The translations under genes and the position numbers were made by a program. A stretch of DNA of 64,000 bases from assembly GCF_004104375.1 (NCBI RefSeq), contig NZ_QOVM01000007.1, positions 1-64,000 on the forward strand, read 5' to 3'. The stretch is from Leeuwenhoekiella aequorea (GTDB lineage Bacteria > Bacteroidota > Bacteroidia > Flavobacteriales > Flavobacteriaceae). The notes under the pieces are model-generated. The model ran no database searches. It had not been told where the DNA came from and worked only from the letters and a program-made list of their open reading frames with translations. This document shows positions 1 to 64,000 of this stretch, piece after piece (within the stretch, counting starts at the first letter, position 1; every line of letters begins with the position of its first letter).

Positions 1-80
1 GTCACAAGCTTCACCGTATAACTTAACCTTAATCCTCTCTTTGTTCTTTCTAATTATACTATCAATTTAAAGAGAATCAA

Positions 81-216
81 ACTTAAGATGTATAACCGCA
101 ATTACGGCGGATTCGACTACGTCCGAATCCACTCGGAATTGCTAACGTCAGTGCTAAACCGAAAATTATTAACTTTAATCCCGTAACTGACGGTTATACG
201 AGACCGTTGTGAGCAA
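81..216 (+). other. attC-like cassette recombination site (attC0)
   Basis: This is the right-hand boundary of a cassette that starts outside the window. The outer arms pair as TATAACCG with CGGTTATA and ACGG with CCGT, and a central GGATTCG/CGAATCC hairpin lies between them. The right core reads GTTGTGAGCAA, with the expected recombination point between G206 and T207. The left core is degenerate: TTAAG stands where sister sites have CAAC. The body is nearly identical to the site at 4638-4778. Bases 1-80 hold no recognisable gene. Confidence 0.75.
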
Positions 217-280
217 GCTGAAAAAACGTCATTTCCTGAAATAGGTTGACCAAAAATCAATCATTTAATTCAGGATCAAG

Positions 281-661
281 ATGAAAGACAACATACCTCC
301 CTGCCAAAAAAAACAGTACCAAAAAGTAAGTTTTGAACTTAAGCTAATGATCATTGACCAAATACAGAATGGTCAGATCTCCGTTAATTACGCTGCTAAA
401 TCCTACAACGTTTCAAGATCTTCTATTGACTATTGGCTAAAAAAATACAGTACCTTAGAACAAAAGAAACGAGGTATGAGTAAACAAGATGAAATCAAAA
501 AGCTAAAAGACAAAATTGAAGAACTGGAATTTGTAAAAGAGTTTCAAAGGGATTACATCGCTAATCTCGAGAACTTATCAGGACTCGATCTAGCAAAAAA
601 GCATTTGCCCGAAGCATTGGCCAAAGAGATAGAAAAACGCAAAAGAGACCTTTTAAAATGA
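281..661 (+). CDS. IS3-family transposase OrfA
   Basis: This 126-aa protein would bind the element's ends as the N-terminal part of the transposase. Residues about 15-60 look like a helix-turn-helix (the segment NYAAKSYNVSRSSIDYWLKK), followed by a coiled-coil-like stretch from about 68 to 95 (KLKDKIEELEFVKEFQRDY), as in IS3 OrfA proteins. The stop overlaps a following ATG (ATGA at 658-661), so orfB is likely translated by coupling rather than by a slippery-site frameshift. The family call rests on this layout together with the DDE integrase core encoded next to it. It is a mobile gene rather than cassette cargo. Confidence 0.85.
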   Translation: MKDNIPPCQKKQYQKVSFELKLMIIDQIQNGQISVNYAAKSYNVSRSSIDYWLKKYSTLEQKKRGMSKQDEIKKLKDKIEELEFVKEFQRDYIANLENLSGLDLAKKHLPEALAKEIEKRKRDLLK

Positions 662-1520
662 AATGGGTTTATCAATGTTTCGGGATATCTAAACAAGCTT
701 TTACAAGCGTCTGGCAACACATCAAAAGTCCAACAAGCAAGAACTGGCAATTCTTGACCTTATTGAACAGGTCAGAAAAGAAATGCCCAAAACAGGCGGT
801 TTAAAACTATATAAATCAATCAAACCGGCTCTTGTTGAAAAGAATATTAAAATGGGCAGAGATCGCTTCTATTCACTTCTTAGAAGACATCGACTGCTCA
901 TACCCAGAACCAAAAGAGCACACATCACTACAAACTCTAAACATCACTTTTATAAATATCCTAATTTAGTTAAAGACTTCATTCCCCAAGCTGCAGAGCA
1001 GCTGTGGGTAAGTGATATCACCTATATTAAAACTGATGGAGGTAATGCGTATCTCGCGCTGGTAACAGATGCCTATTCTAAAAAAATAATGGGTTATAAA
1101 ATTGATGATCATATGAAAACAAGTCTTTGCATTGATGCATTACGAATGGCATTAACACAACGCAACTACCCACATCAAAAGCTCATTCACCATTCAGACC
1201 GCGGGTTGCAATACTGTAATCCTACTTATACCTCCTTTGCTGAATTAAACCAAATCAAAATCAGTATGATTCAGCAATATGACCCTTATGAGAATGCCGT
1301 AGCCGAACGAATCAACGGAATATTAAAACAGGAATTTGGATTGGGTAAAACAATTGTGAATCTTAAACTAGCTCAGAAAATGGTTAAAAAAGCAGTTAAA
1401 ATATACAACTCCAAACGAATGCACTACAGCCTGGAATTTAAAACTCCAAACCTCGCTCACTCAAATCAAAATCATAATTACAGACAATACAGAAAAATAC
1501 CGATATTAGTAACTCATTAA
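658..1520 (+). pseudogene. IS3-family transposase OrfB (DDE integrase core), frameshifted
   Basis: The reading frame starts at the ATG overlapping the orfA stop (MKWVYQCFGISKQAF) and then moves to another frame near position 700, in a run of T where one base seems to be missing. From there it continues intact to 1520 (YKRLATHQKS..., then the open frame beginning at 783). The catalytic triad is visible: Asp in WVSDITYIKT, Asp in HHSDRGLQY and Glu in NAVAERINGILK, so the core domain is whole. The break near residue 15 probably inactivates full-length OrfB, although a sequencing error in the homopolymer is possible. Translation from 783 alone would lack the N-terminal region. Confidence 0.8.
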
Positions 1521-1576
1521 AAACAAAATAGTAAACCGGCAACTGGTCAACCTATTTCAGTATAAGACAAAAAAAT

Positions 1577-2485
1577 ATGGAAACATTTATTGGAACAATA
1601 TCAGGAATTATAATTGGTGGTTTAATTACAGTATGGGCGAGTCGATATTTTTACAAAAAATCAGTTAAAGCGAAAACTTTATCTTGTTTCGTACAATACA
1701 TCAGTGAAATATTGACCAATATTGACCCTGAAGTTAAGAACAATCTAGAGGTTGATTTCAAAGGACAAAAAGTAGAGAGCTTATATCAAATACAATTCGT
1801 AATAGCAAATACAGGTGATATAGCTATTAGAAATATCATTTCCCCTTTAACACTAGAAATTCCAAATAATGGAACTATCCTAGATGCTAATCTGATAGAT
1901 ATCGAACCAGAAGGACGTGAGGTAAGCTTAGAAATCTCTGAACCTGGGAATGTTTCCAAATTAAACTTTCCACTTTTAAACTCTGGAGAGTTTTTTATAG
2001 TAAAACTTTTAATTAAAGGTGAAGTTCCTAGACCTACCGAGAAAGAAGTTGATGAAGATGGTATCTTTAGTATTTACGATAGAAAAGGATTTAACTTATA
2101 TAAATTTCAAATAACAGCAGACGATTTACCGCCAGTAATAAATAGCGAGCCATTACCAAGAGATTATTCCGAGTTTCGAAGTCTATATTTTGATAAAACA
2201 GTTATATGGGGAGGACTTATTTTTGGAGCAATTGCTTTTTTGTTAGCTTTTGTACTTTATCAGCTTACATACACAACCGAAGAATTATTTATATATCGAT
2301 TCAAACAGTTTTTCAGTAACTTTTCCTTTCTAAAATTTAGTATAATAATCGCTTGGTTACTAACAGTTTTTATCGCCATTTTAGCGATTTTTATACCTGC
2401 ATCTGAAATTCGGAATTTAAGACCTAAGAAAAAACTTAAGTTCACTTTGCCAAAGAAACATTCGAGATATTTTAGACCTTTTTAG
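1577..2485 (+). CDS. Hypothetical membrane protein (cassette cargo)
   Basis: This 302-aa protein belongs to no family I recognise. It has one hydrophobic segment at the N-terminus (about residues 4-24), a long soluble middle of beta-rich character (residues about 60-200, with NTGDIAIRNI and NSGEFFIVKLLI-like strands), and two hydrophobic segments near 212-233 and 250-272, ending in a basic tail. It is probably an inner-membrane protein with an exposed domain, but that is inference. It is the only gene of its cassette apart from the IS3 element, which has inserted just upstream and may have separated it from its promoter. The attC site follows 6 bp after the stop. Confidence 0.7.
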   Translation: METFIGTISGIIIGGLITVWASRYFYKKSVKAKTLSCFVQYISEILTNIDPEVKNNLEVDFKGQKVESLYQIQFVIANTGDIAIRNIISPLTLEIPNNGTILDANLIDIEPEGREVSLEISEPGNVSKLNFPLLNSGEFFIVKLLIKGEVPRPTEKEVDEDGIFSIYDRKGFNLYKFQITADDLPPVINSEPLPRDYSEFRSLYFDKTVIWGGLIFGAIAFLLAFVLYQLTYTTEELFIYRFKQFFSNFSFLKFSIIIAWLLTVFIAILAIFIPASEIRNLRPKKKLKFTLPKKHSRYFRPF

Positions 2486-2491
2486 AAAAGC

Positions 2492-2697
2492 CAGCTCACA
2501 ACAACGGCTATACGTAATGCGGGATTAAGTGTTTAACCGAAAGTTCAGGTATATTTGGAATACCGCCAAAACCTTGTTTTGGCTTTTTGAAATAATAAGA
2601 TAAAAAACCAGAAAACAAGGTTTTGGCTCTGTGCTCAACCGAAAGGAAAGTGCGTTTTTGTGCCCGCACTACTCATAGCCACGACCGTTGTGTGTAA
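2492..2697 (+). other. attC-like cassette recombination site (attC1)
   Basis: The left core (AGCTCAC-AAC, 2493-2502) pairs with the start of the same cassette at 206-214 (GTTGTGAGC), nine consecutive bases. The arms GGCTAT (2506-2511) and ATAGCC pair near the ends. The right core GTTGTGTGTAA begins at 2687 and opens the next cassette. At about 206 bp this is the longest site, because the middle carries an extra 16-bp inverted repeat (GCCAAAACCTTGTTTT and its complement). Confidence 0.85.
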
Positions 2698-2737
2698 TGC
2701 GACCAACCCAACAAACTAACTGAAAAACATCAAAATT

Positions 2738-2989
2738 ATGGCAAACTATTATTGCAAAAATTGCGGAACGAAATATTCAAGTATTTCGACAATGACAATC
2801 AATAAATGTGCAAGACATCCGAACGGAACAAACAAAGGTTCGCACGAACTTTACGAAGGAAGTGAAAAATCCCGTTACGAATGTAAATATTGCGGAACTA
2901 AATACAACAGCATCTCATCTATGACTGTGAATAGATGTGCAAGACATCCAAACGGAACGAATAAAGGACAACATTCACCAGCACTATAA
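2738..2989 (+). CDS. Small protein with tandem zinc-ribbon-like repeat
   Basis: This 83-aa protein consists of two near-identical copies of one 43-residue unit, C6 aligning with C49. Each unit shows CxxCGTKYxSISxMT, then C-A-R-H-P-N-G-T-N-K-G-x-H. The probable metal ligands are C6, C9, C24 and H27 (or H36), and C49, C52, C67 and H70 (or H79). I infer a small zinc-binding, possibly nucleic-acid-binding protein; no enzymatic motif is seen. It is the first gene of a two-gene cassette. The next ATG begins two bases after its stop, so the two proteins are probably made together. Confidence 0.75.
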   Translation: MANYYCKNCGTKYSSISTMTINKCARHPNGTNKGSHELYEGSEKSRYECKYCGTKYNSISSMTVNRCARHPNGTNKGQHSPAL

Positions 2990-2990
2990 A

Positions 2991-3686
2991 ATGGAAATAT
3001 TAACTTATCAAAATTGGTCTGACGATATCAAAACAAGTCTAACGGACTTGAAAAATAAACTTGACCAAAACGAAATCTCAAAATCTCTATATGGAGGATT
3101 TTATGTTTGGGATAGCAAATACATAGAAAATCCTGAAATTATGTTCATTGGAATTAATCCAGGAAATGGAAATCCCAACAATTCAGGAAAAGTTATTACA
3201 GAGCCAGAACATCAAATTTCATATATGGAATTTCTTGATGGCGAGAATCCAAATTACAGATTAGCCATAGAAACCATAAAGTCATTTGAAATGGCTGGTT
3301 TTTCAATTCCAGAGGTTAAGGAACTTCTCAATGAAAAGTCAATTAAGACAAACTTTTATTATCTGATAACAAAAAATCAAACTGATATTAGTAAATGTAT
3401 CAATCAACTTGACAATTATTCTTTCAACGATTTTTGGCAAAAAAGTTATGAATGGACTGGGCAACTTATTGAATTAACAAATCCAAAAGTTATTGTTTGC
3501 GAAGGTAAAAGCGTATTCGACACAATTCTGGACTATGACGATGTTTTAGAAACGGAATGGAAAAATGACTGTGGCTATTGTATTAGACCAAGTGGACAAG
3601 TAATAATCGGATACAACAGAATTTTTAGCAACATCAAAAACAAAGATGGATTTTCCGAACTAATTAAAAGATTTATAAAAAAATAA
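2991..3686 (+). CDS. Uracil-DNA-glycosylase-superfamily-like protein
   Basis: I start this 231-aa protein at 2991, one base past the stop of the zinc-ribbon gene; an upstream in-frame start at 2937 would overlap that gene by 53 bp. Residues 50-60 read IMFIGINPGNG, matching the GxNPG loop of the uracil-DNA glycosylase superfamily. The segment KVIVCEGKSVFD (about 160-175) and the late GYNRIFSNI (about 205-215) fit the other beta strand and C-terminal loop of that fold. Substrate and activity are not evident. Its pairing with a zinc-ribbon protein in one mobile cassette suggests nucleic-acid work, perhaps defence, but that is inference. Confidence 0.6.
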   Translation: MEILTYQNWSDDIKTSLTDLKNKLDQNEISKSLYGGFYVWDSKYIENPEIMFIGINPGNGNPNNSGKVITEPEHQISYMEFLDGENPNYRLAIETIKSFEMAGFSIPEVKELLNEKSIKTNFYYLITKNQTDISKCINQLDNYSFNDFWQKSYEWTGQLIELTNPKVIVCEGKSVFDTILDYDDVLETEWKNDCGYCIRPSGQVIIGYNRIFSNIKNKDGFSELIKRFIKK

Positions 3687-3691
3687 AAGCA

Positions 3692-3830
3692 CTACACACA
3701 ACAATGGCTATAAGTAATTGCTTGTTCTCGCCTACTTCTGAAAATCCTCGCGGATTTTCAGTTTGGTGCGTACTTGCAAAGTTCCGTACCAACCCACGCA
3801 ACTACTCATAGCCGAGACCGTTGTAAAACA
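3692..3830 (+). other. attC-like cassette recombination site (attC2)
   Basis: The left core TACACAC-AAC (3693-3702) is the exact complement of the start of its own cassette (2687-2696). The arms GGCTATAAGTA and CTCATAGCC pair, with a central hairpin GAAAATCC-TCGC-GGATTTTC. The right core GTTGTAAAACA starts at 3820. The invariant C lies at 3692, just outside the pairing. Confidence 0.88.
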
Positions 3831-3842
3831 TTTTGACCAAAA

Positions 3843-4280
3843 ATGAGAATACCGATTTTAATATTGACATTTTTACTTTCAAGCATCGGATTTGCCCAAG
3901 ATAATATCAATCCGAAAGAATTAATTGGATTTGGATGTTATGCTGGCGGAACAAGTTCGGATGTTGTGAATGATTTTACTTTTGACTTACACGATAATAA
4001 GTACAAAAAAGTAATTAAGAAACTAAACTCTAAAAATCCAGCGGAAAGGTATTTAGCGGTAATAGTTGCGGAAAGGTTAGCCGAATTGAATAAATACGAG
4101 CTGACAGAAACTGACAAAGGACTAATAAAAAAAGCCTACGAATCAAACGATTTGGTTTCTGTTTGTTCAGGATGCACATATTTCGACCAAATCGAGTTGA
4201 AAAAGCTACTCTCAAAAGAGAAAGAAAATTTTATGTGGACTTATGCAGAATTCTGGTTAGAAGAATATATCAAGAAATGA
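3843..4280 (+). CDS. Hypothetical secreted protein
   Basis: This 145-aa protein starts with a clear signal peptide (MRIPILILTFLLSSIGFAQ, cleavage probably after residue 18-19). The mature part is about 125 residues, with several cysteines (in GFGCYAGG and SVCSGCTYFDQ) that could form disulfides, and a helical middle (NPAERYLAVIVAERLAELNKYE). I recognise no family. The stop overlaps the start of the following gene in an ATGA, so the two genes of this cassette are translationally coupled. The cassette start lies only 23 bp upstream of this ATG. Confidence 0.7.
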   Translation: MRIPILILTFLLSSIGFAQDNINPKELIGFGCYAGGTSSDVVNDFTFDLHDNKYKKVIKKLNSKNPAERYLAVIVAERLAELNKYELTETDKGLIKKAYESNDLVSVCSGCTYFDQIELKKLLSKEKENFMWTYAEFWLEEYIKK

Positions 4281-4633
4281 ATTCACCAATAAACATTTAT
4301 AGTTCAAACGCAAAAATTGAACTTCCTGTTGGAATTTATAGCGTCAAAGTTCTTGGAGGTTGGGGAGTTGAAGTTGGTAATTTTTCGTTCGATTTAAAAA
4401 ATGTCGATAACGGACAAATTATAAAACCCAAAGGAACTCAGTGGAGAATTCAATCATTTGCTTTTAAAAAACGAGCGAAGAAGATTTTTACTCTTGATAT
4501 TGGACAAAGAGGAAACTTTGAAATTGAATTTAAAAACCAGAAAGATTTAAAAGTAAGACGGTCGAATTTATTTTTAACGAGATTATTTGAAAATGAATTA
4601 CCAAACGAAAATTTAGAAATATGCATCGGATAA
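4277..4633 (+). CDS. Hypothetical protein, second gene of the cassette
   Basis: This 118-aa protein begins at the ATG at 4277, which overlaps the stop of the previous gene; the longer in-frame extension upstream would run inside that gene and is rejected. It has no signal peptide. The sequence looks beta-rich (KIELPVGIYSVKVLGGWGVEVGNFSFDLKNV, and later FTLDIGQRGNFEIEFKN) and ends in a basic then acidic tail. No family is recognised. The overlap with a secreted-protein gene suggests a pair, such as an effector with a partner, but nothing in the sequence proves this. Confidence 0.6.
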   Translation: MNSPINIYSSNAKIELPVGIYSVKVLGGWGVEVGNFSFDLKNVDNGQIIKPKGTQWRIQSFAFKKRAKKIFTLDIGQRGNFEIEFKNQKDLKVRRSNLFLTRLFENELPNENLEICIG

Positions 4634-4637
4634 AAAA

Positions 4638-4778
4638 CGTTTTACAACAATGTATAACCGCAATTACGGCGGATTCGACTACGTTCGAATCCACTCGGAA
4701 TTGCTAAAGTCTGTGCCAAACCGAAAATTAATGCATATTAACCCGTAACTGACGGTTATACGAGACCGTTGGGCATAA
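4638..4778 (+). other. attC-like cassette recombination site (attC3)
   Basis: The left core GTTTTAC-AAC (4639-4648) is the complement of its cassette's start at 3820-3829. The arms TATAACCG and CGGTTATA pair, and a central GGATTCG/CGAATCC hairpin is present. The right core GTTGGGCATAA starts at 4768. The body is almost identical to attC0 (81-216). Confidence 0.88.
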
Positions 4779-4800
4779 TTAAGAAAATCACTAATTAAAA

Positions 4801-5781
4801 ATGGACAAAAGATATCAAGTTTTTGTAAGTTCTACATATGCTGATTTAAAAGATGAGCGTTCGCAAGTAATACAAACAATAATGGAAATGGATTGTATTC
4901 CTGCTGGAATGGAAATTTTCCCAGCTTTAGACGAAGAACAATTAAATTTCATAAAACGAGTTATTGATGATTGCGATTATTATATAGTTATAATTGGAGG
5001 TAGATATGGTTCATTATCAGAAGACGGATTAAGCTACACAGAAAAGGAGTTTGATTATGCTTGCGAAAAGAAGATAAAAGTCATAGCATTAGTTCACGAA
5101 AATCCAGATAAAATTCCAGTTAGCAAATCTGATATTGACCCTGATTTAAGGGAGAAACTCGAGAATTTCAGAAACAAAGTGACAACTGGAAGATTAGTCA
5201 AGTTCTGGAATAAAGCAGAGGACTTACCAGGTCTTGTCGCCTTAAGTCTTCAAAAAACTATTAAAACATACCCAGCGATAGGTTGGGTTAGGTCTAATAC
5301 AGTTGGAAATACCGAAATCTTATCTGAGGTTAATGAATTACGGAAAGAAAACAATAAACTAAAAGAGGAAATTGAACAAATAGAAAAAAATGACAGTAAC
5401 CCAATTTTCATTTCGGAGAAAGAGTTAGCCGGTTTAGACGACACTTTTTCATTTAAAGCAGGTTCAGGTTCAGCTAGTGAAGAATTTAAAATGACTTGGG
5501 GAGAAATTTTTTATATCATTTCACCATATCTTTTGGAACATCCTGCTGATTCAAATGTAAAAAGATACCTTGCGCAGAGAATTTTAGAAAAGTTTGAAAA
5601 ATCTACTGTTTACGCAATAATAAAAGAAGATGATTTCAACACTATGAAAGTTCATTTAAGTTCATTAAGTCTCATAAATGTTAAATACAGTAAAAGTACT
5701 AATGGCGGAATGTCTTTGTTTTGGAGTTTAACTGAGAAAGGTCTAAAAACAATGAAAGAATTAAGAAGTGTGAAAAAATAA
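4801..5781 (+). CDS. DUF4062 domain protein
   Basis: This 326-aa protein opens with a DUF4062 domain at residues about 4-100: [19 protein letters not shown], then a GMEIFPA-type turn, [15 protein letters not shown] and [10 protein letters not shown], all typical of the family. A coiled coil follows (about 178-200, [20 protein letters not shown]). The C-terminal third (about 225-320) looks like a winged-helix or similar small helical domain. DUF4062 is often found at the N-terminus of signalling or defence proteins with ATPase or TIR-like partners; here it stands without an NTPase. It is the sole gene of its cassette and no partner protein is evident. Confidence 0.8.
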
Positions 5782-5922
5782 CTATGCCCAACACCGTGTA
5801 TAATTAATTGCTTGTTTCTAGCCTACTTACGAATATTCCTACGGAATATTCTATTCGGTTTTTATTTGCTAAATTAGTTGCTCAAACACACAACTAATCA
5901 TACACAAACACGTTCTACGCAA
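5782..5922 (+). other. attC-like cassette recombination site (attC4)
   Basis: The left core TATGCCC-AAC (5783-5792) is the exact complement of the cassette start at 4768-4777. The inner arms are GTGTAT and ATACAC, and a central hairpin is formed by GAATATTC and its palindromic copy. The right core GTTCTACGCAA starts at 5912. The site directly abuts the stop codon of the DUF4062 gene. Confidence 0.88.
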
Positions 5923-5923
5923 T

Positions 5924-6478
5924 TTGACAAACTTACTAAAAATATTAATTCTGCTTATGCTTTTTGTTTCATGTAGAACAGAAGAGAAACCACAATTGGC
6001 TAAATCGAACTTTTCAATACAAAACGATTATACAGAATTGACCAATAAAATAACTGAATTGGATACAATAAAAATTTGGGTTGGCTTAAGTCAATGTTTG
6101 TTCCAAGGTGTAGAAAAACTAACAATCACACGAGAAAAGGACTCACTGAAGGTACAACCGGAATTTGCCGAGTCAATGGTAATTGGTGCTGAGTTTAAGA
6201 AAATTAAACCCGTTTTTATTTCTGTAAATGACACCACTTGGAAATTTAATGAGTTCTTAAAAAGGAATAAAAATAGACTGAATCTAGACAGCCTAAAATA
6301 TGGTAGATTACAGATTACCTATAAAAAAAAGAGGTTAAACTTTATGACTGTTGGATTGGGAGATAATGCAAAATTTCTGATTGATTACTGCAAAACAATG
6401 AAAAATATAATGCCTGACAGCGATTATCATATCTACACAGGAATTGAAATAGAAGATCCAGAATTAATAACGCAATAA
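5924..6478 (+). CDS. Hypothetical lipoprotein
   Basis: This 184-aa protein is read from a TTG at 5924, two bases after the cassette core. The N-terminus MTNLLKILILLMLFVSC is a lipoprotein signal with Cys17 as the lipidated residue. The next in-frame ATG (residue 12) would remove most of the hydrophobic stretch, so TTG is preferred. The mature part has no recognised domain. It is the only gene of the cassette; its start lies so close to the recombination point that transcription must come from upstream, or from a promoter inside the attC site. Confidence 0.6.
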   Translation: MTNLLKILILLMLFVSCRTEEKPQLAKSNFSIQNDYTELTNKITELDTIKIWVGLSQCLFQGVEKLTITREKDSLKVQPEFAESMVIGAEFKKIKPVFISVNDTTWKFNEFLKRNKNRLNLDSLKYGRLQITYKKKRLNFMTVGLGDNAKFLIDYCKTMKNIMPDSDYHIYTGIEIEDPELITQ

Positions 6479-6482
6479 GAAA

Positions 6483-6622
6483 CTGCGTAGAACAATGGCT
6501 ATATACCATAGCTTCTTCCCTGCACTTTTGGAAAATCCTACAGACTTGCTCCCGTCAGTTTCTTTTTGCTATCTTAGTTACAAAACCACGCTACGACACA
6601 TAGCCTAAAACGTTAGCCTTTA
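6483..6622 (+). other. attC-like cassette recombination site (attC5)
   Basis: The left core TGCGTAG-AAC (6484-6493) is the exact complement of the cassette start at 5912-5921. The arms GGCTAT and ATAGCC pair. The middle is more degenerate than in its sisters. The right core GTTAGCCTTTA starts at 6612. Confidence 0.85.
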
Positions 6623-6646
6623 TTAAAAAAACACTTTGGCAAATAA

Positions 6647-7459
6647 ATGAACTTATCTCTACCAAAACCTATAATACGTAATCAAAAGAATCAGACAGAA
6701 TTCCGGTGGAAAACCTTTTGGTGCTTATTAACTATGTTCGTTATAGCAGCCATTGCTAATATACCTCATTCTAGAGCTGTTAAAGAATTAACTTCTAAAG
6801 CTAGTGAATTGGAGAACTCTTCAATTCTTCAATCAATAATTTCAAATGGAGTAACTTCTTTAATTATTGGCTCTATCCTTATTTGGATTGGATTATGGGT
6901 ATCTGCTAAAGCAAACCTTGGAGCACCTTTAATTGTAGAAAAATTATCTGGAAAACCATTTTCTGAGGTTTTTAATAAAAAAATAGTCTTTGCAAGTATA
7001 TTTATCGGTATCATTTTAGGGGTATTTATTCTAGGGTTACTTAAAATTCAAGAATTTATACTTCCAATAGGTACTGCAAAAGCTAAACATCCTTCTGCAA
7101 TTCCTAATCTATTTGCATCATTTTCAGCTGGAATTACTGAAGAAATAATATTCCGTTTAGGTATTATGTCATTAATTGTAACGGTAATTAAATACATTAT
7201 TAAAACAAAAAAAGCTTCCAATCGAATAGTATGGACTGGAAATATAATAACTGCTTTATTATTTGGACTTATTCATATTCCAATGTCAAGTAATTATTTC
7301 GACCAATCACCAATTGTAATCGGAACTATAATATTGGGAAATGTGATAACAGGAACAACATTTGGTTGGATATTTTGGCGTTATGGCTTAATAATGGCTA
7401 TGATAGTCCATTTTATTTCGGATGTTGTTCTTCACGTAATTGGTTCGCCATTCGGATAA
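6647..7459 (+). CDS. CPBP family intramembrane metalloprotease
   Basis: This 270-aa polytopic membrane protein carries the three motifs of the CAAX-processing/bacteriocin-immunity (CPBP) family. These are EEIIFR at residues 165-170, FGLIHIP with His210, and a late HFISDVV motif (His near 257). About seven hydrophobic segments are visible. Members cleave substrates within the membrane, and some act in bacteriocin immunity. A lone CPBP gene on a mobile cassette fits an immunity role, but the substrate cannot be inferred. The N-terminus (about 20 polar residues) precedes the first membrane segment. Confidence 0.85.
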   Translation: MNLSLPKPIIRNQKNQTEFRWKTFWCLLTMFVIAAIANIPHSRAVKELTSKASELENSSILQSIISNGVTSLIIGSILIWIGLWVSAKANLGAPLIVEKLSGKPFSEVFNKKIVFASIFIGIILGVFILGLLKIQEFILPIGTAKAKHPSAIPNLFASFSAGITEEIIFRLGIMSLIVTVIKYIIKTKKASNRIVWTGNIITALLFGLIHIPMSSNYFDQSPIVIGTIILGNVITGTTFGWIFWRYGLIMAMIVHFISDVVLHVIGSPFG

Positions 7460-7484
7460 ATAATTACTGAAAATTGAAAAATAA

Positions 7485-7623
7485 CAAAGGCTAACACCGT
7501 GTATAATTAATGGCTGGTTCTCGCCTACTTACGAAAATCCTCGCGGATTTTCTATTCGGTTTTTATTTGCTAAATTAGGTGCTAAAACACGCCACTAATC
7601 ATACACAAAACCGTTAGCAGTTA
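7485..7623 (+). other. attC-like cassette recombination site (attC6)
   Basis: The left core AAAGGCT-AAC (7486-7495) is the exact complement of the cassette start at 6612-6621. The arms GTGTAT and ATACAC pair, with a central hairpin GAAAATCC-TCGC-GGATTTTC. The right core GTTAGCAGTTA starts at 7613. Confidence 0.88.
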
Positions 7624-7631
7624 TTTGGGAA

Positions 7632-8651
7632 ATGACATCGAGAAAAACAAACATCAAGCAACATTATGTGCCTCAATTCTATTTGAGAAACTTCGCTGAT
7701 GAAAATGAGAAGTTTTTTGTTTTTGATGTTAATAGAGAAAATAAATATCAAACTTCCCCAAAAAAAGAATGTTACGAAAAACTTCTTTATGATATAAATC
7801 CTGATATTCTGAATAAATTTAGTGACCATTCAGAAAATTACGAAGAAATTGTTGATGACAATATTAGAATCTTAAACGAGGAAGTTTCTGCTATTTTATT
7901 GAACTTCCTAGATAGAACTATAAAATCTGAAAAAGACTTTAAATTTGAAAGATCTGAAAGGGAGAAATTATATGACTTCATATTATTACAAACTTTTAGG
8001 ACACCATTTTATAGGGAAAGACTAGGATATTTAGGTGTTTCATTTGCTTTAAAGACTGGAGTTAAAGATTTAGAAGACAAAGAGTTTTTAGATGTAATCC
8101 ATAATTTACTAATATTCGGAATTATTGAGCAACTTTATGGGTTAGACTTCAAATTAAACAAAACTTACCACCTGTTTTTTGACCATTTAATTGACGAAAT
8201 TTTAAATATTAAAACTCAATTAAGAAATGCTGGAAAGTTATTTTTATTAAATAAATCAAAAGAACACTTTATTACAACCAACACACCAATTAACATTCGG
8301 TGGAAACCAGATTTTCTTGCTTACCATAGAGCTTTAATGACATTTCCTGGAGAAGATAAACCTGTAGTTGATATTGGAAATTATATTGAGTTTTTAACAA
8401 TACACCTACCTATATCAAGTGATTTTTCTATTTTTATTTTCGAAAAAGAACTTGACAAAAATCTCACGGAATTGAATCGAGGTATTGGAATAATTAGAGA
8501 TTGGAATTCTGATTTGATTACAAATTTAAACTATAGTACATTTCTGAAAAGTTCTGACAAAGTCATCTCTAAAACAAATGATTTTGAGAAATATGTAGAA
8601 ATGAAAAAACAAAGACAAAACCCAGCTATGAATTTCAGATTTAGCGAATAA
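7632..8651 (+). CDS. DUF4238 domain protein
   Basis: This 339-aa soluble protein starts with the DUF4238 signature: KQHYVPQFYLRNFADENEKFFVFD at residues about 8-32, followed by a stretch ending in CYEKLLYDI. Later features of the family are a helical middle and ITTNTPINI near residue 215, where family members show a conserved T-x-D/N-x-P-type turn. The function of DUF4238 is not known to me. It is the only gene of its cassette, starting 19 bp after the recombination point. The attC site behind it is split by the IS1182-family element. Confidence 0.8.
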   Translation: MTSRKTNIKQHYVPQFYLRNFADENEKFFVFDVNRENKYQTSPKKECYEKLLYDINPDILNKFSDHSENYEEIVDDNIRILNEEVSAILLNFLDRTIKSEKDFKFERSEREKLYDFILLQTFRTPFYRERLGYLGVSFALKTGVKDLEDKEFLDVIHNLLIFGIIEQLYGLDFKLNKTYHLFFDHLIDEILNIKTQLRNAGKLFLLNKSKEHFITTNTPINIRWKPDFLAYHRALMTFPGEDKPVVDIGNYIEFLTIHLPISSDFSIFIFEKELDKNLTELNRGIGIIRDWNSDLITNLNYSTFLKSSDKVISKTNDFEKYVEMKKQRQNPAMNFRFSE

Positions 8652-8654
8652 AAA

Positions 8655-8669
8655 CAACTGCTAACACCG
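8655..8669 (+). other. Left fragment of attC7, interrupted by an IS
   Basis: The left core AACTGCT-AAC (8656-8665) is the exact complement of the cassette start at 7613-7622. Four more attC bases (ACCG) follow before the IS1182-family element begins. The rest of the site resumes at 10396. Confidence 0.8.
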
Positions 8670-10395
8670 GTAACCGTTGCACAAGCCTCTAATTCTCAGA
8701 AAATCTCACTTATTTAAACCGCTTTTAGAGCGGTTTTTCTTTTTTTGATCATCTGGATTTAGACCAAATTCAGAACCGTTAAAACGTATTTATCGAGGGT
8801 TATCAGTCTGTTTTCCAGAGAAAAAAATGAAGCGAGCATCCCTGCCCCACTTTTGGTGCGTTTTTCAATAAACTTCAGGTACTTCTTGAGGTTGTAGGCT
8901 ATGGCGGATAGCTGCATACATTTGTTGGCCTGTTTTAACCCTAAGGTGTTTACTTTTCTCAGACCCATAAACTGAGTTAAGGTTCCAAAGACAGGTTCTA
9001 CGGTACTTTGTCGTTTGCCTTTCATATACCTGCCCTGAGGGCTTTCTACCCGGGCGATGTTACGCTGGTATTCTGCGCGGTAGTAAGTAACACTAAACTT
9101 CTTTTCCTGTGCGCTTTTGCCCAGACAGCTGCTGCGTATAGGACAATCAATACACACGTGCTTGCGGGCACGGTATTCCTTTTTTCGGGTTCCGGTTCTA
9201 TAATCGTTGAACTCTTTGGTAAACGGGATTATTTTGTCCTGTGGACACAGATAATGATCCTGATTTTCAACATACTTAAACCCATCGGGACCGCCTTTAA
9301 AAGTTCCGTGGGCAGGTATAAAACTCTTTAGGCTCTGTGCTTCTAAAAATGCGTAGTTCTCGCCGCTACTATATCCCGTATCGGCTACACAATTCTCCCA
9401 CACCAAACCCTGCTGCCACAAGCGCCGCTTTACCCGTTTAACAATATCGGCCAGTTGCTGGTTATCTTTTCCATCTGCGTGGTACGCTCTGATATCTGTA
9501 ATCACGTGATGACCCGTATCTACACTAAGCTGGCTCAGATAATTGAGTTTTCTGGCCTTGCCCGGTTTTACACTAATCCGTGCATCAGGATCGGTAGGGC
9601 TGTAATGGGTTTTATTGCTGGTGTACTTACTTCCCTTATTTCCTGCTCCCGGACGCTGATCCTGATCTTTGCTCCAGCGCTTGTTGCGGGTGCTAATGGC
9701 TTTTAATTCTTCTTCGCTGGCAGTTATGCTGCGCTGGCTCTTATCTGATTTATCGCCTTTGCTCTTACGAAACGGCTGCTCTTTGTCCATAGCACTGATA
9801 TGGCGTATTCTGCGCAAGTGAGATTCTAGTTCTTCCTCAGGTACTTTAAGTTCCAGAGTGTCCATCGAGGCATTGGCTTTTACAGGAGCACTGTCTATAG
9901 CCTGAGTATGGCCACTTACCATTCCGGCTTCTACACAAAGCGTGAACACTTTAGTAAAAACAGATTCAAACACATCTTCAGGGAACAACTGCCGTGTACG
10001 ACTAATGGTGGAATGCCAGGGCAACTCCTCATCAATATCATAACTGATGAAATACAGGATATCCAAACGCATACTGCAATGATCAATAAGCTTCCGGTCA
10101 CTGATGATATTCTCTAAATAGCCCACTAAGCACAGCTTAAAAAACACAACGGGATCTATACTTTTTTGACCACTGCTTCCGTAAAAGTCACGGGTAAGTT
10201 CATAAAGAAAATCCAGGTTCAACGCACCCTTTAGACGCCGGTAGAAATTTGTGGAGGGTACGCGATCACTCAAGCGAAAACTGTTGAACAACTGCTCTTG
10301 ATATACTTTCTTTCCTTGCATACCATGAATTTACAACAGCCAAGTAAATATACCATTCCTTGAATGTTACATTTTTGCTAACTTGTGCAACAGGC
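8670..10395 (-). mobile_element. IS1182-family insertion sequence
   Basis: This element of about 1.73 kb lies inside an attC site. Both ends carry the inverted repeat GTTGCACAAG (8676-8685) and CTTGTGCAAC (10382-10391). ACACCG occurs on both sides (8664-8669 and 10396-10401) and joins the two attC halves correctly, so I take it as a 6-bp target duplication; the exact ends may shift by a few bases. One long intact transposase is read on the minus strand. A short hairpin with a T run (AAACCGC...GCGGTTTTT) near 8715-8743 lies just downstream of the transposase. Confidence 0.85.
8759..10321 (-). CDS. IS1182-family transposase
   Basis: This intact 520-aa transposase has the DUF772-like N-terminal domain (FYRRLKGALNLDFLYE, SIDPVVFFKLCLVGYLENI), a central DDE part (AIDSAPVKANASM, then KLNYLSQLSVDTGHHVI and ENCVADTGYSSGENY), and a C-terminal region with CxxC clusters (HVCIDCPIRSSCLG) and RQSTVEPVFGTLTQFMGLR carrying the late catalytic Glu. 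This layout is typical of the IS1182 family. With no frame breaks the element could still be active. Codon composition is richer in GC than the flanking cassettes, which suggests a recent arrival from a different background. Confidence 0.92.
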   Translation of the reverse strand: MQGKKVYQEQLFNSFRLSDRVPSTNFYRRLKGALNLDFLYELTRDFYGSSGQKSIDPVVFFKLCLVGYLENIISDRKLIDHCSMRLDILYFISYDIDEELPWHSTISRTRQLFPEDVFESVFTKVFTLCVEAGMVSGHTQAIDSAPVKANASMDTLELKVPEEELESHLRRIRHISAMDKEQPFRKSKGDKSDKSQRSITASEEELKAISTRNKRWSKDQDQRPGAGNKGSKYTSNKTHYSPTDPDARISVKPGKARKLNYLSQLSVDTGHHVITDIRAYHADGKDNQQLADIVKRVKRRLWQQGLVWENCVADTGYSSGENYAFLEAQSLKSFIPAHGTFKGGPDGFKYVENQDHYLCPQDKIIPFTKEFNDYRTGTRKKEYRARKHVCIDCPIRSSCLGKSAQEKKFSVTYYRAEYQRNIARVESPQGRYMKGKRQSTVEPVFGTLTQFMGLRKVNTLGLKQANKCMQLSAIAYNLKKYLKFIEKRTKSGAGMLASFFSLENRLITLDKYVLTVLNLV

Positions 10396-10529
10396 ACACC
10401 GTGTATAATTAATTGCTTTGGCAAGTGCTTATTTGGAAAATTCCTTCGGAATTTTCTCGCGTTCGTTTTTGTTTACTAAATTAGTTGCTGAAACACGCAA
10501 CTAACCATACACAACAACGTTGGGTACAA
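10396..10529 (+). other. Right fragment of attC7, interrupted by an IS
   Basis: This continues the attC site cut at 8669: GTGTATAATTAATTGC pairs with GCAACTAACCATACAC, with a central hairpin GGAAAATTCC-TTC-GGAATTTTC. The right core GTTGGGTACAA starts at 10519 and opens the next cassette. Removing the IS and one copy of ACACCG restores a site of the same type as attC4 and attC6. Confidence 0.85.
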
Positions 10530-10548
10530 TTACCGAAAAACGAACTGA

Positions 10549-11481
10549 ATGAACAAAATATTAGCATTTTCAATTACAATCATACTATTTGGAATTCATA
10601 AAATTTCAGCTCAAAATTATCTGAATTACTACGAAACAATAAACAAAGCTGAAATTGAAAATCTTGATGGAAATTTCAAAAAATCTGATTCACTCTATCG
10701 AATCGCATTTAAACTTGTTGAGAAACCTTTTAAAGATGATTTACTATTAGCTTCTATCAATTCTGAAAATCTAAATGACAATCAAAAAACTTACGAATAC
10801 CTGAAAAAAGGAATTTCAGTTGGCTTAACTAAAAAAAGAATAAGAAAAGAACTTTCAGAGTTTAAAAAGTCTGTCAAGTGGAAACCTTTAAAGAAAGAGT
10901 ATGATTTAATAAGAGAAAATTACTTAAAGTCCTTGAATTTGACTTTGAGAAATGAACTTCTCAAAATGGTTGAGGAAGACCAATCTGCCCGACATCCAAT
11001 TTTTGGTAGTTGGAAAAAAATGAAAAAAACTGACACTTATAATCATAATCATCTTTTAGAAATAATAAAAGAGAATATTGGAAAATGGCCAGGGAGAATT
11101 AATATTGGTGATGGAAATGAAGATGGAAAATATGCTTACGGAGAAATAACCATTATGTTACATCACTTCTCAACAGAACAAGTAATGAATTTAAAACCAA
11201 TTTTAATTGAAGCTATTTTAAATGGGAATTTATCCCCTTATAATATTGCTTATCCATTAGACTATAAAAACTTAAAAACAATAGCAAAAAGAAAAAGAGG
11301 AAATACAATTTTTGTAGAGACTTGTAATATCATTGGCTCTTATCTTGGTTCAAAAAGTAAGGAAGCAATTATTTGCGATTGTGAAACAGCAGAGAAAGAG
11401 CGAAAAAGAATTGGATTAGAACCATTGAAAGACTATTTCCGAAAAAGAAATTCGAATTATAAATGTTATGAACAAAAATAA
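10549..11481 (+). CDS. Hypothetical secreted protein
   Basis: This 310-aa protein has a signal peptide (MNKILAFSITIILFGIHKISAQ). Residues about 30-120 look like two or three TPR-type helical hairpins (NYYETINKAEIENLDGNFKKSDSLYRIAF...). Later, INIGDGNEDGKYAYGEITIMLHHFS is distinctive, and a C-terminal cysteine-bearing segment (IICDCETAEKERKRIGLEPL) follows. I recognise no enzyme family. It is the only gene of its cassette, with the start 29 bp past the recombination point. The left core of its attC abuts the stop codon, and the rest of that attC is replaced by an IS110-type remnant. Confidence 0.7.
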   Translation: MNKILAFSITIILFGIHKISAQNYLNYYETINKAEIENLDGNFKKSDSLYRIAFKLVEKPFKDDLLLASINSENLNDNQKTYEYLKKGISVGLTKKRIRKELSEFKKSVKWKPLKKEYDLIRENYLKSLNLTLRNELLKMVEEDQSARHPIFGSWKKMKKTDTYNHNHLLEIIKENIGKWPGRINIGDGNEDGKYAYGEITIMLHHFSTEQVMNLKPILIEAILNGNLSPYNIAYPLDYKNLKTIAKRKRGNTIFVETCNIIGSYLGSKSKEAIICDCETAEKERKRIGLEPLKDYFRKRNSNYKCYEQK

Positions 11482-11492
11482 CTGTACCCAAC
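11482..11492 (+). other. Left core of attC8, cut by an IS110-family element
   Basis: C-TGTACCC-AAC is the exact complement of the cassette start at 10519-10528, so this is the left core of the attC belonging to the secreted-protein cassette. Immediately after AAC the sequence changes to the end of an IS110-family element (AAAGAACTGAGGT). Confidence 0.85.
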
Positions 11493-12131
11493 AAAGAACT
11501 GAGGTAAAAAACAACTCTTTTCTTGATTAAATTTGAGACATAGGTATCCTTTGCTAAAATCTGTAGTTACAGATCTTAACTGTTTCACTTTTTCATTTTG
11601 GAGCTATCCTTTATGTAGAACAGACACATAATTTTCATCGTAGGGCAATCCTGATTTAGCGATAGCAAAAGCCTGCTTTAAAAGCTTATTAGCCACTGCA
11701 ATTAATGCCAGTTTTTTACTCTTACCCTTAGCTACGATTCGATCGTAAATTTCCTTGCAACCTTTGTTGTATTTACATGCATTGAACGCGCACAAAAACA
11801 ATAGGTTCCTTAGCTTTTTGTTTCCCATTTTACTGATCCTGCTTCTGCCTCTTACGCTACTCCCAGATTCCCGTATTGTCGGGGTGACTCCTACATAACT
11901 GCACAGTTGAGAGGCCTTCTCAATCTTAGAGAAGCCATCTGTTATCACAACTAAAAATAAGGCCGTTTTAATACCGATACCAGGTATACTTGTTAATAAA
12001 GTGAATTTAAATGATGGTAAATTTTCAGAATTTTGTATGGTTGGTGTATATGTGATTGACCAAAAACTGAAAAGAATAGCGTAAGTAGCCAACGCAAGTT
12101 CAAGCACATTTAAAGTTTGCTCGTACCTCAC
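11493..12131 (-). mobile_element. IS110-family element remnant, copy 1
   Basis: This is the end of an IS110-family element that lies exactly at the left core of an attC site. About 110 bp of non-coding DNA (11493-11603) separates the boundary from the transposase stop and contains a short dyad CTGTAGTTACAG. The same end sequence recurs at 14028, again directly after a CAAC core. The other end is lost: the transposase is missing its N-terminal half, and the sequence changes to unrelated cassette DNA somewhere around 12000-12131. At least one cassette was damaged or deleted in the process. Confidence 0.75.
11604..12131 (-). pseudogene. IS110-family transposase, C-terminal part only
   Basis: The recognisable part is the C-terminal transposase domain: SIPGIGIKTALFLVV, then LCSYVGVTPTIRESGSSVRGRSRISKMGNKKLRNLLF, which is the conserved helix-hairpin-helix and Ser-bearing region of IS110 transposases. 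The N-terminal RuvC-like DEDD domain is absent. The first about 35 codons of this frame (from a GTG at 12131) probably come from cassette DNA joined at the deletion point and are not part of the transposase. The gene is therefore a truncated, probably inactive copy. Confidence 0.8.
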
Positions 12132-12182
12132 AAATTTAAAAGAGCTTTCACGCCAACACTAGCAAGTTTGCGGAAAGAAAGC

Positions 12183-12284
12183 CAGTCGGCAACACCGTGT
12201 ATTAAACATAGCTAATAAGTACTTGTCCAAAAGTTTCGTGCTTTTAAATCGCCTACTTTTCATATACAAAACCGTTAAAACTAA
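12183..12284 (+). other. attC-like site of a lost cassette
   Basis: The left core C-AGTCGGC-AAC (12183-12193) has no partner cassette start in the window, so the 5' part of its cassette is gone, presumably removed with the IS110 event. The arms GTGTAT and ATATAC pair. The right core GTTAAAACTAA starts at 12274. About 102 bp long, it lacks the central hairpin of its sisters. On the minus strand just left of it (12132-12193) a short open frame remains that may be the end of the lost cassette gene. Confidence 0.75.
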
Positions 12285-12299
12285 TGAAATCCAAATTCA

Positions 12300-12674
12300 C
12301 TACACTTGAACTGAATTATTTGAAAAAGACTCATTCCCAAAGATTTTTTTTCTGTGGTGGATACCCCAATTATACAATTCAAAAATGACCTTTCCCAGCG
12401 TTCGAGAATGCTCTGTAGGCATATATTCTGTTCTAACAGGAAAACCATTTAAAACAGTTCTTGTAATCAACTGGTTTTCTTCTAAATCTTTTAATTCTTT
12501 TGACAAAACTTTGGTACTCAACTTTGGAATACTTCGCTCTATTTCCCTAAAGTGCTTATTGCCTTCCCAAATTGAAATTAAAATTAAAAGCTTCCATTTT
12601 CCACCTATTACATCTAAAGTGTCCCTTACCGGTAACAAAGCAGAGGTACATTCTTTATGTTCCTTTTTTTTCAT
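12300..12674 (-). CDS. HxlR-family winged-helix transcription regulator
   Basis: This 124-aa regulator shows the HxlR/DUF24 pattern: VRDTLDVIGGKWKLLILISIWEGNKHFREIERSIPKLSTKVLSKELKDLEENQLITR, the winged-helix core, ending in YMPTEHSRTLGKVIFELYNWG. Members bind operator DNA as dimers, often sensing electrophiles or oxidants through an N-terminal Cys; here Cys9 in HKECTSA is present. It is divergent from a DoxX-like gene, with three repeated operators between them (12690-12742), so it probably regulates itself and that gene. It is the first minus-strand gene in the cassette region, and the cassette it lies in has no recognisable right end. Confidence 0.88.
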   Translation of the reverse strand: MKKKEHKECTSALLPVRDTLDVIGGKWKLLILISIWEGNKHFREIERSIPKLSTKVLSKELKDLEENQLITRTVLNGFPVRTEYMPTEHSRTLGKVIFELYNWGIHHRKKIFGNESFSNNSVQV

Positions 12675-12689
12675 CGCAATTAGTTTATT

Positions 12690-12742
12690 GATTACCTTAA
12701 AGTAACTGATTACCTAAAGGTAGCTGATTACTAATGGTAATC
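12690..12742. promoter_or_regulatory. Triple 18-bp operator-like repeats between hxlR and doxX
   Basis: Three tandem units start at 12690, 12708 and 12726, exactly 18 bp apart: GATTACCTTAAAGTAACT, GATTACCTAAAGGTAGCT and GATTACTAATGGTAATC. Each is itself a partial dyad (GATTACC/GGTAATC). Their position in the 113-bp divergent gap fits binding sites for the HxlR regulator. The binding is inferred. Confidence 0.65.
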
Positions 12743-12787
12743 AAAATTAGTTAATTTTACCATATTATTAACAACAACTAGTTAAAT

Positions 12788-13168
12788 ATGAAAAACAAAA
12801 TTTTTACCGCTTTATGTATTTTATTCGGATTAATGATGGTTAATTCAGGATTAAACAAATTCTTCAACTATATGCCTATGCCCGAAATGTCTGAAGAAAT
12901 GATGCTAATTATGGAAGCATTTATGACAATTAAATGGATTTTACCACTTGTAGCAATTGTTGAAATCGTTGGAGGTGCTTTAATTGCAATCCCAAAAACA
13001 AGAGCATTGGGAGCGATAATAATTCTTCCTGTTATGGTAGGAATATTTGTTCATCATTTAGTTCACGACCTATCAGGAATTGGAATCGCATTAATACTAT
13101 TTGCAATTAATATTTGGGTACTTGTCGCCAACTGGTCTAAATTCGAACCAATTATAAAAGGGAAATAA
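12788..13168 (+). CDS. DoxX-like membrane protein
   Basis: This 126-aa protein has four hydrophobic segments (about 5-25, 48-68, 73-93 and 97-117) and the DoxX-like pattern: FGLMMVNSGLNKFFNYMP near the first segment and VEIVGGALIAIPKTRALGAIIILPVM in the middle. DoxX-type proteins are small inner-membrane proteins linked to redox and quinone stress; a precise activity is not evident. Divergent pairing with an HxlR regulator is a common arrangement and suggests induction by reactive electrophiles or oxidants. A strong terminator follows. Confidence 0.8.
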   Translation: MKNKIFTALCILFGLMMVNSGLNKFFNYMPMPEMSEEMMLIMEAFMTIKWILPLVAIVEIVGGALIAIPKTRALGAIIILPVMVGIFVHHLVHDLSGIGIALILFAINIWVLVANWSKFEPIIKGK

Positions 13169-13237
13169 AATAGAATAAAAAGAATTCCATTTCTATTTAC
13201 TAAAAGTAATTACAATACGACTTTAAATAGAGTATAT

Positions 13238-13276
13238 AAGCCATTGTGGATTTAATTCTTTACCAATGGCTTTTTT
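13238..13276 (+). terminator. Intrinsic terminator after doxX-like gene
   Basis: A stem AAGCCATTG/CAATGGCTT with a loop of about 17 nt is followed by a run of T, 70 bp after the stop of the DoxX-like gene. Confidence 0.7.
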
Positions 13277-13354
13277 GTATATTTATAGTTGAGTAAAATC
13301 TGAAATTTAGCATATTAAACCAGTTACTAATCCTACTCCAAATCGGTAGTTTAT

Positions 13355-14008
13355 ATGCGAAAAACGACATTCATAATATTAATAACAATGATTTTTAATT
13401 CAGTAAATGGAAAAAATTTAAGTGGAACCTGGCTAATGATTAAAGATGGAGCTACTTATGGAAAGCCAATGTTTATTGAATTTAAAAATGACCAAATCTT
13501 ACATTACGATATTTCGGAACAATCAAAGAATGGAGCATTAGAAAAAAAGTTAGTTTATAGTGAGAAATTTTCGGAAACCAAAAATGAATTCGTTAATGAA
13601 AATCGGATTAGACTTTACAGAATGGGAAAAACTCATACAGTAATAAGCGAAACCGAATTCAAAATAGAAAACACCGAATTTGCAACTGATTACGAACGAA
13701 TTGAGCCTACTAAAACTGATTTAACAAAAACGGAAATTGAAGAATCGAAATTTAATGTAGAATGGAATAATGAGAAAATAAGATTTGTTTTTAATAAAGA
13801 TTTTAGCAGTCCAACTATTCAGGAAATTAATAAACGAATGAAAAGAGAAGGTCGTAAAATGATTTTAGAAAACCTTAATGGAACTTATTTTGGAGCAATT
13901 TATGATAATGGAATAAGAGAAATCTTAATTCCTATTCGTGAAATTAGTGCTGAAAAAATTACATTATATGGATTTCCAAAAAAACCTTATGAAATAACAA
14001 CGAATTGA
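13355..14008 (+). CDS. Hypothetical secreted protein
   Basis: This 217-aa protein has a signal peptide (MRKTTFIILITMIFNSVNG). The N-terminal part KNLSGTWLMIKDG...MFIEFKNDQILHYDIS resembles the start of lipocalin-like or other small beta-barrel proteins common in Bacteroidota, and the rest is beta-rich with a basic helix (EINKRMKREGRKM). No firm family is assigned. A CAAC core followed by an IS110-type end lies 19 bp past its stop, so this was probably also a cassette gene, but its cassette start is not recognisable. Confidence 0.65.
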   Translation: MRKTTFIILITMIFNSVNGKNLSGTWLMIKDGATYGKPMFIEFKNDQILHYDISEQSKNGALEKKLVYSEKFSETKNEFVNENRIRLYRMGKTHTVISETEFKIENTEFATDYERIEPTKTDLTKTEIEESKFNVEWNNEKIRFVFNKDFSSPTIQEINKRMKREGRKMILENLNGTYFGAIYDNGIREILIPIREISAEKITLYGFPKKPYEITTN

Positions 14009-14027
14009 AAAAATACGACACCACAAC

Positions 14028-14417
14028 AAAGGACTGAGGTGAAAAACAACCCTATTCTTGATAAAATTAGTAGACCTACGTATTCTTTGCAAAAATCTAT
14101 AACTACAGACCTTAACTGTTTTATTTATTCTTTTTTATACTATCCTTTAGAAAGAATGGAAAAAAAGATTTAATCGTAGGGTAATCCTGATTTAGCAATG
14201 GCAAATGCTTATTTTAAAAGCTTATTGGCTACTGCGTTTAATGCTAATTTCTTACTCATATTTCCTCTCTTTCCTACCTCAATAGTCCGAGACAACTTGC
14301 TACAATTATTTCATAGATTTCCCCTCAGCCCTTGTTTTGCTTACAGACATTAAAGGCACATAAAATAAAAGATTTCTGAGCTTCTTGTTACTGTATCTTT
14401 TCTAGTTTATACATAAC
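14028..14417 (-). mobile_element. IS110-family element remnant, copy 2 (degenerate)
   Basis: The first about 120 bp (AAAGGACTGAGGTG onward) align base for base, with scattered changes, to the end of copy 1 at 11493. The following 250 bp match the 3' part of its transposase gene, now with many stops and frameshifts. The boundary again falls directly after a CAAC core (14024-14027). The homology fades near 14400. It is inactive, and more diverged than copy 1. Confidence 0.75.
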
Positions 14418-14589
14418 TCCTACTTATACCTCCTTTGCTGAATTAATGGGATTAATAAGACCCTACTTACCCAAAGGAACAGACTTCAAAACAATCTCAG
14501 AAAAGCAGCCTACAAAAATTCAAACAGCACTACATAACGGGTTCAGAAAAGTATTGGGATGCAGAAGACTATTAGAAGCCTTAAAATAG
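14418..14589 (+). pseudogene. Chimeric IS3/IS30 transposase scrap
   Basis: Bases 14418-14446 are identical over 29 bp to 1220-1248 in the IS3-family orfB of this window. Directly after this, an open frame 14446-14589 encodes GLIRPYLPKGTDF and later HNGFRKVLGCRRLLEALK, which is the C-terminal end of an IS30-family transposase (the N-x-L-x-R-x-Y-x-P-K-G-T-D-F motif and the RKxLGxxxxxEAL end). It is a junction between fragments of two unrelated elements. Confidence 0.6.
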
Positions 14590-14700
14590 AATCTTCCAGA
14601 TTATCAAATCTAAAATGTAAGCTTTTTTAAAAGAAAAAACTAAATTGAAGAAGTATTAATTAATATAACTTATCGCGTTGAGATTTTGATCACGTCAAAT

Positions 14701-16839
14701 ATGAAAAAACTAATACTTTTAATTATACCTATAGTATTTATTTTCTATTCGTGCGACAAGGATGAATCTGAAGAAATTATTATAGAAGAAGAATTGATAC
14801 TTCCTGAATTACTTACTAATCAAGCTTCAAATCTGACGGTATATTCAGTAATTTTAAGTGGTAAAGTATTAAATATTGGTAATTCTGAACTCACTGAGCA
14901 AGGTCTGTTAATAGGGCATTCACCTAATCCTACAATAGAAAATAATATAAATAAGCTTAACCTGCCGATAAATGAAGGTAATGAATTTTCAATTGAATTA
15001 ATTGAACTTGAACAAGGTGCGACGTATTATGTTAAAGCGTATGCCATAAATAGTGATGGTACAGGTTATGGAAACGAGATACAATTTACTGCCTTAAATG
15101 AAAAAGTGTTTGAAGGTGACGTCACCTTATCTACACAAGAGCAGGTAAATATATTTGGCGCTAATAATTATCAGACAATCAAAGGTAGTTTGACGATTGA
15201 AGGCACTGTAACCGACCTTAAACCACTAAAAGATTTGGTTTTTGTGAACTATGAATTAAATATAAAAGGTACAACTGCATTAAAGAATTTTGATGGGCTT
15301 CATAATCTAAAAATTGTTGGAAGACATTTAGTTATAGATAACAATACATCATTGGAAAATTTTGTAGGTATAACTAACTTAGGAGAACTTCCCATTTTAG
15401 AAGTAATTCGCAATCCTAAAATTAAAAACTTAAAAGGTTTTGATTCTCTATATAAAATAGGAACTCTAGGAATTGGGTTAAATGACAACCTCGAGAATTT
15501 GATAGGATTAGAGAGCCTATTATTGATTTATAATAATCTAGCAATTAATTCGAATCCCAATATTTTTGATCTACAAGGTTTAAACAATCTTTCAATTATA
15601 AGAGGATCTACATACATAGGCGAAAATCCTTCCTTGACCAATCTAAACGGATTGGAGAATATGGTAGACTTGGATTATTTATATTTAAACAATAACGAAT
15701 CTCTACTTCATATTGATGCTTTAAAAACATTAAACACTTTTAATGCTTTAAAAATTGACGGGTGCAATGCTTTAACTCAATTACCAGTTTTTAAAAGCAT
15801 AACAGTGATGAGTTCTATTGAAATTAGATATGGTGGAGGTTTAACTAGTTTAGAAGGTTTTAAAAATCTAAAATCTGTTAGAAACTTACTCTTTTTACAA
15901 TCCGATATTTTGAGTTTAGAAGGTCTTGAAAATTTGGAGTATATCGATAATAAATTTGAACTCATTTCCTGCGATAATCTTATAGATTTTAAAGGTTTTG
16001 AAAATGTAAAATCTATAGGAAGTGGTAGCTTTTATTCAGGATTGACAATAAATGAAAATCAAAATCTTATAAGTCTAAATGGTTTGCAAGGTTTAACAGA
16101 AGTGAATGGTTCATTGAATATTACTACAAATAAATCTCTTACAAGCTTTGATGGTCTTCAAAATTTGAAATCTATCAAAAAAACGATGCATCTAATTCAT
16201 AACGAATCACTTAATGATATTAATGCTATCGCAGGAATAACCACACTAAACGGATTTGTTCTAGAAGGAAGTAATAACTTAACGCAATTACCGGTATTCA
16301 ATAATTTAACTCAATTAGACTATATATTTATCGCGTATGGTGGAGGATTAACCAATTTACAAGGATTTAATAAGTTGCAATTTGTTGAAGAAATAACCCT
16401 TGAAGAATCAAACATTACTACTTTAGAAGGGTTAGAAAGATTAGAAAAAATTGGGAAAATATTAAAAATTCAACGATGCAATAATATGCTTAATTTAGAA
16501 GGATTGACTAATGTTAAATCAATTGGAAATGGTTTTTCAGATCAAGGGATAAGTATAAATTACAATAGAAAAATAAAAAATTTAACTGGCTTAAATAAAT
16601 TAGCTCAAATCAATGGGACTTTAGAAATAAGAGGCAATGAATTTTTAGAGAGTTTAAACGGATTGGAATCTATATCTATGATTGATAAGAATATAGAAAT
16701 AAACGGAAATTCAGAATTATCAAATTTTTGTTCCTTAGCATCTTATTTCACTAAAAACTCATATAAAGGAAACTACATAGTTGAAAATAATTTTAGAAAT
16801 CCATCTATACAAGATCTAATAGATGGAAATTGTAATTAA
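14701..16839 (+). CDS. Large repeat-rich surface lipoprotein (receptor-L/LRR-like)
   Basis: I start this 712-aa protein at the ATG at 14701; the five codons upstream to a TTG are less likely. The lipoprotein signal is MKKLILLIIPIVFIFYSC with Cys18, then an acidic linker. Residues about 33-130 look like a fibronectin-type or IPT-like domain (YSVILSGKV...GATYYVKAYAINSDGTGYGNEIQFTA). From about 140 to 700 runs a series of 22-26-residue leucine-rich, receptor-L-type units (xLxxLxGLxxLxxIxxxLxIxxNxxL). Residues about 338-506 and 507-675 are an internal duplication of 169 residues. It is likely anchored in the outer membrane and exposed. Expression context is unclear; degenerate cassette DNA flanks it. 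Confidence 0.75.
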   Translation: MKKLILLIIPIVFIFYSCDKDESEEIIIEEELILPELLTNQASNLTVYSVILSGKVLNIGNSELTEQGLLIGHSPNPTIENNINKLNLPINEGNEFSIELIELEQGATYYVKAYAINSDGTGYGNEIQFTALNEKVFEGDVTLSTQEQVNIFGANNYQTIKGSLTIEGTVTDLKPLKDLVFVNYELNIKGTTALKNFDGLHNLKIVGRHLVIDNNTSLENFVGITNLGELPILEVIRNPKIKNLKGFDSLYKIGTLGIGLNDNLENLIGLESLLLIYNNLAINSNPNIFDLQGLNNLSIIRGSTYIGENPSLTNLNGLENMVDLDYLYLNNNESLLHIDALKTLNTFNALKIDGCNALTQLPVFKSITVMSSIEIRYGGGLTSLEGFKNLKSVRNLLFLQSDILSLEGLENLEYIDNKFELISCDNLIDFKGFENVKSIGSGSFYSGLTINENQNLISLNGLQGLTEVNGSLNITTNKSLTSFDGLQNLKSIKKTMHLIHNESLNDINAIAGITTLNGFVLEGSNNLTQLPVFNNLTQLDYIFIAYGGGLTNLQGFNKLQFVEEITLEESNITTLEGLERLEKIGKILKIQRCNNMLNLEGLTNVKSIGNGFSDQGISINYNRKIKNLTGLNKLAQINGTLEIRGNEFLESLNGLESISMIDKNIEINGNSELSNFCSLASYFTKNSYKGNYIVENNFRNPSIQDLIDGNCN

Positions 16840-16849
16840 ATTTTTGATA

Positions 16850-16978
16850 ACCATTCATACTAATTATTATCAGTAAGTACTTACATCTCAAAACATCGCA
16901 ACTCTTTTATCTAGAACTTATTTGCTAAATTAGTTGTTCAACCACATAAGTGATCTTACATAATACTATAAAAAATCA
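16850..16978 (+). other. Degenerate attC-like remnant
   Basis: The right-arm sequence of the cassette sites is still readable here: ACTTATTTGCTAAATTAG followed by TTGTTCAACCACATAAGTGA and CTTACATAA, compared with TTTATTTGCTAAATTAGTTG... in attC4. Both cores are lost. It suggests that cassettes once extended to this point. Confidence 0.45.
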
Positions 16979-16981
16979 TAT

Positions 16982-17611
16982 ATGAAGAAAATCCTACTAA
17001 CCTTACTATTTAGTGCTTTAATTTGTTCTTGTTCCTCCTCAAAAGTTGGAAATGATAGCACCAAATACTTCGACGAAAACAATGTCGAAATAAGTAAATC
17101 AAAGTTCAACCGTGTTCGTTCTACCAATAAATTATTAGATATTCCCGGAGATTCTGCAAATCATAAAAAATTGACTTTAAGGGAGAAACAAGGGAAAATC
17201 ACAAATAGAGATTTATTGGAATCACTGCTTGAGAAAGAAACAAACCAAGAAATAGATTCAACCAAACCAATAGTTATAATTTACTATCCAGGAAAAGATC
17301 CTTGTAATTCAAGTGGCTCAATCCCGCAAGAATCAAGAAAAGTTTGGTTCAAACAGTTAAATGATGGAATAAATCAAATTGCTCAAACTAATCCCATTTA
17401 TGTTTATAAGGATAATAATGGCCTAGAACAATACGATGGAGGTTTGACTTGGCATAAAGATCCAGAAGGAACAGTTGAAAGACTATTTTTTGAATATCAT
17501 TATCCGTGTAGCAGTTTTGTAGTAATTTCAAAAGACGGAAACTATATTAGCTATTTCGGTGAATTTGGAAAAGAATATGTTTGGGAGGCAACCCAACGTA
17601 TGAATAAATAA
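16982..17611 (+). CDS. Hypothetical lipoprotein
   Basis: This 209-aa protein has a lipoprotein signal (MKKILLTLLFSALICSC, lipidated Cys near residue 17 and a CSSS stretch after it). The mature part has KPIVIIYYPGKDPCNSSG (about residues 97-114), which looks like a beta strand followed by a Cys-bearing turn, and FFEYHYPCSSFVVISKDGNYISYFGEFG towards the end. Two conserved-looking cysteines might pair. No family is assigned. It is flanked by degenerate cassette-type repeats on both sides, so it may be an old cassette gene. Confidence 0.65.
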   Translation: MKKILLTLLFSALICSCSSSKVGNDSTKYFDENNVEISKSKFNRVRSTNKLLDIPGDSANHKKLTLREKQGKITNRDLLESLLEKETNQEIDSTKPIVIIYYPGKDPCNSSGSIPQESRKVWFKQLNDGINQIAQTNPIYVYKDNNGLEQYDGGLTWHKDPEGTVERLFFEYHYPCSSFVVISKDGNYISYFGEFGKEYVWEATQRMNK

Positions 17612-17750
17612 ATTCCCAGCAATTATTAATGAATAAATAAACCAGAAGATAATCTATTAAACGAGAAATTTTGGCCTCAACTGGATTTGTTCTTTTGAAT
17701 GCATTCTAGTTCGAGAAATAGGACTGGAATTACTTTGACTTCCCTCGCCT

Positions 17751-17789
17751 ACTCACAAAATCCTCTTAGGGTTTTGTGAGTATTTTTTT
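17751..17789 (+). terminator. Terminator-like hairpin, probably an attC relic
   Basis: ACTCACAAAA (17751-17760) pairs perfectly with TTTTGTGAGT (17772-17781), with a further CCT/AGG inside, and is followed by seven T. The sequence in front (CCCTCGCCTACT) matches the central part of the cassette sites (CTCGCCTACTTACGAAAATCC), so this is probably a decayed attC hairpin that now can act as a terminator. Confidence 0.6.
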
Positions 17790-17929
17790 GATTTATTATA
17801 TAATCACTACTGCATTCACAACATTTGGGGCAACAATACAATTGAGCAATCCATTTAGACAACTCAGTGATTATAGTTGAGAATTATTTAATGTCTAGAA
17901 TACTTTTGGCCATAAATAAATATCAAACG

Positions 17930-18910
17930 ATGAATAAAATTCTAAAACGAGTAATAATCTTTCTGGTAGTTAACATATGCATATTCTTCTTGACTGCATT
18001 TGTACTTATCAATTGGCCAATACCTAAAAAAGAATCTGCCAAAAATTATGATTACAGTTCGATAGATACGCTTTCAGTTAAAAGCTTTAAAAAACAAGAG
18101 TACTGGATTATAATGCGCGATGGCAATGAATTATTTAGTCAAATTTACCCTAGTAAGTCTAAAACTGTTTTAATTTTAATTCACGGAAGTGGATCAGAAA
18201 GTCGATACCTGGAACCACTAGCAGGAACTATTTCTCACGATAACTTTGCCACTGTAATTACACCAGATTTAAGAGGTCATGGACGTAATCTCAAAGAGCT
18301 ACCAGACATTCATTACATTGGTCAATTAGAAGAAGATATCGAAGATATTATCAACTACGCAAAAGAAAGTTTGAAGGCTAAGAAGATTGTATTAGCAGGA
18401 CATTCTTCGGGTGGTGGTTTAGTTTTAAGATATATCGCTAATGCAAATCTAACAAGAGTTGATAAAGCAATAATGATTGCTCCATATCTAGGACACGACG
18501 CTCCTACTGTAAAACCGAAAAGTGGCGGTTGGGTAACAGTTGGAATCAAAAGATGGGTTGGTTTATCGATGCTTAATACTATAGGTATTGAAAATTATAA
18601 TAAAAAACCGGTTCTCTTTTTTAACAGATCTAAAGCTTATGATGACAGTCTACAGAATAAATCCTATTCTTACCGTATGGCAGTTAATTTTGCACCTAAA
18701 AACTATAAAGAGGATATTGATCACCTACAAACAAGTAGTTTTGTTTTAGTGGGTTCTGAGGATGAAAGTTTCTATCCTAATAAATTCAAGAAAGTTTTTA
18801 GTCCGGCTTCTCGATACGTCGATATACAAATCTTACAAGGTGTAAATCACCTAAACATTGTGAAGAATAACGAAGTTTTAGAGAAAATTGAGAAATACTT
18901 ATCCAATTAA
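17930..18910 (+). CDS. Alpha/beta hydrolase with N-terminal membrane anchor
   Basis: I take the ATG at 17930 (326 aa); two earlier in-frame starts (17867 GTG, 17891 ATG) would add a non-conserved leader. Residues 7-28 form a signal anchor. The hydrolase fold follows: LILIHGSGSESRY (oxyanion loop, about 81-93), PDLRGHGRN (112-120), and GHSSGG with nucleophile Ser159. The acid is likely the Asp in VGSEDESFYP and the base the His in GVNHLNIV near the C-terminus, so the triad is complete. It is a serine esterase or lysophospholipase-like enzyme, exposed to the periplasm or on the outer face. The substrate is unknown. Confidence 0.8.
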   Translation: MNKILKRVIIFLVVNICIFFLTAFVLINWPIPKKESAKNYDYSSIDTLSVKSFKKQEYWIIMRDGNELFSQIYPSKSKTVLILIHGSGSESRYLEPLAGTISHDNFATVITPDLRGHGRNLKELPDIHYIGQLEEDIEDIINYAKESLKAKKIVLAGHSSGGGLVLRYIANANLTRVDKAIMIAPYLGHDAPTVKPKSGGWVTVGIKRWVGLSMLNTIGIENYNKKPVLFFNRSKAYDDSLQNKSYSYRMAVNFAPKNYKEDIDHLQTSSFVLVGSEDESFYPNKFKKVFSPASRYVDIQILQGVNHLNIVKNNEVLEKIEKYLSN

Positions 18911-18978
18911 AGATTTGGAAACGGTTACCAATTGCAGTTAATCGCTAAAGATTTTAAAGGGTATTCGACAATAAAAAT

Positions 18979-19236
18979 GGATTCTATCAACCACTACAGA
19001 ATTCAAAATCGAATAATTTTCTGTTTGAAATTTTTGGACAAAATATTTTTACCAATAAGCAAAATGCCTATCGACATATGATTATTGAACATAGAATTTT
19101 AAAAGAAAGAGGTTCTATATTTTTACAGAAAGTAAAAGAATTAAAAGCTAACGGAATGAAAACCGAACCCGCTTTTGCTAAATTATTAGGATTAAAGGGA
19201 AACCCATATACCGAATTATTAAAGTTTGAATTATAG
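18979..19236 (+). pseudogene. DUF4269 family protein, C-terminal remnant
   Basis: An open frame without a start codon encodes FEIFGQNIFTNKQNAYRHMI, then HRILKERG and KTEPAFAKLLGLKGNPYTEL, which is the C-terminal signature of DUF4269 proteins (F-x-Q-x-A-Y-R-H-M-x-x-E and K-T-E-P-A-F). The N-terminal nucleotidyltransferase-like half is missing, and upstream sequence (18911-18978) shows no matching frame. It is a decayed gene fragment, oriented as its neighbours. Bases 19237-19316 hold no gene. Confidence 0.6.
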
Positions 19237-19316
19237 TATATTAAACCTCATTTTAAAAAAATAGTATTAAATTTTGAACCTCTTATAAATTCTCAAACTA
19301 ACGTAAACGCACCCTA

Positions 19317-20081
19317 ATGTCGATAACCAAAGAATCTGAATTAATCGGAATGAAAGAAATTAGTGAAGTCGTAGGAACTACACTAAAGTTGATGAGAGAA
19401 TATGCTAAGGTAGGCATGTCTACAAAAGAGTTAGATGAATATGGTGGTCAGCTTTTAAAAGGTTATGGTGCTAAGTCAGCACCTTATGAGACCTATGGAT
19501 TTCCGGGCTATACTTGTATAAGTATTAATAAAGAGGCTGCACACGGAATACCTTCTGAAGAAAAAATATTAAAAGAAGGAGATTTGATTAATATTGATGT
19601 TTCTGCAGAATTAAACGGATTTTGGTCTGATAATGGGGGCTCTTTTGTCCTCGGAAAAGATATTCATAATCACCAACCTCTTGTAGATGCTTCTAAAGCT
19701 ATTTTACAGAAGGCAATTACGCGTATAAAAGGCGGAGTAAAAATTTCTGAAATTGGATATCTAATAGAAACTGAAGCAAAAAAGTCTGGGTTTAAAGTTA
19801 TTAAAAACCTGGCGGGTCATGGAGTGGGCAGAAGTTTACACGAAGAGCCTGAAAATATTTTAAATTATAGAGTAAAAAGTAACAGGGAGCGTTTTAAAAA
19901 AAACACCACAGTTGCAATTGAAACATTTATTTCGACAAATTCAACTGCTGCAGTAGAATTAAATGACGGCTGGACGCTGGTAGGAAATAAAGGTGGATAT
20001 GTAGCTCAACACGAACAAACAATACTAGTAACCAATACATACCCGGTGATTTTAACCAAATCGAATGAAATTTATAATTAA
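19317..20081 (+). CDS. map: Type I methionine aminopeptidase
   Basis: This 254-aa cytosolic metalloprotease removes the initiator Met from nascent proteins. All metal ligands of the pita-bread fold are present: Asp94 (INIDVSAE), Asp105 (WSDNGG), His168 (AGHGVGRSLHEEP), Glu202 (AIETFIS) and Glu233 (QHEQTILVT), and the substrate-site His76 (AAHGIPSE). Length fits the enzyme without a zinc-finger extension. It stands alone rather than in a ribosomal-protein operon, which is the usual place of the essential copy in many bacteria, so it could be a second paralogue. Confidence 0.88.
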   Translation: MSITKESELIGMKEISEVVGTTLKLMREYAKVGMSTKELDEYGGQLLKGYGAKSAPYETYGFPGYTCISINKEAAHGIPSEEKILKEGDLINIDVSAELNGFWSDNGGSFVLGKDIHNHQPLVDASKAILQKAITRIKGGVKISEIGYLIETEAKKSGFKVIKNLAGHGVGRSLHEEPENILNYRVKSNRERFKKNTTVAIETFISTNSTAAVELNDGWTLVGNKGGYVAQHEQTILVTNTYPVILTKSNEIYN

Positions 20082-20179
20082 CTGATACTTTTCCCCCTTA
20101 TACTAAATATGTCACGCGAGACTGTAGAGTCTTACTACTTTGCCTCTAATTCCCAAATAAGTTAGATACGAATAAATAA

Positions 20180-20374
20180 ATGATCAAAACAACGAAGTAT
20201 TTTTTAAACTTTAATAATCTTAAAATGGGACTCGTATTTGCAGCAGGATTAGTGGTCTATGATTATTTTGCACAAGACGAGATAGACTGGATTAAAGTCT
20301 TAATCCTTGCATTATTTATGGTATTCCTCAATACAATCTATACTATAAGAATGAATAATTCTAAAACTACTTAG
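20180..20374 (+). CDS. Small two-segment membrane protein
   Basis: This 64-aa protein has two hydrophobic segments (about 15-31 and 38-55) around a short acidic loop (YDYFAQDEIDW), ending in a basic tail. No family is recognised. The start ATG sits about 100 bp past map, with a gap that carries no terminator-like hairpin. It is probably a real small inner-membrane protein, judged by the coherent segment layout only. Confidence 0.5.
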   Translation: MIKTTKYFLNFNNLKMGLVFAAGLVVYDYFAQDEIDWIKVLILALFMVFLNTIYTIRMNNSKTT

Positions 20375-20396
20375 TAGTTTAATAATTTCAATATTG

Positions 20397-20504
20397 CTAA
20401 GGCTTTATTGTTTTGTCATTTTTTTGCTCCAGCTTGAGTGATATTCCCGTACCATCTTCTAGCCAAAATCTAAAAATTCTACCTATTTTTCTTCCGCAGT
20501 AAAA
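20397..20504 (-). pseudogene. Short gene remnant on the minus strand
   Basis: A minus-strand open frame of about 35 codons without a start encodes CGRKIGRIFRFWLEDGTG and ends LKLEQKNDKTIKP before a TAG. It reads like the true end of a protein gene, but I cannot assign a family. The rest of this 250-bp gap shows no gene. Confidence 0.3.
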
Positions 20505-20624
20505 TCATATTTACGGCTAAAAACAGGTGTTCACTGAAAAGTGAAACGCATTCACTGATTGGTTTTATACAGTACCCTGAAAAAAGTTACTTTAGTCTCC
20601 TAATAACTTATAAATCAGGTTAAA

Positions 20625-21395
20625 ATGAAAAAATTGATCATAAAAAAACAAATAAATTGCACTATTGTATTTTGCATTGCTTTAATTGCTACGTCATTTA
20701 TTAGTTGTTCAGATAGTGAAGATAATGTTGTAAATACAGAAAATGAGGAAGAAATAGTAACCGAATTACACGCAGCATTTTCTGCATTCAATCCTGAGGC
20801 AACCACAATTTATCTCGATGGATCTAAAGTGATTATTGAAACGACCGGTCTGCCTAATCATGAAACTGTTTACTGGGGTGAAGGGCACACACTTTATAAA
20901 GAAGAGCCTGATGTAAATAGAACTCCGTCTATTATGTCTAGTAACAATAATGAGGTGACAATTTCTGTAGATGCTACTCCTAATCTTACCGGTAATTCGG
21001 TAGCTACACAGCTCAATACTATAGGGATTGCAGTAAGCGGCTCCTCTATATTTAACGATCAGGAAGGTGGCGGTGCTTTAGATCAGGCAGCAGGGAGTTT
21101 AGACTGGACTGGTGCGCACATTGGGCCGGGCGTTTATCACTATCATTTAGAACCAAAGGCATTTACAGATGATGATGATGCATTAGTGGGTATTCTGCTG
21201 GACGGCGTTTTTCTTTATGGGAGAAAATGCAATTCAACCGGAAGCTACCCTACAGATTTAGATGCTTCGGGAGGTCACATCACATCCACGCAATACACTG
21301 CAGGCGAGGAAGAATACCATTATCACATAATTAACGAACTCTACTCTAACACGGGATCTTATATTGCTTTTGCAGGACCGTATCAAGGATATTAA
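20625..21395 (+). CDS. YHYH domain lipoprotein
   Basis: This 256-aa protein has a signal peptide with a lipobox (CIALIATSFISC). The mature part carries the YHYH domain: GLPNHETVYWGEGHTLY (about residues 76-92), GPGVYHYHLEP (about 166-176), DGVFLYGRKC, and EEEYHYHIINEL near the end. The paired YHYH motifs are expected metal-binding His/Tyr clusters. Function is not established. It is the first gene of a three-gene cluster with a MORN-type lipoprotein (8-bp gap) and a SCO1 protein, suggesting a shared extracytoplasmic role, probably metal-related. Confidence 0.82.
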   Translation: MKKLIIKKQINCTIVFCIALIATSFISCSDSEDNVVNTENEEEIVTELHAAFSAFNPEATTIYLDGSKVIIETTGLPNHETVYWGEGHTLYKEEPDVNRTPSIMSSNNNEVTISVDATPNLTGNSVATQLNTIGIAVSGSSIFNDQEGGGALDQAAGSLDWTGAHIGPGVYHYHLEPKAFTDDDDALVGILLDGVFLYGRKCNSTGSYPTDLDASGGHITSTQYTAGEEEYHYHIINELYSNTGSYIAFAGPYQGY

Positions 21396-21403
21396 TAATC
21401 GCT

Positions 21404-22036
21404 ATGAAAGTTTTAGTTTACCTAATACCATTATTATTATTATTATTATGCTGTAGTTGTACCAAAACTATAAACACTAAAAGTAACTCTTTAAACGAAT
21501 CAGCTTCAGAACTTGCTCTTGATATAGATACGACCGAAGTTTTAAAAAAAGATCTGGTACTCAATCAGAATGAAGGAAAGTGGTACTATAATAATGTCCC
21601 CTATTCAGGTTATTCTTTAAAATTTCATGCTAATGACACACTGGGCGAAAAGTTGCGATTTCAGAATGGAAAAAGAACGGGAATAGCCAGAAAATGGTCG
21701 GCAAATGGCGTTCTTCGTATTGAATCTTACTACAAGCAAAATAAACTAGACAGCACGTACACCACCTGGTGGGAAAACGGAGTTCTGGCTTCACAATCGT
21801 ATTATGAGCAAGGGGAAAAACAAGGCGTAGAAAAAGAATGGTATCCCACCGGGCAGCTTGCTAAAAAGCGCCAACTGCTTAACGGAAATGAAGAAGGCTT
21901 GCAACAAGCCTGGTTGCAAAACGGAACGCTATACGTTAACTACGAAGCAAAAAACGGTCGCATTTTTGGTATGCGTCGTGCCAACTCGTGCTACAGGTTA
22001 GAAAACGAACAAATCATTAAAGATGAAAAAATATAA
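21404..22036 (+). CDS. MORN/YwqK-type repeat lipoprotein
   Basis: This 210-aa protein has a lipoprotein signal (LLLLLLCCSC). The mature part contains four to five repeats of the MORN/YwqK type, xGxxxxWxxNGxLxxxxxYxxGKxxG: GIARKWSANGVLRIESYY, YTTWWENGVLASQSYYEQGEKQG, VEKEWYPTGQLAKKRQL and QQAWLQNGTLYVNY. These repeats are structural. Though such genes are often labelled toxin-antitoxin YwqK, nothing here indicates that role. The 3' end overlaps the SCO1 gene by 14 bp, so these two are co-translated; the YHYH gene lies 8 bp upstream. Confidence 0.78.
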   Translation: MKVLVYLIPLLLLLLCCSCTKTINTKSNSLNESASELALDIDTTEVLKKDLVLNQNEGKWYYNNVPYSGYSLKFHANDTLGEKLRFQNGKRTGIARKWSANGVLRIESYYKQNKLDSTYTTWWENGVLASQSYYEQGEKQGVEKEWYPTGQLAKKRQLLNGNEEGLQQAWLQNGTLYVNYEAKNGRIFGMRRANSCYRLENEQIIKDEKI

Positions 22037-22700
22037 TTTTTTAATAGGTATCCTTCTCTTTTTAGTGCTCAGTTGTAAGAGTGAAACAAAACAGGAAAAA
22101 ACCGAGGTCGCTGAAACTAGCCGGGTTGCATATTTGCCGTATTACGATGATGAGTCTTTCACCCCACGATGGATAACACCCAATAGCGCAGATGAAAAAG
22201 CATTCCATAAAATACCAGATTTTAATTTTGTAAATCAATTGGGAGAACCAGTAACCCAGAAGACCTTTGAAGGGAAAATCTACGTTACAGATTTTTTCTT
22301 TACCATTTGTCCGGGGATTTGTCCAAAAATGACAGATAATATGTTTAAAATTCAAGAGGAATTTAAAAATGATGAAGATGTTCTTTTGCTCTCCCATTCG
22401 GTAATGCCCAGTACAGATACCGTTGAAGTTTTAAAAGAGTATGCAGAAACCAATAGTGTTATTGACAATAAATGGCACCTGGTTACAGGTGATAAAAATG
22501 AAATCTATTCACTAGGCAGAGATCAGTACTTTGTAGAAAATGATTTAGGTGAACCTAAAAGCATAGACGATTTTTTACATACCGAAAACTTCCTACTTAT
22601 TGATAAAAATAAACATATCAGAGGCATTTATAACGGCTTAAACAGAGCTTCAATTGCCCAATTAATTACAGACATCAAAACGCTGAAAAAAGAAAACTAG
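22023..22700 (+). CDS. SCO1/SenC-family copper chaperone-like protein
   Basis: This 225-aa lipoprotein (LLFLVLSCKS) has a thioredoxin-like fold with the SCO1 metal site: ICPGICPKMTDNM carries the CxxxC pair (C-P-G-I-C, near residues 98-102), and a His (LLSHSVMPSTDT and later LHTENFLLID) completes the copper ligands. SCO proteins deliver copper to cytochrome c oxidase or act as thiol-disulfide oxidoreductases. The clustering with YHYH and MORN lipoproteins, with an overlapping start, points to one periplasmic metal-handling function. Confidence 0.88.
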   Translation: MKKYNFLIGILLFLVLSCKSETKQEKTEVAETSRVAYLPYYDDESFTPRWITPNSADEKAFHKIPDFNFVNQLGEPVTQKTFEGKIYVTDFFFTICPGICPKMTDNMFKIQEEFKNDEDVLLLSHSVMPSTDTVEVLKEYAETNSVIDNKWHLVTGDKNEIYSLGRDQYFVENDLGEPKSIDDFLHTENFLLIDKNKHIRGIYNGLNRASIAQLITDIKTLKKEN

Positions 22701-22844
22701 CTATTCCAGATACTTCATAAAAAACATTCGAGAATTGGTTTAGAATTACTAAATTATGTTTTGAATTTGGCCGCACCTCACAAGAGGTAATCGATGCCTA
22801 ATTTTTAACTGTACTCAATGCAATTCTATACGACAACTTTTACT

Positions 22845-23321
22845 ATGAAGAATCTAATACCACTCCTACTAATTTTCATTTCTACGTCAGTTTTTGCTCA
22901 GAAATCAAATTATAAGGTCTTCTCCTATTTAACGCCAGGAACAAAAGCACCAAATACGCATTACATAGGTGAAGCCTGGTTAAACAGTATAATACACGAT
23001 GATCAAGAACTGGGCTATGCGATTACAAAAGCTACTTTTAAAGCAAATTCTACCTTAGACTGGCACAAACACGGTTCGGCACAAGTTTTAATAATCGTAG
23101 ATGGCGAAGCCTATTATCAAGAGCGAGAAACCCAGCCGGTGATTTTAAAAAAAGGGGATATTATTAAATGCGAGAAAGATACAGAGCATTGGCACTCTTC
23201 AACTAAAACAAGTGATGTGACCTATCTGGCGCTATATGGTGAAGAACAGCCTACCACCTGGACCGAAGTAGTTACGCAGGAATATTATGATAGCGTAGCA
23301 GAAAAACTAACAAGCCACTAA
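22845..23321 (+). CDS. Secreted cupin-domain protein
   Basis: I prefer the ATG at 22845 (158 aa) because it gives a clean signal peptide (MKNLIPLLLIFISTSVFAQ); an upstream ATG at 22818 adds nine residues before it. The cupin core spans residues about 60-130: DWHKHGSAQVLIIVDGEAYYQ (cupin motif 1, with H-x-H and the later Glu) and EKDTEHWHSS (motif 2 His). Metal-binding residues are present, so an enzyme or metal-dependent binding protein is plausible. The substrate is unknown. No operon partner is evident, and it is 145 bp from the SCO1 gene. Confidence 0.8.
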   Translation: MKNLIPLLLIFISTSVFAQKSNYKVFSYLTPGTKAPNTHYIGEAWLNSIIHDDQELGYAITKATFKANSTLDWHKHGSAQVLIIVDGEAYYQERETQPVILKKGDIIKCEKDTEHWHSSTKTSDVTYLALYGEEQPTTWTEVVTQEYYDSVAEKLTSH

Positions 23322-23371
23322 GCGTAGCCCAACACAAGCCATTTAAATTTCTAATGGAATACTAAAGCGAA

Positions 23372-23779
23372 ATGATAACAATTAGATACGCTAAAGAGCG
23401 ATTGACTAGCAATTTAAGATTGGGGTTATTCTTTTTTGGTACAGGTTTGTTACTCTTTGTAGGAGAACTATTATTTAGCGGAGCAGATAATTCAATGTCT
23501 GTTATAGGAAGTGGACAAATTTTTGGAGGCTCTACTCTACTTGCTGTATATTATTTTGAATATAAAAAGCAATACCTCACCCTTAGAAATGGAGTATTGA
23601 CTAAGCACACGTTATTTCCAAAACATATTCAACTTACCCAACTTAAATCGATAAAAGAATTTGCCGGCGATTTAAAGCTTATCACCTCAAAACAAGAATT
23701 TATAGTTAACACCCAAATTGTAGATCCCATTTCACTAGCAGAACTAATAAACGAACTGCAGCGTTATGATTTAAATTAA
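23372..23779 (+). CDS. Hypothetical two-segment membrane protein
   Basis: This 135-aa protein has two hydrophobic segments (about 15-34 and 43-60) followed by a beta-rich soluble domain of about 70 residues (YLTLRNGVLTKHTLFPKHIQLTQLKSIKEFAGDLKLIT), a layout seen in small bacterial PH-domain membrane proteins. No firm family is assigned. The start lies 50 bp after the cupin gene, so the two could share a transcript. Confidence 0.6.
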   Translation: MITIRYAKERLTSNLRLGLFFFGTGLLLFVGELLFSGADNSMSVIGSGQIFGGSTLLAVYYFEYKKQYLTLRNGVLTKHTLFPKHIQLTQLKSIKEFAGDLKLITSKQEFIVNTQIVDPISLAELINELQRYDLN

Positions 23780-23786
23780 AATATCT

Positions 23787-23918
23787 TCACTGCGCATTTA
23801 ATTTGATTTCTTCAGAATTAGCTCTTCTCATATAGAAAACCGTGAGGTCTGTACTTTTAGGTAAATCTCCTCCAATTATAATTTCATCAATTACAGATCT
23901 CTGTAAATTTGATAACTC
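23787..23918 (-). pseudogene. Short gene remnant on the minus strand
   Basis: A minus-strand open frame of 43 codons with no start encodes LQRSVIDEIIIGGDLPKSTD followed by LTVFYMRRANSEEIKLNAQ and a TGA. Composition and length of open frame suggest the C-terminal end of a lost gene. The family is not recognised. Confidence 0.3.
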
Positions 23919-23999
23919 TTAATGCCTTACATTTATCTTAAAATCAGTTTTTAACTAATTGTAACTAGTTGCAAGCATTTAAAAATGAATAGTTAAAGG

Positions 24000-24040
24000 A
24001 AATATAAGTGCTTGTACTTATATTTGGTTGTTGTGGGTAA
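24000..24040 (+). other. Hairpin and cassette core at the left edge of array B
   Basis: AAATATAAGT (24000-24009) and ACTTATATTT (24016-24025) form a perfect 10-bp stem with a 6-nt loop. Five bases later the core GTTGTGGGTAA starts at 24030, and its first ten bases are exactly complementary to the left core at 25190-25199. It therefore is the left edge of a cassette. The hairpin could be a minimal attC (its TATAAGT arm resembles GGCTATAAGT of other sites), an attI-like site or a decayed site. Which of these is not clear. Confidence 0.6.
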
Positions 24041-24064
24041 TGTAAACCAACCTAAGAAAAAAGA

Positions 24065-25183
24065 ATGAATATAGAAAGCTTACTTAATAAAATCAAAATT
24101 TTCAAAGAACTAGTAGTTGATTCTGGTTTCAAAAGAGATGTTACGGACTATCGCCAATCAATTGGACAACCTCAAAATCAAAACTTAGTTTTTATGAAAA
24201 GTTTGTCACAGAATATTAAAACAAATTTAATTGACTTTGAAAATAATTCTCTTGATAGTGAACTTCATAGCGTCTTAAGAGACAATGAGCCATTTACTAC
24301 TCTAAACACGTTAGAGGAATTGGAAGAGCTGGATAACGACAAAGAAATTGATGGACAAAAATATTTACAAAAATTTTTAGCCATTCTAACTCAACTTCAA
24401 AAATCTATAACAGCCAACGAAACGGAATTAAATACTGTAAAATCAACATTTGACAAATACGTTTCTGACCAAAATGAATATGATACTGAAGGAGAACAAG
24501 CAGTAATGTCGCTAATATTTAAAGACCTTGAATCAACAGGAAGTATAAAGGAGTTTGCAAGAGTCTTACAAAGATGGAATAGAACTTTATTGACTTATCA
24601 TACACTTCTAAAATCGGAATCACCAAAAGAAATTTCATTAGTAGAAATTCAAAATGGCTCGATTGACGTCATATTCAATATTGACTTTGATGTTGCTGTA
24701 GATTTAACAGAACTAATAAAAACTGGACTTAAAGTTTACGGAGCTTATCTTTTATACAAATCCAAGAAAGCAAGAGAAATTATCGATTCATATATGGGTA
24801 ATACTAAGTTAATTGAAATGGAAGTTGAACGAGAAAAACTAATGCTTGACAATATTAAAGGTTCAATAAAACAAAAAGCAATTGAACAACATAAACAACG
24901 ATTATCTGAGGATAAAAACATTTCCAAAACGAGTGCAACTAAAAAAGCAGATGAAGTTGCAAAAGTTATAACAGACCACATTATTAAAGGAAATGAAGTG
25001 AAACTTTTAACACCACCTGAAATCGATGAAGAATTAGAAGATGAAAAAGATTTAGGTAGCGAATTACGAGAAGAAACAGCTATTGTTCGTGAAAGATACA
25101 AGAAACTTAATGTTGAAGAAAAACAGCTTCTACTGGAAAAATATACAATAAAGGAAGAAGACGAAAGCACCGAAAAGAAATAA
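24065..25183 (+). CDS. Hypothetical protein with central hydrophobic segment
   Basis: This 372-aa protein has no family I recognise. The N-terminal half (1-170) is helical and acidic. The middle reads EISLVEIQNGSIDVIFNIDFDVAVDLTELIKTGLKVYGAYLLYKS (about 190-235), a beta hairpin running into an amphipathic or membrane helix, which is seen in several uncharacterised bacterial proteins. The C-terminal part is a charged coiled coil (LIEMEVEREKLMLDNIKGS...) ending in an acidic tail. It is the sole gene of its cassette, which has perfect 10-bp core pairing at both ends. Confidence 0.65.
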   Translation: MNIESLLNKIKIFKELVVDSGFKRDVTDYRQSIGQPQNQNLVFMKSLSQNIKTNLIDFENNSLDSELHSVLRDNEPFTTLNTLEELEELDNDKEIDGQKYLQKFLAILTQLQKSITANETELNTVKSTFDKYVSDQNEYDTEGEQAVMSLIFKDLESTGSIKEFARVLQRWNRTLLTYHTLLKSESPKEISLVEIQNGSIDVIFNIDFDVAVDLTELIKTGLKVYGAYLLYKSKKAREIIDSYMGNTKLIEMEVEREKLMLDNIKGSIKQKAIEQHKQRLSEDKNISKTSATKKADEVAKVITDHIIKGNEVKLLTPPEIDEELEDEKDLGSELREETAIVRERYKKLNVEEKQLLLEKYTIKEEDESTEKK

Positions 25184-25188
25184 AAACA

Positions 25189-25327
25189 CTACCCACAACA
25201 ACGTGTATAATTAATGGCTAGTTCTCGCATACTTACGAAAATCCTTGCGGATTTTCTATTCGGTTTGTATTTGCTAAATTAGGTGCTTAAACACGCCACT
25301 AATCATATACTGGAACGTTGTACATAA
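25189..25327 (+). other. attC-like cassette recombination site (attC-B1)
   Basis: The left core TACCCAC-AAC (25190-25199) is the exact complement of the cassette start at 24030-24039. The arms GTGTATAATTAATGGC and GCCACTAATCATATAC pair, and the central hairpin is GAAAATCC-TTGC-GGATTTTC. The right core GTTGTACATAA starts at 25317. The body is nearly the same as attC6 in array A, linking the two arrays. Confidence 0.88.
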
Positions 25328-25367
25328 TGCAAAAAACTCATCGATTAAAAATAAACTTTAGGATAAT

Positions 25368-25703
25368 ATGACAAAAAACGAATGGGAAAAACTGTATGGA
25401 ATTCTAGATAATGAACACTCAACTTTTTTGTTAGAATATCCAACAATGAGAAATGAAAAGAATAAAAAAATAAGAGGAGATGCTGAAAGAAAAGTAAATA
25501 ATAGCATCCGACTTTCTTGCACTTGGATTCAAAAATATGGAGAAGCTTTTAATCTTTTAACAGGTGGAGATGAAACCAGCGATTTTGGTAGAGCTATTAT
25601 TTGGGACGAATTCGTAAGACCTAACTATTTTGGAGGCGATATGTCTGAATTTCTTGAAAAGATTAAGAAAAAAATAGCTTCAATGGATAAAGAAAACAAT
25701 TAA
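25368..25703 (+). CDS. Hypothetical protein, first gene of the TIR cassette
   Basis: This 111-aa soluble protein has no recognised family. It is helical at the start (EWEKLYGILDNEHSTFLLEYPTMRNEKNKK), then shows SCTWIQKYGEAFNLL and a distinctive GRAIIWDEFVRPNYFGGDMSEFLEKI. It lies 18 bp upstream of the DUF1883-TIR gene in the same cassette, so the two are likely co-expressed, and it could be a partner, regulator or antidote of that protein. The sequence alone does not say which. Confidence 0.6.
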   Translation: MTKNEWEKLYGILDNEHSTFLLEYPTMRNEKNKKIRGDAERKVNNSIRLSCTWIQKYGEAFNLLTGGDETSDFGRAIIWDEFVRPNYFGGDMSEFLEKIKKKIASMDKENN

Positions 25704-25721
25704 AAAAACAATCCGAATAGA

Positions 25722-26492
25722 ATGAACTTTACCAAATATGATTTAGGAAATAAACAAAGAGGAGATATTGTTGAAATAACATTACAAGGTAGCGCAGCTA
25801 ATGTGCGACTTATGAATTCATCAAATTTTCAAAGTTATCGAAATGGAAGAAGACACAGTTATATTGGCGGATTAGCGAAAAAGTCACCTATTCGATTACA
25901 AATACCAAATTCAGGACATTGGTATGTAACTGTCGATATGCAAGGTTTGAGAGGAACGACAAGAAGTTCAATTAGAATGTTGCCAAGTGCCTTACCTGAA
26001 ATGCGTCAACCTTCATTATCGACAGTTCCGTCTTTAGTTCAAGAAAGACAAAAACCACCTGAATATGACAATGAAATTAGAGAATATGATGTTTTCATTT
26101 CACACGCTTCAGAAGATAAAGACGAAGTTGTTAGACCTTTAGCGTTAGCTTTGAAATCTGAAGGATTGAAAGTCTGGTATGATGAATTCGAAATGAAAAT
26201 CGGAGACTCGTTGCGAAGAAAAATTGACAAAGGATTGGCAAATAGTCGATTTGGAATAGTTGTTTTATCAAAAGATTTTATTCGCAAGGGTTGGACAAAT
26301 TATGAGCTTGATGGAATTATTACAAAGTCAGTTTCCGATGAACAAGTTATGTTACCAATTTGGCACAATCTGACCAAAAAAGAGGTTATTGACTATAGCC
26401 CTTCTTTAGCGGACAAATTAGCGAGAAACACTTCGTCATTTACTGTAGAAGAAATTGCAGCAGAAATTGCAGAAGTGATTAACAATCGATAA
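25722..26492 (+). CDS. DUF1883-TIR domain protein
   Basis: This 256-aa protein has two domains. Residues 1-88 are a DUF1883 domain (KYDLGNKQRGDIVEITLQGSAANVRLMNSSNFQSYRNG, ending RLQIPNSGHWYVTVDMQGL). After a Pro-rich linker, residues about 121-250 are a TIR domain: YDVFISHASEDK, EGLKVWYDEFEMKIGDSL with Glu155/Glu157 in the usual catalytic area, RFGIVVLSKDFIRKGWTNYEL, and a C-terminal helix. Bacterial TIR domains often cleave or modify NAD in anti-phage systems. Defence is therefore a reasonable inference, with DUF1883 as a sensor or ligand-binding part. It shares its cassette with the small gene upstream. Confidence 0.85.
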   Translation: MNFTKYDLGNKQRGDIVEITLQGSAANVRLMNSSNFQSYRNGRRHSYIGGLAKKSPIRLQIPNSGHWYVTVDMQGLRGTTRSSIRMLPSALPEMRQPSLSTVPSLVQERQKPPEYDNEIREYDVFISHASEDKDEVVRPLALALKSEGLKVWYDEFEMKIGDSLRRKIDKGLANSRFGIVVLSKDFIRKGWTNYELDGIITKSVSDEQVMLPIWHNLTKKEVIDYSPSLADKLARNTSSFTVEEIAAEIAEVINNR

Positions 26493-26496
26493 AGTA

Positions 26497-26634
26497 CTAT
26501 GTACAACAATGGCTATAAGTAATTACTAGTTCCCTTCTACTTCTGAAAACCCTCACAAATTCTCTATTTGGTTTGTATTTGCTAAATTCCGTGTTCAATT
26601 CGTAACTAATATTATACATCAACGTTAGTTGCTC
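26497..26634 (+). other. attC-like cassette recombination site (attC-B2)
   Basis: The left core TATGTAC-AAC (26498-26507) is the exact complement of the cassette start at 25317-25326. GGCTATAAGTAATTAC faces GTAACTAATATTATAC. The central hairpin is degenerate. The right core GTTAGTTGCTC starts at 26624 and is the only one that lacks A at position 11. Confidence 0.82.
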
Positions 26635-26646
26635 TATGATCAAAAA

Positions 26647-27219
26647 ATGAAAGAAGGATTAATTAAAGATACTTACGAACTCGTTTTTAAAGAAATTCAA
26701 ACGGTAATTACAATATTCTATATTTTGATTGTGGGTATTGGAATGCTTTTTACATATCAAAAATACTCAGAATTCGGAATTAATATTTTTGATTATGCAG
26801 ATGTTTTTGATTTTTTAGTAGCTCCTTTTTCTGATTTTAAAATAATATTATTTTCTACAATAACACTACTATTAGTTTTTCTCTTTTTTAAACTTGACAG
26901 TCTCTATAAAAGAAAATTTCCGAAGAATTACTCGAGTATGAACTTTGGTTGGGACAAAAAAAGTTGGTTCAACACCTACAGGTATTCCTTATTTTTCCTT
27001 CTTTTTATTTTATATATTAATCTGTCTGCTGATTTTTATGGGATATTTACAAGTAAAGAAACAAAAGAAAAATCACCAATAAACCTTAAATATTCCGACA
27101 ATGAAACTATCAATGGAATACTAATTGGAAAAACAAAAGATGTGATTTTTTTATTGCAGGGTAAAAAGGTAAAAGCAATTCCGATAAATTCAATAATTAA
27201 AGAATTTGAGATAAAATAA
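26647..27219 (+). CDS. Hypothetical three-segment membrane protein
   Basis: I start this 190-aa protein at the ATG at 26647; an upstream TTG at 26629 lies inside the cassette core. Three hydrophobic segments are visible (about 19-39, 63-84 and 113-135), followed by a C-terminal soluble tail of about 50 residues (SDNETINGILIGKTKDVIFLLQGKKVKAIPINSIIKEFEIK), which looks like a small beta barrel facing one side. No family is recognised. It is the only gene of its cassette. Confidence 0.6.
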   Translation: MKEGLIKDTYELVFKEIQTVITIFYILIVGIGMLFTYQKYSEFGINIFDYADVFDFLVAPFSDFKIILFSTITLLLVFLFFKLDSLYKRKFPKNYSSMNFGWDKKSWFNTYRYSLFFLLFILYINLSADFYGIFTSKETKEKSPINLKYSDNETINGILIGKTKDVIFLLQGKKVKAIPINSIIKEFEIK

Positions 27220-27360
27220 AGCTACTAAATCCGTAGATCATTAGTACTAGCTTCAAGCCTATATCGGAAAAATATGTGACACTTGACTGAAGATCAAAAT
27301 AAGATACTGTAGGCAACAACGTATAAGAAAATAGCTCAAGCTATTGCTACAACTATAGCT
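27220..27360 (+). other. Degenerate attC and orphan left core at the right end of array B
   Basis: AGCTACTAAA (27220-27229) matches eight of ten bases expected for the left core of the preceding cassette (AGCAACTAAC). A second, perfect-looking left core C-TGTAGGC-AAC lies at 27307-27317, followed by AACGTATAAG and a hairpin AATAGC-TCAA-GCTATT. Its cassette start is not in the window. Array B ends here in decay. Bases 27361-27520 hold no gene. Confidence 0.55.
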
Positions 27361-27520
27361 TAAGGTCTGTTTGTAAAATCGATACAAATTGTAAATGCGA
27401 CAATTCATATTTAATTAAGATCCATACACAATCCTATTTCTAACAAACACAAAAGCATCCTGCTAAAAATAAGTACATTTTTCATTTTAATATATCGCAA
27501 TTTATAGATATGTTTGTAGT

Positions 27521-27823
27521 ATGAATTTGAAACAAGCAACAGAAATTGGTAAATGTCTATCTAACCAGACCAGGTTTCAGATCTTGGAATGGCTGAAAGA
27601 ACCAGAAAAAAACTTTCCGCCTCACGAGACCTTAAAACATTTCAACGATGGCGTTTGCGTTACTTATATTCAAGAAAAGGCCGGTTTATCTCAATCAACT
27701 ATTTCAACATATTTGACGAATATGGAGAAATGTGGACTTTTAATATCAACAAGACATGGAAAATGGTCTTATTTAAAAAGAAACGAAGAAACAATTAAAC
27801 AGTTTACCGATTTTTTAATATAA
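27521..27823 (+). CDS. ArsR-family winged-helix regulator
   Basis: This 100-aa protein is a small ArsR-type winged helix: IGKCLSNQTRFQILEWLKEPEKNFPP at the start, then YIQEKAGLSQSTISTYLTNMEKCGLLISTRHGKWSYLKRNEETIKQF, the recognition helix and wing. Cysteines are present (Cys12, Cys47 and Cys72), but the classic ELCVCDL metal box is absent, so it need not be a metal sensor. It lies 43 bp before a small membrane-protein gene and a short-chain dehydrogenase gene on the same strand, which it probably regulates. Confidence 0.85.
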   Translation: MNLKQATEIGKCLSNQTRFQILEWLKEPEKNFPPHETLKHFNDGVCVTYIQEKAGLSQSTISTYLTNMEKCGLLISTRHGKWSYLKRNEETIKQFTDFLI

Positions 27824-27866
27824 AAAATTTAGAACTACATATCGATAATTCGCTATATAACAAACT

Positions 27867-28136
27867 ATGAGGACACTAATTGACATTTTAGGATGGTCTG
27901 GTTCGGGATTCATAATCCTTGCCTATGCCCTAACCCTTATTCAAAATAGAAAATATTTAGATTATGGTAAATATTTAAACTTGCTTGGAGGCCTTCTAAT
28001 AGCCATAAACTGCTATTACTACAATGCAATTCCACCATTTGTAACTAATTTACTTTGGAGTGTCATCGCCACTTTAACCATATACAAGTCGCGAACTAAA
28101 AAAGAGAAATGTAACAAAGCGCAATGCTTATCTTAA
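27867..28136 (+). CDS. CBU_0592-like small membrane protein
   Basis: This 89-aa protein has three hydrophobic segments (about 5-25, 36-53 and 58-76), with the pattern DILGWSGSGFIILAYALT followed by YLNLLGGLLIAINCYYYNAIPPFVTNLLWSVIA, typical of the CBU_0592 family of small membrane proteins. No function is known. It sits in a tight row between the ArsR-type regulator and the dehydrogenase (12-bp gap), so it probably belongs to their transcript. Confidence 0.7.
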   Translation: MRTLIDILGWSGSGFIILAYALTLIQNRKYLDYGKYLNLLGGLLIAINCYYYNAIPPFVTNLLWSVIATLTIYKSRTKKEKCNKAQCLS

Positions 28137-28148
28137 AATTTAAAGATC

Positions 28149-28751
28149 ATGAAAATTCTAATAATTGGAGGAAATGGAACAATAGGAAAAACAATTGTTC
28201 GACACTTTAAAGAAAACAATGAAATTTTAATCGCTGGCCGAAGCAATGGAGATGTCCTTGTTGATATTGCAGATAGTAGTTCGATAAAATCTATGTTTGA
28301 GAAAATTGGTAACGTGGATGCTATCATCTGTATCGCCGGAGAAGCCAAATGGGCAGATTTTAATGAGCTTACCGAAGATGACTATTATCTAGGACTAAAA
28401 AGTAAATTAATGGGACAGGTGAATCTTGTGCGCATTGGTCATAATTATTTAAATCCGAATGGTTCAATTACGCTGTCCACAGGAATTTTAGCAGACGACC
28501 CAGTTGTAAAAACAACCAGTGCGTCTATGGTAAATGGCGCAGTACATAGTTTTGTACAAGCTGTTGCGCTTGAAATTGAAAACGGAATTCGAGTAAATGC
28601 TGTTTCTTCCGGAATGGTAGAAGATGCTTTTGAAAAGTATAAAGACTATTTTCCAGGACATAACCCAATACCCATGAATAAAGTAATTAATGGATATGTT
28701 AGAAGTGTAAACGGGAAAGGGAACGGCGAAATAATTAGAATTTACAACTAA
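28149..28751 (+). CDS. Short-chain dehydrogenase/reductase
   Basis: This 200-aa protein is a compact SDR oxidoreductase. It has the nucleotide-binding GGNGTIGKTI near residues 7-16, then CIAGEAKWADFNEL in place of NNAG, and GIRVNAVSSGMVEDAF near the end. The usual YxxxK catalytic pair is not evident: the expected place reads SASMVNGAVHSF. At 200 residues it is on the short side, like other atypical SDRs. It is the last gene of the ArsR-led cluster. The substrate is unknown. Confidence 0.75.
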   Translation: MKILIIGGNGTIGKTIVRHFKENNEILIAGRSNGDVLVDIADSSSIKSMFEKIGNVDAIICIAGEAKWADFNELTEDDYYLGLKSKLMGQVNLVRIGHNYLNPNGSITLSTGILADDPVVKTTSASMVNGAVHSFVQAVALEIENGIRVNAVSSGMVEDAFEKYKDYFPGHNPIPMNKVINGYVRSVNGKGNGEIIRIYN

Positions 28752-29095
28752 AAAGTTGCGTACACTATTTTAATGAGTGGTTCTGATAAGGTTAAGGCCT
28801 ATTGAAAATTTGCCTTTAGCGTAATCTGAAAAGCTAACCTTTAGGACCGCTTTATTTTTGTACACTACCTTTAGTAGAAGTACAACATGAATCTTCGTGA
28901 AAAATAGACTTGACTATGTATTCAATGGAATAAAGCATCAAATGACGGGGAAAATATGTAAAGAATAAGACTATATCTTACTATCTTAATTAAAATAAAG
29001 GTTTGATAACCGAACTAGATGAAAACGAAACTAGAAAACAACACTTTGCCACAACTAATCTGGCATAAAGAAAATTAAATCACCAAAAAACCTAT
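28752..29095. other. Intergenic stretch without a gene
   Basis: These 344 bp are AT-rich and show no coding frame of useful length on either strand and no clear hairpin terminator. I see nothing that I can name. Confidence 0.5.
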
Positions 29096-29641
29096 TTGAA
29101 AACACTTGCATTTTTGATCGTACTTTTCTTATGTTCTTCTATAAACTGTTTAGCTCAGGAAGAATATATGGTAACCAATGAAAATGACACCATTTATGGT
29201 GAAATATCACGTTCATTAAATCTCTTGAACACGGCAAAAGTAGGATATAAAATAAAGTCCGCAGATGGTCGTAAAAGCCGTATTAATCCTGCAAAAATTA
29301 AATTTATTAGATCGCTTGATGGTGTAGATGGGGATTGTATTATTGCCCCTATTTACGATGAGTGGTTTGTTAAGAGAATTCTAGATGGTAGAATTAAAGT
29401 TTATCAACTAGTAGACGGAATTGTATTTTTTACTTCAAAAGATGATTCTGATATCATTTTAAATGATTTTGGCGGACTAAACAATAGAGAGGATTCAATG
29501 GATCAAATACGACCCTTAATTGAAGATAATTCGGTTATTCTGCAAGAATTTAACTCCTTAAAAGGGAGTCAAAGAGATATTATTTATATAATAGAAAAAT
29601 ACAATAAACTAAACGCCAGATTTTATATTTCCTATTATTAA
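29096..29641 (+). CDS. Hypothetical secreted protein
   Basis: This 181-aa protein is read from a TTG at 29096, which precedes a good signal peptide (KTLAFLIVLFLCSSINCLAQ); no ATG is near. The mature part begins EEYMVTNENDTIYGEISRSL, a pattern seen in secreted Bacteroidota proteins of unknown role, followed by KSADGRKSRINPAKIKFIRS and a C-terminal helical part. No domain is assigned. The 296 bp after its stop (29642-29937) hold no gene. Confidence 0.6.
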   Translation: MKTLAFLIVLFLCSSINCLAQEEYMVTNENDTIYGEISRSLNLLNTAKVGYKIKSADGRKSRINPAKIKFIRSLDGVDGDCIIAPIYDEWFVKRILDGRIKVYQLVDGIVFFTSKDDSDIILNDFGGLNNREDSMDQIRPLIEDNSVILQEFNSLKGSQRDIIYIIEKYNKLNARFYISYY

Positions 29642-29937
29642 GAGAATCTGTATTATTCTCCTATACTAAGGGTCTCCATATTTTTAATTAATTTCTAAGC
29701 TGCCTCTTTTTTAAAATAAATTGGTTTTTAAAATAAATGGAATAAATGAGCAACGATTTCCTTGAGTAATTTGCTTATACCTTTCTCTAAGTATTTTAGT
29801 TAAAAAGATGATATAGGCTAACACTACTATTATAAACAAAACTTAAAATGGAAGTTAGGTACCATTAAGAATTTAAATTGCGTATTTCTTATAGAAAATT
29901 AGAGGTTTAAGATTAGAATAATATCAAACAGAATAAT

Positions 29938-30672
29938 ATGAAGTTACAGGATAAAGTAATTCTTATTACGGGAGCATCTCGTGGAATAGGTCGTGAAGTA
30001 GCAATTTTACTCAGTGAAAATGGCGCTAAAGTTGTCGTAAATTATTCAAGTAGTGAAAAGGAAGCAAACAAGACCGTTGCACATATAACTAAAAATGGAG
30101 GCAGTGCCATAGCTGTTAAAGCTGATGTGAGCCAGAGAGATCAGGTGACCATGCTATTTGATAAGACCATAGCAGAATTCGGTAAAATTGATGTTTTGAT
30201 AAATAATGCCGGGATTATGGATAATAAATTTCTGAAAGACCACACACAGGATGATTTTTCAAAAGTATTTGAAATAAATGTACGCGGCGTTTTCAACACA
30301 CTTCAGGAGGCTCATTCTAAGCTCGCTGATAATGGAATTATTATCAATTTTTCATCGAGCACTACCAAGTTAATGCTACCTAAATATGCTTTATACTCGA
30401 GTACCAAAGCGGCTATTGAGCAGATGACACGTGTATTTTCTAATGAAATTGGAAGAGGTATATCTGTAAATGCCATTGCTCCAGGACCTACAGCCACAGA
30501 ATTATTTAATAAAGGAAAGTCCCAGGAAACTATTGATCAGCTAAGTTCAAAGAGTGCTTTTAATAGAATTGCCGAACCTTTAGATATTGCTAAAGTTGTT
30601 CTTTTCCTTGCAAATGATGATTCAAAATGGATTTCAGGACAGGTTATTTACGCGAATGGCGCTATGATATAA
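29938..30672 (+). CDS. Short-chain dehydrogenase/reductase (3-ketoacyl-ACP reductase type)
   Basis: This 244-aa classical SDR has TGASRGIG (residues 11-18) for NAD(P) binding, NNAG (about 89-92), the catalytic Ser in NFSSSTTK, the YxxxK pair in YSSTKAA, and NAIAPGPTATE after it, which fits the FabG-like or glucose-1-dehydrogenase-like group. It reduces or oxidises an unspecified alcohol or ketone. It stands alone, with long gaps on both sides, so it is not part of a fatty-acid operon; an auxiliary stress or catabolic function is more likely. Confidence 0.88.
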   Translation: MKLQDKVILITGASRGIGREVAILLSENGAKVVVNYSSSEKEANKTVAHITKNGGSAIAVKADVSQRDQVTMLFDKTIAEFGKIDVLINNAGIMDNKFLKDHTQDDFSKVFEINVRGVFNTLQEAHSKLADNGIIINFSSSTTKLMLPKYALYSSTKAAIEQMTRVFSNEIGRGISVNAIAPGPTATELFNKGKSQETIDQLSSKSAFNRIAEPLDIAKVVLFLANDDSKWISGQVIYANGAMI

Positions 30673-30812
30673 GTGCCCAATATTTTTTCTGAGATTAAAT
30701 AGAAGAGAAGGTTTATCACATTGCAGAATTGAGCTAAAATCGAAGGAAATCTAAATAGAGTTACAGATAAATGATATAAATTTACATCGCGCACGATTTA
30801 ATCTTTTACGAT

Positions 30813-31247
30813 ATGAATAGTAAAACTTCAGCTTTTCAGAAATTTGCAAGGATACTTTTAGGAAGTTTGATGCTTCTTGCAGGTATAGGACATTTAACTT
30901 TTCAAAGGCAAGAGTTTATGGCGCAAGTACCGCGGTGGCTTCCAAACGATCCTTTATTTATGGATATAGTAGTTCTTGCATCGGGTGTAGTAGAAATTAC
31001 ACTGGGACTAGCAATGATATTTCTTTTTAAGCATAAAATCAAAGTAGGAATAGTATTAGCTATATTTTACATTTTAATTTTTCCGGGGAATATCTCACAA
31101 TACACAAACGAGATTAGTGCCTTTGGCCTGGATACAGATCGCAAGCGACTTATACGACTGTTTTTTCAGCCCGTACTTATTTTATGGGCTCTATGGTCAA
31201 CCAGAGCGCTCACCTACCTCATTAAAAGACAAAAGAACGAGCTATGA
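30813..31247 (+). CDS. DoxX-family membrane protein
   Basis: This 144-aa protein has four hydrophobic segments (about 10-28, 50-70, 75-95 and 115-133). FARILLGSLMLLAGIGHLTF at the start and VLASGVVEITLGLAMIFLF in the middle are typical of DoxX-related proteins. Such proteins sit in the inner membrane and are linked to oxidative or thiol stress. The 3' end overlaps the following OhrR-type regulator gene by four bases (ATGA), so the two are co-translated. Confidence 0.78.
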   Translation: MNSKTSAFQKFARILLGSLMLLAGIGHLTFQRQEFMAQVPRWLPNDPLFMDIVVLASGVVEITLGLAMIFLFKHKIKVGIVLAIFYILIFPGNISQYTNEISAFGLDTDRKRLIRLFFQPVLILWALWSTRALTYLIKRQKNEL

Positions 31248-31702
31248 GTCAAGCTTGTGAACAGTTAAAGCTCGAGAACCAATTATGTTTTCCGCTATAT
31301 GCGGCTTCCCGGCTTACCACAAAACTTTATGGTCCGCTCCTTAAGCCTTTGGATATAACCTATCCCCAATATTTGGTTTTACTAGTACTTTGGGAGCAAA
31401 AAGAAATTTCTGTCAAAGAAATTGGTGCCCGTTTGTTTTTAGAATCTAATACCCTTACACCCCTATTAAAACGTCTAGAACAAAAGAAATTTATCGTTAG
31501 AATGCGCTCTACACAAGATGAACGAACGGTAATTGTATCATTAACTTCAAGAGGAGAAAAATTAAAAGATGAAGCGGAAACGATTCCGCTACACATTCAT
31601 AACCTATTTTCTCAATCAGCTTTTGAGAAATCCGAACTTGTTACATTTCAAAATAATCTTAAAAAATTGCTGGACATGCTTCGACAGGAAATTGACTCCT
31701 AA
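31244..31702 (+). CDS. ohrR: OhrR/MarR-family peroxide-sensing regulator
   Basis: This 152-aa MarR-type winged helix carries the OhrR hallmark near its start: LENQLCFPLYAASR with Cys15 as the peroxide-reactive residue. The core follows (ITYPQYLVLLVLWEQKEISVKEIGARLFLESNTLTPLLKRLEQKKFI, then RSTQDERTVIVSLTSRG). OhrR represses genes against organic peroxides and lets go on oxidation. Usually it is next to ohr; here it overlaps a DoxX-type gene instead and no ohr is seen in the window, so DoxX is its likely target. Confidence 0.82.
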   Translation: MSQACEQLKLENQLCFPLYAASRLTTKLYGPLLKPLDITYPQYLVLLVLWEQKEISVKEIGARLFLESNTLTPLLKRLEQKKFIVRMRSTQDERTVIVSLTSRGEKLKDEAETIPLHIHNLFSQSAFEKSELVTFQNNLKKLLDMLRQEIDS

Positions 31703-31803
31703 TTCCAGACTTTTGAAATAATTTTGAACCTGTTAAATAAGATTGAGTTTTAAGAAACCCAATCTAGTAGTTACCAAAATTGATCACTTTGATAAACAGG
31801 TTT

Positions 31804-32676
31804 ATGAAAACAGTATTTTTAATTGCTTCCCTCCTTTTTGCTTTACAAGTCAATTGTCAAATTTCCTATTCGGGAAAAATAGGTAAATCACCTATTAAGC
31901 TTGTTCTACACCAATATTCCGATGGAAATTCGCGTGCCTTTTACGCTTACGATAAATATGATTCTCCTATCAACATAGATGGATACCTAGATCAGGGTAA
32001 TTTAAAACTTTTTGAATACGATAATTTAGGTGCTATAGCAGCTACATTAACTTTCAGAAATTATAATACGTCCACAAAGAATCTCATTGGTGATTGGATA
32101 AATGCAGATCATTCTCAACATTATAAAATTTTTCTGAAGAAAGATTTTAGTATAGATTCTGGAACAGATATTCAATGGTTTTCCAGAGAATTTATTCAGC
32201 CCACAACTACTGCAAACCATTATTTTAAACTGGTCACGAAGAAAGAGAAAAACGAATTCTATGCGCGTGTTAAAGCAGTAAAAATTTTTCAAAAGCGTAC
32301 CGATAAATTAATTCAAACCCTTAGTCTCGATTGTCAACTACTCGGAATAGATAATTTGCAAGTTGAAGATTATAATTTTGACGGGCTACAAGATTTTTCA
32401 GTATTTGAAGCCAGTTATGCCGGGGCGAATACTTCCAGAATTTACATTCTTAAAGATCCCAATTCAGAAACATACAGCATCAGTAACTTTAGTGGTATGT
32501 CCTTAGAATTTGATCCTGAATTAAAACGTATCTATGAGCATAATCAATGCTGCGCAGGTACAAGCATAATTAATTCAACCTACAAAGTGGTAGATAACGC
32601 TATGGTGCTTCTAGATACTAATTGTCTTCAATATGATGAATCTACAGCAGAATACATCGAGGTAGACTGTGAGTAA
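31804..32676 (+). CDS. Secreted XAC2610-like protein
   Basis: I prefer the ATG at 31804 (290 aa), which gives a signal peptide (MKTVFLIASLLFALQVNCQ); eight codons upstream to a TTG are less likely. The C-terminal half carries a DYNFDGLQDFSV motif (calcium-binding-like loop), followed by SYAGANTSRIYIL and HNQCCAGTSI, the pattern of XAC2610-type secreted proteins. The N-terminal half is beta-rich. The cysteine pair in QCCAG and a later Cys may form disulfides. Its role is unknown. It ends close to a bidirectional terminator shared with dnaK. Confidence 0.7.
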   Translation: MKTVFLIASLLFALQVNCQISYSGKIGKSPIKLVLHQYSDGNSRAFYAYDKYDSPINIDGYLDQGNLKLFEYDNLGAIAATLTFRNYNTSTKNLIGDWINADHSQHYKIFLKKDFSIDSGTDIQWFSREFIQPTTTANHYFKLVTKKEKNEFYARVKAVKIFQKRTDKLIQTLSLDCQLLGIDNLQVEDYNFDGLQDFSVFEASYAGANTSRIYILKDPNSETYSISNFSGMSLEFDPELKRIYEHNQCCAGTSIINSTYKVVDNAMVLLDTNCLQYDESTAEYIEVDCE

Positions 32677-32760
32677 GTTGTACCTTCATAAATCTCGGTA
32701 TATAATTCATCCTGTAAACAAGTTAGCTCAACAACTTCAATTGTAAATTTGAGCCATAAA

Positions 32761-32789
32761 AAAACCCGATGCCAATGCATCGGGTTTTT
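32761..32789. terminator. Bidirectional terminator between convergent genes
   Basis: AAACCCGATG pairs with CATCGGGTTT around a short CCAATG loop, with A run on one side and T run on the other. It lies between the secreted-protein gene (+) and dnaK (-), and can serve both. Confidence 0.85.
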
Positions 32790-32841
32790 GAGTATTAATA
32801 ACCAGAGAAACTCTGGAGGTATTTAATCTTAAGGTTACAGA

Positions 32842-34752
32842 TTATTTAACCTCTTCAAAATCTACATCTTCTACATCACTCGCAGAAGAACCATCAGCGC
32901 TGTCTCCAGCTGGTTGACCTGCATCAGGACCTGGTTGTGCACCACCTTCAGCCTGAGCTTTATAAATCTCTTCAGAAGCAGACTTCCAGATCTCGTTTAG
33001 ATTATCTAAAGCAGGAGTTACTTGCTCTAATTCACCAGTGGCGTGAGCTTTTTTCAAGTCTTCTAAAGCACCTTCAATTTTGGTTTTGTTATCTGCAGAT
33101 AATTTATCACCAGAATCTTTCAACAATTTCTCAGTTTGGAAAACCATCTGGTCTGCCTCGTTAAGTTTGTCTACTTTTTCTTTAGCTTTCTTATCAGACT
33201 CTGCATTTGCTTCAGCATCTGCTTTCATCTTTTTAATTTCCTCTTCTGTAAGTCCTGAAGAAGCTTCGATACGAATATCTTGTTTCTTACCAGTTGCTTT
33301 ATCTTCTGCACTTACTTTAATAATACCGTTAGCATCAATATCAAAGATAACTTCGATTTGAGGAGTACCTCTTTGTGCTGGTGGAATTCCATCTAAGTGA
33401 AAACGACCTATAGTCTTGTTATCATTTGCCATTGGGCGCTCTCCTTGCAATACGTGAATCTCAACACTTGGTTGATTGTCTGCAGCAGTAGAGAATACTT
33501 GTGACTTCTTAGTAGGGATAGTTGTATTAGACTCAATTAATTTTGTCATAACACCACCCATAGTTTCAATACCTAAAGAAAGTGGAGTTACATCTAATAA
33601 AAGTACATCCTTAACGTCACCAGTTAATACACCACCTTGTATAGCAGCACCTACAGCAACAACCTCATCAGGGTTTACACCTTTACTTGGTTTCTTTCCG
33701 AAGAACTTCTCAACAGCTTCCTGTACAGCAGGAATACGTGTAGAACCACCTACTAAGATAATCTCATCGATGTCACTCTTAGAAAGACCTGCAGCTTTAA
33801 GAGCAGTTTCACAAGGAGCAATAGTTCTCTTTACTAAATCGTCTATTAACTGCTCATACTTAGAACGTGTTAATGTGCGTACTAAATGCTTAGGTCCACT
33901 AGCAGTAGCCGTTACATATGGCAAGTTAATTTCTGTTTGGTTAGATGAAGAAAGCTCAATTTTTGCTTTCTCAGCAGCTTCTTTTAAACGTTGAAGTGCC
34001 ATTGGGTCTTTACGAAGATCCATATCTTCTTCAGACTTAAACTCTTCTGCTAACCAGTTGATGATTTTGCTATCAACATCATCACCACCTAAATGCGTAT
34101 CACCATCAGTTGCAAGTACTTCAAATACACCGTCACCTAACTCTAAGATAGAAACGTCATGCGTACCACCACCAAAGTCAAATACTACGATCTTTTGATC
34201 TGTACTTTTCTTGTCAAGACCGTAAGCTAATGCAGCAGCCGTAGGCTCGTTAATTATACGCTCTACTTTAAGACCAGCGATCTCACCAGCTTCTTTTGTA
34301 GCTTGACGCTGAGAATCATTAAAGTATGCAGGTACTGTAATAACAGCTCCAGTCACTTCGTGACCTAAATAGTCTTCTGCAGTTTTCTTCATTTTTTGAA
34401 GAATCATTGCAGATAATTCTTGTGGAGTATAAAGACGACCGTCAATATCAACACGTGGAGTATCGTTATCACCTTTCTTTACGCCATAAGCAACATTCTC
34501 TAATTCTCTATTAGACTCAGAAAATTTGTTACCCATAAAACGTTTAATAGAAGATATCGTTTTGGTTGGGTTAGTAACAGCTTGTCTTTTTGCAGGGTCA
34601 CCTACTTTGATTTCACCGCCTTCAACAAATGCTATCACAGAAGGAGTTGTTCTTTTACCTTCTGCATTAGGTATAACAACAGGCTCGTTACCTTCCATCA
34701 CGGCAACACAGGAGTTTGTTGTACCTAAATCAATTCCTATGATCTTACTCAT
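32842..34752 (-). CDS. dnaK: Chaperone DnaK (Hsp70)
   Basis: This 636-aa cytosolic ATP-dependent chaperone is complete. The ATPase domain begins [17 protein letters not shown] and includes [43 protein letters not shown] and [12 protein letters not shown]; the substrate-binding domain starts near residue 388 ([17 protein letters not shown]) and includes [16 protein letters not shown]. The tail is rich in Gly, Asp and Glu and ends EDVDFEEVK, as usual in this phylum. It is single in its transcript, without grpE or dnaJ beside it, which fits Bacteroidota. No heat-shock operator is clearly visible in the 264 bp upstream. Confidence 0.98.
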
Positions 34753-34905
34753 TATATATAATTTTAAGTGTTATTAATTTTATTCAGGCTGTTAAAGTCA
34801 ATCTTTGTGCCACTAGATTAACACTGTCAACCTGTCATAATTTTATTTAGGGCAAGACAGTAATTTTGCCAAACCGCGCATTACTGTCGGGCTATACATT
34901 GCAAT

Positions 34906-34979
34906 CTGTCGCAAAAAGAGCGACAGGATTTACATTGCTATCCCTCTTGCAGCTATTAATTACTTCTAACCTACATTTG
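34906..34979 (+). promoter_or_regulatory. Hairpin and TAnnTTTG promoter before the CPBP gene
   Basis: CTGTCGC (34906-34912) pairs with GCGACAG (34920-34926). Downstream, TACATTTG (34972-34979) matches the TAnnTTTG minus-7 element of Bacteroidota, with a TTG about 22 bases further up as the minus-33 element, 38 bp before the CPBP start codon. The hairpin's role is open. Confidence 0.5.
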
Positions 34980-35016
34980 TAAACAAGGCAACAATTAGAA
35001 TTATTCAAAAATCTTA

Positions 35017-35676
35017 ATGACCGCAAAAACTAAAATTTTTACTAGAAGTCTCATTCTCCTTTTTGGTATTTATATCCTTCTTGGTCTCCTTCGATTGCTG
35101 CTTGTCAAACTGTATCCGCAATTTTCTCAAACCGATTATCAACAAAGCCAACTTCAGAATTTACTGCAATCAAATCCTTTGCGCGCTGGTATTATGATTA
35201 TTCTCGTTGCACCGGTTATCGAAGAGCTTATGTTTAGATCTTTAATTAAGCCTTCTCATACAGATCTGGTACTTTTTATTGCAGCCTGGCCGGTTTTTAT
35301 TGCCGGCACCTACATCCCTCCAGATGTGCATTGGTTTTTTAAAGTAAGTTTTTTGGCCGTAGTTCTGGCGTGTCTTACTTATATAGGTACTCAATTAATA
35401 AACCCATTTAAAGCAAGACATCTGCGTAGTAAAATTACAAGCTGGTATATTCCTATCTGGATTTTGACCTCGATTCTTTTTGGACTTGTTCATATTACTA
35501 ATTATGTAGAGACCTTTACCCTCAATATTCCGCTATTCTTATTAATTGTTCCCCGCATCGTCGCAGGCTTCATATTTGGATATATAAAGATTAAAAACAA
35601 ACATCTGGGCTGGTCAATTGCCATGCACAGTATGAATAATGCAATCCCAATCTCGATGCTGCTTTTAGCTCACTAA
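35017..35676 (+). CDS. CPBP family intramembrane metalloprotease
   Basis: This 219-aa polytopic membrane protein has the CPBP motifs EELMFR (Glu69-Glu70), FGLVHITN with His159, and a late IAMHSMNNA motif carrying the third His. Six or so hydrophobic segments are visible. It is a second member of the family in this window, but differs from the cassette-borne copy at 6647 in length and sequence and belongs to the resident chromosome. The substrate is unknown. Confidence 0.85.
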   Translation: MTAKTKIFTRSLILLFGIYILLGLLRLLLVKLYPQFSQTDYQQSQLQNLLQSNPLRAGIMIILVAPVIEELMFRSLIKPSHTDLVLFIAAWPVFIAGTYIPPDVHWFFKVSFLAVVLACLTYIGTQLINPFKARHLRSKITSWYIPIWILTSILFGLVHITNYVETFTLNIPLFLLIVPRIVAGFIFGYIKIKNKHLGWSIAMHSMNNAIPISMLLLAH

Positions 35677-35685
35677 GCCTACTAG

Positions 35686-36966
35686 CTAAGACCAGTTAGA
35701 ATCAATTGCGAGTAATTCTGACCATTGCGTGGTATATCTGGGGCTACGGTCTTTTTTAATAAGCTCCCACTTTTCTTGCCGGTTTCCTACAAGACCGGAG
35801 TTTACTGTAGATTTACCATACTTCTGATTGAGCTTATCTACGGTTTGCATAAGCGCAGACCGCTCTTGGGGATTTACTGAATCAAATATATTCATCTGTA
35901 CAAATTCTTGCGGTATGAGTCCGCTAAGATTTACTCCTACCTTTTTATATCGATACCCAGACTTATAAATAGTTCGCAAAGCTTTGGTAGCCTCAAGGGT
36001 TAGAATAAAAGTATCGTTTGTTGCTGTGGATAAGGTTACTGTTATGCTATTTGAGTATTGCGCATCCCGGTCACTATGATAATTGGTTTGTAAAAATACC
36101 TGTATAAATTGGGCACAGGAGTTCTGTTTCCGTAGTACTTCACTAACCTCACTTATATAATACGCACAAGCTTCTTCTATAAGTCCCAAATCGGTAAGTT
36201 TATTACCAAATGACTTTGCTGTACCTATTGCTTTTTTGGCCTTCGGAAGCATTTCTAAACTTAGACAGGGTTCTCCTCGCAATTCTCGCCAAATGCGCTC
36301 CCCTACTACTGTCATATTTTTACGCACCCATTCAAGAGATACTTCGTAAGCGAACTGGTTAGCGGTAAAAATGCCTCGGTTATTTAATCGTTGACAATGT
36401 TTTTTACCTATTCCCCACACGTCTTTAATCTCGGCATCTTTTAAAGCCTGCTTACAGGCTTCAGGTGTATCTAGAACACATACGTGCTTGTAATGAGCTA
36501 TTTTTTTTGACATACGGTTTGCCAACTTTGCTAACACTTTTGTTGGCGCGATCCCTACTCCTACCGGTAGACCAGTATTTCTAAATATGGTGTTTTTTAT
36601 ATGATGCCCGTGGGCGTCTAAATTTACAAAACGCATATTGGCAAGATCTATAAAAGACTCATCGATACTGTAAATTTCTACCTGCGGTGAAAATTGTTTT
36701 AGCGTATTCATCACCCGCTGAGACATCTCTCCGTACAACGTATAATTAGAGGAGAAAAAAGAGACATCGTGATCAATAAGTAATTGCTTAATCTTAAATA
36801 CCGGTTCAAACATAGGGATTTGAGTAAGCGCTTTAGCTTCTTTATTTGCTGCAATAACGCACCCGTCATTATTACTTAATACCACTACCGGCTTTCCCCA
36901 CAAATCAGGTCTAAAAACCTGTTCGCAGGATGCATAAAAACTATTACAATCTACCAGTGCTATCAT
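35686..36966 (-). CDS. umuC: Y-family translesion DNA polymerase (UmuC)
   Basis: The start I choose (36966, 426 aa) begins [22 protein letters not shown], the usual UmuC N-terminus; an in-frame upstream start (37002) runs inside umuD. Catalytic acidic residues are Asp6 in the first motif and the Asp-Glu pair in [11 protein letters not shown]. The helix-hairpin-helix part ([18 protein letters not shown]) and the little-finger domain are intact, so the polymerase can bypass lesions. It overlaps umuD by one base (TAATG), forming a umuDC operon. A late [15 protein letters not shown] contains a beta-clamp-like motif. Confidence 0.95.
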
Positions 36967-37334
36967 TATACAGCATGTATTATATAGGTAACTACTCCCC
37001 ACAGCACCGTATCAGAATCCTTAAAACTATCTTTGGCTATACGGGCTACTGTAAAATCTCCATCTTTTACAATAACAGCTAGCTTACCAGCAGTTGCAGG
37101 TAATGAGCGATCAATAATAAGAACATCGCGATTGCAAATCATATGTTCCCGCCACCCATCACCTTGAATTCGTATAAAAAAAGTAGCATCCCGATTACGG
37201 GTAAGAATGAGATTTAAATCTATTGTACTTTCAAGATAATGCGTCGCCGGACTCGGAAATCCGGTTTGTTCAGAACTCCCGGCTTTATGTGTTTTATCGG
37301 GACGTTTAATTTTATGTATACTTTCAAATTCCAT
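36966..37334 (-). CDS. umuD: UmuD-like protein lacking the Ser/Lys catalytic dyad
   Basis: I start at the ATG at 37334 (122 aa). The protein aligns with UmuD/LexA-type S24 peptidases over the whole core: [67 protein letters not shown]. The key residues are changed. The Ser of GDSM is Gly60 (GDGW), the Lys of FTVK is Ala97 (FTVAR), and the Cys of the Cys-Gly cleavage site is Thr24. Thus self-cleavage is not expected, although the fold and operon with umuC are kept. It may be a constitutive UmuC partner, or the variant may be common in this clade. Confidence 0.85.
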
Positions 37335-37357
37335 AGATCGCAAAATTATGGAATATT

Positions 37358-37371
37358 TCCAATTAATTGGA
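37358..37371. promoter_or_regulatory. 14-bp palindrome upstream of umuDC
   Basis: TCCAATTAATTGGA is a perfect palindrome 24 bp before the umuD start and 80 bp before sdaA. Its position fits an operator for the umuDC operon, and it does not match a classical LexA box. The function is inferred. Confidence 0.4.
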
Positions 37372-37451
37372 TTTTATCCGTGTTAATTAAGTTGGTCGAA
37401 CTAAACTTTTAAGCTCTTCTAAATATTATATATTTAGCCCAAATTTCAGGT

Positions 37452-38885
37452 ATGCGTAAAATTGAGAGTATCAGCGTTTTCGACATGTTAAAAATAGGTG
37501 TGGGACCATCGAGTTCGCACACATTAGGTCCTTGGCGCGCTGCTTTGAGATGGATTGAAAAATTAAAACAGAAAAATAAATTCGACAATGTCGTACAAAT
37601 TACGGTTGAATTATATGGATCGTTAACCCTAACCGGTAAGGGTCACGCGACAGATATCGCTGTACTTTTAGGTCTGGAAGGTTTAGACCCTAAGACGTTT
37701 CCTATTGCTGAAATCAACACGGTAATTGATCGTATTACTGCAACCGGACAAATTCAATTTAATAGAGAACGCACCCTGAATTTTAGCCCTGATAGCGGAA
37801 TTATTTTCAATAGAAAATTTAAAGAGTTTCATCCTAATGGTATAACATTTAGAGCATTATTAGCATCAGGAAAGAAAACATCGGATACCTTTTATTCTAT
37901 AGGTGGCGGATTTGTAGTGCAAGAAGAGCGTAAACGTTCAAAAATCAAGCAGGAGCAACTTAAGCAGTTTCCGTTTCCTGTAGAAAGTGGTCTCGAGCTA
38001 CTTGCTTATTGCAAAGCCGAAAACAAAAAGATATCGGAGATCGTTTGGGAAAACGAAAAGTCGCTGGCCAGCGAAGAGCAAATTAATGAGGGATTACAAA
38101 AAATCTGGGAAGTTATGCTCGACTCGATGTATACCGGTTGCCATACTGAAGGTATCTTACCGGGCGGACTCAATGTACGTCGAAGAGCTTTTGATACACA
38201 CAAAACCTTAATAGGAGAAAGCCAATATACAAACGCTGAAGAATGGATTGAGTGCATACGCGGTACAGAAGTTAAATTTAGACAAATTCTTAAATGGGTA
38301 TCTTGTTTTGCACTGGCAGTAAATGAGGTAAATGCCTCTTTAGGTCGCGTGGTTACAGCGCCTACAAATGGTAGCGCCGGAGTAATCCCTGCAGTAATGA
38401 TGTATTATCTGGTAATCGAAAATCACGATGCAGATTTTGAAGATGTCAAGCAGTTTATGCTAGTGGCTGCAGAAATAGGAAGCTTATTCAAAAAAGGTGC
38501 AACTATCTCAGCCGCTATGGGAGGCTGCCAGGCAGAAATAGGAGTTTCAAGCGCAATGGCTGCGGGAGCACTCACCGAGCTAATGGGAGGTTCTCCAGAA
38601 CAAGTTTTGATGGCTAGCGAGATTGCTATGGAACATCATCTGGGATTAACTTGTGATCCCATAGGCGGTCTGGTACAAATACCCTGTATTGAGCGCAACG
38701 CTATGGGAGCAATTAAAGCGATCAACGCTTGTGAAATGGCTTTAGATACAGATGCTAAAAATGCTAAAGTGCCCCTTGATAAAGTGATTGAAACAATGTG
38801 GCAAACAGCAAAAGATATGAATTCTAAGTATAAGGAAACAAGTGAAGGCGGTCTGGCGGTAAACGTTGCGCTCAGCGATTGCTAA
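37452..38885 (+). CDS. sdaA: L-serine ammonia-lyase (iron-sulfur type)
   Basis: This 477-aa single-chain enzyme deaminates L-serine to pyruvate and ammonia. Residues start with ESISVFDMLKIGVGPSSSHTLGPWRAA, the typical beta-subunit SSSHT motif. The alpha part has APTNGSAGVIPAVMMYY, and cysteines for the [4Fe-4S] cluster sit in MYTGCHTEG? (the early one), GGCQAEIG and LGLTCDPIGGLVQIPC. Length and order are those of the one-chain type. It is a monocistronic gene, convergent with the MACPF gene, with which it overlaps by three bases at the 3' end. Confidence 0.95.
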   Translation: MRKIESISVFDMLKIGVGPSSSHTLGPWRAALRWIEKLKQKNKFDNVVQITVELYGSLTLTGKGHATDIAVLLGLEGLDPKTFPIAEINTVIDRITATGQIQFNRERTLNFSPDSGIIFNRKFKEFHPNGITFRALLASGKKTSDTFYSIGGGFVVQEERKRSKIKQEQLKQFPFPVESGLELLAYCKAENKKISEIVWENEKSLASEEQINEGLQKIWEVMLDSMYTGCHTEGILPGGLNVRRRAFDTHKTLIGESQYTNAEEWIECIRGTEVKFRQILKWVSCFALAVNEVNASLGRVVTAPTNGSAGVIPAVMMYYLVIENHDADFEDVKQFMLVAAEIGSLFKKGATISAAMGGCQAEIGVSSAMAAGALTELMGGSPEQVLMASEIAMEHHLGLTCDPIGGLVQIPCIERNAMGAIKAINACEMALDTDAKNAKVPLDKVIETMWQTAKDMNSKYKETSEGGLAVNVALSDC

Positions 38886-41800
38886 CGCAATTCTAATCGT
38901 TTTAATAACTGACGCACTTCTTTTGTCTCGGCATAATCTGTGACCGATCTACTAGATACGGTTTCTGCCTCGGGTAAAGCTCCGTTTTCTATAAGTTTCT
39001 TTATAAGAATCTCATTAGACATTCCGGCTTTGACAGCCCAGTGCAGTGGAGTTTCCCCAATCTTATTTTTAGCATTTATATTAATCCCTGATGCAATTAG
39101 CAAATCAAGCAGATTTTCATCTCCCGAATCGTAGCGATAGCTAATAATATGTAATAAGGTATTGCCCTCCATATCGGTAATACTTGCGGGTAAATTTTGT
39201 TTAAGTAATACAGGGATGGCATCATTAAAATGAAACTTTGCCGCTTCCATTAGATCAGACTCCTGGACAGTGGCACCTCGGCGTAATGCGATTTGCAAGG
39301 CATTTTTGTTTTTATATTGAAAAGCAGCTCTAAACGCAAAATCGGGATTGTCAAGCCTTTCTATTAAGAAGTCTACAGCTACATTCATATCTTTTTCAAT
39401 TGTTTTTGAAAGAAGACGTTCACTTAAAACAGAAGGTTCAGTCTGCTCTAATAATTGAGCAACTATGCGCTCATTGTCTAATGCAATAGCTAGTTCTAGG
39501 TTTTCTTTGCTAACCCTTACTTCTTGTTTAAGGGCATCCTCAATAATCTCTGGACTCTGCAACTTAATTAAATCTGTAAGTACCAGATTTATATCAACCT
39601 GCTTTGTAGCTAATAATAGTGCCACCAGCTCCTTGTTTTTAGCAGCTGCTGCACTTTTAATTAAAGAAGCATCTGTGGTATTTACACCTTGACCGATGAG
39701 ATATTCTAAAATTTTAACATTCCCCGTTTTGACTGCTGCTTCTACAACTGTTTGCGGATTACCACCTTCAGAAGTTAATAATTGCAGCATATCGATATTT
39801 TCATTTTTAACGGCCAAATCCATTGAAGTATCTAGCTCTACCTTATGTTCTTTACCTGCTAGTATATACCTCGCAAATTCTAGTTTATCTAAGGAAACTG
39901 CAGTAGTTAAAGCCAGCTGACTGTCGCCCTTATATTTTTCGATAAGCTCTTTATAAAGCTCAAAATCATTATTTGATGCTGCATATTCAAAAACACTATC
40001 TGCAGCTCCACCTTTTTTCAGACTTAAACGAATGGCGTCAATATTATTCAGTTTCAGCGCTTGGTTTAAAGCAAATGCTACCGAACCTCCAGAATCTAAA
40101 GCCTGCTTAAGTATATTGATATTGTTATTTGATATTGCCGTAGTTAAGACCTCATTTGTAATAGTTACGGCTCCCTGATTTGCAAAATAATCGAATAGCA
40201 CCTCATCATTAGAAGCAGCAACCACTTCAAAAACTTGAGAAGAATTCTTTGAAACAGCTTTTACCAGATCTAAAATCTGCGGACTATCTGCATCAAGTGC
40301 GAGTTTTAAAATCTCCGGATTTGCAGAAGCCCCATAATCAATAAATTTTTTAGTTAGTTCTTCATCTCCATTTGCCACGGCGATTGCTAGCATATTTTCT
40401 TCAGCAACAAAACCTTCATAATCTAAAGACATCAAAGCTTTAATCACTTGATAATTATTCGACTTAGCAGCAAAAGCGACATCATTATTAACCGATTTTG
40501 CTCCTGTTCTCAGAAGCGCGTGTATAACTTCGGGCTCTTGATATGCGACAGCTTTATAAATCATATTATTTTTAGGCACCGCTCCCCGCTCTAGCAATGC
40601 AATTACTTTTTCCTTAGCAAAATAATCGGGATCAAATGCCAAATCCAGATCATCTGTACTCGGGATTACACCAAAATCAAATACGAGATTTAATAGATCT
40701 GCAGTTTCAAAATTTTGAATAATCGCTTTTACAACACCATCAGTTCTACGAGATGCTCCTTTGAAATACAATTTTTCAAGATTTGCAGTGTCTCCACTTG
40801 CAGCCGCTGCAATCAATTCAGAATCTAATGAGTAATTATATCCACTCGCCAGAGATTGAAGATTCTTTTTTGTTTTTACCAATTCGAGGCTATATGCCAC
40901 TTTAAAAACGTCCTTATCAATGGTAGTAATCGTCACCTCTTTATAAACTGGTTTTACAAGAGCCTCTCTGAAATAGGTACGAGCCTCCTCGTTACCCGAT
41001 ATAAATAAGGTTGTTCTGTTGGCTCCTTTTACCAGCTTTTGAGTATCGTCCCAAACACTTACATAGGCATTTTTCAATTCTTCCGGAGAGATGGTAAATT
41101 CAAGAAGCTTATTTACATTAATTTCTTCTTCAGTTAGAAGTGTATTAAGATCAATCCCATTATAATCGATGAGTGGTGTCGTTTTCATAGGTTCCCCGTG
41201 CTCATTAAAACTTCCGAAGAATAAATCGCCTATATAACTTTTAGCATCTTGCTCTTCGGTACCTACCCGCTGTTTGATTAGCTTTCCTATTTTCTGAGTA
41301 AACTGAAGCGAATATTTTTTAAAAAACTCGGTAGGACGCATTTTTGTTTGCCAGGAAACCGATTTAAGTCTGGCGGTTTCAATTGCTTCTTGCAAACTTT
41401 TTCTCTTTAGTTCGATATCTTCTATATCAGGAAAGTTTGTCTCGGTTAATAAGTTCGTAATTTCAACAAATTGTGCATCTATGACTTCAGCATTTTCAGA
41501 ATTTACGGTTTGTTCCCAGCGTTCGTCCCACATTTCGGTGGTTGCTCCTCCTTGTGTATAATATTGCGCCGGTGCTAGGTGGATGTATGGATCTGTAATT
41601 GTGGTATTCTGTTGCTGTTGCGTAATGGATTTTAAAACGGCAGCTTTAAATTCATTTTCGGTGTATGGTGACTCTACAAAATCCTGCCGACGTATTGCAT
41701 TTTTACTTATAAATTTTCCGCCATACGTTACCTGTGTGCTGTAATGCGTACCAAATTTTGATATAAAGCCTTGAGGCGAAATATCTCTTCCTAATCTAAC

Positions 41801-42259
41801 TACCGCATCTCTAAATGTATCAGAAAGAGGTTGGTTAGCCAATTGGCGCTCGTAGACAGGTTTTGTTCTTAAACAAAAAACGATTAAAAAATCTTCTGAA
41901 GTTTCTAATATATTCGCCGTGTTGTAAACCGAAGAAAATCGGGAGGAAAATGGTCTTTGCAGGTTATCGGCTTTTAATACTTGCTTTTCATAGTCGTATG
42001 CAGATGTAATAAACTCATAGTTGAGTTGCGAATTGAGTTTAGTTTTCAGCTTAGATGTGGTAATCTCTTCTGGGGAGTTAAAAATGGCAGAAGTAGTTCC
42101 AGAAATAACGGAAACCTTACTATAATCTAAAGGATCCATAAACCGAATATCTACTGAAAATCCAGGAGATAAAAGCAGTCGATTCGAGGTTTCTCGCTGT
42201 GCTAAAACCGCCGAAAAACTGATAAAAAATAGAAAATATAAAAAGCTGAACTTAATCAA
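38882..42259 (-). CDS. Secreted MACPF-ankyrin repeat protein
   Basis: This 1125-aa protein has a signal peptide (MIKFSFLYFLFFISFSAVLA). Residues about 25-350 are a MACPF (membrane-attack-complex/perforin) domain: the signature FGTHYSTQVTYGG lies at 169-181 (G-T-H-Y-x6-G-G). A linker region to about 470 includes VYKEVTITTIDKDVF. From about 480 to 1120 runs a long series of ankyrin-type repeats, degenerate in the middle (AIANGDEELTKKFIDYGASANPEI and the like) and canonical near the end (GNTLLHIISY, GETPLHWAVKAG). Ankyrin after MACPF suggests a secreted pore-former or adhesin with a protein-binding stack; the target is unknown. Its neighbours offer no secretion partner. Confidence 0.85.
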   Translation of the reverse strand: MIKFSFLYFLFFISFSAVLAQRETSNRLLLSPGFSVDIRFMDPLDYSKVSVISGTTSAIFNSPEEITTSKLKTKLNSQLNYEFITSAYDYEKQVLKADNLQRPFSSRFSSVYNTANILETSEDFLIVFCLRTKPVYERQLANQPLSDTFRDAVVRLGRDISPQGFISKFGTHYSTQVTYGGKFISKNAIRRQDFVESPYTENEFKAAVLKSITQQQQNTTITDPYIHLAPAQYYTQGGATTEMWDERWEQTVNSENAEVIDAQFVEITNLLTETNFPDIEDIELKRKSLQEAIETARLKSVSWQTKMRPTEFFKKYSLQFTQKIGKLIKQRVGTEEQDAKSYIGDLFFGSFNEHGEPMKTTPLIDYNGIDLNTLLTEEEINVNKLLEFTISPEELKNAYVSVWDDTQKLVKGANRTTLFISGNEEARTYFREALVKPVYKEVTITTIDKDVFKVAYSLELVKTKKNLQSLASGYNYSLDSELIAAAASGDTANLEKLYFKGASRRTDGVVKAIIQNFETADLLNLVFDFGVIPSTDDLDLAFDPDYFAKEKVIALLERGAVPKNNMIYKAVAYQEPEVIHALLRTGAKSVNNDVAFAAKSNNYQVIKALMSLDYEGFVAEENMLAIAVANGDEELTKKFIDYGASANPEILKLALDADSPQILDLVKAVSKNSSQVFEVVAASNDEVLFDYFANQGAVTITNEVLTTAISNNNINILKQALDSGGSVAFALNQALKLNNIDAIRLSLKKGGAADSVFEYAASNNDFELYKELIEKYKGDSQLALTTAVSLDKLEFARYILAGKEHKVELDTSMDLAVKNENIDMLQLLTSEGGNPQTVVEAAVKTGNVKILEYLIGQGVNTTDASLIKSAAAAKNKELVALLLATKQVDINLVLTDLIKLQSPEIIEDALKQEVRVSKENLELAIALDNERIVAQLLEQTEPSVLSERLLSKTIEKDMNVAVDFLIERLDNPDFAFRAAFQYKNKNALQIALRRGATVQESDLMEAAKFHFNDAIPVLLKQNLPASITDMEGNTLLHIISYRYDSGDENLLDLLIASGININAKNKIGETPLHWAVKAGMSNEILIKKLIENGALPEAETVSSRSVTDYAETKEVRQLLKRLELR

Positions 42260-42360
42260 AATCGTACCCTTTTAGTTGGAGTTAATAAAATTTGATCAAG
42301 GGGAAATTATAACATAAGGGGTTGAAAAGATAGACAATTACTTCATATCAAAAAGAAAAA

Positions 42361-42813
42361 CTAGATACAATCCGTTTTTATTCGAGTATCTACAATATAA
42401 ATGATTTTCCACACCTTATTTTCCAATACAAGCTGAAAATTATTTGTTCCGCAGTGACTGGGTTTATCATTTATAAAAAAGGTATAAGGCGTCCATACAT
42501 TTGCCATTAAAGCATCTTCTTTTACCGTGTATTCTAAGATTTCTTCTCGGAATTCGGTGGTTTTTGGAATTGATGCTATCGATTTAAGAAAATGGCTGAA
42601 ATTAGTTTGGGTAATTACAATTTCTTGCTCTTCATCACTACTTATAGATTCCATTCTAATAGAATCGTTTACCAGTAGGCGCATTGCTGTGGTATCTTGT
42701 TTATGAAATGCTTCAAAAAATTGAATAATTACATCTTTTGGTGTAGCTTGATTTTGAGCAAGTAAGCCATACGGAAGGCTGAGTAAAGCCAGTAGCATAT
42801 ACGTTTTAATCAT
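42361..42813 (-). CDS. Secreted SnoaL/NTF2-like protein
   Basis: This 150-aa protein has a signal peptide (MIKTYMLLALLSLPYGLLAQ). The rest follows the cone-shaped NTF2-like fold: ATPKDVIIQFFEAFHKQDTTAMRLLVNDSIRME at the start, then ALMANVWTPYTFFINDKPSHCGTNNFQLVLENKVWKIIYIVDT at the end. Activity is not known; such proteins may be small-molecule isomerases or binding proteins. It is divergent from panB with 68 bp between the starts. Confidence 0.75.
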   Translation of the reverse strand: MIKTYMLLALLSLPYGLLAQNQATPKDVIIQFFEAFHKQDTTAMRLLVNDSIRMESISSDEEQEIVITQTNFSHFLKSIASIPKTTEFREEILEYTVKEDALMANVWTPYTFFINDKPSHCGTNNFQLVLENKVWKIIYIVDTRIKTDCI

Positions 42814-42881
42814 TGTAAAATAAGCTTAGGTAGTTAATACCTTAGTAATTTACTATTTTTACGCGCACAAAAACCGCAACA

Positions 42882-43700
42882 ATGTCTGCAAGTAAAAAAG
42901 AATACAAGCGTATTACTGTAAAATCACTAACTGAAATGAAATCTCAGGGTGAGAAAATCGCTATGCTTACCGCTTATGATTACACCATGGCTACCATAGT
43001 TGATAGAGCCGGGATCGATGTAATTTTGGTAGGCGATTCTGCCTCTAATGTAATGGCCGGTCACGAGACTACGCTACCTATTACTTTAGACCAAATGATC
43101 TATCACGCATCATCTGTAGTACGTGCTATTAAGCGTGCTCTTGTTGTAGTTGATTTACCTTTTGGGAGTTATCAAAGTGATCCTAAAGAGGCTTTACGTT
43201 CTGCAATACGTATAATGAAAGAAAGTGGTGGTCACGCGGTTAAATTAGAAGGTGGTACTGAGATTAAAGAATCGGTTAAACGTATACTTCATGCAGGCAT
43301 ACCAGTAATGGGACACCTGGGCTTAACACCGCAATCCATATATAAATTTGGTACGTATACAGTACGTGCAAAAGAGGAACAAGAAGCAGAAAAATTAAAA
43401 CAAGATGCGTTGTTATTAGAGCGTTTAGGTTGTTTTGCTGTAGTATTAGAAAAAGTACCTAATCAACTTGCTCGTGAAGTTGCAGAAAGTCTTACTATCC
43501 CGGTGATAGGAATAGGTGCCGGTAATGGTGTTGACGGTCAGGTTTTAGTCATGCACGATATGCTGGGAATGAGTCAGGAATTTAGTCCGCGCTTTTTAAG
43601 AAGATATCTTGATATGCATACACAAATGACCGGTGCCTTTGAACAATACATTACCGATGTGAAGTCTCTTGATTTCCCTAATGACGAGGAGCAATATTAA
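42882..43700 (+). CDS. panB: 3-methyl-2-oxobutanoate hydroxymethyltransferase
   Basis: This 272-aa cytosolic enzyme carries out the first step of pantothenate synthesis, transferring a hydroxymethyl group from methylene-tetrahydrofolate to 2-oxoisovalerate. The family patterns are clear: [75 protein letters not shown] and [23 protein letters not shown]. The magnesium-binding Asp and Glu are in place and length is normal. It is followed 41 bp later by an RluA-type gene on the same strand. Confidence 0.97.
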
Positions 43701-43740
43701 GCTGAAAAGTCGTTCATAACCAAGTAATAGCTATACCTAT

Positions 43741-44451
43741 TTGAATTCAGAATCTACACACAGCACTAAAGATAATCTTCAGGTAATTTATGAAGACAAT
43801 CATCTAATCGTGATAAATAAACGTCCCGGAGACATTGTACAGGGAGATAAGACCGGAGATACACCTTTAAGTGATGTAGTAAAAAGTTATATAGCTGAAA
43901 AATACAATAAACCAGGAGCTGTATATCTGGGCGTAGTACATCGCCTGGACCGGCCAACTAGCGGAATTGTAATTTTTGCGCGTACTTCAAAAGCCTTACC
44001 GCGCTTAAACAAATTGTTTGCAGAAAAAGAAGCGAAAAAGACCTACTGGGCGGTAGTAAAAAATACACCTCCTAAAGCAGCAGATACACTTATACATTAC
44101 CTTAAACGTAACCCCAAGCAAAACAAGAGTTATAGTAATGTAAAAGAAGTACCAGATAGTAAAAAAGGAATATTAGATTATCGCATAATTAAGGAGCTGA
44201 ATAATTATTTTCTTCTTGAAATAGATCTGCATACCGGCCGTCATCATCAAATACGTTCGCAACTATCAGCCATTGGCTGTCCTATTAAAGGAGATTTAAA
44301 ATATGGTTTTGATCGCAGTAATCCCGACGGAAGTATTCACCTTCACTCCAGAAAATTGGTTCTCATACACCCGGTAACTAAAGAAGAACTCACGTTTGTC
44401 GCTCCTCCTCCTACTGAAGATTCTATTTGGAAAGCCTGTACTGACAATTAG
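43741..44451 (+). CDS. RluA-family pseudouridine synthase
   Basis: This 236-aa protein starts at a TTG (43741), as no ATG lies between it and the conserved VIYEDNHLIVINKRPGDIVQGDKTGD. The catalytic motif is HRLDRPTSGIVIFARTSKAL with Asp in HRLD. Later LLEIDLHTGRHHQIRSQLSAIGCPIKGDLKYG completes the RluA core. There is no S4 domain at the N-terminus. It isomerises uridine in rRNA or tRNA; the exact target cannot be read from the sequence. It probably shares a transcript with panB. Confidence 0.9.
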   Translation: MNSESTHSTKDNLQVIYEDNHLIVINKRPGDIVQGDKTGDTPLSDVVKSYIAEKYNKPGAVYLGVVHRLDRPTSGIVIFARTSKALPRLNKLFAEKEAKKTYWAVVKNTPPKAADTLIHYLKRNPKQNKSYSNVKEVPDSKKGILDYRIIKELNNYFLLEIDLHTGRHHQIRSQLSAIGCPIKGDLKYGFDRSNPDGSIHLHSRKLVLIHPVTKEELTFVAPPPTEDSIWKACTDN

Positions 44452-44468
44452 ATACGTATTAGGAGTCG

Positions 44469-45362
44469 TTAAAGTTTAACCGCTTTAGATTTGTTGTTTT
44501 TTTTAGCCGTTCTCAAACTTTCAATTACCACTGCACTTAAAATTAGCAATCCGCCAAAGAGTGTTGCAAGCTTAGGGATTTCTCCTAAAAATAGTATTCC
44601 TAACAAGATCCCGTAAACCGGTTGCACACTACTTATAATACTCGCTGTTGTAATTGAAAAATACCGAAACGTTAAAAGAAATAAGGTATGCCCTACAGCA
44701 GTGGTAACGAACGCCAAAGCGATTATAAAAAATATATTTTCTTGTAACGCTTTGGCGGTTGTGTCGAGACCTAATGGGATAAGAAGAACACCTACAATGA
44801 CTACCTGATACCACATTAATAGGCTTCCGTGGTATTTTGCTACTTGCTTTTTCATTAATATGTTACGCAAGGCATAGGCAAGCGCAGAACCTATTCCAAA
44901 AGCAACAGCCTGTGTATATTGATTTTCAAAATCAAGGTCAGGAATTAGAAATGCGATTCCTGCCAATACTAATAGACCTAAAAAAAGATGAATTTTTTGA
45001 AAAGGAAGTCGCAGCAATAGCGGTTCTAAAATACTGGTGAGTGCTGGATATGTAAAGATTGTCAACATACCTATAGCTACATTACTCAGTTGTAAAGCTT
45101 TGAAATACGCAACCCAGTGTATCCCCATAAGCAAACCTCCTAAAAAAACTTGTAACCGATCTTCTTTATTAATTCGGAGGCTAATACGTTTCCACCTTAA
45201 AAATAAATACAAAAATAGACCCGCTAAAAGTGCTCGCCACGCTATAGTAACAACTGGCGGCATATTAACAGCTCTTCCTAAAACCCCACTGGTACTCACC
45301 AAGAGCATAGCCAGATTGAGTTGTAAAATATTTTTAATAAATGTATTAGGAGCTACTGACAA
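44469..45362 (-). CDS. EamA/DMT-family transporter
   Basis: This 297-aa inner-membrane protein has ten hydrophobic segments and two EamA repeats (residues about 12-140 and 155-285), with typical patterns such as ALLAGLFLYLFLRWKR and TTASIISSVQPVYGILLGILFLGEIPKLATLFGGLLILSAVVIES. It probably exports small metabolites such as amino acids or amines. The substrate is not predictable. The end is 17 bp from the convergent RluA-type gene. Confidence 0.88.
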   Translation of the reverse strand: MSVAPNTFIKNILQLNLAMLLVSTSGVLGRAVNMPPVVTIAWRALLAGLFLYLFLRWKRISLRINKEDRLQVFLGGLLMGIHWVAYFKALQLSNVAIGMLTIFTYPALTSILEPLLLRLPFQKIHLFLGLLVLAGIAFLIPDLDFENQYTQAVAFGIGSALAYALRNILMKKQVAKYHGSLLMWYQVVIVGVLLIPLGLDTTAKALQENIFFIIALAFVTTAVGHTLFLLTFRYFSITTASIISSVQPVYGILLGILFLGEIPKLATLFGGLLILSAVVIESLRTAKKNNKSKAVKL

Positions 45363-45445
45363 AAAAATATGAATTTTTAGATTTTAGTATCAAGTACATT
45401 TTAAGTCACCTTGATATAAGTTATCTCTATAGTTAAAACAAAGAA

Positions 45446-47008
45446 TTATCTGTTTAAAACCTGGGCTTTTTCTTTGATGATCTCCGCAACTGGACGGTTT
45501 TGAATTCTACTGTCTAACCAACTTAGGATGTCAAGATATAAAAAGGCACGTCGCTCATAAGGATCTTCCTCATAGATTTCCAGTCGGTTTCTAAGTTTTA
45601 TAAATTCATTTTTAATCTCTCCCGGAAACACTTCGCCTAAGTTTCGTAGAAACTTTATCATTTCTTTCTGTACTTCATGAAGATCATCCATCTTAATGAG
45701 AAACTTATAGGTGCTCTTCAAAAGCGTTTCCAAATGATAATCCATACCCGCTTCATAATGAGCTACAAGATTTAAAATGCGAGCAAAACACATAAGATCT
45801 TCTCGCATTTTAAGAGATTTATTATTGATGATACGGCTTAAGTATTCTATACATTTTTTGTTTTGTCCAGATCCAAAATACAAACTCGCTATTTTATAGT
45901 AAAACACCATTATGTGGTGTTCATCCATTCGTTGACGAGACTGTTTGAGGTACTTCTCGATTGTGTTAATGAGACCGTCATCTGTGGTAAAATCTCCTAC
46001 CATAAACTTTAAATTCAGTTTATGCGAATACACATATAAAAATTCGAGTATTTCTAAATTATCGCTACGCGGAAAGTCTTCAGTTGCAAGTCTATCTTCA
46101 AGACCATCAAGGACCTCTTTAAATTTTGTATGATGTTTTAAATAGAATAGAGATTCTAGTAAGTAGTGATTTCCTTTCAGATAAAAAACCGGGTTTCTAC
46201 CTATCATAGAAGGATTTTCTTCAAAAAGTTCTACAAATCGGGTTGCATATTTAAAACACGAAACAAAATCCTGTACTAAGAAGCTGTACCATAAAAAGGC
46301 TTTGTATAGCCATAATTTCTCTCTAAAGCCTAGCTTGCTCAAATCATAGTTGGGCATAGCATTACTAAAATAGGCAGCTATCTCCTGGCGTTCTTCATCA
46401 CTACGCACATACCCGGTTTTGAGCATAATACCATACAACTGCAGAGAAAGATTGGAGAGTTTGCTGGTCATTAGATTCTGTACACTTAAATCTTCGGCCT
46501 CCTTTGCCAGCTCTTCTGCACGTGTACTCATACTACGCGTAATGTATTGGGTTTCAATTACTTTTTCTAACTCAACGATTTCATACGCTACATTTTTCTC
46601 TTCGTTATCAATCGCCATATGTTTAGCTTTCTCCAGTAATTTAAGAGACTGCTGGTACAAACCTTTTTGATATAAAACAGTGGCAAAGTCCAGTTGTTCT
46701 CGTATTTGTACACGTATATTTTGATGTGCCGGACTCAGTCTCAATGAGATAAGAATCTGTTTGTATAAATGTGCTTTAAGGTTTGAGAGTTGTTGCTTCT
46801 TTACAATGTTATTCTTGAAAATTTCGGTTTCATCATACGTATTCATCTTATCTAGCAGATTAAATAACTGCAAATATTTTGAATCGGCATTTCCATCGAG
46901 ACGACCTACATAAAGCTTGAATTGTCTTTTCTCTGACTTCGATAAGGACTTAATAAGCACATAAAGAGAATCTTTTGAATCATTTGCTGTTGTAATGATT
47001 TTACGCAT
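45446..47008 (-). CDS. Conserved helical-repeat protein of Bacteroidota
   Basis: This 520-aa protein has no signal peptide and is all-helical with TPR-like spacing (LYQKGLYQQSLKLLEKAKHMAIDNEEKNVAYEIVELEKVIE, IASLYFGSGQNKKCIEYLSRII). The N-terminus MRKIITTANDSKDSLYVLIKSLSKSEKRQFKLY is distinctive. I infer a cytoplasmic scaffold-like protein, with no catalytic motif. It is divergent from leuA, with 128 bp between the starts. Confidence 0.7.
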   Translation of the reverse strand: MRKIITTANDSKDSLYVLIKSLSKSEKRQFKLYVGRLDGNADSKYLQLFNLLDKMNTYDETEIFKNNIVKKQQLSNLKAHLYKQILISLRLSPAHQNIRVQIREQLDFATVLYQKGLYQQSLKLLEKAKHMAIDNEEKNVAYEIVELEKVIETQYITRSMSTRAEELAKEAEDLSVQNLMTSKLSNLSLQLYGIMLKTGYVRSDEERQEIAAYFSNAMPNYDLSKLGFREKLWLYKAFLWYSFLVQDFVSCFKYATRFVELFEENPSMIGRNPVFYLKGNHYLLESLFYLKHHTKFKEVLDGLEDRLATEDFPRSDNLEILEFLYVYSHKLNLKFMVGDFTTDDGLINTIEKYLKQSRQRMDEHHIMVFYYKIASLYFGSGQNKKCIEYLSRIINNKSLKMREDLMCFARILNLVAHYEAGMDYHLETLLKSTYKFLIKMDDLHEVQKEMIKFLRNLGEVFPGEIKNEFIKLRNRLEIYEEDPYERRAFLYLDILSWLDSRIQNRPVAEIIKEKAQVLNR

Positions 47009-47136
47009 AATAATTTGATTTTCAGTAAATTAAATAATCCTAAAATTACTTAAACATCGTAGGCTATTGATCAAATAGAATATCAAAAGTACCACCATTC
47101 TATATATTCACAATTAAATTGAGAAAAAATCCACTT

Positions 47137-48309
47137 ATGAGTGATAATAAAGTCCAAATTTTTGACACAACCTTGAGAGATGGGGAACAAGTTCCCGGAT
47201 GCAAATTAGATACTAATCAGAAATTGATTATTGCTGAGCGTCTCGATCTGCTGGGTGTTGATGTTATAGAGGCTGGCTTTCCTATATCGAGCCCCGGAGA
47301 TTTTATATCTGTAGAAGAAATCTCAAAGCTTGTAAAAAATGCCACTGTTTGTGGTCTTACCCGTGCGGTAAAAAAAGATATAGAAGTTGCTGCTCAAGCA
47401 TTACGCTATGCGGTTAAGCCGCGTATTCATACTGGAATAGGTACAAGTGACTCCCATATACTGCATAAATTTAAGTCTAATCGCGAAGAGATTTTAAAAC
47501 GCGCTTATGACGCGGTAGCTTATGCAAAAACATTTGTTGAAGATGTAGAATTCTATGCTGAAGATGCAGGTCGTACAGACAATGAATACTTGGCTCGGGT
47601 TTGTGAGGCAGCTATAAAAGCCGGTGCGACCGTTTTAAATATTCCGGATACAACGGGATATTGTCTACCGGAAGAATATGGTGCTAAGATTAAATATTTA
47701 AAAGAAAATGTAAAAGGTATTGAGCGTGCGATTTTGTCTTGCCATTGCCATAACGATCTGGGGCTTGCTACTGCAAACTCGATCGCCGGTGTCGTTAATG
47801 GAGCTCGACAAATAGAATGTACTATAAATGGCATAGGAGAACGTGCAGGAAATACATCTCTGGAAGAAGTGGTTATGATATTGCGTCAACATCCTACTCT
47901 AGGTTTAGCCACCAGTATAAATTCACGTTTACTTTATGATACCAGTAGAATGGTAAGCGAAAAAATGGGTATGCCGGTGCAACCAAATAAAGCTATTGTA
48001 GGATCTAACGCATTTGCGCACAGTAGCGGAATTCACCAGGATGGCGTTATTAAAAACCGGGAGACCTATGAAATTATGGATCCCGAAGAAGTAGGTGTTA
48101 CAGAAAGTGCAATCGTACTTACCGCACGTAGCGGTAGAGCGGCTCTTGCTTATCGATCTAAAAAAGTAGGTTATGAATTAACTAAACTTCAGCTTGACGA
48201 TGTATACGACGTCTTTCTTACCTTTGCAGATAAGAAGAAGGAAATCATCGACAATGATATTCATGAGATAATGAAAGTTGTAAAAATTGAAGCTCCGGTT
48301 GAAGCTTAA
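47137..48309 (+). CDS. leuA: 2-isopropylmalate synthase
   Basis: I start at the ATG at 47137 (390 aa); the upstream TTG adds six non-conserved residues. The enzyme condenses acetyl-CoA and 2-oxoisovalerate, the first committed leucine step. Visible motifs are [43 protein letters not shown] (metal His residues), [15 protein letters not shown] and [10 protein letters not shown]. At 390 residues it is the short type without a full C-terminal regulatory LeuA domain, so leucine feedback may be weaker or absent. An intrinsic terminator follows before leuC. Confidence 0.95.
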
Positions 48310-48333
48310 CGTTTTATATATTAGTGTTTTAAT

Positions 48334-48364
48334 AAGGATTCTTGTATAAGAATCCTTATTTTTT
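48334..48364 (+). terminator. Intrinsic terminator after leuA
   Basis: AAGGATTCTT and AAGAATCCTT form a perfect 10-bp stem with a GTAT loop, followed by a T run. It lies 25 bp past the leuA stop and would separate leuA from leuCDB. Confidence 0.85.
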
Positions 48365-48423
48365 ACTTAAAAAATTTAATTATTGAATGTGTTCGATAGT
48401 ACAACTAATAAATGATAATAGTA

Positions 48424-48437
48424 CGTTCTTAAGAACG
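48424..48437. promoter_or_regulatory. 14-bp palindrome before leuC
   Basis: CGTTCTTAAGAACG is a perfect palindrome 15 bp before the leuC start. Because of its closeness to the start it could be an operator or a hairpin near the ribosome binding site. Its function is inferred. Confidence 0.45.
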
Positions 48438-48451
48438 AATTGAATATAACA

Positions 48452-49837
48452 ATGGCAGGAAAAACATTATTTGACAAAGTCTGGGATGCTCACGTAGTAG
48501 ACACGGTACCTAATGGTCCGCAAGTACTTTATATAGATAAACATCTTATTCACGAGGTAACAAGTCCGCAAGCATTTTCTGAACTTGAAGAACGCGGCAT
48601 TCCCGTAGCACGACCAGATCAAATCGTTGCTACAGCAGATCACAACACCCCTACTGTAGATCAACATTTACCGGTACGTGATTTACTATCCCGTAACCAA
48701 TTAAAACAATTGAGTGATAATTGTGAAAAACACGGGATTACTCTTTATGGGTTAGGTCATAAGTATAATGGTATTGTACATGTTATGGCTCCTGAGCTTG
48801 GTATTACCCAACCGGGAATGACTATGGTTTGTGGTGATAGCCACACTTCTACACACGGTGCGTTTGGTACAATTGCTTTTGGAATAGGTACGAGTCAAGT
48901 GGCGCAGGTATTTGCCAGCCAATGTCTGTTGTTGACAAAACCAAAAAGTTTACGCGTCAACGTAACCGGAAAATTAAAACCGAATGTTCTTCCTAAAGAT
49001 GTGATTCTATATGTAATATCACAAATAGGTACGAATGCAGGTACCGGCTATTTTTGTGAGTATGCAGGTAACATTTTTGAAGAGATGTCTATGGAAGGTC
49101 GAATGACCGTATGTAATATGAGTATCGAAATGGGAGCCCGGGGCGGTATGATTGCTCCAGACCAGACAACATTTGACTATGTTAAAGGTCGTGAGTTCGC
49201 TCCTGAGCAAGCAGAGTGGGACAAAAAACTAGCCTACTGGAAAACATTACCCACAGATGCCGATGCCGTTTTTGATAAAGAGTATTCTTTTGATGCGGCT
49301 GATATAGAACCGATGATTACCTATGGTACAAATCCGGGAATGGGTATAAAAGTTACCGGCAATATTCCCGATAAAGAAGATGTAAATCTTGAGAAGGCTC
49401 TGGCTTATATGAACTTCAAAAAGGGAGAAAGTCTTATTGATAAGCCCATAAATTATGTGTTTATAGGGAGCTGTACAAATAGTCGAATTGAAGATTTTAG
49501 AATAGCTGCAAACTTTGTAAAAGGTAAACAGAAAGCTGCTAATGTAAACGCTTGGTTAGTTCCAGGCTCGCAGCAGGTAGCAAAACAATTAATAGCCGAA
49601 GGCTTAGATAAAATATTTACTGAAGCTGGATTTGCACTTAGACAACCGGGATGTTCTGCTTGTTTGGCAATGAATGACGATAAAATTCCGGAAGGAGAGT
49701 ACTGTGTTTCTACATCAAACCGAAATTTTGAAGGAAGACAAGGTCAGGGCGCTCGTACCATATTAGCAAGTCCGCTAATGGCCGCAGCTACCGCAGTTTC
49801 AGGGAAAATTACAGACATCACAAAACAACTTAACTAA
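48452..49837 (+). CDS. leuC: 3-isopropylmalate dehydratase large subunit
   Basis: This 461-aa subunit carries the [4Fe-4S] cluster and isomerises 2- to 3-isopropylmalate together with LeuD. I start at the ATG at 48452 ([16 protein letters not shown]). The aconitase-type motifs are [39 protein letters not shown] (a cluster Cys) and [13 protein letters not shown] (two cluster Cys). Length is normal. leuD starts two bases after its stop. Confidence 0.97.
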
Positions 49838-49838
49838 A

Positions 49839-50423
49839 ATGGAAAAGTTTATCAAACTTACAGATACAGCAGTTCCTTTACCTATAGAAAATATAGATAC
49901 AGATCAAATTATTCCTGCTCGTTTTTTAAAATCCACAGATAAGCAGGGTTTTGGTGATAATGTATTTAGAGACTGGAGATTTGATCACGAAGGCAATAAA
50001 AACGAAAATTTTGTGCTTAATGATGACATGTATTCTGGTTCTATATTAGTAGCTGGTGACAACTTTGGTTGCGGTTCTAGTAGAGAGCACGCAGCTTGGG
50101 CGATTGCAGGCTACGGATTTAAAGTGGTTATAAGTAGCTTCTTTGCAGACATTTTTAGAGGTAATGCCTTAAATAATGGAATTTTACCTATACAAGTAAC
50201 ACCTGAGTATTTAAAGAGTTTGCTAGACGTTATAAAAGAGAAGCCAGATACCCAATTAACTATTAATCTAGAAGATCAAGAATTAAGTTCGCCTGTGGGT
50301 GAATTAGAATTTGAAATCGATCCGTATAAAAAAGTATGTATGATTAATGGCTATGACGATATCGACTTTTTAATAAGTAAAAAAGAAACTATTGAAGCTT
50401 TTGAACGCGAACAAACGTTTTAA
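49839..50423 (+). CDS. leuD: 3-isopropylmalate dehydratase small subunit
   Basis: This 194-aa small subunit forms the swivel domain of the isomerase. It has NIDTDQIIPARFLKSTDKQGFGDN at the start, GDNFGCGSSREHAAWAIAGYGFKVVISSFFADIFRGNALNNGILPI in the middle, and an intact C-terminus. It lies one base after leuC, so the pair is co-translated. Two hairpins separate it from leuB. Confidence 0.96.
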   Translation: MEKFIKLTDTAVPLPIENIDTDQIIPARFLKSTDKQGFGDNVFRDWRFDHEGNKNENFVLNDDMYSGSILVAGDNFGCGSSREHAAWAIAGYGFKVVISSFFADIFRGNALNNGILPIQVTPEYLKSLLDVIKEKPDTQLTINLEDQELSSPVGELEFEIDPYKKVCMINGYDDIDFLISKKETIEAFEREQTF

Positions 50424-50448
50424 AACTCAAAAACAACAAATATGACGT

Positions 50449-50531
50449 TAGTTTTGAACGTTTTGTTCAAAACTAGACGATAGCAATAATTATCAAAAAC
50501 CTCACGTGTTTCAACTGCGTGGGGTTTTGAT
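50449..50531 (+). promoter_or_regulatory. Two hairpins between leuD and leuB
   Basis: The first is TAGTTTTGAAC-GTTTT-GTTCAAAACTA (50449-50475), a perfect 11-bp stem. The second pairs ATCAAAAACCTCACG (50492-50506) with CGTGGGGTTTTGAT (50518-50531), 14 bp with one bulge, ending 13 bp before the leuB start. Neither has a clear T run. They may be an attenuator, a processing site or a weak terminator. Confidence 0.5.
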
Positions 50532-50544
50532 CAAAAAAATATCT

Positions 50545-51660
50545 ATGAAATTTAATATAGCAGTTTTAGCCGGAGATGGTATTGGACCTGAAGTGACAGA
50601 ACAAGCAATCAAGGCATTAGATGCGATTGCCGATGTTTTTGACCACTCATTCGTTTATACAAATGCATTAGTTGGTGCGTGTGCTATAGACCAAACAGGC
50701 AATCCCCTTCCCGATGAAACTATCGAGATTTGTAAAGAAAGTGATGCCGTGCTTTTTGGAGCAATAGGTCATCCTAAGTATGATAACGATCCGTCAGCTA
50801 AAGTAAGACCAGAACAAGGTTTATTAAAACTTAGAAAGTCTTTAGGCCTTTTTTGCAATATTAGACCTGTTAAAGCATTTGACCGATTAATTGACAATTC
50901 TCCACTGAAACGAGAAATAATTTCAGGTACTGATATCTCTATTTATCGCGAATTAACCGGAGGAATTTATTTTGGCGATAAGCACCTTAGTGAAGACGGT
51001 CAAGTGGCAACCGATGGTTGTTCCTATTCGGTAGAAGAAATTAGCAGAATTACACACCTTGCATTTAAAGAAGCACAAAACCGAAGAAAAAAAATAACTC
51101 TTGTTGATAAGGCTAACGTCTTAGAAACTTCTCGCTTATGGCGTAAAACCGTTACTGAAATTGCAAAAGACTATGCAGATGTCGAACTTGACTTTCTTTT
51201 TGTAGATAATGCAGCTATGCAGATGATCCTAAATCCGAGTCAGTTTGATGTAATTCTTACTGAAAATCTATTTGGTGATATCATATCAGACGAAGCATCA
51301 GTGATTGGAGGTTCTATAGGTCTTTTAGCTTCGGCTTCAGTGGGAAGCACTGTTGGGATGTTTGAACCTATTCACGGTTCGTTTCCGCAGGCAACCGGAA
51401 AAAATATTGCAAATCCGCTAGCTTCCATATTATCTGCTGCCATGATGTTGCGACATTTAGATTTACATAAAGAAGCTGCAGCTATAGAAAATGCAGTTGA
51501 AAAATCACTAGAATTAGGAATTACAACAGGTGACATTAATCCTAAAAAACCTTTTACAACAGCTAAAGTAGGAGACTTTATTGCCGATTTCCTAACGCAT
51601 CCTGAAGATACCAATCGCAATTTTAAAAATATTCATATGGGACAGAGTACCATTATCTAA
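50545..51660 (+). CDS. leuB: 3-isopropylmalate dehydrogenase
   Basis: I start at the ATG at 50545 (371 aa), giving MKFNIAVLAGDGIGPEV; the upstream GTG frame runs through a hairpin. The enzyme oxidises and decarboxylates 3-isopropylmalate with NAD. Motifs are AIGHPKYDN, RPEQGLLKLRKSLGLFCNIRP, ELTGGIYFGDK, the catalytic Lys in VDKANVLETSRLWRK, and DNAAMQMILNPSQFDVILTENLFGDIISDEAS. An intrinsic terminator follows. It completes the leucine pathway begun by leuA upstream. Confidence 0.97.
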   Translation: MKFNIAVLAGDGIGPEVTEQAIKALDAIADVFDHSFVYTNALVGACAIDQTGNPLPDETIEICKESDAVLFGAIGHPKYDNDPSAKVRPEQGLLKLRKSLGLFCNIRPVKAFDRLIDNSPLKREIISGTDISIYRELTGGIYFGDKHLSEDGQVATDGCSYSVEEISRITHLAFKEAQNRRKKITLVDKANVLETSRLWRKTVTEIAKDYADVELDFLFVDNAAMQMILNPSQFDVILTENLFGDIISDEASVIGGSIGLLASASVGSTVGMFEPIHGSFPQATGKNIANPLASILSAAMMLRHLDLHKEAAAIENAVEKSLELGITTGDINPKKPFTTAKVGDFIADFLTHPEDTNRNFKNIHMGQSTII

Positions 51661-51705
51661 ATGAAATTAGACAAGAAGTTTAAGATATAAGACTTTTGAT
51701 AAATA

Positions 51706-51740
51706 GAAAAAAAGCGACCCGATATGGATCGCTTTTTTTC
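51706..51740 (+). terminator. Intrinsic terminator after leuB
   Basis: GAAAAAAAGCGA and TCGCTTTTTTTC face each other across a short loop, with T run on the 3' side, 46 bp past the leuB stop. Confidence 0.85.
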
Positions 51741-51769
51741 GTTAAATTACTACGTATAAACCAATTACT

Positions 51770-52260
51770 ATGCGTATTATAAATCTTATTCATACCTTAT
51801 TTTCGGTTCTTGCATTATTCTCTGGCGAATTTATGTTACTCAATATAAAAGGCACTAGACTTCATAAACGTATCGGCTATTTATATCTATTGAGTATGCT
51901 CATCCTTATTTTAACCTCTTTTTAATCTTTGATTTATTCGCCGGGTTCGGCCCCTATCACGTTTTATCAATTGTCTCTCTCGTTACACTTTTATTGGGTA
52001 TGTATTTCCCTTTGTTTAAGCGTACTTATCGCGGATGGGTATTGCAGCATTATATGTGGATGTCGTGCAGCTACGTAGGTTTGCTAATGGCAGGCGGCTC
52101 CCATTTGTTTGCATTAGTCACGCATTGGCCCATTTGGTTAAGTATTAGTCTATTTTGGGTTCTTCCCTATCTTCTAGGATCTATCCTTATTTTTACAAGA
52201 CGAAAAAGAATACTTCAGCAATTAAAAATGCGCTCGGGCTTGGATATAATTGTACGATAA
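51770..52260 (+). pseudogene. DUF2306-like membrane protein, frameshifted
   Basis: The frame opens at ATG 51770 (MRIINLIHTLFSVLALFSGEFMLLNIKGTRLHKRIGYLYLLSMLILILTSF) and hits a stop in the run of T near 51922. One more T would restore LIFDLFAGFGPYHVLSIVSLVTLLLGMYFPL and then RGWVLQHYMWMSCSYVGLLMA, which together are a full four-segment DUF2306-type protein. So the gene carries a one-base deletion in a homopolymer, or this is a sequencing error. It stands alone between two terminators. Confidence 0.75.
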
Positions 52261-52296
52261 AAAAAACCGCCCGAAAGATCAAATCCGGGCGGTTTC
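52261..52296. terminator. Bidirectional terminator
   Basis: AAACCGCCCG pairs with CGGGCGGTTT around a 12-nt loop, with A run before. It lies between the DUF2306 gene (+) and the efflux operon (-). Confidence 0.85.
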
Positions 52297-52339
52297 CAGT
52301 GGCAAATTTGCATCACCACATCAACACTAACTAACTAAT

Positions 52340-53785
52340 TTAATTCCAACCGCCACCTAAGGCTTGATACATATGGACATACGCGTTCATTTGATCCATC
52401 TTAGTTTCTATTAAATCAAAATTGGAATCTAATGCATCCCGCTGAGTCATTAAAACTTCCATATAATCGGCCCGTGCAGAGCTAAAAAGTTTATTAGAAA
52501 TTTCTACAGATCGGTTAAGAGCGTCCACTTCTTGTGCTTTCAAAGCATAACTTTTAGCCAAGTTATCCACTTTAGAAAGTTGGTTTGCCACTTCGATATA
52601 TGCATTAAGCACCGTTTTCTCATAATCAAATACTGCCTGAATCTGTTTAGCATTTGCAGTCATATATGCGGCTTTGATTTCATTTCTATTAAGTAAAGGA
52701 GCTGTTAGTTCACCCGCTATAGAATACAAAAGAGACTCGGGACTATTCAATAAGTATTTGGGATTAAACGCCTCATAACCTATACCCGCACTAATTCCTA
52801 ATGAAGGATAAAAACGAGCCTTAGCAACTTTAACATCGAGCTTTGCTGCAGATAGCGCGAGCTCGGCTTGTTTTACATCGGTACGATTTTCTAACAACTG
52901 AGCAGGAATTCCAGAGGTTATCGTTACAGGATTCAAATCAACCAATTTAGTAGTACTGCGTGCTACTTTCTGCGGAAATCGGCCCACTAAAAAGTTAATT
53001 CGGTTTTCAGTTTCTATAATGCGCTGTTGAATATCAAATTGTAAACTCTTTGTATGCAATACTTCGGCTTCAAATCTAGAAACAGCGAGACCGGTTACGC
53101 GCGCCGCTTCTTTTTGAAGCTTAATTATCTTAAAAGCATTATTACGTATCTCGATATTTCTGTTTACAATTTCCAATTGATTGTCCAGTGCCATCAACTC
53201 GTAGTAGGATTCTGCAAGCTCACCTACGAGTTGTGTAACCATAAAGTTTCTGCCTTCGAGGCTGGACAGATAATTGAGAACTGCAGCTTTTTTAGAGTTA
53301 CGTAATTTTCCCCAGATATCTAACTCCCAGCTTGCCTGAAGTCCAAATCTATAATTTGGCAACGGCTCCGGAAATTCTACTCCATCTTTAATTTCTGTAT
53401 TTGCATCATTAGCTCCCTGACTGGTGTATCTTCCCACTTTTTCAGTCTCTGCAGCAGCTCCAAAACCTACAAATGGTAAGTACTCCCCCTTTCTAGCTTT
53501 GATCTCGGCTTTAGAAATAGAAATCTCTTGAAGCATAATATTTAACTCTTGATTGTTTTGCAAAGCTGTATCAATCAAGGCTCCTAAATAAGGATCTGTG
53601 AAATAGTCTTTCCAGTTTACAAGAGTTGTCTGTGCAGTATCTGTGGTAGCAGAGTAAGTTTCTGGCAGATTAATTTCTACATCACGCTCTATAAGGCCAG
53701 GAGCTTTACAGCCTGAAAACGAGAGTAGTAAAATTACTACTCCCGTATATATTAAATTTAGTCTATTTATCATCTTGATCATCAT
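52340..53785 (-). CDS. NodT-family outer-membrane efflux lipoprotein
   Basis: This 481-aa protein is the outer-membrane channel of a tripartite pump. The lipoprotein signal is LIYTGVVILLLSFSGC. Two TolC-type repeats follow, with VNWKDYFTDPYLGALIDTALQNNQEL, NYRFGLQASWELDIWGKLRNSKKAA and GLAVSRFEAEVLHTKSL in the first and RTDVKQAELALSAAKLDVKVAKARFYPSLGISAGIGYEA in the second. The first codons overlap the RND gene, so the start could be at 53785 or 53773. It ends the operon, which reads adaptor, pump, channel. Confidence 0.92.
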   Translation of the reverse strand: MMIKMINRLNLIYTGVVILLLSFSGCKAPGLIERDVEINLPETYSATTDTAQTTLVNWKDYFTDPYLGALIDTALQNNQELNIMLQEISISKAEIKARKGEYLPFVGFGAAAETEKVGRYTSQGANDANTEIKDGVEFPEPLPNYRFGLQASWELDIWGKLRNSKKAAVLNYLSSLEGRNFMVTQLVGELAESYYELMALDNQLEIVNRNIEIRNNAFKIIKLQKEAARVTGLAVSRFEAEVLHTKSLQFDIQQRIIETENRINFLVGRFPQKVARSTTKLVDLNPVTITSGIPAQLLENRTDVKQAELALSAAKLDVKVAKARFYPSLGISAGIGYEAFNPKYLLNSPESLLYSIAGELTAPLLNRNEIKAAYMTANAKQIQAVFDYEKTVLNAYIEVANQLSKVDNLAKSYALKAQEVDALNRSVEISNKLFSSARADYMEVLMTQRDALDSNFDLIETKMDQMNAYVHMYQALGGGWN

Positions 53786-56700
53786 CTTCTAATTTTGAAA
53801 AACGGTCTATTTCATTTACAAATCCTTCAGACAAGGAGTGATCTTCTTCATCTTTAATAAGCGATCTGCCTTCTGCTAGTGATCCAAAAATGTAATACAA
53901 TCCCGGAATTATAAGTACTCCGAAAAGAGTTCCAAATAACATTCCGCCCAAAGAAGAAGCACCGATCGTTCTATTACCTATGGCTCCTGCTCCTGAAGCA
54001 AGTATTAATGGAATAAGACCTGCTACGAAAGCAAACGAGGTCATTAAAATAGGCCTAAAGCGAACGCGAGCACCTTCAATTGCTGCTTCTAAAACTGTAG
54101 CGCCCTGGCTATGTTTAAGAACAGCAAATTCTACAATCAAAACTGCATTCTTTCCGAGGAGACCAACAAGCATGATGAGTCCTATTTGAGCATAGATATC
54201 ATTTTGAAGTCCCATTGCCTGAAGTAATACAAAAGATCCCAAAAGCCCAATAGGAATTGAAAGAATTACCGCAAGCGGAATTATAAAACTTTCATATTGT
54301 GCAGCGAGTACAAAGTATACAAAAGCCAATACGATCCCGAATATATACAAGGCTTCGTTACCTCTACCTGCCTCATCATAAGACAACCCTTCCCAAGCGA
54401 TATCATAGCCTTGTGGTAGTGTTGTCGCAGCTACTTCACGTACAGCGGCAATTGCATCTGCTGTGGTATATCCTTTTGCAGGTTGACCTTGTATTGCAGC
54501 AGAATTATACATATTGTAACGTGTTACTTCATTTGGCCCCTGCGTTTTTTTAAGCTTCATAAATGCCGAATAAGGAACCATCTCACCGGTATCATTTTTT
54601 ACATACAGATTTAAAATATCTGAAGGTAGTTTTCTAAACTGCGGATCAGACTGCACATATACTTTGAAAAAACGACCAAATTTTATGAAGCCCTGCTCGT
54701 AGGTACTACCTATCATGATGTTTAGGTTTTCCATCGCTTTGCCAATAGAAACTCCTTTTTGCATCGCTAGATCATTATCGATCTCAAGTTCGTACTGCGG
54801 ATAATTAGCAGCAAAAAAGGTAAACAATCCAGCTAGCTCCTTACGTTTACCCAGCTCATCCATAAAATTTTGATTTATTTTATCAAAATCCTGATAATCG
54901 GTATCTGTTGTTTTATCAAGCAAGCGCATAGAAAAACCTCCTGAAGATCCAAATCCTGGAATAGCCGGCGGTTCAAAATACTCGATTACTGCACCTAGAT
55001 TTTTAGATTTCTCTTCTAGTTCTTCCATTATTTCGGTAACCGTATGTTCCCGTTCATCCCACGGTTTTAAATTTATTAAACAAGTTCCGGCATTAGATCC
55101 GCGACCCTCGGTCATTATCTCATAACCTGCTAGAGAAGAAACCGACTCTACCCCTGCTACTTCTTCACAAATTTTCTGAAGTTCTAAGGATACTTTGTTT
55201 GTTCGCTCTAACGTAGCTCCAGGCGGAGTTTGGATAATTGCATAGATAGTTCCTTGATCCTCGCTGGGGATAAAACCTGATGGCAAAATCTGATTTTCAA
55301 AAAATATTAAGCCACAAACGATAGCAAGTACTCCAAAAGTTAAAACCCTCCTACTTACTATAGATTTTAGAACGCGTACATACTTTCCTGTAAGTCTGTC
55401 AAACCAATTGTTGAATCCGTCAAGTGTTTTAGTTAGTAGGTTTCCTTTTTTCTCTTTTCCGTGGTTATTTTTTAAGAGCATCGCACATAACACCGGCGTT
55501 AGCGTAAGAGCTACCACTGCAGAAATCACAATAGAACTCGCCATGGTAATTGAAAATTGCCTGTAAAATGTTCCTACCGGCCCAGACATAAAAGTTATAG
55601 GTAGAAAAACCGAAACCATCACGGCAGTAATTGCTATAATAGCCCCAGAAATTTCTCCAAGAACAAGCTTAACTGCTTTGTATGGAGTTATAGTAGGAAA
55701 CTCATGAAACTTAGCATGTACCGCTTCAACTACTACAATCGCATCATCTACTACAATACCTATCGCGAGTACTAAAGCAAATAAAGTAACCAGGTTTATA
55801 GACATCCCAAACAGCTGAATCACAAAAAAAGCACCAACCAAAGAAACAGGAACCGCAATAATAGGTATCAATGTAGATCGCCAGTCTCCTAAAAAAATAA
55901 ATACAACAAAGGCTACTAAAAGAAAAGCATCTCTAAGCGTATCAATAACTTGCTCTATAGAAGCATCCAAAAAATTTGATACGTCATAACTAATATTATA
56001 ATCCATTCCCGGAGGGAAATCTGCTTTCATTTCTTCAAGCTTCTCTTTAACCTCATCAATTACTTCACTTGCATTACTACCGTAATTCTGTTTGAGTACA
56101 ATTGCTGCAGATGGGTGGCCATCAAGGTTTGAATAGATGTCAAAAAATTCACTTCCTAACTCTACTTTTCCTATATCTTTTAAATGGATGCTTTCTCCCT
56201 CTGCATTTGCGCGTATAACAACGTTCTCGTATTCTGCAGGTTCATTAAAACGTCCTTTGTAGGTAAGAACGTATTCTAATGATTGGGCACTTATGCCAGA
56301 ACTCTGTCCTATTCTACCGGGTCTTCCTATTATACTTTGTTCTTGCAAAGCTTCCATTACTTCTTCGACAGAAATAGAATACGCCCGCATACGCTCAGGA
56401 TTTAACCAAACGCGCATCGCATAACGGCGACTTCCTAAAATCTGAGATCGCGCCACCCCTTTGAGACGGTTTATCTCAGGAATCATTTTTACATCGGCAT
56501 AGTTGTATAGAAATTTTTCATCCATACCCTTATCTTTAGAATACAGATTCACATACATTAACATACTGGGCTGCACCGGCGTAATAACAACACCTTCCCG
56601 TTGTACCAACTCAGGTAAGAGTGGCATAACCTGATCTACCCGCGTTTTCACGCGTACAACAGCATCATTAGGGTCCACACCGGGTTCAAAAATTATACGT

Positions 56701-56969
56701 AATGTTGCCTCTCCAGCACTCGTTGCATCAGTGGCCATGTAACGCATATCTTCTACTCCATTTATAGCATTTTCAAGTGTAATTAAAGTTGATTTTACCA
56801 ACACATCTGCACTTGCTCCAGGATAAGCGATAAATATATTTACAGTCGTAGGCGCAATTTGCGGAAACTGGGAAATAGGAAGCTGCTTGATGGCAAGCGA
56901 ACCTATAAATAAGATAATAATCGAAATTACTATCGCAAAAACGGGTCTTTTTATAAATTGACTAAACAT
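53763..56969 (-). CDS. RND-family efflux pump (HAE1/AcrB type)
   Basis: This 1068-aa inner-membrane proton antiporter exports hydrophobic or amphipathic compounds. The N-terminus is MFSQFIKRPVFAIVISIIILFIGSLAIKQLPISQFPQIAPTTVNI, and twelve membrane segments in two halves are visible. The proton-relay acidic residues lie in LVLAIGIVVDDAIVVVEAVHAKF (two Asp) and the Lys side in the second half (GLIMLVGLLGKNAVLIVEFA). Porter domains are full length. It is the second gene of the operon and overlaps the channel gene by 23 bp. Confidence 0.95.
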   Translation of the reverse strand: MFSQFIKRPVFAIVISIIILFIGSLAIKQLPISQFPQIAPTTVNIFIAYPGASADVLVKSTLITLENAINGVEDMRYMATDATSAGEATLRIIFEPGVDPNDAVVRVKTRVDQVMPLLPELVQREGVVITPVQPSMLMYVNLYSKDKGMDEKFLYNYADVKMIPEINRLKGVARSQILGSRRYAMRVWLNPERMRAYSISVEEVMEALQEQSIIGRPGRIGQSSGISAQSLEYVLTYKGRFNEPAEYENVVIRANAEGESIHLKDIGKVELGSEFFDIYSNLDGHPSAAIVLKQNYGSNASEVIDEVKEKLEEMKADFPPGMDYNISYDVSNFLDASIEQVIDTLRDAFLLVAFVVFIFLGDWRSTLIPIIAVPVSLVGAFFVIQLFGMSINLVTLFALVLAIGIVVDDAIVVVEAVHAKFHEFPTITPYKAVKLVLGEISGAIIAITAVMVSVFLPITFMSGPVGTFYRQFSITMASSIVISAVVALTLTPVLCAMLLKNNHGKEKKGNLLTKTLDGFNNWFDRLTGKYVRVLKSIVSRRVLTFGVLAIVCGLIFFENQILPSGFIPSEDQGTIYAIIQTPPGATLERTNKVSLELQKICEEVAGVESVSSLAGYEIMTEGRGSNAGTCLINLKPWDEREHTVTEIMEELEEKSKNLGAVIEYFEPPAIPGFGSSGGFSMRLLDKTTDTDYQDFDKINQNFMDELGKRKELAGLFTFFAANYPQYELEIDNDLAMQKGVSIGKAMENLNIMIGSTYEQGFIKFGRFFKVYVQSDPQFRKLPSDILNLYVKNDTGEMVPYSAFMKLKKTQGPNEVTRYNMYNSAAIQGQPAKGYTTADAIAAVREVAATTLPQGYDIAWEGLSYDEAGRGNEALYIFGIVLAFVYFVLAAQYESFIIPLAVILSIPIGLLGSFVLLQAMGLQNDIYAQIGLIMLVGLLGKNAVLIVEFAVLKHSQGATVLEAAIEGARVRFRPILMTSFAFVAGLIPLILASGAGAIGNRTIGASSLGGMLFGTLFGVLIIPGLYYIFGSLAEGRSLIKDEEDHSLSEGFVNEIDRFSKLEDDDQDDK

Positions 56970-56990
56970 GTTTTTTCGTTTTAGATTCGA

Positions 56991-58073
56991 TTACTCAGCG
57001 TACAAATCAAGATTAGAAATCACCGATTCAGCATCTTTAACTTCGTATTCAATTTTATCATTTTCACGAACTAAGCGTAAACCCTCGAGCAGAATAAGGT
57101 CATTTACAGACAAGCCTTCAGAGACTACATAAATATGAGGGAGCTCATTAATTATTGTAATCTCGCGCGATTTTACCTTGTGATCTTTATCAACGACATA
57201 AACGTACTTTTTATCAAGCACTTCAAAAGTGGCTTTTTGTGGAATTAATAGAGCATCTGTAATAGGTATGGTAACATGTACATTGCCTGTCTCCCCGTGT
57301 CTTAGTAAACCTTCAGGATTAGGAAAACTGGCTCTAAATGGAATGTTACCGGTTTCGTTATTAAAATCTGCTTCAATTGTTTCTACAACTCCAGGATGCT
57401 TAAAGTATTTATTGTTTGCCATTAGAAGATTTACCTGTGGCTTTTCAGTTTTTGTGATATTCTCTTGATAATCTAGATATTCAGCCTCGGGTACATTATA
57501 ATAAACCCACATCGTACTATTATCAGATAGATTAGTTAGGAGTTCGCCTTCATCCACGAGACTACCTAATCTTACGTGAAAGCGGTCAACAATACCATCA
57601 AAGGGTGCTCGTATTTGAGTAAATCCCAAATGCACATTAGCGAGAGATAGCTCGGCATTTGCTTTATCCATTTTAGCCTTTGCCATAGCTAATTCATTTT
57701 TAGAAACTACATCACTATCTGCTAACAGTTTCGTGTTTTCATATTCAATTTTAGCTACTTCAGCCTCAGCTTTAGATTTTTGTACTTCGGCTTCATAAAT
57801 TCGAGGAAGTATTTGAAAAAGCAACTGACCTTCTTTTACAAACGCTCCTTCGTCTACATATATCTTCTGAAGATATCCTCGCTCTTGAGCGCGAAGTTCT
57901 ATATGCCGACTAGATTGTATTTGTGATACATAGTCTTTTGTTATAAGTGTATCTTTTTGGACAGGATTTGTGACTAAGAATTTTACTTCTTCTTCTTTTT
58001 CGTGGTGTTCTGATTTACAGCTTACGTGGAACAATAGTGCTCCAAAGCCTAACATCATGAGCATTCTTTTCAT
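56991..58073 (-). CDS. RND efflux periplasmic adaptor (MFP)
   Basis: This 360-aa lipoprotein (LGFGALLFHVSCKSEHHEKEEE) links pump and channel. It has the usual order: a barrel/lipoyl half (LRAQERGYLQKIYVDEGAFVKEGQLLFQI), a short alpha hairpin (KSKAEAEVAKIEYENTKLLADSDVVSKNELAMAKAKMDKANAELSLANVHLGFTQIRAPFDGIVD), then the second barrel and membrane-proximal parts. The 21-bp gap to the pump gene shows that this is the first gene of the operon. No regulator lies beside it. Confidence 0.93.
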   Translation of the reverse strand: MKRMLMMLGFGALLFHVSCKSEHHEKEEEVKFLVTNPVQKDTLITKDYVSQIQSSRHIELRAQERGYLQKIYVDEGAFVKEGQLLFQILPRIYEAEVQKSKAEAEVAKIEYENTKLLADSDVVSKNELAMAKAKMDKANAELSLANVHLGFTQIRAPFDGIVDRFHVRLGSLVDEGELLTNLSDNSTMWVYYNVPEAEYLDYQENITKTEKPQVNLLMANNKYFKHPGVVETIEADFNNETGNIPFRASFPNPEGLLRHGETGNVHVTIPITDALLIPQKATFEVLDKKYVYVVDKDHKVKSREITIINELPHIYVVSEGLSVNDLILLEGLRLVRENDKIEYEVKDAESVISNLDLYAE

Positions 58074-58226
58074 GGTGACTTTAATTACAAATAGTTAGAT
58101 TAATGTGAATGCCTTTTCAGAATAGAAAAGACGTAGATATCCTGTAAAGTTTTTGAACAATTGTTTTGAATACTTTAAACAGAATAAGCGTTTAGCCTAC
58201 TGTGAGGAAGGCCAGAAGAGTTTTAA

Positions 58227-58592
58227 TCACAGTCTAAAAACCTGAAAAAGCAGGTAAGACTTAACAGAAGAGCAAGCAGGAATGATTGCTTCTGCATCTA
58301 AATAATTGTATTTGTAAACGTAAAAATGCTTGATAACAGCGGCAGGAAGGCCAAAGAAGGGTATAGTGCTGCTAAGGTGTTTGTCTTTTGAAGCAGAATC
58401 ACTTTCTTCAATCTCAAATTCAGCAATAGAGTACTGCGGAAAACTTTTGGGTGCGTTTTTGTCTATATGCTGAAGACCCTGATAGTCGATCTCAGCAATA
58501 GATATAGATTCTCCACCCGTATAAGCAGCTACACTCGATATATTTATAAAACCGGTAAAAAGAAGTATAACTAAAGAAAGAAGAATTCTCAT
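58227..58592 (-). CDS. Hypothetical secreted protein
   Basis: This 121-aa protein begins with a signal peptide (MRILLSLVILLFTGFINISSVAA). The mature part of about 95 residues is acidic (EFEIEESDSASKD) and ends in a hydrophobic tail. No family is recognised. It lies 154 bp upstream of the efflux operon on the same strand and could be a leader gene of that transcript. Confidence 0.5.
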   Translation of the reverse strand: MRILLSLVILLFTGFINISSVAAYTGGESISIAEIDYQGLQHIDKNAPKSFPQYSIAEFEIEESDSASKDKHLSSTIPFFGLPAAVIKHFYVYKYNYLDAEAIIPACSSVKSYLLFQVFRL

Positions 58593-58897
58593 ATATCTTT
58601 TGAGTAAGACAAGGCAAATTTATAATAAGATACTATGAACTACAAAATTTGAAAAGCACTATTTACTGAAATTAAGAACTTAGACAAAAAAGCATTAAAA
58701 ATAAAAAAAACGGGCAATACTAATAACAACCAGCACTTTAATTGACAGAATATTCAAAAATTCTATAATAAAAGCTTTTAATAAACAATCTAACTTCCAT
58801 TAAATTCAAATAATCTGAAGTTTTTTTTTCTAAAGCATTGATAAATCAGTGCATTTTGAATCATTCGGAATTAAAAATACGTACTATTCAAACACCT
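58593..58897. other. Intergenic stretch without a gene
   Basis: These 305 bp are very AT-rich with several A and T runs. I see no gene, no strong hairpin and no repeat; the stretch may hold the promoter of the minus-strand gene at 58592. Confidence 0.5.
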
Positions 58898-60196
58898 TTA
58901 GCTTTTATCTAATGCCGTTGAAACTTTGCGCATCTTTTCGGTGATCTCAGCAAATCCGGGATTGTGTATACTTCCTAAATGGGTGTGCTTTCTACCAGAA
59001 TCTGGTTTATAAGTTCCTGCTTGTACTTCTCCTCCAACTGTTTTATAGGCCTCTCTAAATGATTTGCCTTCCACAACCAGATTATTGATACTATCCACTG
59101 TAAAGATGTATTTGTATTTTTCTACGGTGAGATCGATGTCTTTAACTACGATCTGAGCAATGCTATAATCAAATATTTCAAGAATATCTTTTATGTTCTC
59201 TATCGCGTTTATGGTATTTTCTTTAAGCAATTGATAATCTCGGTGATAACCACTAGGCAAATTATTAGTAATTAAAATCATTTCTGTGCTTAGTGCCTGA
59301 ATTTTATTACACTTACCGCGTATCAATTCAAAAACATCCGGGTTTTTTTTATGAGGCATAATACTACTGCCGGTCGTTAACTGCTCGGGAAAACTTATAA
59401 ATCCAAAATTCTGACTCATATACAAACAAATGTCCATTGCAAACCGCGATAGCGTATTTGCCAGACTTCCCAGTGTAGATGCAAGAGTTCGTTCACTTTT
59501 GCCTCTAGACATTTGAGCCGCAACCACATTGTACTTTAAAGTTGCAAAGCCCATTTCTTTAGTAGTAAGGTTTCGATCTATAGGAAACGAACTTCCGTAA
59601 CCTGCTGCAGATCCTAACGGATTTTGATCTACAATTTGTAAGGTAGCATTAAGCAGCGTGAGATCATCTATTAGCAATTCTGCATACGCAGAAAACCATA
59701 GTCCAAAGCTACTTGGCATCGCTACCTGTAAATGCGTGTACCCGGGAAGTAATTTATCCTGATGTTTTTCAGCAAGTTTCATTAACGTATCAAACAGAGA
59801 GACGGTACGTACCCGTATTTGCTGCAATTGATCTTTATAATATAAATGCAGAGCCACAAGAACCTGATCGTTCCGTGATCGCGCAGTATGTACTTTCTTA
59901 CCGGTTTCCCCTAAAATAAGAGTAAGTTCTGCTTCTATCTTGCTATGAATATCCTCATACTCCGGTTCAATAAAAAAATCAGGGTTTTGGGTATGGGCTT
60001 CAAGAATTTCTAATTGAGGTAAAAGGCTATCAAGTTCTTGAGCACTTAGAATTCCTATTTTCTCAAGCATAATTACATGTGCTCGCGTTGCCTGCACATC
60101 ATACTTAGCGATATGTGTATCAATCTCACGGTCATTACCTACCGTAAAATTCATAATCTTATCGTCTATTGTGGCTCCTTTATCCCAAAGTTTCAT
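58898..60196 (-). CDS. argH: Argininosuccinate lyase
   Basis: This 432-aa cytosolic enzyme splits argininosuccinate into arginine and fumarate, the last step of arginine synthesis. It has MKLWDKGATIDDKIMNFTVGNDREIDTHIAKYDV at the start, HTARSRNDQVLVALHLYYKD, LPGYTHLQVAMPSSFGLW, and the signature GSSIMPHKKNPDVFELIRGK with the catalytic Ser. Length is slightly short of the common 450-470 but all motifs are present. It is the last gene of the minus-strand arg cluster, 129 bp after the deacetylase gene. Confidence 0.96.
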   Translation of the reverse strand: MKLWDKGATIDDKIMNFTVGNDREIDTHIAKYDVQATRAHVIMLEKIGILSAQELDSLLPQLEILEAHTQNPDFFIEPEYEDIHSKIEAELTLILGETGKKVHTARSRNDQVLVALHLYYKDQLQQIRVRTVSLFDTLMKLAEKHQDKLLPGYTHLQVAMPSSFGLWFSAYAELLIDDLTLLNATLQIVDQNPLGSAAGYGSSFPIDRNLTTKEMGFATLKYNVVAAQMSRGKSERTLASTLGSLANTLSRFAMDICLYMSQNFGFISFPEQLTTGSSIMPHKKNPDVFELIRGKCNKIQALSTEMILITNNLPSGYHRDYQLLKENTINAIENIKDILEIFDYSIAQIVVKDIDLTVEKYKYIFTVDSINNLVVEGKSFREAYKTVGGEVQAGTYKPDSGRKHTHLGSIHNPGFAEITEKMRKVSTALDKS

Positions 60197-60325
60197 AGTT
60201 ACTTTTTTTAGTTTTGAGAAGATAAAATCGACCCTAACTTACCCCAAGAGGGATTATTTTTATTGAAATTGTAATCGTATCAAGTAGTACAACGTTTGAA
60301 ATTTTCTCGTATTGACTACTCAATA

Positions 60326-61390
60326 TTATAAAATGCTTTCCAGCAAATCTATATAAATCTGTATTCCCTCTTCGATTTCTTTAACGTAAATATACTCATC
60401 TGCACTGTGTGAACGGGTACTATCACCCGGACCCAACTTTAATGATGGGCAGCTTAAAACCGCCTGATCGCTCAAAGTTGGTGAACCATAAGTGCTTCGA
60501 CCTAGAGCAATGCCCGCTTTTACTAGTTCGTGCTCTTTAGGAATAGAAGACGAATTTAATCGTAAACTTCGTGGTTTTATAGAATCGCAAGGTGCTTGTG
60601 CTTGTAATAGATCTGCAATTTCCTTATTACTATATTGATCATTAACACGTACATCAACTACCAGATCAATGTCTGCAGGTACTGCGTTATGCTGTTTACC
60701 ACCTTTTATTTGAGTGACTGTCATTTTAACTTCTCCCAAAGCCTCAGAGACTTTTTCAAACTTAAAATCCTTAAACCATTGCAATACCGGTATACAATTG
60801 TAGATCGCATTGTTGTCATTAGGATGTGCCGCGTGTGAAGGAGTACCCAAAACCTGAGCATCAAAGACCACAAGTCCCTTTTCTGCAATGGCAAGATTCA
60901 TCAACGTAGGCTCACCTACAATAGCTACATCAATATGAGGGATAACTTTAAGCATACTATTTAACCCATTTGGACCGCTACTCTCTTCCTCACCACTCGC
61001 TACCAGAACTAAATTATATTTAGGATTTTCATAGGCATAGAAATACGTAAAAGTTGCAATTAATGAAACCAGACAACCACCAGCATCATTGCTACCCAAG
61101 CCGTATAATTTGCCATCTTCAATATCTGGAGAATATGGATCGCGCGTGTAGCCGTTATTTGGCTGAACAGTATCATGGTGACTATTTAAAAGTAAGGTGG
61201 TTTTTCCTTCTTTAAAATTCTTATTAGTTGCCCAGATATTATTTGCCTGTCTTTGAAATGGAATATCATGTGTATTAAACCAATTTTCAATAAATGAAGC
61301 CGTACCCTCTTCTTCAGATGAAAAAGACTGTGTTTTAATTAGATTTTTTAATAATTCTAGTGCCTCTTGCGTAAGTTTCTCTATGTTCAT
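60326..61390 (-). CDS. argE: M20-family deacetylase (ArgE-like, probably acting on N-acetylcitrulline)
   Basis: This 354-aa metallopeptidase-fold amidohydrolase has the M20 zinc motifs: LLLNSHHDTVQPNNGYTRDPY (His and Asp), GSNDAGGC (bridging Asp), SGEEESSGPNG (catalytic Glu-Glu) and a late SRSHSADEYIY with the final His. It should remove the acyl group from an acylated arginine precursor. Since the carbamoyltransferase beside it is of the acylornithine type, the substrate is likely N-acetyl- or N-succinylcitrulline rather than acetylornithine. It overlaps argB by one base (TAATG). Confidence 0.88.
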   Translation of the reverse strand: MNIEKLTQEALELLKNLIKTQSFSSEEEGTASFIENWFNTHDIPFQRQANNIWATNKNFKEGKTTLLLNSHHDTVQPNNGYTRDPYSPDIEDGKLYGLGSNDAGGCLVSLIATFTYFYAYENPKYNLVLVASGEEESSGPNGLNSMLKVIPHIDVAIVGEPTLMNLAIAEKGLVVFDAQVLGTPSHAAHPNDNNAIYNCIPVLQWFKDFKFEKVSEALGEVKMTVTQIKGGKQHNAVPADIDLVVDVRVNDQYSNKEIADLLQAQAPCDSIKPRSLRLNSSSIPKEHELVKAGIALGRSTYGSPTLSDQAVLSCPSLKLGPGDSTRSHSADEYIYVKEIEEGIQIYIDLLESIL

Positions 61391-62166
61391 TACAGTCGTA
61401 AGGTTGTAAAATTAGTATTGGTATTTTGTAGCATTTCAGGTTTGCCAAGTTGAACTTTATTTACACCGCCTTTTAATGCATAAAAGCAATTTTCTAACTT
61501 CGGAAGCAACCCATCTGCGATAATTTTGTCTTCTAATAATTCTGAATATTTAGAAGTATTTATCTCCCGTACAACAGAATCATCATTGGCAACATCAATC
61601 AATACCCCCGGCTTTTCAAAACAGTAGTTAAGCGTAACCTTGTAACTTTTAGAAAGCCCTATCGCCAGCTCACATGCGATTGTATCAGCATTTGTATTTA
61701 GCAATTGACCTTTACCATCGTGAGTTATTGCGCAAAATGCCGGTGTAATACCTATATCAAGTAATTTATCTATAAGCTCACTATTAACGCCAACAACATC
61801 TCCTACAAAACCAAAATCGATATTTTTTACTGGTCTTTTTACCGAATAAATTGTATTTCCATCAGCTCCAGAAAAACCCAGTGCATTGCAATTTCTAGCC
61901 TGCAAACCCGCTACAATATGTTTATTTACCTTACCGCCGTAAACCATGGTGATTACCTCGACGGTCTCAGCATCTGTAATTCTGCGTCCATCAATCATTT
62001 TTACAGCTATACCTAAGCGTTCTGCAAGTTCGGTAGCTAATTTACCTCCTCCGTGAACCAATATTTTAGGTCCTTCAAGGTTTGCAAACAAATCTAAAAA
62101 ATGCTGAAGATCTTCATCTTTTTCAATAATATTTCCACCTACTTTAACAATATGAAGATTTCTCAT
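61390..62166 (-). CDS. argB: Acetylglutamate kinase
   Basis: This 258-aa amino-acid-kinase-fold enzyme phosphorylates N-acetylglutamate. It begins HIVKVGGNIIEKDE, followed by ILVHGGGKLATELAERLG, MVYGGKVNKHIVAGLQ, and GLLPKLENCFYALKGGVNKVQLG near the end. There is no N-terminal extension for arginine feedback, so it is the short, arginine-insensitive kind. It lies 10 bp after the carbamoyltransferase gene. Confidence 0.95.
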   Translation of the reverse strand: MRNLHIVKVGGNIIEKDEDLQHFLDLFANLEGPKILVHGGGKLATELAERLGIAVKMIDGRRITDAETVEVITMVYGGKVNKHIVAGLQARNCNALGFSGADGNTIYSVKRPVKNIDFGFVGDVVGVNSELIDKLLDIGITPAFCAITHDGKGQLLNTNADTIACELAIGLSKSYKVTLNYCFEKPGVLIDVANDDSVVREINTSKYSELLEDKIIADGLLPKLENCFYALKGGVNKVQLGKPEMLQNTNTNFTTLRL

Positions 62167-62176
62167 AAGAATAGCG

Positions 62177-63127
62177 TTAATTGAGGTTCTCTAAAATTGA
62201 TTTGAGAATTACCTGAGCAGAATAGGTTCTATTATTTGCTTGTTCAATCACTACCGAATTCTTTCCATCTAAAACACTATCGGTAACGATTACATTTCTT
62301 CTTACCGGAAGACAATGCATAAACCTGGCTTCTCCTAACTTCTCATCAGTTATTGTCCAACTCGTGTGAGAATCTGTTGTGGCAAGCACTTTGCCATAAT
62401 TCTCATAGTTACTCCAGTTCTTCACGTAGACGAAGTCTGCATCCTTTAATGCTGCATCCTGATCATATTCTACTACCGAATCTTTTACAACAGCCTTATC
62501 CAGTTCGTAGCCTTTGGGATGTGTGATCGTGAAATCGACATCCATTTTCTGCATCATTCCTATAAATGAATTTGCTACGGCGTGAGGTAAAGCTTTAGGA
62601 TGTGGCGCCCAACTTAAAACCACTTTGGGCTTTTTCTTTTTTGCCAATTCTGTAATGGTAATGGCATCTGCAAGTGCTTGCAAAGGATGAGCTGTTGCAC
62701 TTTCCATATTAACAATAGGAACACTCGCATACTTAACAAAACTAGAAATTACATATTCAGATTCATCTTTAGCTTTATCCGTTAGAGTAGGAAAAGCGCG
62801 TACAGCAATAATATCTGCATATTGAGAAATCACTTGAGCAGCCTCTTTAATATGCTCTGACGTATCTGCATCCATAACAGTACCATCTTCAAATTCTAAT
62901 TTCCAGGCATCACTATTAAAGTTCATAACCGTGACATCCATTCCCAGATTGCTTGCAGCTTTTTCTGTACTTAACCGGGTGCGTAAGCTAGAGTTAAAAA
63001 ATAGCATTACAAGGCGCTTGCGCTTACCCAGTTGCTCATAAGCGTATGGATTATTTTTAAGTTCGCGCGCTTGCGCGATTAGTTCTTGTAGATCTGTAAT
63101 GTCGTCTAAACCAGTGTATTTTTTCAT
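62177..63127 (-). CDS. argF': N-acylornithine carbamoyltransferase (ArgF' type)
   Basis: This 316-aa enzyme transfers carbamoyl to an acylated ornithine. The carbamoyl-phosphate loop is FFNSSLRTRLSTEKAA in place of the STRT of ordinary ornithine carbamoyltransferase, and the second motif is FMHCLPVRRNVIVTDSVLDG. These features mark the acetylornithine/succinylornithine group known in Bacteroidota and Xanthomonas. Which acyl group it prefers cannot be decided here. It lies between argD and argB in the same operon. Confidence 0.9.
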   Translation of the reverse strand: MKKYTGLDDITDLQELIAQARELKNNPYAYEQLGKRKRLVMLFFNSSLRTRLSTEKAASNLGMDVTVMNFNSDAWKLEFEDGTVMDADTSEHIKEAAQVISQYADIIAVRAFPTLTDKAKDESEYVISSFVKYASVPIVNMESATAHPLQALADAITITELAKKKKPKVVLSWAPHPKALPHAVANSFIGMMQKMDVDFTITHPKGYELDKAVVKDSVVEYDQDAALKDADFVYVKNWSNYENYGKVLATTDSHTSWTITDEKLGEARFMHCLPVRRNVIVTDSVLDGKNSVVIEQANNRTYSAQVILKSILENLN

Positions 63128-63178
63128 TAGTGATTCCTGTCAAAAGATAAGTAGCAGCCGAAATCTCTGCTTAGTTGA

Positions 63179-64000
63179 TTATATTTTTTCTAGTTCTATT
63201 TTAAGTGCATCAAAAAACTGATCAATATGCACATTTTGCACTGTTAATGGCGGAAGTATGCGTATAAGATTCTTATTCTTTGCGCTTCCTGTAAAAATAT
63301 GTTGGTCGTAAATAAGTTGTTTTCTCAATGCTGAAGTATCAAAATCAAATTCAATTCCTAACATCAATCCACGTCCTTTTACACCTTTGATTTGAGGAAA
63401 ATCTAATGCCCTGGCATTAAAATGATCTGAAACCCGAAGGGCATGTTCCAGAAGGTTCTCTTCTTCTAAAACTTCAAGAACTGTTAGTGCCGCAACACAA
63501 GCCAGGTGGTTTCCTCCAAAGGTTGTTCCCAACATCCCAAATTCTGCATCTATTGAAGGATGAATTAAAATGCCTCCAACTGGGAAACCATTACCCATAC
63601 CTTTTGCCATCGAGATTAACTCTGGCTGTACATCGTACTCTTGGAATGCAAAAAATCTTCCTGTACGCCCAAAGCCAGCTTGAACCTCATCGGCGATAAG
63701 CATTGTTCCGGTTTGCTTGCACAATTTATCAATCCCTTCGTAAAATTCTTTTGTGCTTATATCTAAACCTCCTACTCCCTGAATAAACTCTACAATTACT
63801 GCACAAACATCACCTTTAGCAAGTACACCTGCTAACGCATCAAGATCACCTAGTGGTAAAAACTCAACCTCCTGTTGTGCATTTATTGGAGCAACAATCT
63901 TAGGATTATCTGTAGCTGCAACTGCGGCAGATGTGCGCCCGTGAAAGCTATTGTTAAAGGCAACAACCTTTTTTCTTCCTGTAACAAAAGAGGCTACTTT
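63179..64000 (-). CDS. argD: Acetylornithine aminotransferase, partial (N-terminus beyond window)
   Basis: The C-terminal 273 residues of a class-III aminotransferase are in the window; the open frame continues past position 64000. Visible motifs are NNSFHGRTSAAVAAT, VIVEFIQGVGG, LIADEVQAGFGRTGRFFAF and the PLP lysine in ISMAKGMGNGFPVGG, then TTFGGNHLACVAALTVLE. It makes the acylated ornithine used by the carbamoyltransferase. The 51-bp gap to the next gene fits the same operon, and the upstream arg genes (argC, argG) may be outside. Confidence 0.93.
   Translation of the reverse strand, partial: KVASFVTGRKKVVAFNNSFHGRTSAAVAATDNPKIVAPINAQQEVEFLPLGDLDALAGVLAKGDVCAVIVEFIQGVGGLDISTKEFYEGIDKLCKQTGTMLIADEVQAGFGRTGRFFAFQEYDVQPELISMAKGMGNGFPVGGILIHPSIDAEFGMLGTTFGGNHLACVAALTVLEVLEEENLLEHALRVSDHFNARALDFPQIKGVKGRGLMLGIEFDFDTSALRKQLIYDQHIFTGSAKNKNLIRILPPLTVQNVHIDQFFDALKIELEKI

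Follow-up and report, generated by a model that had tools for sequence, protein, structure and literature searches.

Integrons spread antibiotic resistance through movable gene cassettes. The window analyzed here, a stretch of 64,000 nt from Leeuwenhoekiella aequorea (NZ_QOVM01000007.1), carries a cassette array at positions 88-12277 of the plus strand, and the question is which enzyme serves it. An earlier note on this sequence reported no IntI-like tyrosine recombinase in the window, and tblastn likewise finds no Int homologue within it. The note further proposed that the integrase lies elsewhere or is lost; a recombinase is indeed present elsewhere in the assembly, but it is not an IntI, and a reading as an ordinary integron is not supported. 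In our assessment, the window very probably contains two arrays of a Bacteroidota integron-like cassette system served by a non-IntI recombinase.

Recombination sites were sought with R1, a covariance model built from 61 hairpin sites, three of which come from the window. The model yields 11 full-length matches in the window (47.2-129.2 bits), nine in the first array and two in the second, and at 16867 matches weakly and only in part (22.9 bits); the long imperfect inverted repeats noted earlier between the cassettes are thereby borne out as hairpin sites. We count eight cassettes and a remnant in the first array, against the nine or more small gene units of the earlier note.

All cassettes and sites of both arrays lie on the plus strand. 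The contig-start repeat (1-87; window 1-95 is 98% identical to contig C9:1-95) cuts off the 5' part of the first attC-like site (88-208; R1 match 79-219, 72.5 bits; 91% identical to window 4650-4771). Cassette 1 (206-2502) carries a gene of no known family (1577-2485) and is followed by a site of 190 nt (2500-2689; 57 bits, fold z -5.1). An IS3 element sits inside this cassette (transposase 281-661 and 783-1520, inverted ends 228-252/1544-1568). Cassette 2 (2687-3702) contains two genes, one with weak, below-cut-off zinc-ribbon matches (2738-2989) and one of no known family (2991-3686), and its site of 123 nt (3700-3822) scores 114.3 bits (z -5.6). Both genes of cassette 3 (3820-4648; genes 3843-4280 and 4277-4633) are of no known family, its left part being 79% identical to G101 over window 3809-4281; the site of 125 nt (4646-4770) scores 106.3 bits (z -4.9). 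Cassette 4 (4768-5792) encodes a DUF4062 protein (4801-5781, Pfam) and precedes a site of 125 nt (5790-5914; 108.4 bits, z -4.2), and cassette 5 (5912-6493), with a gene of no known family (5924-6478), precedes a weakly folding site of 124 nt (6491-6614; 84.9 bits). Cassette 6 (6612-7495; 74% identical to G154 over window 6600-7466) encodes a CPBP/Rce1-like protein (6647-7459, Pfam) and ends at a site of 123 nt (7493-7615; 129.2 bits, z -2.9), whereas the site after cassette 7 (7613-8665; DUF4238 gene 7632-8651, Pfam) spans 8663-10521 (right part 10385-10532, 92.3 bits). Cassette 8 (10519-11492) carries a gene of no known family (10549-11481), and the last site of the array (12190-12277; 47.2 bits) is degenerate. 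Two junctions are interrupted by IS elements: an IS1182 splits the site after cassette 7 (transposase 8759-10321, minus strand), and an IS110-type remnant (11494-12131, minus strand; Transposase_20, Pfam) has entered the site following cassette 8 just behind its AACA. The left end of this remnant recurs at window 14025 and on contigs C6 and C2.

The second array (24000-26626) is, like the IS-interrupted junctions and the core mismatch described below, absent from the earlier note. It begins with an attI-like palindrome recognized in the sequence without an adjoining recombinase (24000-24025), followed by a cassette with a gene of no known family (24030-25199; gene 24065-25183), a site (25197-25319; 116.7 bits, z -3.3), a cassette encoding a DUF1883 + TIR protein (25317-26507; gene 25722-26492), and a degenerate site (26505-26626; 54.5 bits), past which the array walk traced no cassette. 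The leading core match is 10 in both cassettes. Of 10 proteins submitted to PADLOC, 8 gave no match, and Rfam at gathering scores finds nothing in the window but Flavo-1 at 34881.

Self-complementarity of cassette ends, the basis of the earlier reading as a cassette array, was found in all eight cassettes named there. A start-versus-end matrix (8x8) confirms a leading complementarity of 10 bases between start and own 3' end for the seven cassettes starting at 2687, 3820, 4768, 5912, 6612, 7613, and 10519, and of 9 for cassette 206, the largest off-diagonal leading match being 6. At base 11 a fixed A/C mismatch occurs in seven of the eight, and pairing resumes beyond it, giving totals of 13/14 bases in seven cassettes and 12/14 in the first; off-diagonal totals reach 11/14, for the similar cores of cassettes 4768 and 10519.

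These rules hold well beyond the window. Cassettes begin with GTT-N7-A-TT and end with AAC-N7-AAC; behind each lies a hairpin site, mostly 120-130 or 180-190 nt long, with GTT once more at its end. A set of 254 unique cassettes was drawn from the window and 35 further loci. The leading core match is 9-10 in 238 of them, compared with 1.0% for random partners; the set was obtained with looser walk settings (core 7, or 11/14 with 5) and may hold a few chance cassettes, so that selection bears in part on core positions 1-7 but not on positions 8-10 and 12-14. On the top strand, position 11 is A/C (T.G on the bottom) in 223 of the 254. The integron R' consensus is GTTRRRY, which only 11 of the 254 cassettes follow. 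The array strand carries the longer longest ORF in 300/317 cases, pointing to one direction of the cassette genes.

The bottom-strand folding that the earlier note proposed to check exceeds dinucleotide shuffles at 8 of the 11 window sites (z from -2.9 to -5.6) and does not at 6489-6616 (-0.7), 12187-12279 (+0.8), and 26503-26628 (+1.2). Wobble pairs in the L stems (n=234) are strongly polarized, with 611 of the bottom-T.G kind against 85 of the opposite; per site, 211 favour the bottom strand, 3 the opposite, and 20 are tied. By DNA folding energy the bottom strand is the more stable in 225/251 sites, whereas same-length stretches inside cassettes lean the opposite way (70 vs 168 of 242). On the L'' arm, the 61 aligned sites show no column in which an extra base is conserved; the stem scorer assigned a bulge to this arm in 28/234 sites. 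In canonical attC sites, extrahelical base(s) on this arm are described as directing strand choice (PMC2727003).

Is an integrase really absent? Contigs C6 and C2 both start with IS110-type left ends (positions 1-86 of each), and the right flanks of the contig-start repeat, in the window and on contig C9, both continue into a site. Window 1-87 would accordingly be the right end of an IS110-type insertion, and with two left and two right ends, either C6 or C2 would join the window and the other C9. Since the contig breaks off at the window start, inside this repeat of presumed IS110 type, the absence of an integrase beside its array is probably an assembly effect, and the first array is probably the part beyond the IS110-type insertion that broke the assembly. 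Contig C6 carries a recombinase with an array: a tyrosine recombinase, a palindrome, and cassettes, all in the same direction. This recombinase most likely serves the window array, in cis if C6 and C7 (the window contig) are neighbours and otherwise in trans.

The C6 recombinase and its homologues have the complete catalytic set RKHRHY in 144 of 149 rows. They lack the IntI insert of ~42 residues: the Lys-His spacing is 63-69 in 146/149 rows (the other 3 are truncated), in contrast to 106 in 8/8 IntI rows, and the phmmer alignment skips VchIntIA 179-241. The enzyme scores 198.7 bits against TIGR02249 (cut-off 265) and 223.6 bits, over the curated cut-off of 220, against the XerA family NCBIfam NF040815, which is labelled site-specific tyrosine recombinase/integron integrase. 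In the tree, 15 IntI rows form one group (100/99), and 43 non-IntI rows fall outside it. The fold matches listed cover very little of an extra N-terminus of ~100 residues (1-101). Next to 49/58 close homologues stands a divergent zinc-ribbon gene, whose model finds nothing in the PDB at E<=0.001. No occurrence of the recombinase in viral contigs was confirmed.

The stop codon of the recombinase is followed, on C6 and at most close homologues, by a palindrome of ~22 nt, a further ~6 nt, and GTT. The palindrome lies 4-7 nt from GTT in 62/116 leaders, and its hairpin score is >=9 in 43/116 leaders compared with 0.4% of shuffles, the score being the best over candidate GTTs, which slightly favours the observed value. 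Several close homologues score low (e.g., L044, L047, L058, and L067). A near copy of the C6 palindrome stands before the array on contig C2. TAnnTTTG, the Bacteroidota -7 promoter element and a candidate part of a putative Pc promoter driving the array, occurs in 38/140 leaders versus 56/973 control windows. We rejected AACTAGTTRCAAGCRTTTAAAA, found upstream of two solo attI-like platforms, as a family feature: it occurs at two places in its own genome and in 1/199 elsewhere, there with 2 mismatches, and a backwards control pattern also matched once in the 199 genomes.

Arrays directly follow this recombinase far more often than expected from controls. In a strict test on rows with 900+ bp downstream (three sets with a few loci in common), an array was found after the recombinase in 29/36, 14/26, and 23/51 rows as opposed to 1/596 control windows; 561 of these windows belong to the named set, and, being placed upstream of the recombinase and bounded by it, they offer somewhat less room for a partner. 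The strict test leaves 7/36, 12/26, and 28/51 rows negative; 19 of the 28 negative named rows are below 50% identity, so that remote homologues are less firmly tied to arrays. Contig C6 itself is negative, its first cassette pairing 10/14. A loose walk (core 8, stem 18) was dropped in favour of the strict test, since it was positive not only at 35/51 named loci but also in 162/555 control windows.

Probable traces of cassette movement are seen at locus L044, where five cassette-plus-site units of 425-2010 bp each recur with 100% identity at non-adjacent array positions; identity starts 0-3 nt before GTT and ends 0-5 nt past the GTT of the site, and one unit copy stands directly at the palindrome. 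A 776-bp unit is likewise repeated in Arenibacter arenosicollis. L044 and L124 both have identical cassettes at the attI-like point and within the array, and the palindrome-GTT is thus probably used as an insertion point.

Could the arrays be CALIN, i.e., attC clusters that a canonical IntI integron left behind or moves in trans? They agree with attC in cassette logic, in the GTT boundary, and in folding on the bottom strand; canonical IntI exceeds the curated cut-off in 105/395 genomes of the phylum, by which the search is seen to work; and 2 of 15 fetched canonical IntI regions (L225 and L226) chain at least three cassettes whose cores self-pair over 10-14 bases. Yet the site model matches 177/199 Flavobacteriaceae genomes, whereas IntI is over the cut-off in 0/199 (up to 10 candidates scored in each genome), as it is in none of the control genomes of that scan. 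The IntI-profile scan proposed in the earlier note likewise found nothing over the cut-off in the L. aequorea genome, and only 1/107 phylum genomes with an IntI match belongs to the same class. Weak-E-value matches to the IntI model were discarded as evidence, as all 14 control genomes show them too. The arrays begin directly after a non-IntI recombinase, whereas the L225 array runs divergently from its IntI; the L225 cores pair past position 11 in 3/4 cassettes, and the low share of GTTRRRY also counts against a CALIN of this kind. We therefore regard this explanation as very unlikely, and an ordinary integron with IntI elsewhere or lost is not supported.

That the cassettes are genuine but are moved by XerC/D, another recombinase, or an IS transposase, the adjacent recombinase serving a different element, appears highly improbable. 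The recombinase is missing at E<=1e-60 from 72 of the 177 site-positive family genomes, and the L. aequorea genome encodes several other tyrosine recombinases; against this, no more than 185 bp separates the array start from the end of the recombinase match in 66/113 eligible rows (three overlapping sets) versus 1/596 control windows, and the recombinase occurs in 105/177 site-positive versus 1/22 site-negative genomes (Fisher p 7e-7, with genome size as a confounder). Barely credible is a reading of the repeats as RNA hairpins (terminators) or a MITE-like intergenic repeat: they come after genes, fold well for the most part, and have near-identical alleles in many genera, but their wobbles favour the bottom strand, opposite to RNA made in cassette direction, cores are matched cassette by cassette, and arrays are headed by a recombinase and palindrome. 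The recurrence of identical units ending at GTT strongly contradicts it.

The cassette system with its non-IntI recombinase would work like an integron. A circular cassette would present its site in the form of a folded bottom strand, where self-pairing of the cassette-specific N7 core makes an R box of ~14 bp beside the L box. At GTT, the recombinase would then carry out exchange between this site and either the attI-like palindrome or a further site, whereby the cassette is inserted or moved. The choice of strand would rest on the fixed bottom-strand T.G wobbles and not on extrahelical bases. More tentatively, and possible rather than probable in our view, this may be a second, phylum-wide kind of integron that recombines hairpin to hairpin without the IntI insert. 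Its N-terminal domain and zinc-ribbon partner would probably recognize folded sites; attI itself would be a hairpin and not double-stranded; one recombinase would serve dispersed attI platforms (C6, C2, and window 24000); and the 7-base self-paired barcode of each cassette could outlast its gene in stability.

An integron branch may have been overlooked because its array-side enzyme lacks the part used to recognize integrons. In an early survey of integrons, the IntI insert served as the criterion for picking integrases (PMC2426708), and the IntegronFinder 2 study lists besides Chlorobi and Ignavibacteriae a single complete Bacteroidetes integron, in Salinibacter ruber (PMC9024848). If our interpretation is correct, most sampled Flavobacteriaceae genomes carry cassette sites to which such surveys would assign no integrase, cassette recombination does not need the IntI insert, and a relative without it opens a way to study how integrons arose. 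The system also points toward a large cassette-gene reservoir in environmental bacteria and provides a natural comparison for the recognition of folded single strands. We found no description of it among the paper titles listed, although one may be in print.

The arrays share with integrons the self-complementary cassette ends, the GTT junction, genes in one direction, hairpin sites with R and L boxes, an unequal spacer, and bottom-strand bias, and a tyrosine recombinase beside the insertion point with the array starting at GTT just after it. IntI is usually divergent from its array. Here, unlike in integrons, the recombinase lies upstream of the array in the same direction (IntI is divergent in L225), lacks the IntI insert, and has the N-terminal extension; the insertion point is a palindrome; a divergent zinc-ribbon gene is present; and the sites have fixed T.G wobbles in place of a conserved extra L'' base and do not follow GTTRRRY. 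XerA resolves chromosome dimers at dif, whereas the enzyme studied here, although over the NF040815 cut-off, heads cassette arrays and is extended at the N-terminus. The integron integrase is described as marked by an IntI-specific additional domain near patch III (PMC9668308). In an 'Integron-like' subgroup of tyrosine recombinases the integron insertion is reported as not fully conserved, and insert-less relatives are therefore already on record (PMC8138268); as described there, that subgroup, to which the present enzyme may belong, is linked to no cassette arrays. Compared with IS1111-attC insertion sequences, the IS110-type element, a candidate member of that group by its Transposase_20 match, targets non-IntI sites. 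Finally, the window by itself would read as a CALIN, an attC cluster lacking an integrase; unlike a CALIN, it shares its genome with a recombinase locus bearing like sites, probably across the IS-broken contig end.

The cassette ends reported in the earlier note as self-complementary were confirmed as such: cassette starts are complementary to their own 3′ ends over 10 leading bases at 2687, 3820, 4768, 5912, 6612, 7613 and 10519 and over 9 at 206, compared to 6 or fewer leading bases when the start of any of these eight window cassettes is set against the end of another one. Base 11 is A at the start and C at the 3′ end in seven of the eight cassettes, and pairing resumes beyond it. Total core pairing reaches 13 of 14 bases in seven cassettes and 12 of 14 in the first; the highest total with a wrong partner is 11 of 14. 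A covariance model of the attC-like hairpins between cassettes, built from 61 sites (3 of these from the window), matched the window at full length 11 times and, weakly and in part, once more at 16867. The anticipated folding of the repeats on the bottom strand held for 8 of 11 sites (z of -2.9 or lower) and failed for the other 3. Relatives were found for cassette 6 (74% in genome G154) and, in part, for cassette 3 (79% in genome G101). The window sites at 3700-3822, 4646-4770 and 7493-7615 are single alleles occurring at 86-98% identity across many genera; some part of window 1577-8662 is matched at E<=1e-30 in 138/199 genomes, mostly by these sites among the matches listed.

Position 11 opposes A to C in 223 of the 254 unique cassettes, and positions 8, 9, 10, 12, 13 and 14 pair in 249, 243, 203, 229, 235 and 192 of them, respectively. 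Since canonical R boxes reach 9-11 consecutive complementary bases (PMC2727003), long cores by themselves are not new. In the L stems (n=234), 611 pairs are mismatched on the top strand but T.G on the bottom strand, vs 85 of the reverse kind, and individual sites lean to the bottom strand in 211 cases and to the top strand in 3, with 20 ties. DNA folding gave a more stable bottom strand in 225/251 sites and a more stable top strand in 25, whereas control stretches within the same cassettes (n=242) had the opposite lean (70 vs 168). An A.C pair at columns 31/128 is retained in 60 of the 61 aligned sites, and further stem positions vary on both sides (e.g., A-T 24, G-C 18, and C-G 17 at columns 20/138). 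Canonical attC sites have extrahelical bases according to the same source (PMC2727003), whereas no conserved extra base was found on the L″ arm of the 61 aligned sites.

The tyrosine recombinase that heads such arrays has homologues at E<=1e-60 in 106/199 Flavobacteriaceae genomes. Arrays were walked from the recombinase in 40 fetched regions, a subset of the matches; a looser walk found at least one cassette in 35 of 41 rows, including contig C6 of the same assembly. A strict test (core 8, 11/14, stem 24; array beginning no more than 185 bp away), applied to rows with at least 900 bp downstream after shorter rows were dropped, was passed by 29/36 family rows, 14/26 phylum rows and 23/51 named rows, sets that overlap slightly, and by 1/596 control windows. 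Among the named loci that passed are Arenibacter arenosicollis, Arcticiflavibacter luteus, Aquimarina algiphila, Winogradskyella ursingii, Aequorivita sinensis, a Cellulophaga, Flavobacterium aciduliphilum, F. difficile, F. psychrophilum, a Pedobacter, and Algoriphagus ornithinivorans; loci from Zunongwangia and Pontibacter either failed or had too little sequence. Site-model matches occur in 177/199 family genomes, with up to 15 candidates scored per genome. The recombinase is present in 105/177 site-positive vs 1/22 site-negative genomes (Fisher p 7e-7), the latter tending to be small and including 2 assigned by elimination only. Canonical IntI exceeded the cut-off in 0/199 family genomes and in 105/395 genomes of Bacteroidota.

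Genome G214 (loci L225 and L228, on contigs C32 and C30) has a canonical IntI locus with a divergent array, the cores of which pair over 10-14 bases, 3/4 of them past position 11; it additionally holds a non-IntI recombinase with an array. The 395-kb plasmid of Persicobacter sp. JZB09 (L089) encodes a 42% recombinase homologue with two site-model matches nearby, and the walk from this recombinase found no array. Next to the C6 recombinase, L009:5181-14000 contains another, larger tyrosine recombinase together with phage-like genes, as judged by eye from ORFs.

Five cassettes of locus L044 (genome G080), each with its site, are repeated with 100% identity at non-adjacent positions in units of 425, 439, 473, 497, and 2010 bp. 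Identity starts 0-3 bases before GTT and stops 0-5 bases past the GTT of the site, and one of the three copies of the 473-bp unit lies directly behind the recombinase leader. L124 (A. arenosicollis) likewise repeats one such unit, of 776 bp. Identical copies at L063 were rejected as evidence of cassette movement, since a longer duplication contains them. Comparison of 317 cassettes across loci gave six pairs with 66-91% nucleotide identity. The 7-base cassette-specific part of the core is the same in 7 of 14 homologous pairs of <100% identity, down to 40% protein identity, compared to a chance sharing of 0.9% between two cassettes, with 139 different variants present. One pair whose proteins are 94% identical has four core positions changed, alike in both ends; the two ends could be kept alike either by selection for self-pairing or by a copying process.

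Insertion sequences interrupt the window array: an IS3 element inside cassette 1, an IS1182 element within the site downstream of cassette 7, and a remnant of IS110 type directly after AACA of the site following cassette 8. The left end of this remnant is repeated at window 14025, C6:1-86 and C2:1-86, and window 1-95 is repeated at C9:1-95. Both left flanks (C6 and C2) end in a cassette 3′ end (...AACA), and both right flanks (the window and C9) carry on into the remainder of a normal site. These repeats suggest that the assembly was broken by two IS110-type copies whose left ends lie on C6 and C2 and whose right ends lie on C9 and on C7 (the window), window 1-87 being a putative part of the same element; on this reading, the window array would continue into C6 or C2. 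IS110-type insertions occupy one identical point of sites, after AACA (window 11493 and 14025, L009 86, L086 86), resembling in this respect IS1111-attC elements (PMC11187229).

A divergent gene of ~125 aa with the zinc-ribbon pattern CxxC...GRsDKkfCxxxC (L009:4523-4897, + strand, at the C6 locus) is conserved with the recombinase, adjoining it in 49/58 close homologues (>=51.5% identity, enough sequence), in 9/67 at 40-50% identity and in 0/22 below 40%. Among the 41 closest zinc-ribbon matches in the family (E<=2.3e-34), 35 adjoin a recombinase match, as read from the two match lists; 168/199 family genomes have a homologue at E<=1e-10, in most cases a more distant paralogue. Neither Pfam (over the cut-off) nor PDB (E<=0.001) gave a match to the protein. 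The motif TAnnTTTG, which may be a cassette promoter, occurs in 38/140 leaders of recombinase arrays vs 56/973 control windows. Two further attI-like palindromes head arrays with no recombinase beside them. One, almost a copy of that on C6, lies on C2 (L086, palindrome at + position ~2036, array on the - strand), and the other, at window 24000, heads a small second window array (24000-26626); an upstream motif is common to the C2 platform and window 23963-23984. The second cassette of the 24000-26626 array encodes a DUF1883-TIR protein resembling antiphage TIR proteins. Elsewhere in the window, a Flavo-1 RNA (Rfam) is located at 34881-34958 (- strand), just upstream of a gene that by eye resembles dnaK.

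Taken together, the non-IntI recombinase and its cassettes very probably work like an integron, through recombination that we infer. The zinc-ribbon protein would have a role, attI would adopt a folded state, and one enzyme would serve several platforms. The system is not an integron by the usual definition, because the integrase insert that defines integrons was looked for and is absent.
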